Below, piece after piece: positions 1 to 29,632 of a DNA stretch of 29,632 nt. Within the stretch, counting starts at the first letter, position 1. Every line of letters begins with the position of its first letter. This DNA is from a virus. Location: IMG/VR virus record IMGVR_UViG_3300031783_000004, positions 1 through 29,632 of that record. The stretch is one strand, 5' to 3'. A program made the position numbers and the translations under genes. The notes below the pieces were generated by a model that made no database searches, had not been told where the DNA came from, and saw nothing but the letters and a program-made list of their open reading frames with translations.

Positions 1-127
1 TTTTTTTTTCGATTTTTTTCTGGCCGGCCTATCCTCTAACCCTGCTTAGGCTTACGCCGGCAGGGTGATTTCGCTAGCCGCAAACATGTGCCGCAGCGAC
101 AACCGATTTGCCCACATTAGGACATCC
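1..127. repeat. Terminal direct repeat (contig ends overlap)
   Basis: Bases 1-127 are identical to 29506-29632, running from a T-tract through GGCCGGCC and into the end of the gene at 52-393. The gene pattern continues smoothly across the join, so the molecule is circular or circularly permuted and the unique length is about 29,505 bases. The length 127 equals a k-mer size commonly used in assembly, so this is more likely an assembly overlap than a biological terminal repeat. Confidence 0.95.
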
Positions 128-393
128 CAGCCATCGTGTAGAAAAGCTGCCTTGATGCCTATCTTTTGCCCTGGCAACTTCTGGCCAGGCCGGGCAATCG
201 TTGGCTTCTCTTCAGGGCAGCGAAAGACCAGCAAGTCGCCATGCCGGCTAGTCAAGACTAGGTAAAAATACCCATCCGAATCTACCCGCAGGCCAACTTG
301 GCCACGGAATTTCACCAGTGGCCCGACCAGATAGGACTCCAGAGTGTTGGCGAAAGACTGCTCAAACCGTGTCAACTCGTCGCGCCGTGCCAT
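52..393 (-). CDS. Small protein of unknown function (113 aa)
   Basis: I do not recognise this protein. It is basic at the N-terminus (MARRDEL), with an N-terminal helix followed by what looks like a beta-rich core (GYFYLVLTSRHGDLLVFRC). It starts at ATG 393 with a good Shine-Dalgarno AAAGGAG. The leader upstream (394-447) belongs to the repeated 5' element shared by five small genes. The core around G-Q-V-G-L...G-Y-F-Y-L loosely recalls the protein at 29056-29373, so the two may be distant relatives. It is the second gene of a two-gene unit behind the 498-812 gene. Its stop lies about 20 bases before the operator arm of the next promoter in the circle. Confidence 0.7.
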   Translation of the reverse strand: MARRDELTRFEQSFANTLESYLVGPLVKFRGQVGLRVDSDGYFYLVLTSRHGDLLVFRCPEEKPTIARPGQKLPGQKIGIKAAFLHDGWDVLMWANRLSLRHMFAASEITLPA

Positions 394-447
394 AGTCTTG
401 TCTCCTTTGGGTTGTGGGTATTGAATCGCCTTGCGGCATCATTGCAT
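394..447 (-). promoter_or_regulatory. Repeated 5' leader element, copy A
   Basis: On the minus strand the leader carries TGCAATGATGCC, then loop GCAA closed by GCC/GGC, then CCACAACCC and AAAGGAG before ATG 393. The same arrangement occurs at 27765-27823, 28529-28590, 28955-29010 and 29374-29431. The GCC-GCAA-GGC unit could be a GNRA-capped RNA hairpin, or ATG CCG CAA GGC could begin a short leader peptide. Confidence 0.65.
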
Positions 448-497
448 TGGGTGGGGTTGGCAGGATAGGGCATCCCTGCCCATAGACTCGATCGACT

Positions 498-812
498 TCA
501 GATAGCAGTGACCTCCCGGAACATCTCGATCAGTCGCTTCAGACTCTCAACTGAAACATCCTTGAATTCGTAGGACATAACAAGCTCGTAACCCGGCTGC
601 ATATACTTTGAAACTTCACCGGCGGGCACATCGAAAACTTGCTCGCCCTTGATCTCGTTCAGGTTTTCGCCATCCAGTGAGGCGAACACCCTGTTGCCAA
701 CCTTGTACACGCCGGTTCTCACGCCAGCCCGCGCTCCCTTGCGAGACTTCACAGCAACCTTGGCCGCCTCGATTGCATTGGCCAACTCGACTTGCAGATT
801 CACTCGGTCCAT
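498..812 (-). CDS. Small protein of unknown function (104 aa)
   Basis: I do not recognise this protein. It has a helical N-terminus rich in Ala and Lys (about residues 5-25), a beta-rich middle (VYKVGNRVFASLDGENL) and a helical C-terminus (about 82-102). It starts at ATG 812 with the Shine-Dalgarno TTGGAGGG. Its leader shares the block GGTACCAAGTAA with the leader of the gene at 29056-29373, but lacks the hairpin element. It is the first gene after the promoter at 885-912 and is followed, about 100 bases on, by the 52-393 gene. It probably belongs to the early or accessory set of host-takeover proteins, which is inference from position only. Confidence 0.7.
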   Translation of the reverse strand: MDRVNLQVELANAIEAAKVAVKSRKGARAGVRTGVYKVGNRVFASLDGENLNEIKGEQVFDVPAGEVSKYMQPGYELVMSYEFKDVSVESLKRLIEMFREVTAI

Positions 813-884
813 CGTACACCCTCCAATTTAGGATTACTTGGTACCACTGACTTCCCTGTCTGCCTCATCGTTTCCTTCACTAGT

Positions 885-940
885 ATATTAGCACCTGCCG
901 GCAAAATATCAAGCGAATTTTTCGATTTTTTTCGATTTTC
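885..940 (-). promoter_or_regulatory. Promoter with A-tract upstream element (unit B)
   Basis: On the minus strand there is TTGATA (912-907), a 16-base spacer, and TAATAT (890-885) preceded by TGC, an extended -10. Upstream are phased A-tracts opposite the T-runs at 917-940. It is clearly homologous to the promoters at 28626-28654 and 29463-29491, sharing TCAAGCGAATTTT and AGCAC on the plus strand. It should drive the genes at 498-812 and 52-393. Confidence 0.75.
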
Positions 941-1054
941 TCGAAAACGCCTTGTTTTCTAGGCTTTTCTCGCGCTCTTTTTCTCGGCTTCTGAATCGAT
1001 TTTCACTGGTCTAGGCCAACTCCAGTCGAGTGAATGCCGAAGTGCGAAAAGGAT

Positions 1055-1098
1055 GACCCAGTGGGGGCGCCTTCTCAAAAAGGCGCCCCCACTGGGTC
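1055..1098 (-). terminator. Long perfect hairpin after thyX
   Basis: Arms 1055-1073 and 1080-1098 are perfectly complementary over 19 bases, with loop CTCAAA. It starts 25 bases past the thyX stop. There is no long T-run after the stem (ATCCTTTT follows on the minus strand), so it may be a terminator, an mRNA 3'-end stabiliser, or a bidirectional terminator. It belongs to a set of similar hairpins in this genome (3175-3223, 19847-19888, 25863-25906). Confidence 0.7.
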
Positions 1099-1122
1099 GC
1101 TCCACCTTCACACCGCGCACAG

Positions 1123-1908
1123 TCAGACTTTGCGATAGTCTGTCACGATCTCGTATGTGCCGTCCTCAAGGGCGACGCGACGATAGTCTCCAAACAAGTA
1201 TGGTGCTTCGCGCAAGAGCACATCGAGGATGCAATTGGCCAGCTTGCGCATCTCGTAGTCAGCATAGCGACTGCCCCGCTGCTCCAGAAAATGGCGCCAT
1301 GCCCTAGCATTGGCTGTGACCACGATCTTAGTTTCTGTTGCGTTAGGCAGCACGCTGCGAGCGGCCTGCCTGGCCACCTTCCTTTTCTCGGTCGATGTGG
1401 CATCACGTGCAAGCCAGCGTTGCAAAAAGGAACGCTGCGCTAGCTTTTTCTCGAGCAACTCCGAAAGGATGATATACGCTTCGCGTGCCTTTTGTGTGGC
1501 TTCGAGCCAAACAGCATGCAATTCGGGATCAGATGCGATGATGTCCGGCTCGACGAATTCGGCGTCCGACTCATCGACGTATCGCTGGCTCAACTGCGAG
1601 AATGCGAAGCCCGCGCGGTGCCTAACCAGCTCGTGTGTGAGACTGCGGCTGACACCTGTGATCAGGAACGACCAGACCGCATGCTCTAGGACCGACCCGT
1701 GGCCACTTTCCTTGATGTGCTGAAGATACGCAGCCACGCCTCCAGGCCTGGGCTTAGCAAACGACATGTAGCAGACTCGACCGGCCACTTCGCACAACAC
1801 TTCAGTCGCGCTTGTAGCATCGCTTTTCCAGTCGATGCCAACGTCGCTGAGGAATCGCTCGACCTCCTTTTCATCGATGTTCGGTCGAGCCAAGACGTAC
1901 ACTTTCAT
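1123..1908 (-). CDS. thyX: Flavin-dependent thymidylate synthase ThyX
   Basis: ThyX makes dTMP from dUMP using FAD, NADPH and methylene-tetrahydrofolate, supplying thymidine for phage replication. The 261 aa match the family's usual length. The family motif region is visible: H70-G-S-V-L-E-H76, then RHR at 96-98 and SQLSQRY at 104-110. Between RHR and the serine before QRY there are eight residues, where the usual form is RHR-X7-S; some family members may share this spacing. The start at ATG 1908 has GAGGA about 10 bases upstream. A terminator-like hairpin (1928-1970) lies between a possible promoter and this gene, suggesting regulation by attenuation. The gene stands alone as a transcription unit ending at the hairpin at 1055-1098. 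Confidence 0.93.
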   Translation of the reverse strand: MKVYVLARPNIDEKEVERFLSDVGIDWKSDATSATEVLCEVAGRVCYMSFAKPRPGGVAAYLQHIKESGHGSVLEHAVWSFLITGVSRSLTHELVRHRAGFAFSQLSQRYVDESDAEFVEPDIIASDPELHAVWLEATQKAREAYIILSELLEKKLAQRSFLQRWLARDATSTEKRKVARQAARSVLPNATETKIVVTANARAWRHFLEQRGSRYADYEMRKLANCILDVLLREAPYLFGDYRRVALEDGTYEIVTDYRKV

Positions 1909-1927
1909 GCCCTATCCTCTACGACCT

Positions 1928-1970
1928 GAAAAAAAACGCGCTGGTCGGCCCTCTCCCAACCGACCAGCGC
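1928..1970 (-). terminator. Rho-independent terminator / attenuator upstream of thyX
   Basis: On the minus strand, GCGCTGGTCGG pairs perfectly with CCGACCAGCGC (arms 1960-1970 and 1938-1948, 11-base loop), followed by G and eight T's (opposite 1929-1936). This is a textbook intrinsic terminator. It sits only about 20 bases before the thyX start and downstream of a TATAAT at 2021-2026, so it would control read-through into thyX. Confidence 0.85.
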
Positions 1971-2020
1971 TCAACTGGGCCTGGCGCGCAGCGCGGACAC
2001 CTCTCACTGCGGCCAAACGA

Positions 2021-2049
2021 ATTATATCCGACCAATGTCAGCACCGCTA
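2021..2049 (-). promoter_or_regulatory. Possible promoter for the thyX leader
   Basis: On the minus strand there is a perfect -10 TATAAT (2026-2021), but no good -35 at 16-19 bases (TAGCGG at 17). It lies between the 2120-2332 gene and the attenuator. It could be an activator-dependent promoter or a chance match. Confidence 0.35.
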
Positions 2050-2068
2050 GTGGACTGTCAGGCATAAC

Positions 2069-2112
2069 TTTTCCCTGGGCCCAGGCCAATTAGGTGGCAG
2101 CGATGTGTCACT
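2069..2112. promoter_or_regulatory. Palindromic element, copy near thyX
   Basis: TTCCCTGGGCCCAGG at 2071-2085 matches 15 of 18 bases of the perfect palindrome at 27201-27218. The flank 2094-2112, read on the minus strand, is TGACACATCGCTGCCAC, nearly identical to 27224-27240 (one difference). Two copies of a composite site on opposite sides of the accessory region suggest a protein-binding site. Confidence 0.5.
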
Positions 2113-2119
2113 CAACACG

Positions 2120-2332
2120 CTAACGCTTGCAGTGACTGGTGACAAGATAAAGCAGCACTAAGACGATCGCTGACACAATGCAGCCATCACGAACGCCAAC
2201 AAAGTACGCCGCGGACACTGCAGTGTCACCAGCTTTTTCGACTGCTTTTGCGATCTTTGCTGACGACTCGCGCACAGCAATCGCGGCAGATCGAATTTCG
2301 CGAATCGTGTCACCGACGGCAACTTCGTTCAC
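2120..2332 (-). CDS. Small protein with C-terminal membrane segment (70 aa)
   Basis: The first ~40 residues are a charged, Ala-rich amphipathic helix. Residues about 50-66 (GCIVSAIVLVLLYLVT) form one hydrophobic transmembrane segment, followed by a short basic tail (HCKR). The start is GTG 2332 with GGAGGG about 10 bases upstream, directly after the stop of the 2336-3046 gene, so the two are cotranscribed and probably coupled. The small size and single membrane segment would fit a holin or other lysis accessory, but no endolysin is next to it. It could equally be a membrane-acting host-takeover protein. Function unassigned. Confidence 0.6.
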   Translation of the reverse strand: MNEVAVGDTIREIRSAAIAVRESSAKIAKAVEKAGDTAVSAAYFVGVRDGCIVSAIVLVLLYLVTSHCKR

Positions 2333-2335
2333 GAC

Positions 2336-3046
2336 TTACTTCCCTCCAGTTTCAGGGCGATCTTCGACCACTGTGTCGAGAATTCCAATAATATCGCCAG
2401 CACGCGCTAGGATAGGCAATTCCGGGCCACTGTAGCTGAGCAGCATTGTGGTATCTTCCGACCTGGCTGGCGCTAGAAACGACTTGAGTACAGCCAGGTC
2501 GATGCCAACCTTGCAAGCCGACTTCACCGGTATCAGGCTTTCGATTGGCAGCATGATATCGTTCTGGTATCGTGTTTTGCAGAGCACTTTTTCGACATGC
2601 AGCTCGTAGTCGCGATAGTCACCTTGAGATTGGAGCGATAAATAGCGTTCCTCAATGCTGACATCGGGTCGCCACGGGATCAAGTATAGCGACACGATGG
2701 TTCGGTTCTCAAAGCCACAATCTTTTTCGTAGTGTATTGCGATATTGACAACACCATCGTGGTCGTCAGTTGAGACTTCCATGCGTTCGATGAATCGAAC
2801 GCCGACGGATCGCAATGCGGAAACTACTTTCCGCATCGCGCCCGCCGAAAGCGCGATACACTCTTGTGGCTCGAAGTCGAGACCACTGTCTGCCAGGCCG
2901 ACTGCTGCGCTACGATTCGCTGCGAATAGCGATTTGCCGATCCAGAAGATGCCGCCATCATGAAGCCAGTTCGCTGCTTTGCAGACGACACTCAAGCATC
3001 GCTCCAGCGCGGCTAGTTGGCTCGAGTCGAGACAACACCACGTCAT
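2336..3046 (-). CDS. Unknown protein, possible divergent sliding clamp (236 aa)
   Basis: No confident family match. The C-terminal third contains a helix DLAVLKSFLAPAR, then alternating strands TTMLLSYSGPELPILARA and IIGILDTVVED, which resembles in order the last domain of bacterial beta-type sliding clamps. The N-terminal part (LDSSQLAALERCLSVVCKAA) could likewise be a clamp helix. This is pattern resemblance only. The position next to the candidate origin and near the primase-polymerase gene fits a replication accessory role. It starts at ATG 3046 with CGGAGGG, and a promoter (3120-3147) lies upstream. It is the first gene of a two-gene unit with the small membrane protein at 2120-2332. Confidence 0.65.
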   Translation of the reverse strand: MTWCCLDSSQLAALERCLSVVCKAANWLHDGGIFWIGKSLFAANRSAAVGLADSGLDFEPQECIALSAGAMRKVVSALRSVGVRFIERMEVSTDDHDGVVNIAIHYEKDCGFENRTIVSLYLIPWRPDVSIEERYLSLQSQGDYRDYELHVEKVLCKTRYQNDIMLPIESLIPVKSACKVGIDLAVLKSFLAPARSEDTTMLLSYSGPELPILARAGDIIGILDTVVEDRPETGGK

Positions 3047-3119
3047 AGCACTACCCTCCGAATTGCGAAGTTAGGTACCGTTTACTGAGACTAAATGCCA
3101 AGCTAGTGGCTTCGCTTTT

Positions 3120-3147
3120 ATCTTAGCGCGCTTTACATAGCTAGCAA
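3120..3147 (-). promoter_or_regulatory. Promoter for the 2336-3046 / 2120-2332 unit
   Basis: On the minus strand there is TTGCTA (3147-3142), a 16-base spacer and TAAGAT (3125-3120). The same -10 is used by the promoter at 28626-28654. It lies about 75 bases upstream of ATG 3046. Confidence 0.55.
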
Positions 3148-3174
3148 TCGCGTAGTATCATTTGCGATACGCAT

Positions 3175-3223
3175 TGTACCCTGTGGGGGCGGCTTTTTTA
3201 GGAAGCCGCCCCCACAGGGTACA
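3175..3223. terminator. Long perfect hairpin in the origin region
   Basis: Arms 3175-3195 and 3203-3223 pair perfectly over 21 bases around the loop TTTTAGG. It separates the AT-rich region from the promoter of the 2336-3046 gene, so it could stop transcription coming from the primase operon. A role as an origin structure is also possible. No T-run follows on either strand. Confidence 0.65.
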
Positions 3224-3841
3224 CTTCAACTCGACTTCGTGCAATCGCAATTCGATGTGCTTTTAGCTCGAATTTCGCTTCGTATTTACGCTTTGCATTG
3301 CGATGGTATATATATATTGCGATAGCTATATATATACAATACGCCCCCATATACTCGCCCATATACACTATATATACACGCTTATATGTGCTTATATACG
3401 CGTATATACAAGCGAGTATTACGAAAGCGACTATATCGTGTGCTAGCTAGTATAGCGCTTATTCGCGTAGTTTCAAGCGATAATCTTAGAGCAAAAGCCG
3501 TGCCAATCACGGCCATGTTTTTCGGGTCGGCTTTCCTGGCCAGTTTTCCGGTCCTGACTGCCCACCTGCCCGCCGATGGCCCCGCAAATCGCAATAATTC
3601 GCTTATACGCGCCTTTCTCTGCCCGGGATGGGTAAAACCATTGGCCAACCCCGAAAATGGCTCTAATGCGATTTTATCGCGTTTTTGGCCCATCCTGGCC
3701 TAGCGGCCACTTTCACACTGAATTCAACTGGCCGGTCTAGACTGGTTTTGGCCCGACTTGTTTCACTTGACAATCCTATCGCTAGGTGTACACGCTATCA
3801 CCTAAGGGTCACTACGAATCTTCTTAAGGGAATTATTTCCT

Positions 3842-3978
3842 GGAAAAAACGCCTGGCGAGTTTTTTCCATTCTCGTAAACTCTTGTGTTTTCACGGCTTA
3901 GATAGTTTTTCCACGCCGACACTTTTTTCCCTCGAGGGGGGTTTTTTCCATACGATCCGCGGAAAAAACGTTTTTTCA
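3842..3978. repeat. Cluster of seven GTTTTTTCC / GGAAAAAAC repeats
   Basis: Copies occur at 3842-3850, 3860-3868, 3905-3912 (one T short), 3922-3930 (C first), 3941-3949, 3961-3969 and 3970-3978 (ends CAC). Two read in the opposite orientation, and 3961-3978 forms a near-palindrome. They lie within 140 bases immediately downstream of the primase-polymerase gene. Iteron-like binding sites for an initiator protein or primase recognition sites are the likeliest readings. Confidence 0.65.
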
Positions 3979-4021
3979 CTGGCATGAAGTAAATAACTAG
4001 ACTTGCAAATGGAATTTATAA

Positions 4022-6085
4022 TTACTGCTCATTCACCAATTTCTTTATCACATAAGTAGTCTTTGGTCGGCCCGACAGTGGCTGTGTAGTCTTGATGACC
4101 AACTCGCCCGACTCGACAAGCGCACGCAACACCTCGTCACGCTCCGACGGCTTCAAATGTTGAAACTTCCGACACACTTGCGTCTTTGTAGCCACACCCT
4201 TCTCACGAAACCACCTTAGTATTTCCTTATATCTCTGTTCAAAACGACTTTTATGTAAATGCTCATACACGGCCACATGCATACGCCTGCTCAAGTAAGT
4301 TGCCAACTCGATCGCCCAAGCCATCGACTTGCCATCGACTTCCTCAGTCCGCCAATTCGCAAACGCAGCGATCAGCGCCAACTTCCTAGCCGTCTCCTGA
4401 GCACGTACCCACACCGACCTATACGGCTCCTCATAGCGATCCAAACACTCCTCACAGTACTGAGCAAAGCGCACATACTGATCCATCGCATCCGCCGAGT
4501 AGCGATACACCACTTTCCCCGACCTGCCAGTCCAGAACACAACACCATCGCATATCGACTTGGGCACACCAACACTTTCTGGCTGCCTGTGGCGTGGCAA
4601 CTTCTTCGCCGCCTCGAATACCAGCAGCCTTGAGCAAAAGCCGTTCACCAGCGAGTCTGCCGAAAGCGCTTCGTAAAACTCATCCGGTACAGCCGTTCCC
4701 CATAACACAACATGCGGCTCGACTATGATCTTCGTTTTCGACCTGTCGGCATAGGCTGTCCCAGTGAACACGCCCGTCGCCGCTGAGTACAAGCGAAGTA
4801 ACAACGTCACCAGGTTGTAATAGTGCGGATTCGCCGTGGCCTCGCGCGCCAGTTTCAACTTCCGGCCAATCTCGTCCAACTGAATCAGCACACACGGCTT
4901 CTCCTCGATATAGCGGGCCAACCCTGCATGACTGGCCACGTCTTCAGGACCGATCAACTCCAGCGTATTCGTTGCCACTGCAATGTCACGAATCGCCTGA
5001 CGGGTGCGTTCCTTACCACAGCCAGTCGGCCCAATGCCCACGCAGTACAAATTCGTCTTGGTCGAAAACTCATCCGTCACCTTATGGCCTGACAACGCGC
5101 TAACAAACGATATAGCACTACCCAACGCCAGCGCCGGCTGGCTCCGATAGGACGTTCTCGCAATGTACTCAGCTATCTCTGCGATCAGCCCAGGCCCAGA
5201 CGATACCAACTCCTCCGGCATATCGCCCGGGTCATCAAATTCCTCTGCCTCTGCCTCTGACAACTCACTGTCATCGTCATCGCCAGCAACTTCACTCCAA
5301 GCACACTCGACAAAGTTTTTCTCAACCTGATCCGGCTGATAGCGACACGCCGACTCAGCAATCCTGGCAACTTCCTTTTCCTCAAGCGGCGGTAAACAGC
5401 GATTGATGTTGATCCGCTCGAGCGCCGCGTATATCTCATCACGTTCCAGTCCAAAGCGTCTCAACCGGCAAGCGATACGAAAGAGCACATTGTTTCGCCG
5501 TCCGTGCTCGATCGACGGTGACAACACAACTTCACCACCGGCCTGATACGTCTCCAACTGATCCAGTGTCGTCCTCAGCCATTCCGGTGGTGTCGGTAAA
5601 TACTCACGACTGCAATGTAGGTCCCGATCATCCAGCCAGCGATACTCACGTTCCAACATGCGACTGGGCGGCACCACAACATAGCCGCCATCAGTCCTAA
5701 CATCGACATGCCTGGCGATTTTGCCAACTGAGCAGCGCCATTTCGATCCATGTGGAGCACGGAAAAAGTAATGCCTGCCTCCCGACGGTGTCATCGAGAT
5801 AGCACCAGCAAACGTCACCAATTCAGCCGCCTGCTCAGCTTCCTGTGGCCAAAACGGCAACGCCTCTGCATCGACATCCACGACCAGCAAGCCATTGCAA
5901 GCCAGGCCAACGTTGGCCAGTGGATAGCGTTGCCACCAACTCCTCACTTTCTCAACGTCATTCGTTGCGTCTTTGACTCCGTGTTCTGTCAGCGGCCTTT
6001 TTTCGTTGGGTGCGATCGGAAACACTTTGTATCCTAACTCAGCGTATCGAATCGCCGCGTGGAGTAATTTTTCGTAGTCGAACAC
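4022..6085 (-). CDS. Primase-polymerase with C-terminal helicase/ATPase domain
   Basis: This 687-aa protein has an N-terminal archaeo-eukaryotic primase-type domain (about residues 5-165). Its metal-binding D70-x-D72 sits in LLVVDVDAE, with SGGRHYFF at 101-108 and a VDVRTDGGYVVVPPS block at 127-141, as in the bifunctional primase/polymerase (Prim-Pol) family. A helical PriCT-like segment follows (about 192-250), then an acidic linker (265-290). The ATPase domain has Walker A GPTGCGK at 352-358 and Walker B VLIQLDE at 399-405. It would prime and unwind, and perhaps synthesise, phage DNA. The start is GTG 6085 with GGGAGGG about 10 bases upstream. It overlaps the RusA gene by 47 bases and ends at the candidate origin. 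Confidence 0.92.
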   Translation of the reverse strand: MFDYEKLLHAAIRYAELGYKVFPIAPNEKRPLTEHGVKDATNDVEKVRSWWQRYPLANVGLACNGLLVVDVDAEALPFWPQEAEQAAELVTFAGAISMTPSGGRHYFFRAPHGSKWRCSVGKIARHVDVRTDGGYVVVPPSRMLEREYRWLDDRDLHCSREYLPTPPEWLRTTLDQLETYQAGGEVVLSPSIEHGRRNNVLFRIACRLRRFGLERDEIYAALERININRCLPPLEEKEVARIAESACRYQPDQVEKNFVECAWSEVAGDDDDSELSEAEAEEFDDPGDMPEELVSSGPGLIAEIAEYIARTSYRSQPALALGSAISFVSALSGHKVTDEFSTKTNLYCVGIGPTGCGKERTRQAIRDIAVATNTLELIGPEDVASHAGLARYIEEKPCVLIQLDEIGRKLKLAREATANPHYYNLVTLLLRLYSAATGVFTGTAYADRSKTKIIVEPHVVLWGTAVPDEFYEALSADSLVNGFCSRLLVFEAAKKLPRHRQPESVGVPKSICDGVVFWTGRSGKVVYRYSADAMDQYVRFAQYCEECLDRYEEPYRSVWVRAQETARKLALIAAFANWRTEEVDGKSMAWAIELATYLSRRMHVAVYEHLHKSRFEQRYKEILRWFREKGVATKTQVCRKFQHLKPSERDEVLRALVESGELVIKTTQPLSGRPKTTYVIKKLVNEQ

Positions 6086-6416
6086 GACACTTGCCCTCCC
6101 TCACGACTTCCTTGCGTTCCACAAAAATAGACGCCACTTGGGCGTCATCATCAAAAGCACCAGCGTGCTCCAGAGCATCGAGCACGCTTTTGAGGATGTT
6201 ATCTAGGTCGCGCCGGCGCCTGTCCGGCGGATACACCTCAATCTCCAGCGCAACCGGACCAGATAACTTTTCGCAACCGAAAAGAGCAGCAGCTACTGCC
6301 TTGCGGTATCTATGCCCCGCCGGCGAAATGTAGAACCGGCCACGAGCATAGCGCCAGTAGTGGTTGACTGACGGCGGATAGGGCAACTCGACTTCAAGCG
6401 TTGCGTCGCCATGCAT
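6039..6416 (-). CDS. rusA: RusA-family Holliday junction resolvase
   Basis: This 125-aa protein matches the RusA endodeoxyribonuclease family in length and motifs: PPSVNHYWR at 14-22, and the catalytic acidic motif RRDLDNILKSVLDAL at about 68-82 with D70 and D72, followed by a further acidic cluster D89-D91. RusA dimers cleave four-way junctions, resolving recombination or replication intermediates before packaging. It starts at ATG 6416, overlaps the DUF669 gene upstream by 23 bases and the primase gene downstream by 47 bases, so expression is translationally coupled. Confidence 0.92.
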   Translation of the reverse strand: MHGDATLEVELPYPPSVNHYWRYARGRFYISPAGHRYRKAVAAALFGCEKLSGPVALEIEVYPPDRRRRDLDNILKSVLDALEHAGAFDDDAQVASIFVERKEVVREGKCRVRLRKITPRGDSIR

Positions 6417-6861
6417 TCTCAGGATTGCTCTTAGGCTGTTGCAGCGGCGGTTGTGTCATTGTTACGCCTGGGCCCAGGTATTCCAGATACTCGACTGGCC
6501 TGGCCACTTTTCTGCCCTGCGATGTCACCTCATGGCGCACAAGTATGCGGATCATCCTGCCGTGCAACTCTTGTGTATCCTGGATTCGTATCTTGCCCGC
6601 TGCGCGACAAATCGCTGCCAACTCAGCACGCGCCATTTCAACTGCCATCGGGTTGTCATGGTACAGGTTGAGGCGCACCGACACAGCACGCCCAAAGTAC
6701 TGCGCCGGCTGTTGGACCACAAACTCGATCCACAAGTGCTGGCCATTACTCCTGCGGTTCGGGACCAGCGCCGTGTTGGCAATCGACACCACATACTCGC
6801 CTTCCGGCAGTACTCCAGGCAGTGACACTCCCGACGCATCAAAGTCGCCAATCTGGACCAT
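6394..6861 (-). CDS. DUF669-family recombination/ssDNA-associated protein
   Basis: The sequence has the DUF669 pattern: an N-terminal GEYVVSIANTALVPNRRSNGQHLWIEFVV-type strand pair (about 21-50), then RLNLYHDNPMAVEMARAELAAICRAAGK (about 63-92), and a strand block ending in a proline-rich tail (QPPLQQPKSNPENAW). DUF669 proteins usually sit beside Sak4/RecA-like ATPases or single-strand annealing proteins in phages and are thought to act with single-stranded DNA, an inferred role. ATG 6861 is preferred over GTG 6864 because AAAGGAGGG lies 8 bases upstream. The Shine-Dalgarno is inside the last codons of the Sak4-like gene. Confidence 0.88.
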   Translation of the reverse strand: MVQIGDFDASGVSLPGVLPEGEYVVSIANTALVPNRRSNGQHLWIEFVVQQPAQYFGRAVSVRLNLYHDNPMAVEMARAELAAICRAAGKIRIQDTQELHGRMIRILVRHEVTSQGRKVARPVEYLEYLGPGVTMTQPPLQQPKSNPENAWRRNA

Positions 6862-6865
6862 CACA

Positions 6866-7615
6866 CTAACCCTCCTTTACGACAGCGCGAGTAAACGCGT
6901 TCCAATCCAGCGGCAGCTCGCCTGTCAGGCCGTACCGGTTCTTAGCCACGCATGTCGGACCGCCCGACACACGCATCACCCTGTCAGCATTTGGCCCTGC
7001 CAGGGGGATATTCCTCGACTTGCCAAACGTGCCCTGCTCGACACGAAGCGCAAAGCGCCAGTGTGCAAAAAAGACAGCGTCGCACCATTCTGTCACCAGC
7101 GCCGCGCTCGAGCGATGCAGCCGTGGCATATATCTGTCATAAGCCAGCGTCTCCGGGTCTTCAAAGCGCTCAATCTTCGCATGCGCAATCAAGAGCACGA
7201 TCATCGAGCGATCATCACGTAGCTTCTGCAGAAACGAAAGTACTTTGCGCCACTGTGCTAACGCAGCCAGATAGCCTCTGCCGTAGCCTCCGTCCACACG
7301 CTCGATCGTATCGACGTTATTCTGCGCACAGACGTGATCGTGAATCAGGCGCTCCAGCCAGTCCAGACTGTCGATGACCACAGTCTCGTAGTCATGCGCG
7401 CCATCGATGAGCCAGGTTAGATGACCCAACACCGACTCAAAGTCTTCGCACAGTGGGAAGCGGTCAACCTCCAGCTCGCCCAGTCCATCCTCAGTCGGGA
7501 TGAAGATCGGTTTGGGTGCACCAGCAGCAAACGTAGTTTTGCCGATGCCCTCGGTACCATAGAGAAGTATTCGCGGCGGTTTCGACTCTTTGCCTCGAAC
7601 AATGCGACTATTCAT
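6866..7615 (-). CDS. Sak4-like RecA-fold ATPase (single-strand annealing / recombination)
   Basis: This 249-aa P-loop ATPase has Walker A GTEGIGKTT at 20-28, a FIPTEDGLGEL segment after it, and Walker B VVIDS at 78-82. This is the AAA_24/Sak4 architecture found in phage recombination cassettes. Sak4 proteins are shortened RecA/RAD51 relatives that promote strand annealing with a single-strand binding partner; the DUF669 protein directly downstream is the likely partner. It starts at ATG 7615 with GGGAGGG. A promoter (7654-7680) overlaps the end of the preceding gene, making this the first gene of the replication operon. Confidence 0.88.
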   Translation of the reverse strand: MNSRIVRGKESKPPRILLYGTEGIGKTTFAAGAPKPIFIPTEDGLGELEVDRFPLCEDFESVLGHLTWLIDGAHDYETVVIDSLDWLERLIHDHVCAQNNVDTIERVDGGYGRGYLAALAQWRKVLSFLQKLRDDRSMIVLLIAHAKIERFEDPETLAYDRYMPRLHRSSAALVTEWCDAVFFAHWRFALRVEQGTFGKSRNIPLAGPNADRVMRVSGGPTCVAKNRYGLTGELPLDWNAFTRAVVKEG

Positions 7616-7653
7616 GCCTTACCCTCCCGTAAGGAAAATCGTGGCAAGAGAAA

Positions 7654-7680
7654 AATATACCAACGTGCCGGTCCAGTCAA
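7654..7680 (-). promoter_or_regulatory. Promoter of the replication/recombination operon
   Basis: On the minus strand TTGACT (7680-7675) is followed by TATATT (7659-7654) at 15 bases, or by the overlapping TATTTT at 17 bases. The TGA stop of the glycosyltransferase-methyltransferase gene is inside the -35 hexamer, the same arrangement as at the protease stop at 25160-25165. Confidence 0.6.
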
Positions 7681-9185
7681 GCGCTTCGGAATTTGACCAG
7701 AATAGACTTGTGTGCATAGTGGAATTTTTGCCAAGGTGAAAATGCTTTTAGTGGCTCGCGTTCTGGACTAAGCGCTCTGTATCCACCATGCCACGTGTCA
7801 TCTGTGAATTGGTGACTGTCATTGGTTACGATCAGCACCTGCCAGTCCTCACGTTTCAAGTATGCGTCCAGGAAGCGAACAATGTCCACACTAGGCCAGT
7901 GGTGCAGTACATCTTTGCACAGCACCACATCAGCCTGCGGCAACTTTTCGACTTCGCGAATATCCGCCTGGCGAAACTCACATGCGTAACTGCTACGTCC
8001 TGACCACAGTGGCAGCAAGTCTATGCCGATGACATTGGCCTGGCATCTGCGTGCAATTTCCTCAGTAATCCAGCCCGGGCCACAACCTAGGTCAAGTACC
8101 GTTTTCGCTCGTGATGCTCGAATGACCAATGTCACTAGGTTGACATACTCCAGCGTGCGTCCCTGTGGGAAAAAGTCTTCGCACTTCGCATGATCCCACA
8201 CATTCGCCTCATAAACCTTTCTGTAAGTCTCCACAATGTCACTATTGTCTAATGCCTTGTAAAGCGTTTGAAACTTGGTGTACACGACACTTTCCTCCGG
8301 CAGCCGTGGGCAGTACCCAAAGACATCGCGGCGATTGCGAATATCTTTGACCAGGAATGGCTTCGCTGCAACACGATGCACAAATACCGGCTTACCCTGA
8401 AACTCACATACGATCGCCGGCGGTGCCCACCTTACATTTTCAATCGTTCGATGCTCGACCTGCGTGACACCTAACGCCAAGCGAATCGCATCCTGGTCAC
8501 CAAAGAAGTAGCGAAAGTAAAAGTCACTGTGCTGGCACAGCCAGTCCACGATCAAGATCGCCTGCCATGCCCTCTGCCGATCAATCAGCAACTGCCCACC
8601 CTGTACTTGTGGCACATGACGAAATTCGTCCACAAGTTTCGACCACTTGAGATTCAGCGCCATGTGGGGGAAGTCGGCCCAGTAGCAAATCGGATACTTG
8701 CGCGCATACTCGATGAGCCTGTTGATCGCTGACACTGGGTAGGCATCTGCGTCCAAAAAAAGTATCCTGCGATAGCGGCAATTCCTGATCGCATGCACCT
8801 TGGCTCCGTAGCCATCGACAATGCGCGGCCTGCTCCTCTGCATCACTTCGCATGCATTGACGATGCGCACGTCCAGGCCCTCGACCAGTCGCGGCTCCAC
8901 TGGCTCGCTGTCAAAATGATGTCCATGCCACACTTCAATCACGCCGTCGTATCCGTAGTGCCGAAGCATGTGACAGCACAGCGCTGCGCCCAGCCAATAC
9001 TTGCCACCACCAGCGATCACGACTGCGAATTCACCCTCTTCGTCACCGACTGGATACTCCTCTTGCGCTGTCAGGTCAATGACACGTTCGAGTGCGTCGT
9101 GATGCGCTTTGATGACGTTCGGACATGCGTGCCAATTTGAGGCGCGTTTGGGATTGACGGGTTCAGGAAGCGGATCATCGAACAT
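7677..9185 (-). CDS. Glycosyltransferase-methyltransferase fusion protein
   Basis: Two enzyme domains share one 502-aa chain. Residues about 53-290 look like a GT-A glycosyltransferase related to the mannosyltransferase/GT8-like group: YGAKVHAIRNCRYRRILFLDADAYPVS-type region with the metal-binding D-A-D at 145-147, and FFGDQDA at 227-233. Residues about 345-500 are a class I SAM methyltransferase with DLGCGPG at 365-371, an acidic strand end VIGIDL at 385-390 and VVLCKDVLHHWPS at 420-433. It is the last gene of the tail operon, so it may sugar-modify and methylate a tail or capsid protein, or host surface glycan; the substrate is unknown. ATG 9185 lacks a clear Shine-Dalgarno, so the exact start is uncertain. 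Confidence 0.85.
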   Translation of the reverse strand: MFDDPLPEPVNPKRASNWHACPNVIKAHHDALERVIDLTAQEEYPVGDEEGEFAVVIAGGGKYWLGAALCCHMLRHYGYDGVIEVWHGHHFDSEPVEPRLVEGLDVRIVNACEVMQRSRPRIVDGYGAKVHAIRNCRYRRILFLDADAYPVSAINRLIEYARKYPICYWADFPHMALNLKWSKLVDEFRHVPQVQGGQLLIDRQRAWQAILIVDWLCQHSDFYFRYFFGDQDAIRLALGVTQVEHRTIENVRWAPPAIVCEFQGKPVFVHRVAAKPFLVKDIRNRRDVFGYCPRLPEESVVYTKFQTLYKALDNSDIVETYRKVYEANVWDHAKCEDFFPQGRTLEYVNLVTLVIRASRAKTVLDLGCGPGWITEEIARRCQANVIGIDLLPLWSGRSSYACEFRQADIREVEKLPQADVVLCKDVLHHWPSVDIVRFLDAYLKREDWQVLIVTNDSHQFTDDTWHGGYRALSPEREPLKAFSPWQKFHYAHKSILVKFRSA

Positions 9186-9195
9186 ACGTTATTGA

Positions 9196-9951
9196 TCAAG
9201 CGGGCCTAAGTACGAACGAACCTGATGCGCAGCGACCAGGTTTGATCGTAATATAAAAGGTGGGCAACTCAGGACATCCGGTGACTGTGATATCGAAATC
9301 GTCTGTGTCTAATGCACATTGATACCAATTACAATGCAGAACATACCCACCAGTCAATGATCCTAAAATACAGGTAAAACTTGCCCCCTCAACACAATCA
9401 GGAATACCCGTTACACCGTTGTTCCAAGTTATAGTATTGTCTGACCATTGTTTTGGATCAGATGTTCCTGATATAGTATCTCCTAAAATTTCTAAATCAT
9501 AGTCAAGCACATACCAGCTACCATCGGGTGGACAACATTCACCATCACCGCCCCCGCCACCATTACCACTACCACTATCACTAGACGGTGACGATCCGTA
9601 GTAGCCGCAGTCGGGTACACGCACGTAGTCGCCGTCATCCGTGTAGTAGTAAATGTCCACGATGCGGCCTGTTTCATCGCGTACTACGCACAGGCGAGAC
9701 AAGCAGTCGGTACAGGGGACACCACCGCCACCACCGCCTCCTGGAGCGCTACCACCTGAATCAGGGTAACTCGATGGTGGATAACTCGCCCACGATCCCA
9801 AATCCGATGTCGATTCAGAAACCGAAACAAAACTCGGTAAGTCGGAATCCTGCTGCTGGTCCGGCACGCAGCAATACGCTGCGTATATCGGCTTGCCATC
9901 GCTGGCTAGTCCGAGAAAATGTCCAATGTATCTGCCAGGTTGTAGCACCAT
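9196..9951 (-). CDS. Gly/Ser-rich, Cys-containing tail-end protein, function unknown
   Basis: This 251-aa protein has a short folded N-terminus (about 1-45), a Ser/Pro/Gly-rich linker with a run of seven glycines (about 70-77), a small domain with CTDCLSRLC and IVDIYYYTDDGDYVRV (79-115), a second Gly/Ser linker (120-137), and a Cys-containing C-terminal domain (138-251). The flexible linkers, small domains and position at the end of the tail operon suggest an exposed virion protein, perhaps receptor-binding. The C-terminal domain (9240-9500) is visibly more AT-rich than its neighbours, suggesting recent exchange. The ATG at 9951 lies 1 base after the upstream stop codon. Confidence 0.7.
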   Translation of the reverse strand: MVLQPGRYIGHFLGLASDGKPIYAAYCCVPDQQQDSDLPSFVSVSESTSDLGSWASYPPSSYPDSGGSAPGGGGGGGVPCTDCLSRLCVVRDETGRIVDIYYYTDDGDYVRVPDCGYYGSSPSSDSGSGNGGGGGDGECCPPDGSWYVLDYDLEILGDTISGTSDPKQWSDNTITWNNGVTGIPDCVEGASFTCILGSLTGGYVLHCNWYQCALDTDDFDITVTGCPELPTFYITIKPGRCASGSFVLRPA

Positions 9952-9952
9952 G

Positions 9953-10651
9953 TCAGCCGTTCAAGTCTAAGACATAACACTCGAATGCATTCGTCCACAC
10001 GCCATTGACGAAACGCTGCACATATCCGTTTTGAAGTCCACTTGAGCCGCCACCTGACTGGCCACCGCTTGTCACCAGCACAATCTCCTGCCTGTCACGT
10101 GCATCCAACTGCACCAGCGCCAGATGCCAAAGCCCAGAATGTGGCCTCGACGCAATGATGCGAGCCGGTCCATTCGGTACCGACTGCAAGCCGCCAAATT
10201 CGTTGTCGATTACGTCTGCGTATTCGTATAAGTCCATGTCTTCTGCAGGACGCCTCACAAACGTGAACGCCAGTCCAGACACAGCGACTCGAAACGCTTC
10301 GTTCAGATCGTTCGACGGATCGACTGCGATGCCAAACGGTTGGCCACGTGCAGGCGAAGTCGCTAAAAAAATTGGCTTCCTCTGCGCCTCTGCGATCCAT
10401 TCCTCAACCGGTCCCCTCCAACCTTGTGGCGCTGTCAAGCCAATCACAGCACCGATATTTGTGGCCAAGCCTGTCGCATACACAGTCAAAGCAGGCAGCG
10501 GTTCCTCAAACGTCAACCCCCTCGCACCATGCTCAACACGATGCAGCATGCGTGCAAACTTCGACGCGTCAATCATCATGTTGATCCGATTGGCCGACAA
10601 AACACGGCCAACCGGATCACCAGGAAACAGTTTGCGATACTCGTCACTCAT
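9953..10651 (-). CDS. Putative tail protein (232 aa), function unknown
   Basis: I do not recognise a named family. The protein has a helical N-terminus (GDPVGRVLSANRINMMIDASKFARML) followed by mixed strand segments and ends in a Gly/Ser-rich linker (TSGGQSGGGSSGLQ, about 194-207) with a short C-terminal strand block. It sits between the 360-aa protein and the Gly/Ser-rich tail-end protein with gaps of 1-2 bases, so it is cotranscribed and likely translationally coupled. Position after the tape measure gene suggests a tail-tip or adsorption component, which is inference from phage gene order. Confidence 0.7.
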   Translation of the reverse strand: MSDEYRKLFPGDPVGRVLSANRINMMIDASKFARMLHRVEHGARGLTFEEPLPALTVYATGLATNIGAVIGLTAPQGWRGPVEEWIAEAQRKPIFLATSPARGQPFGIAVDPSNDLNEAFRVAVSGLAFTFVRRPAEDMDLYEYADVIDNEFGGLQSVPNGPARIIASRPHSGLWHLALVQLDARDRQEIVLVTSGGQSGGGSSGLQNGYVQRFVNGVWTNAFECYVLDLNG

Positions 10652-10653
10652 GG

Positions 10654-11736
10654 TCAGTTTCCTATTCCGAGTAAGTTGAAGTCGCCGTCCGGGATCACTT
10701 CCTCAGTATAAGCGACCGCCGGCACATGCATCACCGTGTTGGCCTCTACGATCCTCTTGTATCGCACCCACAAATAGTCCCAACCCCTTTTCAGCGGAAT
10801 CACGATCTCATCCGACACCTTCACGTTTAACTCGTTCGGGATCACACTGAATTTGTGGGTGATCGACCAACGATCACTGACTGAGTATGATCCGTTCATG
10901 CCCAAGTAGAGCACCTCGCCAGGATTGGCTCCATAGAAGCGATCTTTGTTTTTGCGCCCGACCAAGCGCCAAACCGTCATCAGATAGTCCCACGACAAAG
11001 CATTGACTTGATACGTCACTGACCATTCGAAGCGCGGCACATAAACCTCACAGCCCTCGACACTGTTTTCAGTGACACCAATCGCTCTGCGATAGCTAGG
11101 CCCAGGCGTTGGCATCTGCCACACGCCATTAGCTGTCCCCACTGGCGCCGGCATAGCATCCAGCGTCAGGGTGTTTTGATTCACATCGACAGCCGTGATC
11201 ATGTAACCACCATAGCGCCACTGGCGCGGGCCACCGACCACAAAGATCGTGGCCCCGACCATTCCTGGACCAACAATCGCATCCGGCACCACTGTGTTCT
11301 GCCCTACGACACGCAAGTTGACCCCGAACAACACTCCACCAGGCGCCACATTCCCTGTTGTGCGAATCGACTGTGTGATCTTGACTGTATCACCGACCAG
11401 ATCAACCGAAAACGATGGCCCAACTAGCTGGCCCACACCACCACCACCTCTCGGTGGACTAGGCTGCTCACCCACTGGCGTGTCTGTCCCCGATCGACTC
11501 GTCGGCTTATACGTGACCGTAACATTCCAGACACCGTCGGTCTTCTCAAACGGCTCGACATTGACTTCCGAGCGAATCAGCCCCTGATACACCGGCGGCG
11601 TCTGAGCATAGGTTGCCGATAGTATCTCGCCCTCATCCATCGATCCTAGGGCAAGAAAGCGAAACGTAATTTTTGCATCCTCTGTGCTTACCGAGACCTG
11701 CCTGGAATCCGCCATTTCGACTAGTGTCACCGGCAT
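10654..11736 (-). CDS. Putative tail-tip / distal tail protein (360 aa)
   Basis: It directly follows the tape measure gene (1-base gap), the usual place for distal tail or tail-tip proteins. The sequence is strand-rich, with repeated short motifs such as VTVTYKPTSRSG and WSVTYQVNALSWDYL and a Pro/Gly-rich hinge (SPPRGGGGVGQL, about 93-104). There are no recognisable catalytic residues. No signal peptide or membrane segment is visible. It may form the ring at the end of the tail, but family membership cannot be settled by eye. Confidence 0.7.
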   Translation of the reverse strand: MPVTLVEMADSRQVSVSTEDAKITFRFLALGSMDEGEILSATYAQTPPVYQGLIRSEVNVEPFEKTDGVWNVTVTYKPTSRSGTDTPVGEQPSPPRGGGGVGQLVGPSFSVDLVGDTVKITQSIRTTGNVAPGGVLFGVNLRVVGQNTVVPDAIVGPGMVGATIFVVGGPRQWRYGGYMITAVDVNQNTLTLDAMPAPVGTANGVWQMPTPGPSYRRAIGVTENSVEGCEVYVPRFEWSVTYQVNALSWDYLMTVWRLVGRKNKDRFYGANPGEVLYLGMNGSYSVSDRWSITHKFSVIPNELNVKVSDEIVIPLKRGWDYLWVRYKRIVEANTVMHVPAVAYTEEVIPDGDFNLLGIGN

Positions 11737-11737
11737 A

Positions 11738-13390
11738 TCAATCCACCCTCATCCCATTTTCCACTTGCTGCTTGACACGCCGCACTTCATCGAGGATATT
11801 CCTAAGCAGGCTATTTGTCTCCTCGCGCTTCGTGTCATAGTACAACTGCGCCATCGCACGCGTGGCCACAAACAAACCGCGCGCGCTAGTCAAGTACTGT
11901 TTCAGCTCATCCGGTTTCATCTGACTACTTGCCTGTGGTGGCACTACCGGCGGTGGTGGTGCGGCCCTGTGTTTTTGATTCGCTTTTTCAATCGACTGGC
12001 GTAGCCGTTCCTGCGACTCAATCAGCTTCTGATTCGCTTCCGACAAATCGACCTTGAGAGCATCTTTTATCTCCTCGTGGAATAGCTCGAGTCCCAACTG
12101 GCCACCCAGGCCGATCAGTCCACCAGCCAATGCGCCCCATGGTCCCGCAATCATGCCGCCAGCGACTGCACCAACTAGCGGCAATATCCAGGGATTGCGC
12201 CTAAGCGAATTCACGATCCAGTCCACAAATTCGTTCCACTTCTCGCGCAGGCCCACAATGATGCCACGCCACAGGCGATCCACTGCATTACCAAGTATCT
12301 CAAATGCGCTCTCCAAGTCGCCCGACTTCACCGACAAGACAATGGCATCCCAGGCGTCCATGAATTCGCTTTTGATCTGCTGAAACGACTGCGTCAAGTC
12401 CTCTGACATCTTGCGCCCTGTCTCTGTCTGCGTCGCCCAGATTGCGATCAGCCCACCAGTGGCCGCTACCAATAACCCAATCGGAGACAAAAGCGCAGTG
12501 ATCGCGGTCGTCAGTAGCGCCAGCACACCTAAGACCGCTTTGATTGCGACCACGACACCAAAGATCGTAACACCAACTGTAGCGACCACTGCTGAGAAGG
12601 TGATTAGGCCAGCCGTGACACCCACAACGGTCACAATCAACTCGCGGTTGCGTTCCACAAATGCTCGCAAGTTCGCAATCGCTGGCACCACGCTATCAGC
12701 GACCATCTGAAACACCGGTGCCACTGTCTCACCGATGACATCGACAACTGAACCAATCACCTCTCGAATCTGCGTCCAGGCCTGGGTAGTCTTTGATGCT
12801 AACTTCGCTTGTTCGTCTGTCCAGGTAACACCTAGTGCTATCCCTTGCTTGCGCAGCGCCTCGATGCCACGTTCACCACTATTCAGATAGGTGGCCAGGA
12901 CAGGACCGGCGGTTCTACCGAATATCTCAATCGCAGCTTCCGTGCGCTTGGTCGAGTCTTCAATCGATGCCAAGTATCTCAGCACAGCCTCGAATTGCTG
13001 CGTCATGTCGGCCATGAGCACATTCTCGCCAACATTTTTCTGCGAGAGCGCCTCTCGCATGTTCTTCGCAGCGTCTTCGACAACGCTCAGCTCGAAGCCA
13101 GCCACCTTTCCAGCATAGGCTAGCTCGCTCAGTAGCTTTGCCGACAGGCCCGTGCGTTCTGATATCTTTTGCAACTCGTTGCCAGTCGATGCAAACGATG
13201 ACAACGCTTTGCCAAACGCTCCCCCCAGGCCCAGGCCAATAGCACCAACTTGTGCGCTCATGCGAAGCAGCGACTGCGAAAAGTTGGCCAGCTTCTGCGA
13301 TACAGCTTGCAGCGCCTGCGTGAATTTGTTATCACGCAGCGCCAGCTCAACATACGCCCTGCCAGCCCTAATCTCCCCTGCGCTCGCCAT
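11738..13390 (-). CDS. Tail tape measure protein
   Basis: The 550-aa protein starts with AGEIRAGRAYVELALRDNKF, then a long helical region (about 25-240) with Gln/Ala/Lys-rich heptads. Two hydrophobic helical segments follow (about 248-325, e.g. VGLITFSAVVATVGVTIFGVVVA-like stretch), then a third Gly/Ala-rich segment (about 405-435, GAVAGGMIAGPWGALAGG) and a charged coiled-coil tail. This layout and its position after frameshifting chaperone genes identify the tape measure, which sets tail length and enters the host membrane during DNA injection. ATG 13390 is chosen because GAGGTGG lies just upstream; GTG 13396 is in frame but overlaps that site. At ~550 aa the tail would be short, roughly 80 nm at 0.15 nm per residue. 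Confidence 0.9.
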   Translation of the reverse strand: MASAGEIRAGRAYVELALRDNKFTQALQAVSQKLANFSQSLLRMSAQVGAIGLGLGGAFGKALSSFASTGNELQKISERTGLSAKLLSELAYAGKVAGFELSVVEDAAKNMREALSQKNVGENVLMADMTQQFEAVLRYLASIEDSTKRTEAAIEIFGRTAGPVLATYLNSGERGIEALRKQGIALGVTWTDEQAKLASKTTQAWTQIREVIGSVVDVIGETVAPVFQMVADSVVPAIANLRAFVERNRELIVTVVGVTAGLITFSAVVATVGVTIFGVVVAIKAVLGVLALLTTAITALLSPIGLLVAATGGLIAIWATQTETGRKMSEDLTQSFQQIKSEFMDAWDAIVLSVKSGDLESAFEILGNAVDRLWRGIIVGLREKWNEFVDWIVNSLRRNPWILPLVGAVAGGMIAGPWGALAGGLIGLGGQLGLELFHEEIKDALKVDLSEANQKLIESQERLRQSIEKANQKHRAAPPPPVVPPQASSQMKPDELKQYLTSARGLFVATRAMAQLYYDTKREETNSLLRNILDEVRRVKQQVENGMRVD

Positions 13391-13790
13391 GACCACCTCG
13401 TGTCAATAGCTCGTAAAACTCGCGCATTGTAATCTTCTCAGACTCGACCCTAGCTTGTACTAGAGGATGAAAATGGTCCGGCGTGAATTCGGGAGTGTTG
13501 CGTCTATCTCGGTGACAATTTGCGATGAGCGACATGAGCGCCGAGAACATGTTCCAGTCCGAAATCAAACGAGCGTGCGCCATCATGAAAAGCTGGCGCA
13601 ACGTGAAGTCCCACGGCTCGACGCCCAAAATACCCGCGTAAACAAAGATCAGCCGCTCGTAGTCGGCAGCGGCTCGTTCTGAAACTTCTCCTCGATCGTC
13701 TGAAACGCCTTTTCCAGTTCGTTTCGGCTGCGCTCCCAGCCAGCGCGCAACGCTTTCCGCATCTTCTCGAACGGGAAAAAATCGATACAC
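13368..13790 (-). CDS. Tail assembly chaperone, frameshift extension (gpGT-like)
   Basis: This frame is open from 13790 to 13368 and overlaps the preceding chaperone gene by 142 bases in the -1 frame. A perfect slippery heptamer T-TTT-TTC lies at 13781-13775, in phase with the upstream gene. A -1 shift there would join residues 1-96 of the upstream protein to this frame, giving about 231 aa. The unique region (IFVYAGILGVEPWDFTLRQLFMMAHARL) is helical and resembles the second chaperone part in other siphophages. Its only own start is a GTG at 13790 without a clear Shine-Dalgarno, supporting expression by frameshift. It overlaps the tape measure start by 23 bases. Confidence 0.8.
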   Translation of the reverse strand: MYRFFPVREDAESVARWLGAQPKRTGKGVSDDRGEVSERAAADYERLIFVYAGILGVEPWDFTLRQLFMMAHARLISDWNMFSALMSLIANCHRDRRNTPEFTPDHFHPLVQARVESEKITMREFYELLTRGGHGERRGD

Positions 13791-14062
13791 TCCTGGAAAA
13801 CAGCCTCGATGAGTGTCTCTAGGCTGTCACCACGGAAACAGGTCGAAAACTCCTCGAATTCAGGCCGTTTTTCCGCCGGTTCCAGCATCTCCCAAGCGAC
13901 TTTGAGCGCGACTGAGAAGTCTTCTAGCAGCGTTGTGAACAGTTTGTCAACGTTTTTGAACGAGAGCAGGTCAACTCCGCACGTTGTGCGGATTGCCAAC
14001 GCCCGTTTGCAGTCCAGTTTGATGGTCCAAACACGTCCCAACGAGTCAGTGATTGTACGCAT
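13649..14062 (-). CDS. Tail assembly chaperone (gpG-like)
   Basis: This 137-aa acidic protein (MRTITDSLGRVWTIKLDCKRAL...) lies between the tail tube gene and the tape measure gene, where gpG-type chaperones are encoded. It has an N-terminal strand pair and a long helical remainder. ATG 14062 has GAGGGA upstream. Programmed -1 frameshifting at codons 94-96 (T-TTT-TTC, 13781-13775) would yield the longer form. In lambda the short and long forms coat the tape measure protein during tail assembly; the same role is inferred here from order and frameshift. Confidence 0.82.
   Translation of the reverse strand: MRTITDSLGRVWTIKLDCKRALAIRTTCGVDLLSFKNVDKLFTTLLEDFSVALKVAWEMLEPAEKRPEFEEFSTCFRGDSLETLIEAVFQECIDFFPFEKMRKALRAGWERSRNELEKAFQTIEEKFQNEPLPTTSG
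13775..13781 (-). promoter_or_regulatory. Programmed -1 frameshift slippery site
   Basis: On the minus strand the heptamer is T TTT TTC in the zero frame of the 13649-14062 gene (GAT TTT TTC). After a -1 slip both tRNAs can re-pair (TTT, TTT), and the new frame stays open to 13368. Confidence 0.72.
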
Positions 14063-14078
14063 AGCCGTCCCTCAATCG

Positions 14079-14501
14079 TTATTCAGGCAGTCCCACCCAT
14101 TGTGGCACCGTTGGAGACGGTGCAGGTTTCAGCGTCAGCGTCGCAGTCACGACTTCCTCAAGCGGTTCCTGTCTCCTCACCGAAGTCACCACTGCTAAGA
14201 ATTCGACACCAGCACCATTTGTAGCGTCCAGCACACGCACACGAACCGGAGTGCGGTCCCTATGCGCCTTGACCAGTTTCATCAACTGCGCCGACTCAGT
14301 ATCCCAAATTGTTTCTACCTCGACTGTAAGCGACCTGAGTGTCTGCAGCATCACGCGCCAGCCTTGATTACCACGCGCTGTCGCATCCGCTTCTGCGTCT
14401 TCAGTAGTCAGATTGACATCGCGGACTGTCGTAACTTCCTGGAACGTGTTTTCAGTCATTTCGACAAACAGTTTTGCGTCCATTCCGCGGCGTGTAGGCA
14501 T
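14079..14501 (-). CDS. Major tail tube protein
   Basis: This 140-aa protein has the pattern of TP901-1-like phage tail tube proteins: an N-terminal MDAKLFVEMTENTFQEVTTVRDVNLTTEDAEADATARG block, then WRVMLQTLRSLTVEVETIWDTES and a C-terminal strand block ending in EVVTATLTLKP. These subunits stack as hexameric rings to make the non-contractile tail. ATG 14501 follows GGGGGTGA. It lies just upstream of the chaperone pair, the standard order. Confidence 0.85.
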   Translation of the reverse strand: MPTRRGMDAKLFVEMTENTFQEVTTVRDVNLTTEDAEADATARGNQGWRVMLQTLRSLTVEVETIWDTESAQLMKLVKAHRDRTPVRVRVLDATNGAGVEFLAVVTSVRRQEPLEEVVTATLTLKPAPSPTVPQWVGLPE

Positions 14502-14505
14502 GATG

Positions 14506-14925
14506 TCACCCCCCTGTCACAAAGTCTTTTAGGAAGTCGCTCAGTCTGGCCAGGCCCTGACGGTGAGCAGGTCGCATATAGGGCCGAGCCTCGTAAACCT
14601 TTTTTCCAATGATCCCACTATACTCCAATAGCGATGGCACTACCGATCCCGCCTTGATGAGGATCGGCCCAATCACAACGCTTTGCTTGGCCGCATCATA
14701 GGTGAAGTAAATATGCTGCTTGAGCAGACCGACGTGAGCATACGGTGGCATGCCTGGCGGTGCTACTCCTTTTCGCCTCTTCATGCTGTTTTGGGCGATC
14801 TTGCGCACATACGCGCCATAGCGTGATAGCGCTTTGCGACGCCCACGCTCCACCGCGCGCATCACACCAGAGCGATCAAAAAAACTGCTCTTAGCTAGCG
14901 AAAGCGACACCGACAGCATAGCCAT
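14506..14925 (-). CDS. HK97 gp10-like head-tail/tail completion protein
   Basis: This 139-aa basic protein begins with a helical N-terminus (FFDRSGVMRAVERGRRKALSRYGAYVRKIAQNSMKRRK), contains a GMPPYAHVGLLKQHIYFTYD block, and ends with the YEARPYMRPAHRQGL segment followed by a C-terminal helix. That pattern is typical of HK97-gp10/neck-type proteins that act at the head-tail junction. The ATG overlaps the upstream stop (TAATG), showing translational coupling. Confidence 0.78.
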   Translation of the reverse strand: MAMLSVSLSLAKSSFFDRSGVMRAVERGRRKALSRYGAYVRKIAQNSMKRRKGVAPPGMPPYAHVGLLKQHIYFTYDAAKQSVVIGPILIKAGSVVPSLLEYSGIIGKKVYEARPYMRPAHRQGLARLSDFLKDFVTGG

Positions 14926-15338
14926 TACACCGAGTAAACATACTCGCAGCTTACCGTGCTCACAAAAAGCCTATGCGTGTCCAGATACTCGTGGAAGTAA
15001 AGAGGCGATGCAGCGACACTCAAGCCAAGATAACCACTGGGTAGTCCCATTTCCTCTAACTCGCTTATCAGCGCCTCGACGTAATCAATCATGATGCCAA
15101 CCTGCACGTCATCAGTCAGCTTTTTCCTGATCACGATCTCCAGCGTGATGTAGAGCGACCTACGGTCCCTCGACTCACTCTGATCTCGCACCTCACGCGG
15201 CACCACTGAAACCAGCAGTCGATTGTCCGTCACATCGATGGTCGGGTGGTAGTCCAAGCCAACTTCAGCGCTCAGCGGCAAACTGGCACCAGCCAGTTCG
15301 TTCGTTACGTGTCGAGCCAAGTCTATGATTGCGCCCAT
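14925..15338 (-). CDS. Putative tail terminator protein (137 aa)
   Basis: It lies between the head completion genes and the tail tube gene, where tail terminators (lambda gpU-like) are found. It has a helical N-terminus (IIDLARHVTNELAGASL), a strand DNRLLVSVVPREV, and a following RRSLYITLEIVIRKKLTDD strand with a helix DYVEALISELEEM. That alpha/beta arrangement fits the gpU-like fold. Assignment rests on order and predicted layout, not a signature motif. The start has only a weak Shine-Dalgarno. Confidence 0.65.
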   Translation of the reverse strand: MGAIIDLARHVTNELAGASLPLSAEVGLDYHPTIDVTDNRLLVSVVPREVRDQSESRDRRSLYITLEIVIRKKLTDDVQVGIMIDYVEALISELEEMGLPSGYLGLSVAASPLYFHEYLDTHRLFVSTVSCEYVYSV

Positions 15339-15347
15339 CGTGTCTGC

Positions 15348-15710
15348 TTAGCTTCCAATCATGCGAGTGCGGACTACCAAAAATTTGTGCTCGTAATCTG
15401 CCCACGACCAGTCCGGCTCACCGTCACCCGAGAGCACCTCGTGAATGACATTGACGCCGCGCACATTTTCAATAATGCGATCACCTCGCTGCGGCACTAC
15501 CGGCAAGTCTTCCGACCACACCAGCCACTGGCGATTGGTCGATTGCGCATAAAGCACAACACCAGTCGCGTAGGAATTGCGCCAATTCCCATCGACTGGC
15601 ACCGCCCTGACTTCCCAGGCGTTGCCATTGCGTACCCACACAACCCTGCGCGTAACTTTATCGCGCAGGGTTGTGTGGAACCATGCGATCGCTTCATGAT
15701 ACGATGGCAT
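15348..15710 (-). CDS. Putative head-tail joining protein (120 aa)
   Basis: This 120-aa, strand-rich protein (RRVVWVRNGNAWEVRAVPVD, QWLVWSEDLPVVPQRGDRIIE) sits between the DUF2190 and tail terminator genes, the usual place for head-tail stoppers. RGDRI followed by a short strand is typical of small beta-barrel joining proteins. The first 30 codons contain a 17-bp perfect inverted repeat (15636-15678) that would make a stable mRNA hairpin. The start lies one base after the stop of the 15712-16041 gene, so it probably relies on coupled translation. Confidence 0.65.
   Translation of the reverse strand: MPSYHEAIAWFHTTLRDKVTRRVVWVRNGNAWEVRAVPVDGNWRNSYATGVVLYAQSTNRQWLVWSEDLPVVPQRGDRIIENVRGVNVIHEVLSGDGEPDWSWADYEHKFLVVRTRMIGS
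15636..15678 (-). other. 17-bp perfect inverted repeat inside a coding region
   Basis: Arms 15636-15652 and 15662-15678 (CCACACAACCCTGCGCG and its complement) pair perfectly around a 9-base loop, within codons 11-25 of the 15348-15710 gene. It is as strong as the intergenic hairpins of this genome but lies in a coding sequence. It could throttle expression of downstream genes, be an RNA processing site, or be a protein-binding site. Confidence 0.7.
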
Positions 15711-15711
15711 G

Positions 15712-16041
15712 TCAACCGATCTTCACTCGAACCCGTGCATCCGTTGCAGCCGCATCACGGTAACACAGGCCAATGCGAAAACGATTGGCTCCATCAGTCT
15801 TGACTGCGACTTTGTTAGTCTTGTCCCAATAAACTTCATCACCGACTACGAAGCTATCACTTCCTTTGGCCAGGTCGAAAACGCCTACTGTTGCCAGCGA
15901 TCCCAACTCGCCAGCCAGGATAGGACTGCGTGTAACTCCGTACACACGATCACCAGCAAACGAGACAACCTCACCAGCCGGTACATCGCTGCTGGGAATG
16001 TAAGGAATCGAGTCGCCAACACCAACGTAAACTGCCCTCAT
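15712..16041 (-). CDS. DUF2190-family capsid-associated protein
   Basis: This 109-aa protein shows the DUF2190 pattern: IPSSDVPAGEVVSFAGDRVYGVTRSPILAGELGSLATVGVFDL, then a GDEVYWDKTNKVAVKT segment and a closing I-G-L-C block with A...VRVKI. Members lie next to capsid genes and are thought to be decoration or fibre proteins on the head. ATG 16041 is preceded by GGGAGGTGAT, a near-perfect match to the 16S rRNA tail, consistent with high expression. It follows the capsid gene directly. Confidence 0.87.
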   Translation of the reverse strand: MRAVYVGVGDSIPYIPSSDVPAGEVVSFAGDRVYGVTRSPILAGELGSLATVGVFDLAKGSDSFVVGDEVYWDKTNKVAVKTDGANRFRIGLCYRDAAATDARVRVKIG

Positions 16042-16059
16042 GTTATCACCTCCCTAGCA

Positions 16060-18138
16060 TTACGCTGTCGCCTTGATGGCGCCACGTGGATCAATGCGTG
16101 CAACCCCAAAGTCCCAATACGCCCGCATCGACAGTCCCAGTGTGCGAAATTCTGTGTCTGCAGTCTCAATGGTCGGTGCGCGCCGACCCTCCAGGAATGC
16201 GACTTGGAATGCCGGCACCAACGCCGGATTGGCGATCATATACCAAGTTGTGGGCGACTGGCCAGCACCTGAGCCACTGGAAAGGAATGGAGATGAAATC
16301 GGCTTGTAACGATTCACGTATGGGTTGTTGACCGGCCTGGGCCTGTTCACCTCAGTCGTTTCATTCAGTGTCATCGATGTGTAAATTTGCAGTGCCAGCG
16401 GCTCTAATTCAGGCGGTACTAGGATGTACTGGCCCTCGATGGCCAGCGGATCACCATTCGCATCGAGCATCTTGGAAAGTGCTGCGCGAGCGCGGCCAAT
16501 CGAGTCAATGCCCAGCGGTGCCGATGTCAACCGGTTGCCATTCGCTGCACTATAGAAGTTGTCGGTCGCTTCCATGACCACGTTGTACAGGGCACGCTCC
16601 AAAGCAATGCGAGCACGCCGGCCCAACTGAGCGATCAGCGACTTGAACGCGCCCAGGTCATCGTTGACAATCTGTTGGCGCGTAATCGTCAACATCATGC
16701 CATAGGTGTCCAGTTTGTTCGTGTAGGCCGACTCGACCAGTTGCCCATGCGGCAACTCGCCATCATGTGGCACACGAACAAACGATCCCGTAGCGTCCAA
16801 GCGATAGATGTTGTGAACGTGGAAGTTGGAAAAGTCCTCAATCGCAGCGATCTGGTCATAGGTGACCGGCTGCTGAGTAAACGCATCCAGCAGTATCTTG
16901 TTGGCGACATTGCCCAGGATACCAGGCAAGTTGACCGTGGAAAAGCCAGCCGCCTGCAGGTTGGGTGAGCGCTGCATCTGCACGATCGTGTCGTACAATT
17001 CGTTGGGGTTGTAAGGCACACGCACGCCTGCAGCCTCCAGCGCCAGGGAGAGCATGCCGAGTAGTCCTCGGCGTCTGAGCGGCCAGGCCTGTTCGACTAC
17101 CTTTTCACCGTAGTCACGATCCTTAGCAAGTCGCTCATCAGGAATACCACAGGACAGGCAGAGCGCCGCCTCGATCACGGCTGGCGTGTAAGTCTTCTGA
17201 CGCTGGCCAACCTCTTTGACGCGCGGTCGTGTCGCTCGCAGAATCTCCAGCTCGGTCCGCTGGACATCCCAGCCTTCCTCTTCAGCTTGTGCAGCGATGC
17301 GCTCCAACAGCTCGATGTCCACATGGCGACTCGATGCTGCTTCTTCGATCAAAGCGCGAATGGCAGCTAAGCGTCGCCGTTCTGCTTTCGCTCGGGCGAT
17401 AATTGCCTTTGCTGACGTGTCACTTTTGCTGGTCGGTTGTTCATTCGTTGTCATCGTGATACTCCTTTTCGCAGCCACTGAAACCGTGGTGTTTCGGTCC
17501 GCACCCAAGTCCACGAAACTGATCTCGTCTAGGATCGACCGCGAAATTACGATCAGCGGTCCGGTAAACTTCGATCCATTGACTTCGACATCTTCGTCTT
17601 CGTCGATCTCTTCATAATCCTCAACCGACAGGCCAACTGACGCCTGCCAGGGGAATCCTTTTTTCGCCGACTCGATCACTTCCATCGCAGCAGCAGTCGA
17701 GCGCGAAATGACACCTTCAGCAACTAGCGCCGACTCCACAACTGCGATCTTCGTGGTGTGCCCGATGCCACTATTGGGGTCGTGGTTGAACCGGACTGGA
17801 ATTTTTTGGCTCGGAATCTCCAGGCCAGCCAGGTCCACGACTACAGGGTACTGCCAGCCCGAGACTCGAATTTTCCCTCCCGTGTAGGCAAGCACACGGA
17901 ATCTCGGCATACTGCCTGTGGCTTGCTTTGGCTCCTTTTGGCCCTGGGCCTGGGCATCTTTTTCTTCGTCATCGTCTTCTTCGTCACTGCTTTCGTCTTC
18001 GTCGTCGGTTTCTTCTTCGTCATCGTCTTCTTCGTCGTTTTGGCCATCGACAGTCTCCTTTTCTTCGTCTTCGTCTTCGTCTTCAGGCAAAGCAAAGCGA
18101 ATGCGCAATTCCTCAGATGTCAGCCGGCATCTTTTCAT
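16060..18138 (-). CDS. Fused prohead protease and major capsid protein
   Basis: The 692-aa protein has four parts. Residues 19-63 are extremely acidic (Glu/Asp repeats encoded by GAA/GAC/GAG triplets). Residues about 78-225 form an S78-type prohead protease with VRFNHDP (H119), GFPWQASVG (candidate Ser S167) and EISFVDLGAD. Residues about 240-305 are a helical, charged linker that could serve as scaffold. Residues about 310-692 are the capsid domain, ending in EFRTLGLSMRAYWDFGVARIDPRGA. The protease probably cuts scaffold and itself during head maturation. An internal ATG at 17454 (residue 229) has AAAAGGAG 7 bases upstream and may start a separate ~464-aa scaffold-capsid product. The main ATG 18138 has GGGAGGG and overlaps the portal gene by 26 bases. 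Confidence 0.88.
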   Translation of the reverse strand: MKRCRLTSEELRIRFALPEDEDEDEEKETVDGQNDEEDDDEEETDDEDESSDEEDDDEEKDAQAQGQKEPKQATGSMPRFRVLAYTGGKIRVSGWQYPVVVDLAGLEIPSQKIPVRFNHDPNSGIGHTTKIAVVESALVAEGVISRSTAAAMEVIESAKKGFPWQASVGLSVEDYEEIDEDEDVEVNGSKFTGPLIVISRSILDEISFVDLGADRNTTVSVAAKRSITMTTNEQPTSKSDTSAKAIIARAKAERRRLAAIRALIEEAASSRHVDIELLERIAAQAEEEGWDVQRTELEILRATRPRVKEVGQRQKTYTPAVIEAALCLSCGIPDERLAKDRDYGEKVVEQAWPLRRRGLLGMLSLALEAAGVRVPYNPNELYDTIVQMQRSPNLQAAGFSTVNLPGILGNVANKILLDAFTQQPVTYDQIAAIEDFSNFHVHNIYRLDATGSFVRVPHDGELPHGQLVESAYTNKLDTYGMMLTITRQQIVNDDLGAFKSLIAQLGRRARIALERALYNVVMEATDNFYSAANGNRLTSAPLGIDSIGRARAALSKMLDANGDPLAIEGQYILVPPELEPLALQIYTSMTLNETTEVNRPRPVNNPYVNRYKPISSPFLSSGSGAGQSPTTWYMIANPALVPAFQVAFLEGRRAPTIETADTEFRTLGLSMRAYWDFGVARIDPRGAIKATA
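17452..17472 (-). promoter_or_regulatory. Internal ribosome binding site in the protease-capsid gene
   Basis: On the minus strand AAAAGGAG (opposite 17462-17469) precedes an in-frame ATG (17454) by 7 bases. It falls exactly at the boundary between the protease and the scaffold-capsid part, so it may allow extra capsid protein to be made without the protease, like nested scaffold genes in lambda-type phages. Confidence 0.6.
17952..18085. repeat. Triplet-rich low-complexity tract encoding Glu/Asp run
   Basis: The plus strand is a run of CTT/CGT/CGTCTT-like triplets (TCTTCGTC repeated many times), which on the coding strand gives the GAA/GAC/GAG codons of the acidic N-terminal tract of the protease-capsid fusion. 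Such tracts expand and contract by slippage. Long plus-strand frames here are mirror artefacts. Confidence 0.8.
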
Positions 18139-19582
18139 CTTCTACGCCCTCCCTTTCGTCTTCAGGAATGGAAGTCTGTTTCGATGGATTCTCCGTTGTC
18201 AGCGGCAGGCCCAACTCGCGCATCAACTCGACCTCACGTGCACGCTGACGCAAAACTTCTTCCCAGTCCAGGCCCTGCGTCGCACACTCATGCGCCAGCG
18301 TAGTTACTCCCGTGCGCAGCCGAGTATCAACTGCATTGGCTTCTTTGAGCGGGTCGATCGCTGGCATGCCGTCCCAAAACCACGCCGTCTCGATCTCGTT
18401 TTCCAGTGTCAGCGGTAAGGAATTGGCCAGCAGATACTCGCGCAGCCACATGTAGAAGATGCGGTCCAGAACATTGCGACGCAGATTCGCCTGCTCGATA
18501 GCGATGGAGCGGAAGTAACTGGTCATGTCCAGCCGGCCCGATGAAAAGTTGTGGCTGCTGCTGTCACAGGCTGCAACGTTATAAGGCATGTGGAGACAGC
18601 GCGCAATCTCGGAAAGTAATTGCCTCTTGAAGTCGCCATACGTTGTCGATGGCTGCTCGACACGCAGTTGTTCCATTTTCCAGCCAGCTGGCATGGTGAC
18701 GAGCATGCGCCGTTCCAGCTCGACTGGCACCCATTCCTCAGCCTCAATGGCCTCGCCACCAGGTGGGGCATCTGTGTAGAGGATGCCAGCGAAGTCTGCC
18801 GCCGTCTCAGCAGCCGAGAGCACAGCCAATGTGTAGCGACGTAACTGAGCGAATAACGGCAACGCCGGTGTAATCTCAGGAATGCCACGGGCCTGGCCAG
18901 GGCGATACTTCGTGTAGATGTGAATCACTTGCTCCGCTGGTACCGTGTCATATTCAAAGCGGCTGGACACCAGCGTGGCATCACCAGGATGCTCTTTGAG
19001 CACGTGATAAGCCTGCACGTTGCCATAGGCATCAAAGACGATGCCATCGACAGGCTGCTCTGGTGTGGGCGACCAAAACGGCGTGGTCACCTGATCACAT
19101 TCGACCAGGCGGTAGTCTAACTGCACCCCATCAGTTGCGATGAAGGGATTGGTGACCGCAATCAGGAACGACTCGCCATCTTGAATTTTGGCAACCGTGG
19201 CCGTCCAAATTTTCTCAGCCAGGCCTACGCGATCATACCAGCGGCGAAACGATGCCTCGATCTGATCGGAAAGTAATTTCGACTCGAATCTCACTTGCAG
19301 TCGCGGTCCTGTGCCAACGATATGGTTGGCTTTCGTCATCACGATGCCAAAGGCATAGCAGTTATTCGCCACTTCGTAGCGAGAGCGTGCGCGCAGGGTA
19401 CTACGAACATCAGGGGAATTGAGGGCGTTGGCCGACAGGTAATCGACATTGGCCCAATGACGACGGTTTTCCTCCGTCGTCATGGCAGCGTCATACTTGG
19501 CGCGCACATTGAGCGGCACGCGCACAAATCGGGCTGACGTGCGCCTCTTCGTTCCCAGTAGTTTCCTGATCCAGCCGATCAT
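18113..19582 (-). CDS. Portal protein (lambda-type)
   Basis: This 489-aa protein has the lambda-type portal layout: basic N-terminus, RRHWANVDYLSANALNSPDVRSTLRARSRYEVANNCYA (about 40-77), a central core with GQARGIPEITPALPLFAQLRRYTLAVLSAAETAADFA (about 231-268), and GDFKRQLLSEIARCLHMPYNVAACDSSSHNFSSGRLDM (about 316-353). Twelve copies form the ring through which DNA is packaged and where the tail attaches. The C-terminus is acidic. Its start overlaps the stop of the gpW-like gene by 4 bases, as in the lambda A-W-B order. Confidence 0.92.
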   Translation of the reverse strand: MIGWIRKLLGTKRRTSARFVRVPLNVRAKYDAAMTTEENRRHWANVDYLSANALNSPDVRSTLRARSRYEVANNCYAFGIVMTKANHIVGTGPRLQVRFESKLLSDQIEASFRRWYDRVGLAEKIWTATVAKIQDGESFLIAVTNPFIATDGVQLDYRLVECDQVTTPFWSPTPEQPVDGIVFDAYGNVQAYHVLKEHPGDATLVSSRFEYDTVPAEQVIHIYTKYRPGQARGIPEITPALPLFAQLRRYTLAVLSAAETAADFAGILYTDAPPGGEAIEAEEWVPVELERRMLVTMPAGWKMEQLRVEQPSTTYGDFKRQLLSEIARCLHMPYNVAACDSSSHNFSSGRLDMTSYFRSIAIEQANLRRNVLDRIFYMWLREYLLANSLPLTLENEIETAWFWDGMPAIDPLKEANAVDTRLRTGVTTLAHECATQGLDWEEVLRQRAREVELMRELGLPLTTENPSKQTSIPEDEREGVEDEKMPADI

Positions 19583-19785
19583 ACTGTACCATTCGGGATC
19601 AAGCGAATAAATCTCAGCGCCCTGGCAGGCTTCTGGACTGCCTCCAGCGAGCGCAAGTAACGGTCCGCCTCAATCAACTCTTGAAGCGTGCGTTGTTTCA
19701 CTGTGCCAATCGAAGTCGAAACTTCGCTGGCTTCAGCGGCAGCTTGACGAATCGTCTGCTCCAGGCTATTGTTGTCGTCAGACAT
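19579..19785 (-). CDS. gpW-like head-tail connector
   Basis: The 68-aa length equals lambda gpW, and the gene lies between terminase and portal as W does. The sequence has a helical N-terminus, a short strand region (TSIGTVKQRTLQELIEADRYLRS), and a C-terminal ALRFIRLIPNGTV tail, resembling gpW-type proteins in which this helix lines the connector. ATG 19785 has GAGGAG upstream. A -10-like TACAAT lies at about 19813-19818, after the hairpin at 19847-19888, so the gene may be partly re-initiated there. Confidence 0.75.
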   Translation of the reverse strand: MSDDNNSLEQTIRQAAAEASEVSTSIGTVKQRTLQELIEADRYLRSLEAVQKPARALRFIRLIPNGTV

Positions 19786-19846
19786 AGTCGTGTCTCCTCA
19801 CCACTAAGACGCATTGTAACGCATGGCGTTTTGGCTTTGAGTATCA

Positions 19847-19888
19847 CAGGGTCAAAGTGATTCCACCAATGGAATCACTTTGACCCTG
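19847..19888 (-). terminator. Long perfect hairpin after the zinc-ribbon gene
   Basis: Arms 19847-19865 and 19870-19888 pair over 19 bases with a 4-base loop. The TGA stop of the 19875-20057 gene is within the arm. There is no T-run. In the middle of the late operon it may be a partial terminator, RNase protection element, or processing site that separates terminase from the head genes. Confidence 0.65.
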
Positions 19889-20057
19889 ACAGCCTTTCAA
19901 CAGTGACCCAGCGCCTTGAGCAGGCACGGCAGATGCGCACACGAATAATGCAACGCCAGCGCCGGCGAACATAGTACACTCGGCTATCGACACAACCGCA
20001 CTTCGGGCACTCGATGCCATATTGCCGGCGCGCTTTGCGTGCATCATCACTGCGCAT
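19875..20057 (-). CDS. Small NrdR-like zinc-ribbon protein (60 aa)
   Basis: C17-x-x-C20 and C43-x-x-C46 with an Arg-rich middle (VRRRWRCIIRVRIC) make a zinc ribbon closely resembling the N-terminal DNA-binding ribbon of NrdR (CPxC...DSR...R-x-C-x-x-C-x-R-x-x-T-x-E), but without the ATP-cone domain. It might bind DNA or act as a terminase or late-gene accessory. ATG 20057 overlaps the terminase 3' end by 11 bases. The stop codon falls inside the hairpin at 19847-19888. Confidence 0.75.
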   Translation of the reverse strand: MRSDDARKARRQYGIECPKCGCVDSRVYYVRRRWRCIIRVRICRACSRRWVTVERLSGSK

Positions 20058-22359
20058 ACACCCTCAAATACTTGGCCCTGGCTTCACGTTGCCACTGGGC
20101 AAAGTTCACTTTCTCACGCTTTCTCTTCTCAGCATGTTCGGGCAGCGAGACGCCTTGAATCGATGCGGCCACTGCAGCGCCCACCAGGCAGTCCCACCAG
20201 TGATTGTCATCATTACTGGCGCGCAGCTTCCACTCGTTGACGATTCTGCCTCGAGACTCGACCGGGACAAAATACTCAGAAAGCAGGTGATCGAAAAACA
20301 GCCGATGTGCTGCAGCATTAGTACCGAATACGAAGAGCGTACCAGACTGGCCACGTTCTGTCACTAGGCGCGAGTACACGAATGACTTCCAAAAGTTCGT
20401 GTCAAAGACGACATGCCGGATGCCCCGCTCGCGAAGATGGATTCGCCAATGCAATCCCACACGCACAGCACCACCTTTCGACCATTCGTTCATAGGCCTA
20501 GACGATGCCCCGACATACTTGCCATGCGACGGAAAAACTGACACAGCATAGACGCTATCTTTGCAAGTCTTGTACACGACATCCGTCATAGCGCCCCAGC
20601 TTGCGTCCACAAGGCAACGCTCGATCTTGAGTGTGGCATTGCTGTCGGCCACAGGATATGATCTCGACATCAGCTTCTCGATTGTCTCAGCGATGCCACG
20701 TGATACCATCGTCTCAACGGAATTCGTGTTGTAGTACGACTGCAGTGTGACCGGAATCTCACGAAGTGAGAAGTAACTGACCGACTGCTCTGGCGTCGTT
20801 CCGTAGTCAATCACATAGCCGTCGAAAGTCTCAGTCCAGGCGCAGACTAGGTAATAGATTGCGTTCTGATGCGAGTCGATGAACGCGGTCAGTGTAGTGC
20901 AGCCAGGCGGTACTACACCGCGCGGCTGCATACTCAGACGTTTCGACAACAGCGACGCGTTCAGGTGATACTCCTCTACGCCAGCGTTATCGAGTATCGG
21001 TGTGTTCTGATACTCAGCTTGAAACGATCGGTCATCACGGAGCCACAGATTCATGGCATGCTGGATCGCTGACAACTCGTCATGATTGAATCGCTCGGGC
21101 CAGGCAACGACTGCGCCGCGGTCCATCTCTTCACGATGGGCCTGGTAAAATTCGTTTGCCTTTTCGATGCCACTACCACTGGCCAGACACTCATCGAGGA
21201 TGCGCTTGTACTCGTACCAAAGATTCAAGTTTTCCGGCATGGCGTAGAGCATCTTCATGCGTTCACCCGACCATTCCGGATGCAGGTCGCGATTGAGAAT
21301 GCGGTCGGCCAAGTCGTTAGGGTAGATAACCGTGCAGGGCATAATCGCGCTGATCTTTTTGCCCGGGCCAGCCAGGCCCAGGATAGCACCATTCAAGATG
21401 TTTTCACGCATGGCGCATTGTGTGGGTGAGCGTGCCGACTCGTCTGTTTGCGGATCATCGATCACGACCAATGACGGTCTGACTGTCCGACCATCAGGCC
21501 GATGGAATGTCATGCCACGAATGCGGCCAGTAATTCCTGACACACGAATGGCAGCGCCCGAGCAGAGCGCACCAGGAATCGTGGCCAGTGTCAGCGAGTT
21601 AGCAGTACACTCGATATGCGTGCGTTCACCACGAAACAACTGTCCATGCGAGCGCTTCGTAATTCCCGACAAGCACCGAATCGGATGCGTGGCTTCAGGG
21701 AATGCCGCATGCAGTTTGTCATTTGTCTCCAGCTCTGTCTTGATTGTGTCCAGCATTGAGATGGCGTGCTCTTCATCGGCTCCGATGAGCACCACGAATT
21801 CATGGTGACCGTAAAGGATCGCCCACAGGCACGCAGCGATGCTCAGCACAGTTTTGCCACTACCACGCGGCATTGCGAATGCGAATTGACCGCCTGACAG
21901 GACAGCACGCTCGATCTTTTCGATGGCGCGAAGGTGATCACGAGACCACTTTAGGTAGAAGACTGACGAGAGAAAATGCTCACAGAAAAAACGGAAGTCT
22001 TGGCGTGCGCGGACATAGCCTTCGACATCTGTGCGCTCAGGCATAGTCGATGCGATGTCTCGAGATATTTGCGACATCGACTTGATCCTAAGCGCCATGC
22101 TATCGCGGTGTCGTTCATAGCGTTTGGCTTGTATTTCGGCATCAATGGCTGACAAGTTTCTGCCACGTGCAACTTCGGCCAACACCCAGAGGATGAAGCG
22201 ATACAGGTGGACATACTTCCCGTCGGCTGTAGCTAGAAACGACATGCCTGATATGTCGCGCATGAGGCGAAACAGTCGCCGGTCAATAACATGCCCAAAT
22301 TCAGTCGAATTGACTAGGCGAAAAAGTGTATCGAATGGAAAGCGTGTCGCATCAGCCAT
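20047..22359 (-). CDS. Terminase large subunit (gpA-like)
   Basis: This 770-aa protein is the packaging motor. The ATPase part has Walker A PRGSGKT at 164-170 and Walker B LVVIDDP at 297-303 followed by Q-T-D-E. The C-terminal half carries the nuclease region, with TTLTAFIDSHQNAIYY (about 490-505) and the late NDDNHWWDCLVGAA segment (about 728-741) that supplies conserved acidic residues, as in lambda gpA-type large terminases. About 120 residues precede the ATPase core, longer than in many relatives, possibly carrying a small-subunit or DNA-binding role since no separate small terminase is obvious. ATG 22359 has no strong Shine-Dalgarno and follows the 72-aa gene by 12 bases. Confidence 0.92.
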   Translation of the reverse strand: MADATRFPFDTLFRLVNSTEFGHVIDRRLFRLMRDISGMSFLATADGKYVHLYRFILWVLAEVARGRNLSAIDAEIQAKRYERHRDSMALRIKSMSQISRDIASTMPERTDVEGYVRARQDFRFFCEHFLSSVFYLKWSRDHLRAIEKIERAVLSGGQFAFAMPRGSGKTVLSIAACLWAILYGHHEFVVLIGADEEHAISMLDTIKTELETNDKLHAAFPEATHPIRCLSGITKRSHGQLFRGERTHIECTANSLTLATIPGALCSGAAIRVSGITGRIRGMTFHRPDGRTVRPSLVVIDDPQTDESARSPTQCAMRENILNGAILGLAGPGKKISAIMPCTVIYPNDLADRILNRDLHPEWSGERMKMLYAMPENLNLWYEYKRILDECLASGSGIEKANEFYQAHREEMDRGAVVAWPERFNHDELSAIQHAMNLWLRDDRSFQAEYQNTPILDNAGVEEYHLNASLLSKRLSMQPRGVVPPGCTTLTAFIDSHQNAIYYLVCAWTETFDGYVIDYGTTPEQSVSYFSLREIPVTLQSYYNTNSVETMVSRGIAETIEKLMSRSYPVADSNATLKIERCLVDASWGAMTDVVYKTCKDSVYAVSVFPSHGKYVGASSRPMNEWSKGGAVRVGLHWRIHLRERGIRHVVFDTNFWKSFVYSRLVTERGQSGTLFVFGTNAAAHRLFFDHLLSEYFVPVESRGRIVNEWKLRASNDDNHWWDCLVGAAVAASIQGVSLPEHAEKRKREKVNFAQWQREARAKYLRVYAQ

Positions 22360-22371
22360 AACAGCACGCGA

Positions 22372-22590
22372 TCATGTTTTCTCCTGATAAAGCCGTATCA
22401 GGCCAGCAAGTAAGAGCATCGCTGGCACCGAATCATCATCTTCATAATGCTCAGCCAGCGCTCGCTTTACCAAGTCGCGAAAGTCCCCTTCACCAATCTG
22501 AACATCTGGATAATTGCCCAGCATGTCATCATATAATTCTCGCACATTGAGACTCCAGTCGAATATACCAACAGTTCCATCTTCATGCAT
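22372..22590 (-). CDS. Small acidic protein (72 aa), unknown
   Basis: This protein is acidic and helical (VRELYDDMLGNYPDVQIGEGDFRDLVKRALAEHYEDDDSVPAMLLLAGLIRLY). It overlaps the glycosyltransferase-like gene by 8 bases and precedes the large terminase by 12 bases. ATG 22590 has TGAGGT upstream. A small terminase-like accessory is possible by location, but its length and sequence do not show a DNA-binding motif. Confidence 0.6.
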   Translation of the reverse strand: MHEDGTVGIFDWSLNVRELYDDMLGNYPDVQIGEGDFRDLVKRALAEHYEDDDSVPAMLLLAGLIRLYQEKT

Positions 22591-23452
22591 ACACTGACCT
22601 CAATATCTCAGGATAGCTGTATTTGAATATCAGATGATGTAACCTACCGACCAGGGTAACAAATGACACGCGACAATTACCTGGCCACTGCATGAACGTG
22701 TAAAACGACTTTGCATAGGTCCCAAATATCTTGTAATAGTCTGTCAGGCCACCGGGATTGCGCTGTGTTTTCATCTGCTTGACGACACAGGTGTAGTTCT
22801 GCAGGAATAACTTTCCCCTCAACCCGTGCACATAGTAGGTTGTGACATCATCGTTGCCACGGCCCACAAAGTCAAAGCGCCGGTCTGTCCTCAGAAAAAA
22901 TGTCTGCATGACTTTGCGAAACTCGTTGTTCGCAAACTCGCCCGTTTGCGCCATGCCGACACACATGACATTCGGGCAGTCATCCAGAAAGTCCCAGAAT
23001 ATAGCGAACAGACGATCTAAGTAGTTTGGGAATTTTTCCAAGTCATCGACAAGCGACCTCTCGTGTGAGACAAGACGCCACGGCAGTGAGCCAGATATAC
23101 TGCTGTAGTCGTCATCGAGAACAAGAAAATGTGTCCAACCTAGCTCAGCTGCCACGTCCCACAAAACGTTGCGTACAGCAAGGGGAGACGGATAGGTGTT
23201 GTCGCGCGGCAGGTTGTCACAGTAGTCGCAATCGACCAACTCGCGGTTGTACTCGATCAGGTCATCTCGAAAACGCTGACGATACTCCTCTAACTCTGGG
23301 TCGTCTGTGGCCACAACCACAAACTTGTCACCGGTGTAGTGGAAACGCTTCAGCGTCGTCCAAGTCATCACCCTGTCAGCGCGTCGATACGAAATGACAA
23401 ACACGCCACGTTTATCATGGCTTGCCCTCGGTACCCTGAACAGACTTGACAC
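22583..23452 (-). CDS. Putative glycosyltransferase (TET-associated-type, GT-A fold)
   Basis: The protein starts with a Rossmann-like GVFVISYRRADRV, followed by the KFVVVATDDPELEEYRQRF strand-helix, an NTYPSPLAVRNVLWDVAAELGWTHFLVLDDDYSSISG segment with the D-D-D metal-binding motif, and a C-terminal FVGRGNDDVTTYYVHGLRG segment. The layout resembles the TET-associated glycosyltransferases of phages, which are linked to modified DNA bases; the assignment is from memory. GTG 23452 is chosen over GTG 23482 because GGGAGG lies 6 bases upstream. It overlaps the ParB-like gene by 38 bases. The neighbours (ParB-like protein, terminase) would fit DNA modification, but no TET or base-hydroxylating enzyme is seen. 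Confidence 0.7.
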   Translation of the reverse strand: MSSLFRVPRASHDKRGVFVISYRRADRVMTWTTLKRFHYTGDKFVVVATDDPELEEYRQRFRDDLIEYNRELVDCDYCDNLPRDNTYPSPLAVRNVLWDVAAELGWTHFLVLDDDYSSISGSLPWRLVSHERSLVDDLEKFPNYLDRLFAIFWDFLDDCPNVMCVGMAQTGEFANNEFRKVMQTFFLRTDRRFDFVGRGNDDVTTYYVHGLRGKLFLQNYTCVVKQMKTQRNPGGLTDYYKIFGTYAKSFYTFMQWPGNCRVSFVTLVGRLHHLIFKYSYPEILRSVYA

Positions 23453-24209
23453 GGTTAGCCTCCCGTAGCAACTCGAAAACACGATTGGTCAACTTCACCC
23501 AACCACGTTCCAACGCCTCGTCAAAGTCCACGATCACCAGAGCCAAACGGCGAAAAATTGCCTTCACATTGTCATCGCTATGCGCATAATACTCAGCAAT
23601 CTTGTCAAAGCGCCAGCGCACAAACCGAATCGCCGAGTACTCGAGAAAGCGCCTCAACTCTGCGTCTTCAACTTTCCTGACTTCCTCGAGCAACTTCTCC
23701 GCCTCTGTCGCATCATACAACTCACTAACTTCAGGCTTAGGTCCTCGCGGCTCATAAAAAATTTTCGTCGTGTCCAGTGAGTAGTTTTTTAGCTGCCTTA
23801 TCTCCTTATTGAACCCGAACAAGTCTAAGTCGATGGTCAGCCCACACTTGATCGACTCCTGTACATTTTTCAACTCAATGTCCAATTTCATCATATTCCA
23901 CGACGACAAGTTTGCTGTACGATTGTCGATCAAGCGATATAGCTTGGCTTCCTCCGGCGTAAAGTCTGCAACATGCACAGGAACACTGGCCAGGCCCAGG
24001 TGTTTAGCCGCCTCGTAGCGAACATGCCCGACCACAATGACACCTTCACGATCCACAACAATCGGCTGGCGCCAGCCGAAACGCTGGATCGAATCCGCCA
24101 CTGCTCGAATCGCACGCCTTGGGATATTGCGTGGGTTGTTCTCGTAAGGTCGAATCTCGTCCAGACTTTTCCACTCGATCTCCAGGTCGCAATTTTCCAG
24201 ATGCCCCAT
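23415..24209 (-). CDS. ParB-like N-terminal domain protein
   Basis: With ATG 24209 (GAGGG 8 bases upstream) the protein is 264 aa. Residues about 12-105 are a ParB/Srx-like domain: SLDEIRPYENNPRN, AVADSIQRFGWRQPIVVDREGVIVVGHVRYEAAKHLGLASVPV, then DFTPEEAKLYRLIDNRTANLSSWN. Phage proteins of this type often sit beside terminases or DNA-modifying genes; some are nucleases or NTP-binding switches. The C-terminal ~150 residues are charged and helical and unassigned. It is the first gene of the late operon. The longer open frame up to 24383 runs through the divergent promoter region and is not likely translated. Confidence 0.87.
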   Translation of the reverse strand: MGHLENCDLEIEWKSLDEIRPYENNPRNIPRRAIRAVADSIQRFGWRQPIVVDREGVIVVGHVRYEAAKHLGLASVPVHVADFTPEEAKLYRLIDNRTANLSSWNMMKLDIELKNVQESIKCGLTIDLDLFGFNKEIRQLKNYSLDTTKIFYEPRGPKPEVSELYDATEAEKLLEEVRKVEDAELRRFLEYSAIRFVRWRFDKIAEYYAHSDDNVKAIFRRLALVIVDFDEALERGWVKLTNRVFELLREANRVKSVQGTEGKP

Positions 24210-24377
24210 CGCACACACCCTCGAAAATAAAATAAACTTTTGACTATCGTGTGACTGTTCCCGCCGGCCTGCGCCGCGTTGCGATCGCAGGAAGGACCCA
24301 GGGGTATTGCGTGCTTGTTTTGGCTCTGCTATAACGTAATCGTAGCGCAATAACTTTTTACCGGAAGGGGGGTTGTG
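24210..24377. other. Divergent intergenic region, ParB-like / protease
   Basis: This 168-base stretch holds the plus-strand promoter of the protease gene and must also carry the leftward promoter of the late operon, if the operon is not read through from upstream. On the minus strand an AT-rich block before ATG 24209 (TTTATTTTATTTT) could be a -10 for a non-standard or sigma-dependent late promoter; I see no good -35. No gene is present. Confidence 0.5.
24307..24335 (+). promoter_or_regulatory. Promoter of the protease gene
   Basis: TTGCGT (24307-24312), 17 bases, then TATAAC (24330-24335) preceded by TGC, an extended -10. It is the only gene-directed rightward promoter I see and matches the idea of an independently expressed moron. 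Confidence 0.7.
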
Positions 24378-25163
24378 ATGCAACGTGATTGGCGTCAGAT
24401 CGTGGTGACGATCCTATCAACAGCAGCGGCGATTTTGGCTTCAATCTGGGGCGTGCAGGTGATGGGTGTGCGTTTTGGGTGCGCACCGCCGCCACCAGCA
24501 GTACCACAGCCTGATTGTGACAAGGGCAAGCCAGCGCCAGAGGAACCGAAGCCAGAGCAGAACGCTTGCGAAGCGATTGTGAAGGTAGTGATGGCGGGCG
24601 GGTATTGCAGTGGTACGATCATTGGTCCTCCACCAGCGGATGGCAGGTGGACGATTGTTTCGGCAGCGCATTGTTTTCGGCGCATTGGCGAGCCAGTGGA
24701 ATTTATCACGCGCCGTGGTATCGCAGGTCGGGCGATTGTGATTGCGATCAATCGCAAGTCTGATTGTGCGATTTTGAAGACTGAGGAATTTCAGCGACTG
24801 CCGTTCATCTTGTTGGCCGGTGATATTCCGGCGGTAGGGGAAAAGGTGTTTCATTGCGGTTATGGGACGCATTTGCCGGGCAATCGTGAGGATGGTGTCG
24901 TGTTGTCGGGTGAGGATTCGAATGGTCAGGTGCGTTATCGCATTTCGGTTTCGCATGGTGACAGTGGTGGCGGGATTGTTTCGACTGTCAGTGGCAGGTT
25001 ACTGTCACCAGTTTGCTGTACGACTAGGATAGCGGGTGTAGGTGATGTTTGGGGCGCCTCGCCTCGGGTGATTCGCGACATGGTGGCGAAGCCAGCGACA
25101 TTCGCTTCCGATCTTGAGCCGATCAAGATGCCGATTCGTGAGGAAAAGGATTCGGGTAATTGA
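24378..25163 (+). CDS. Membrane-anchored trypsin-like serine protease (moron)
   Basis: This is the only plus-strand gene. Residues about 8-27 (IVVTILSTAAAILASIWGVQ) form a signal anchor, followed by a Pro/Lys/Glu-rich linker (about 34-62). The trypsin fold has H98 in SAAHC, D129 in KSDCAIL and S196 in GDSGGG, so the triad is complete. Several cysteines (e.g. C78, C99, C130, C160) suggest disulfides and an extracytoplasmic site. ATG 24378 follows GGAAGGGGGG; GTG 24375 is also in frame. It has its own promoter (24307-24335) and is followed by a terminator (25227-25267), opposite to all other genes. It may cut host surface or competing-phage proteins, or process a virion protein; substrate unknown. 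Confidence 0.92.
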   Translation: MQRDWRQIVVTILSTAAAILASIWGVQVMGVRFGCAPPPPAVPQPDCDKGKPAPEEPKPEQNACEAIVKVVMAGGYCSGTIIGPPPADGRWTIVSAAHCFRRIGEPVEFITRRGIAGRAIVIAINRKSDCAILKTEEFQRLPFILLAGDIPAVGEKVFHCGYGTHLPGNREDGVVLSGEDSNGQVRYRISVSHGDSGGGIVSTVSGRLLSPVCCTTRIAGVGDVWGASPRVIRDMVAKPATFASDLEPIKMPIREEKDSGN

Positions 25164-25188
25164 CAGCGTTTGGTGCTTAGGCTATAAT
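25160..25188 (+). promoter_or_regulatory. Perfect-consensus sigma70 promoter for a small RNA
   Basis: TTGACA (25160-25165), exactly 17 bases, then TATAAT (25183-25188). Every hexamer base matches consensus, better than any other promoter here. The TGA stop of the protease is within the -35. It points rightward at the terminator only 40 bases on, so no protein gene is served. Confidence 0.85.
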
Positions 25189-25194
25189 AGCGTT

Positions 25195-25267
25195 GACACT
25201 TACCCTCCTTTGGGGTTGTGGTACCGACAGCTTAGCAGGTTGATGACTTGCTAAGCTGTGTCTTTTT
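25195..25267 (+). ncRNA. Candidate ~70-nt antisense small RNA
   Basis: A transcript from the promoter at 25160-25188 would start near 25195 and end at the terminator at 25227-25267. Its first 30 bases (TTACCCTCCTTTGGGG, then TTGTGGTACC) are the reverse complement of the leader/Shine-Dalgarno type used by many of the phage's small genes (GGTACCACAACCC...AAAGGAGGG). The 5' part would be single-stranded and free to pair with those leaders, and the 3' part is the terminator hairpin, a typical trans-acting small RNA layout. It is also antisense to the last ~12 codons and the 3' end of the sigma factor gene. Expression is not demonstrated. Confidence 0.6.
25227..25267 (+). terminator. Rho-independent terminator after the protease / small RNA
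   Basis: ACAGCTTAGCA (25227-25237) pairs perfectly with TGCTAAGCTGT (25249-25259) around an 11-base loop, followed by GTC and five T's. It is oriented for rightward transcription only. The sigma factor gene, coming the other way, has its last codons and stop (25232) inside it. Confidence 0.85.
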
Positions 25268-25843
25268 GAGCGTGGTGTAAGTTGTTTTCCTTTTGGTAGT
25301 CACATCAAATGCGACTTTCAGTTTGAAGAGAGCTTCGTTGTGGAGCGACTTGGCTGCTCCTTTAGGGCAACGAAGGCGATTTGCAACTTCTGCGAAACTT
25401 GCCAGTTCGTTTGGCTTACTGAAGTAGCGATACTCTAGGTATTGATACTGTCGTTTTGTGAGTATCCTTTTTGCGACTTTGAGGACGTACTCAGCCAGGT
25501 CTCTTACTGTGATGGAGTAGGCAGGATCGTCATTACGAACAATCTTATCTATGGGGAATTCTGTGACCGTTTCCTCGCGTTGCAAGTAATGACGAAAGCG
25601 AATGCATCGAAAAAGCTCGCGTTGGATGAGGACAGCTGCGTAAGCGTGGAAGGGCAGGCGACCGTTGTATGTTTTTGTGGCTTTCCAGAGCGCGATGAGC
25701 GCCTCTTGGAGTAAGTCTTGCTCGCCCAATCGGTGGACATACGGTTTATTGACGATAGCGAATTGATGCAGTTTCAAGTACACTAGTGCACGGTATTGTT
25801 TGAACACTGCGCTAAAGTCGTTGAGGTCGATGTGAATATTCAT
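25232..25843 (-). CDS. Phage-encoded sigma-70-family RNA polymerase sigma factor
   Basis: This 203-aa protein has sigma region 2 at about residues 15-90 (HRLGEQDLLQEALIALWKATKTYNGRLPFHAYAAVLIQRELFRCIRFRH), with the typical D-L-x-Q-E-x-x-x-A-L-W and F-x-x-Y-A motifs. Region 4 at about 115-178 has a helix-turn-helix (ASFAEVANRLRCPKGAAKSLHNEALFKLK). The size fits small sigma-H/ECF-like factors. It would redirect host RNA polymerase, perhaps to late promoters whose sequence is not sigma70-like. It starts at ATG 25843 with GAGGA and follows the hairpin at 25863-25906. Its last ~12 codons are encoded inside the opposite-strand terminator, so its C-terminus has probably been reshaped by the moron insertion. 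Confidence 0.88.
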   Translation of the reverse strand: MNIHIDLNDFSAVFKQYRALVYLKLHQFAIVNKPYVHRLGEQDLLQEALIALWKATKTYNGRLPFHAYAAVLIQRELFRCIRFRHYLQREETVTEFPIDKIVRNDDPAYSITVRDLAEYVLKVAKRILTKRQYQYLEYRYFSKPNELASFAEVANRLRCPKGAAKSLHNEALFKLKVAFDVTTKRKTTYTTLKKTQLSKSSTC

Positions 25844-25862
25844 GGCGTATCCTCGGCATAGA

Positions 25863-25906
25863 TGATGCAGTCCAGGGCTGTTTTGAGACAGCCCTGGACT
25901 GCATCA
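25863..25906 (-). terminator. Long perfect hairpin before the sigma factor gene
   Basis: Arms 25863-25881 and 25888-25906 pair over 19 bases with loop TTTGAG. It lies between the stop at 25928 and the sigma factor start at 25843, so it could act as an attenuator for sigma expression. No T-run follows on the minus strand. Confidence 0.65.
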
Positions 25907-25927
25907 GGTAGTTTAGGCGTTGCGGGT

Positions 25928-26257
25928 TTACTCGTCTTGCGATTGCTCGTTGGTCAGTGCGAAGCCACTGCAGGGCAATGGCAAGTCAGAATAGACTTGC
26001 AGCAAGTATCTGCTATCGTCTGTGCTGACGTAGCAAGTCTTCACGGTGCCATTGTCTCGGAATTTCGGCTGCTGCGTTTCGTCTTTTTCGATGACAAAGA
26101 AGTTTTTGAGCACGCAGAGCACTTGGCTTTCGGTGAGCGTCTGTTTTTTCGTTCTGCGCCTATGTGGTGTCCAGCCATTTTTGGCGAGGATATGGGTGAC
26201 CGTTGATGGTGTAACATTGAGCAGTTGCGCCAGTGCGACGCGTGTGAGCGGTTTCAT
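25928..26257 (-). CDS. Small helix-turn-helix DNA-binding protein (109 aa)
   Basis: The N-terminus is a helix-turn-helix: LTRVALAQLLNVTPSTVTHILAKNGWTPHRRRT (about 4-36), with the turn at NVTPS and basic residues after the recognition helix. The remainder (CYVSTDDSRYLLQVY) is a short strand domain of unknown use. It may repress or activate the nearby promoters. ATG 26257 has GGAGGG upstream. The gene lies immediately upstream of the sigma factor gene, so the two probably form a regulatory pair. Confidence 0.75.
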   Translation of the reverse strand: MKPLTRVALAQLLNVTPSTVTHILAKNGWTPHRRRTKKQTLTESQVLCVLKNFFVIEKDETQQPKFRDNGTVKTCYVSTDDSRYLLQVYSDLPLPCSGFALTNEQSQDE

Positions 26258-26356
26258 GGTTTTGCCCTCCGTTATATAGCAGGTTGTTGGGGAAGCGAGT
26301 GAACAAACGACAGTAGGCGTTGGACAGTTTTCCTGATTGCGTCAGCGTGGTAATAG

Positions 26357-26608
26357 TCAGTCTTCGCATTCAGCCATGCGTTCAGCCTCAAGTTTTTCCA
26401 GGCGTTCACGTACACGTTCCAGTCTGCGCAGGGTACCGTATGGGATTCTCTCTTCTGAGACTTTCGCCCAGTTTCCAACGCCGAATCCACCTTCGTAAGT
26501 GAAGGTGTCGTCATAGACGATGGCGAATCCCCAATTTGGGAAAAGGATTTCGGAGCGAACGAGCAGAAGATACTCCCCGTATTCGTTGCGGACGTATTCA
26601 GCTTCCAT
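26357..26608 (-). CDS. Small protein, paralog of the 28721-28954 product (83 aa)
   Basis: The product begins MEAEYVRNEYGEYLLLVRSE and continues with ILFPNWGFAIVYDD and GGFGVGNWAKVSEERIP, closely matching FVRSKEGLYLLEIESEILFP-WKFAL and RGFGVASVWTKVAEGEVPE of the gene at 28721-28954. The C-terminal ~25 residues are a charged helix. The two are paralogs that arose by duplication within this phage or by exchange. The family function is unknown. The leader ACCACAACCC...ACGGAGGA belongs to the shared leader type. ATG 26608. Confidence 0.8.
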   Translation of the reverse strand: MEAEYVRNEYGEYLLLVRSEILFPNWGFAIVYDDTFTYEGGFGVGNWAKVSEERIPYGTLRRLERVRERLEKLEAERMAECED

Positions 26609-26651
26609 TTTCAGTCCTCCGTGTCAGGGTTGTGGTTTCGAGGCAATCGTG

Positions 26652-26969
26652 TTAGCAGTCTTCCGACTTGCAGAGGCGCTCATGCAGTGTCAGCAGTATG
26701 GCAGTCGGCGAGTCTGCTAAGTCTTGGGCAGACTGGACCGAGTGTTCAGGTCGGCACACACGCCAAGCGATATAGGGCAGGTGTTGGCGTGTGTGGCCAG
26801 TGGGTGTTACTTCATAGATGTGCCAGCCGTCGCTGGTGTAGTACCAGCGGTCGGCGACATGAAAGACTCCAACGTGGAGTACTCGGTGGAGTCTTTTTTC
26901 GACCAGTCGCCTGCGCAGGCGAAAGACTTGGTCGAGGATGTCTCGGATTAGTGGTCCGGCATCAGGCAT
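26652..26969 (-). CDS. Small basic protein, unknown (start uncertain)
   Basis: The core (RRRLVEKRLHRVLHVGVFHVADRWYYTSDGWHIYEVTPTGHTRQHLPYIAWRVC) looks like a real beta-rich domain with many aromatic residues. No family recognised. ATG 26969 is the first in-frame ATG but lacks a Shine-Dalgarno; TTG 27017 upstream also lacks one. Just above, in another frame, an ATG near 27058 with AAGAGG upstream opens a 23-codon frame, which hints that the true N-terminus was separated by a frameshift or that a short upstream ORF is present. A plus-strand frame across the same bases is less protein-like. Confidence 0.55.
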   Translation of the reverse strand: MPDAGPLIRDILDQVFRLRRRLVEKRLHRVLHVGVFHVADRWYYTSDGWHIYEVTPTGHTRQHLPYIAWRVCRPEHSVQSAQDLADSPTAILLTLHERLCKSEDC

Positions 26970-27081
26970 TGGACTAATTTGCCTTTTTAGGCGTGTGAAG
27001 TCGCTGCCCGTCCGCAACGAAACTGGTCACGATCGGTTGGATGGGATACCTTATCCATAGATGTAGCCTCTTTTGTAGTCC

Positions 27082-27108
27082 CACGCCGGTTCCTCCCGAG
27101 CCGGCGTG
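27082..27108. terminator. Small GC-rich hairpin
   Basis: CACGCCGG (27082-27089) pairs with CCGGCGTG (27101-27108) around an 11-base loop. It is in the intergenic region between the excisionase-like gene and the 26652 gene. Probably a terminator or operator; no T-run. Confidence 0.4.
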
Positions 27109-27153
27109 TGGTCTTTCCGGGGTGTCTTTGTCCGTCCCTGGACAAAGGAGCCG

Positions 27154-27240
27154 CTTTCCCTGGGCCTGGGCGGATTAGCTGACACCGCGTTGTCACTACT
27201 TTCCCTGGGCCCAGGGAATCCGATGACACCTCGCTGCCAC
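27154..27240. repeat. Tandem palindromic repeats (operator-like)
   Basis: Two units about 45 bases apart share CTTTCCCTGGGCC and a following GATnnnTGACACC-type block. 27201-27218 is a perfect palindrome, the left unit (27155-27172) a degenerate one. 27224-27240 (TGACACCTCGCTGCCAC) recurs inverted at 2094-2112 next to a third palindrome copy. Confidence 0.6.
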
Positions 27241-27266
27241 GTGCGTGTGTCGCATTCGCTCCCACT

Positions 27267-27497
27267 TCATGCGTCGCATTCGATCTCCGAAGTCGGACCC
27301 GGAGGAATTCCGTTGGCGGAATGAGAGAGAACACGGCGACTGCGGAGCCATTCCCGCAAGTCTTCCACGACGTAGAGCGTCGCCCGCCCCAGCTTGATAT
27401 GAGGAATTTCCCCGTTGTGAGTCAGCTCCTGCAGATACCGCAGGGAAATACCGAGCATCCTGGCCGCCTCACGCGGTCGTACAGCTAAAGCGTTCAT
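27267..27497 (-). CDS. Excisionase-like helix-turn-helix protein (76 aa)
   Basis: RPREAARMLGISLRYLQELTHNGEIPHIKLGRATLYVVEDLREWL (about 7-51) is a MerR/excisionase-type (HTH_17) winged helix: REAARMLGIS helix-turn, YLQELTHNGEIPHIKLG recognition and wing, and a final E-D-L-x-x-W-L helix. In phages this domain occurs in Xis proteins, Cro-like regulators and DNA-bending factors. No integrase is found in the genome, so a regulatory role is more likely than excision. The Shine-Dalgarno GGGAGGTGAT is the best in the accessory region, implying strong translation. It may bind the palindromes directly downstream. Confidence 0.85.
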   Translation of the reverse strand: MNALAVRPREAARMLGISLRYLQELTHNGEIPHIKLGRATLYVVEDLREWLRSRRVLSHSANGIPPGPTSEIECDA

Positions 27498-27500
27498 GAA

Positions 27501-27764
27501 TCACCTCCCACTACACAGAAAAGACAACTTTTGCGGACCACAATTGGGGCAGTAGTAATCGCCCCAAAGAGCGTTCCAGTAGTATCCGTTGCCCACTTCG
27601 CAGTGGGGTGGAACAGCGTCCCAAACACCCGTAATTGGGTCCTTCATCATTCGCCCCAAGCAATGCCCACAAACTGGGCAGTAACCGAAGTGAACATTTT
27701 CCCAGTCAGATACTTGATTGGCTGGCCGCCGGTCACCACAAACATCACATCGTTCCCAACGCAT
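27501..27764 (-). CDS. Small zinc-binding protein (87 aa)
   Basis: The protein carries cysteine pairs C6-x-x-C9, C29-x-x-C32-x-x-C35 and C72-x-x-C75 plus H34 and C55, enough for two zinc sites (ribbon type), and many aromatic residues (NGYYWNALWGDYYCPNC). It could bind nucleic acid or a host protein. ATG 27764 is preceded by CGGAGGG and leader element copy C. The downstream helix-turn-helix gene follows 4 bases after the stop, so the two are cotranscribed. Confidence 0.78.
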   Translation of the reverse strand: MRWERCDVCGDRRPANQVSDWENVHFGYCPVCGHCLGRMMKDPITGVWDAVPPHCEVGNGYYWNALWGDYYCPNCGPQKLSFLCSGR

Positions 27765-27823
27765 AGCATGTCCCTCCGTTTGTTAGGTCGTGGATACCAA
27801 TCACCCTTGGGCATCACTGCATT
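27765..27823 (-). promoter_or_regulatory. Repeated 5' leader element, copy C
   Basis: On the minus strand TGCAGTGATGCC, loop CAAG closed by CC/GG, GATTGGTATCCACGACCTAA, then CGGAGGG. The mini-ORF reading gives M-P-K-G-D-W-Y-P-R-P, but this frame is not that of the downstream gene. Confidence 0.65.
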
Positions 27824-27838
27824 AGGTGTGGGTTGGCA

Positions 27839-27871
27839 GGACTGATGCCTGTGTCTGCCAGGCATCAGTCC
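27839..27871 (-). terminator. Hairpin after the 27887-28528 gene
   Basis: GGACTGATGCCTG (27839-27851) and CAGGCATCAGTCC (27859-27871) pair over 13 bases with a 7-base loop. It lies between two genes transcribed leftward, so it probably attenuates read-through into the zinc protein gene. Confidence 0.6.
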
Positions 27872-27886
27872 ATCATCAGTCCATTG

Positions 27887-28528
27887 TCAATCATCATTTT
27901 CATCTGCCAGAGGAGCGACCACCTCGAGCAACCGATTAGCTGCCGCTCGAATGGCCAGGTCATTGACATCATCGACTGTGGCGTCATCCTTGACAGTGCA
28001 GGCAGCTCGAAACATATACTCTGCGATCCGCCGCGCAGCCATTTTTTGGCTGAATGGAACGCGCGCACTATGGCTGAAGTTTGGGGCAATCATTTGAAGC
28101 GGGTCAAAGTAGTAAGTGAGTGTATCATCCCGCCCTACAAGTACAACGCCATTGTCAGCGTCAGGCATCAAATCGAATTGGACAGCGTCAACTACCCAGC
28201 CAAGGCCGTCATAAATTTGCTCTCGGCTGAGTCGGTGAGTCTCCAATTCATCGAACACGGGGTGACAGGGGCACACAAACCGCAGTAGCCAAGCCACTGC
28301 CCTAATGTCGATCTCACTGACTGGTCGCTGACGGGCATGGTTTCGCACGACCCATCGGAAGATAGCGTCCAGGACACGACGCCGGTTTTCCTCACTAACT
28401 TGCTCTGGCGGCAGCGGACCAGGCAGGGCAAAACGTGTCGAAAGCACACTTTTCAAGTATCTGCTGTAGCGCTTTGCCTTGCTGCTGAGAAACTGAGACA
28501 CTTCACGCCAGGTCAGGATGCGGTTCAT
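27887..28528 (-). CDS. Unknown protein (213 aa), first gene of an accessory operon
   Basis: I do not recognise this protein. The N-terminus (RILTWREVSQFLSSKAKRYSRYLKSVLS) is helical and basic, the middle has QFDLMPDADNGVVLVGRDDTLTYYF, and the C-terminal third is helical and acidic at the end (LADENDD). With its strong promoter (28626-28654) and Shine-Dalgarno ACGGAGGGTAA it is likely expressed early and strongly. The leader is element copy D. The gene is followed by the hairpin at 27839-27871. Confidence 0.72.
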   Translation of the reverse strand: MNRILTWREVSQFLSSKAKRYSRYLKSVLSTRFALPGPLPPEQVSEENRRRVLDAIFRWVVRNHARQRPVSEIDIRAVAWLLRFVCPCHPVFDELETHRLSREQIYDGLGWVVDAVQFDLMPDADNGVVLVGRDDTLTYYFDPLQMIAPNFSHSARVPFSQKMAARRIAEYMFRAACTVKDDATVDDVNDLAIRAAANRLLEVVAPLADENDD

Positions 28529-28590
28529 AACTTTACCCTCCGTTTGTTAGGTGTGTATGTGGTACCGAACGCCTTGCGGCATCACTGCAG
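28529..28590 (-). promoter_or_regulatory. Repeated 5' leader element, copy D
   Basis: On the minus strand CTGCAGTGATGCC, loop GCAA between GCC and GGC, then CGGTACCACA and finally CGGAGGGTAA before ATG 28528. Both GGTACCACA and GGAGGGTAA are complementary to the candidate small RNA (25195-25267). The mini-ORF reading gives an 11-codon peptide M-P-Q-G-V-R-Y-H-I-H-T. Confidence 0.65.
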
Positions 28591-28625
28591 TCTTTTTTTT
28601 GCTCTTTTTCACTGTCCTCACCACT

Positions 28626-28654
28626 ATCTTAGCACTAGGCCAGCCAGGCGTCAA
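28626..28654 (-). promoter_or_regulatory. Extended -10 promoter with UP-like A-tracts (unit D)
   Basis: On the minus strand there is TTGACG (28654-28649), a 17-base spacer ending TGC, and TAAGAT (28631-28626). Three A-tracts spaced about 11 bases apart (opposite T-runs at 28659-28685) sit upstream. It drives the 27887-28528 gene and those beyond. Confidence 0.8.
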
Positions 28655-28700
28655 GCGAATTTTCCGATTTTTTTTCGATTTTTTTCTGACTGGCCTAGTG
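28633..28700. promoter_or_regulatory. Operator-like inverted repeat flanking promoter D
   Basis: CACTAGGCCAGCCAG (28633-28647, in the -35/-10 spacer) is repeated inverted, with one mismatch, as CTGACTGGCCTAGTG (28686-28700, just upstream of the A-tracts). Centres are 53 bases apart, about five helical turns. The same layout, with its own sequence variant, exists at promoter F. Confidence 0.65.
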
Positions 28701-28720
28701 TGCACTATCTCACTGCCAGT

Positions 28721-28954
28721 TTACTTGCCCTCAATTTTTTGGCGGAGTGTACGTGCGGCTTGATCCAGTTTGCGCCGTATATCCTCTGGCACTTCGCCTT
28801 CAGCCACTTTGGTCCAGACACTGGCCACGCCAAAGCCGCGCGGCCACAATTTCTCACCATCATGAAGAGCAAACTTCCAAGTCGGGAAGAGGATTTCGGA
28901 CTCGATTTCCAGCAAATACAGTCCCTCTTTGGATCGCACAAACTTCGTCTTCAT
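28721..28954 (-). CDS. Small protein, paralog of the 26357-26608 product (77 aa)
   Basis: MKTKFVRSKEGLYLLEIESE, ILFPTWKFALHDG and RGFGVASVWTKVAEGEVPEDI match the 26357-26608 product along its length; the C-terminus is a basic helix (RRKLDQAARTLRQKIEGK). Function unknown. ATG 28954 is chosen: GGAGGG lies upstream and the paralog aligns from this start. The open frame continues in phase upstream through the leader (giving M-P-S-G-D-W-Y-P-Q-P), but that extension is shared with leaders of unrelated genes, so it is not part of this protein. Second gene after promoter F. Confidence 0.8.
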   Translation of the reverse strand: MKTKFVRSKEGLYLLEIESEILFPTWKFALHDGEKLWPRGFGVASVWTKVAEGEVPEDIRRKLDQAARTLRQKIEGK

Positions 28955-29010
28955 CGCCTGTCCCTCCAGTTTAGGTTGTGGATACCAATCGCCCGAAGGC
29001 ATCACTGCAT
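28955..29010 (-). promoter_or_regulatory. Repeated 5' leader element, copy E
   Basis: On the minus strand ATGCAGTGATGCC, loop TTCG between GCC and GGC (a UUCG-type tetraloop), then GATTGGTATCCACAACC and CTGGAGGG. A small hairpin (GGCCATCCCTGGCC, about 29022-29035) precedes it. Confidence 0.65.
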
Positions 29011-29055
29011 GGGGGTGGAAAAGGCCATCCCTGGCCAGCTATTCCATCCTGATCA

Positions 29056-29373
29056 TTACTCCTCTTCAACTGCGATTTCCTTACCGTCCTCAATCTCCTT
29101 TAGGGCATCCAGCACATAGTAGGCCAGCCATTCGTCCTGAATCGCCATGATGTCGCAGCGGTACGGCTTCAGGGCATCGATGTCCCATTCCTTTGGGGCA
29201 ACTTTCCAGCGCCGCTCATCCAACATGTACAGCTTTTCACCAGAGAACAGGAAGTATTGCCCCGCGTAGCAGTACAGGCCAACCTTGGCCGCCACCTTTT
29301 GCCCGTGCTTCAGGGCAACCTTGCCCTGAATCTTGACCAGCCGTTCCAGCGCTCGCTCGTTGGTCCGTTTCAT
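29056..29373 (-). CDS. Small protein of unknown function (105 aa)
   Basis: The N-terminus is basic and helical (MKRTNERALERLVKIQGKVALKHGQKVAAK), followed by a strand region VGLYCYAGQYFLFSGEKLYML, and an acidic C-terminus (EIEDGKEIAVEEE). No family recognised; weak resemblance to the 52-393 product (K...G...VGL...GYFYL). ATG 29373 has AAAGGAG upstream. The mini-ORF of leader copy F ends with a TGA that overlaps this ATG (ATGA). First gene after promoter F, the strongest-looking of the three related promoters. Confidence 0.72.
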   Translation of the reverse strand: MKRTNERALERLVKIQGKVALKHGQKVAAKVGLYCYAGQYFLFSGEKLYMLDERRWKVAPKEWDIDALKPYRCDIMAIQDEWLAYYVLDALKEIEDGKEIAVEEE

Positions 29374-29431
29374 CGTTCATTCTCCTTTGTTAGGGTTACT
29401 TGGTACCGATCGCCCTCAGGCATCACTGCAT
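29374..29431 (-). promoter_or_regulatory. Repeated 5' leader element, copy F
   Basis: On the minus strand TGCAGTGATGCC, loop TGAG between GCC and GGC, GATCGGTACCAAGTAACCC, then AAAGGAG. Read as a mini-ORF it encodes 17 codons (M-P-E-G-D-R-Y-Q-...) whose stop overlaps the gene's ATG, allowing coupled translation. Confidence 0.65.
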
Positions 29432-29462
29432 TTTTTAGTCTTTTTCCTTTGTCTCTGCCCTT

Positions 29463-29491
29463 ATTCTAGCACTAGGCCGGCCAGGCGTCAA
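29463..29491 (-). promoter_or_regulatory. Extended -10 promoter with UP-like A-tracts (unit F)
   Basis: On the minus strand there is TTGACG (29491-29486), a 17-base spacer ending TGC, and TAGAAT (29468-29463). Upstream A-tracts lie opposite T-runs at 29497-29524. It drives the 29056-29373 and 28721-28954 genes. Confidence 0.82.
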
Positions 29492-29536
29492 GCGAATTTT
29501 TCGGTTTTTTTTTTCGATTTTTTTCTGGCCGGCCTA
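29473..29536. promoter_or_regulatory. Operator-like inverted repeat flanking promoter F
   Basis: TAGGCCGGCCAG (29473-29484) in the -35/-10 spacer is repeated perfectly inverted as CTGGCCGGCCTA (29525-29536; also bases 20-31). Centres are 52 bases apart, with the A-tracts between them. Confidence 0.65.
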
Positions 29537-29632
29537 TCCTCTAACCCTGCTTAGGCTTACGCCGGCAGGGTGATTTCGCTAGCCGCAAACATGTGCCGCA
29601 GCGACAACCGATTTGCCCACATTAGGACATCC
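29506..29632. repeat. Second copy of the 127-base terminal repeat
   Basis: This is an exact copy of bases 1-127. It contains the upstream arm of the operator-like inverted repeat of the promoter at 29463-29491 and the 3' end of the gene annotated at 52-393. Confidence 0.95.

Follow-up and report, generated by a model that had tools for sequence, protein, structure and literature searches.

A putative phage small RNA with antisense complementarity to a leader shared by at least eight early genes of the same phage

Positions 25160-25267 of the analysed phage DNA probably constitute a stand-alone small RNA (sRNA) gene, the product of which would block ribosome binding to early mRNAs in trans. 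The sequence comparisons described here, conservation in two other phages among them, strongly support the presence of such a gene and its match to many early leaders; the initial observation was thus confirmed, on firmer grounds than first described.

The window, i.e., the whole stretch of DNA that was analysed, is an IMG/VR virus record of 29,632 bp and is almost complete. In the related phage G001 (IMGVR_UViG_3300031518_000053), the matches to window positions 29632 and 1 stand about 125 bp apart, which makes a circularly permuted genome of about 29.76 kb probable. Contigs of two relatives (L005 and L006) both stop exactly at the position homologous to window 24255; the genome may physically end there, or two modules may meet. 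Nearly all genes of the window are carried on the minus strand. By their gene content, on which our assignment to early and late classes rests, the early block extends on the minus strand from 3046 to 393 and then from 29373 to 25232, and the late block comprises terminase, portal, capsid, and tape measure genes. Genes for SSB, Sak4, RusA, and Prim-Pol represent replication functions, and no integrase was found among the window proteins scanned. A gene for a trypsin-like protease with a likely N-terminal membrane segment (24375-25163) lies on the strand opposite to all its neighbours. It is inverted in G001 and located at 5383-6021 in a second relative, G014 (IMGVR_UViG_3300014796_000030), where a C-terminal remnant stands beside the sRNA promoter; it appears to be a mobile, moron-like gene.

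The sRNA unit begins with a plus-strand sigma70 promoter, TTGACA-17-TATAAT (25160-25188), which agrees with the consensus at all 12 positions and is the only such match within 15000-29632 (14.6 kb). An intrinsic terminator follows on the same strand (25227-25267), with a stem-loop of 15 pairs and a loop of 3 (25227-25259) and then the U-run GTCTTTTTG. Both elements are located where the initial annotation had placed them, and the RNA of about 70 nt predicted there comes to about 73 nt (25195-25267, plus strand) with a putative start about 7 nt past the -10 box. The predicted sRNA folds far better than shuffled sequences (z -4.9). Its 5' half had been regarded as single-stranded. In the predicted fold, this applies to an open, GGUACC-ended GGGGUUGUGGUACC stretch, but not to the part before it, which forms a weak stem-loop whose loop contains or adjoins CUCCUUU; the terminator hairpin completes the predicted fold towards the 3' end. 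The anti-leader segment (25200-25225, plus strand) combines the anti-Shine-Dalgarno sequence CCCUCCUUU with GGGGUUGUGGUACC, where TTACCCTCCTTTGGGG corresponds to 25200-25215 and TTGTGGTACC to 25216-25225. It is the reverse complement of the minus-strand leader preceding early genes. Membership in a known RNA family was rejected, since no part of the window reached the gathering score of an Rfam family, and only chance miRNA matches appeared at E<=5 for 25100-25320.

The leader is present before at least eight early genes of the window (393, 812, 3046, 26608, 27764, 28528, 28954, and 29373), either in the full form or in a form with GGTACC/CCACAACCC and GGAGG. Four of these leaders (393, 26608, 28528, and 28954) had been quoted initially in essentially correct form; those of 27764, 29373, 812, and 3046 had been overlooked. 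The consensus from the window and G001 is TGATGCC-NNNN-GGCGAT-YGGTACCACAACCCTAACAAA-GGAGGG-ATG, that is, a hairpin, GGTACCACAACCC, and GGAGG. The tetraloop is variable (GCAA, TTCG, GAAA, CAAG, CCAG, or TGAG). The 4-bp stem of the 5' hairpin was paired in 98% of cells compared to 27-50% when slid, and no double (compensatory) changes were seen in it. All eight target leaders are on the minus strand. The strongest pairing with the sRNA was calculated for the leader at 28529-28591 (gene 27887-28528; -38.1 kcal/mol), followed by 813-845 with GGTACC...GGAGGG (gene 498-812; -35.4), 3047-3079 with GGTACC...GGAGGGTA (gene 2336-3046; -35.3), 27765-27823 (gene 27501-27764; -34.9), and 28955-29011 (gene 28721-28954; -34.5). 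Values for the remaining three were -31.8 at 29374-29432, which has the hairpin, GGTACCAAGTAACCC, and AAAGGAG (gene 29056-29373), -30.9 at 26609-26639, which lacks the 5' hairpin and has ACCACAACCCTGACA and GGAGG (gene 26357-26608), and -27.8 at 394-448 (gene 52-393). The early genes 1908, 25843, and 26257 have no good sRNA site. Small paralogous proteins with the pattern MxxxxVRxxxGxYLLxVxSExxFPxWxFAL (e.g., 28721-28954 and 26357-26608) travel with the leader cassette across the early block, and also in G001 and G014.

Two of the target leaders lie downstream of early minus-strand promoters, TTGACG-17-TAGAAT (29463-29491) and TTGACG-17-TAAGAT (28626-28654), and would thus be part of the transcript; elsewhere, leaders are found between cistrons. 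This arrangement indicates that the leaders act at the RNA level, and their function as a promoter or operator at the DNA level was rejected as the main reading for the same reason. The spacers of both early promoters are GC-rich and partly palindromic (CGCCTGGCCGGCC), and the spacer in G014 is the palindrome ACGCCTTGCGTAGGCGT; the spacer is a possible operator.

We infer that the sRNA is transcribed. The strong host-type sigma70 promoter would give rise to the RNA of about 73 nt, and because this host-type promoter departs least from the consensus, we expect the sRNA to be early and abundant. The RNA would base-pair in trans with the leader before at least eight early genes and cover the Shine-Dalgarno (SD) sequence together with the C/A-rich stretch upstream. 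The leaders are predicted to be weakly folded around the SD, so covering both parts should block ribosome entry and reduce translation of the early genes together.

The initial annotation had proposed that the pairing would be discredited if it were no better than that of any SD-complementary control. Pairing exceeded that of such controls. The sRNA segment paired with the eight leaders with a mean of -33.6 kcal/mol, and with -37.0 kcal/mol in the best register. In an antisense scan of 7,328 segments of 32 nt from both strands of the window, 25201-25232 ranked first against the eight leaders (-37.0), compared to a mean of -14.7 (sd 2.6) kcal/mol for all segments and -27.2 for the best non-overlapping rival. 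For 1000 controls, CCCTCCTTT was held and the remainder was shuffled, so that the anti-SD was preserved. The mean duplex energy for 12 early genes was -29.6 kcal/mol versus -22.0 +/- 1.5 for the controls, none of which was as good (0/1000), whereas 19 late genes gave -20.3 versus -19.8 +/- 1.0 kcal/mol with 323/1000 controls as good. When the whole sRNA was co-folded with mRNA stretches of 90 nt, the early genes again stood apart (-13.1 versus -6.8 +/- 1.9; 0/150 controls as good) and the late genes did not (-3.7 versus -5.1; 112/150). In each relative, too, the sRNA paired with early genes of the same phage beyond control level: 0/500 controls were as good for G001 and 4/500 for G014, where the test included five start positions, one of them offset by one base, which barely shifted the stretch. 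One seed is thus complementary, beyond chance, to the translation initiation regions of several separate phage mRNAs. The sRNA begins with 14 nt (GACACTTACCCTCC) that are also matched by the SD-to-start stretches of the replication genes 6085, 6864, and 7615 (minus strand; e.g., GGAGGGCAAGTGTC). The raw energies were -33 to -35, and 15/150 controls were as good after co-folding; pairing of the sRNA 5' end with these middle genes is suggestive, but not significant after the co-folding control.

The direction of the effect is also inferred. A leader-pairing sRNA could activate or stabilise its mRNAs, or it could mainly target host mRNAs through its anti-SD loop, as the anti-SD CCUCCUUU resembles the 3' end of 16S rRNA and could meet many host mRNAs. 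We consider both variants improbable. The leaders lack a strong predicted fold sequestering the SD, which could fit activation; however, an SD that is already open does not need to be opened, and covering it should repress. Beyond the SD, the specificity seen in this comparison among phage genes favours the phage leaders.

The terminator stem covers the last codons of a minus-strand gene for a sigma70-like factor (25232-25843; Pfam Sigma70_r2, 3e-6; phrog_351, 2.5e-12), which converges on the sRNA and overlaps its terminator. Directly upstream of the start of this gene lies a near-perfect long inverted repeat, GATGCAGTCCAGGGCTGTTTTGAGACAGCCCTGGACTGCATC (25863-25906). It is retained in G001 and also in G014 despite the truncated sigma gene there, and is a possible attenuator or RNase III site.

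The convergent arrangement and the overlap of the terminator with the 3' end of the sigma gene would also suit a unit acting in cis only. Such a unit would limit early read-through at the operon end into the late/trypsin region, or act on the 3' end of the sigma mRNA, and the leader match would be secondary. Its RNA would be perfectly complementary to any read-through transcript. A role of this kind does not need complementarity to distant leaders, yet the anti-leader is the best conserved part of the unit, and the unit persists in G014 with a truncated sigma gene. We therefore regard a purely cis-acting unit as improbable, too.

Conservation of the promoter, RNA, and terminator in related phages had been suggested as a check, and the complete unit was indeed found in G001 and G014. 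These two and the window were the only three genomes carrying it. The exact 26-mer of the anti-leader occurred in IMG/VR only in the window. With the sigma protein as bait, only G001 was recovered from IMG/VR (84% identical); there was no match in INPHARED and none in GTDB genomes, for which the N-terminal patterns were poorly chosen. A search with the leader pattern led to G014 (36,195 bp). Among its other matches, none of those inspected resembled a leader with a GGAGG-type site and a start codon behind it, and these other matches were taken as chance.

G001 contains TTGACG-17-TACAAT, CCTCCTCCTTTAGGGTTTGTGGTACC, and the same stem as the window. Next to the unit, the trypsin-like gene has the opposite orientation to that in the window, and G001 encodes a different terminase. 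The terminator is thus not simply that of the trypsin-like gene, and the unit is independent of its window neighbours on the trypsin side. In G014, the promoter at 18645-18673 is a perfect TTGACA-17-TATAAT; it is accompanied by CCTCCTTTAGGGCTGTGGTACCGAC and by a terminator whose sequence differs. Compared to the window, the terminator stem carries three compensatory pair changes (A-U to G-C, U-A to C-G, and C-G to G-C), and none of the 10 pairs in the stem core common to the three phages is broken. The sigma gene of G014 is reduced to 31 codons, its body is lost, and it ends within the stem (L039 740-830, equal to G014 18740-18830), while a second phrog_351 sigma gene is located on the other side of the sRNA (17911-18456). 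This indicates that the stem was kept without a coding role. The promoter spacer and the flanking genes have diverged among the relatives: by reading from the alignment, 4/17 spacer positions are identical in the three phages versus 24/28 in the anti-leader. This combination of a drifting spacer, fixed boxes, a compensating stem, and a fixed antisense segment is to be expected of an RNA gene.

Since the leaders are copies of one another and the sRNA unit, read on its minus strand, resembles a further copy, complementarity is expected by descent. Pairing alone is therefore no proof of selection; it is the conservation that argues for a function. According to a corresponding alternative, the minus strand at 25226-25199 is only the relic of a duplicated early leader whose gene was lost, and the plus-strand promoter transcribes across it by chance, with no function in trans. 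The early leaders are clearly duplicated cassettes, and the minus-strand order of hairpin, GGTACCACAACCC, and GGAGGG is that of the other leaders. Against this, no conserved start codon or gene follows 25226-25199 in the three phages (GTG TCA ACG CTA TTA TAG in the window, none in G001), and the plus-strand promoter and terminator were kept with compensatory changes while the spacer drifted. A relic without function is thus unlikely, if slightly less so than the other alternatives. A minus-strand peptide of 5 codons was rejected as a candidate because it is absent from G001.

Two observations in particular weaken the preferred reading, an sRNA that would repress early genes in trans. A comparison of own versus other-phage sRNA on 13 orthologous leaders of the window and G001 gave no net sign of coevolution, with D summing to about +1.4 kcal/mol. 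In G014, the sRNA has a C opposite the A of its own leaders' CCACAACCC, i.e., one mismatch.

The antisense RNA sar of phage P22 has its own promoter and terminator. Likewise, the RNA encoded by the unit described here would be short and untranslated, would have a sigma70 promoter and an intrinsic terminator of its own, and would be aimed at the translation start. Sar is a cis-encoded RNA lying opposite ant, its only target, whereas the sRNA has at least eight distant targets, about 1.4 kb or more away, that share one reiterated leader. The CI RNA of satellite phage P4 is an immunity RNA that pairs around a ribosome binding site via loop-exposed sequences, and both C4 and CI RNA are processed from the same transcript that they control. 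Our sRNA resembles them in its predicted complementarity to ribosome binding sites in phage mRNA, but has a separate promoter, the opposite strand, and many targets, and it gave no covariance model match to the C4 family. OOP of phage lambda, an RNA of about 77 nt with its own promoter and terminator, is convergent to and overlaps the 3' end of cII. The predicted sRNA is similar in length, has its own promoter and terminator, and runs convergently into the 3' end of the sigma-like gene in the window and G001. Unlike OOP, which acts on the overlapping cII mRNA, it would pair mainly with distant leaders, and in G014, where the unit persists, the truncated sigma gene appears to be dispensable. 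The phage antisense RNAs described so far are, to our knowledge, directed at one or two mRNAs each, which they silence. Repression by sar through pairing over a translation start, the pairing of the P1/P7 immunity RNA C4 around a ribosome binding site via loop-exposed sequences, and OOP as a phage antisense RNA have all been described (PMC12197685). In bacteria, GcvB silences many mRNAs via C/A-rich enhancers upstream of the SD (PMC3879156), and RsaA and RNAIII of S. aureus place C-rich loops on the SD (PMC3961350). The sRNA is predicted to share with these the action of one RNA on many mRNAs through a C/A-rich stretch or the SD. They are bacterial and act on host genes, whereas the predicted regulon of the phage-encoded RNA consists of its own early genes, which share one copied element. 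Our searches of the open-access literature yielded no description of a phage RNA that targets a leader recurring upstream of many genes of the same phage. We concluded that the sRNA would be a phage antisense RNA acting in the manner of sar or C4, without belonging to the C4 family or being cis-encoded as sar is. The initial annotation had proposed a new type of lytic-cycle switch; the principle of a phage antisense RNA acting at ribosome binding sites is already known for single targets, while a design with many targets sharing one reiterated leader and one matching RNA would set the present case apart.

The accumulating sRNA would limit early synthesis, shutting off early genes, and could in addition or instead protect against superinfecting relatives. 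Tentatively, the sRNA may be the master early repressor, with the repeated leader as an RNA "operator" that sets early-to-late timing and immunity between leader-sharing relatives. The comparison of three phages makes the pairing between sRNA and leader directly testable. Other viral genomes can be screened for the same rule, a repeated leader plus one antisense copy behind a strong promoter, with TTGAC-N17-TAtAAT and, within 60 nt, CCTCC...GGG...GTGGTACC and a stem as the pattern. If the proposed function is true, the phage would control its own regulon at the post-transcriptional level, in what would be a compact RNA version of a repressor and its operators.
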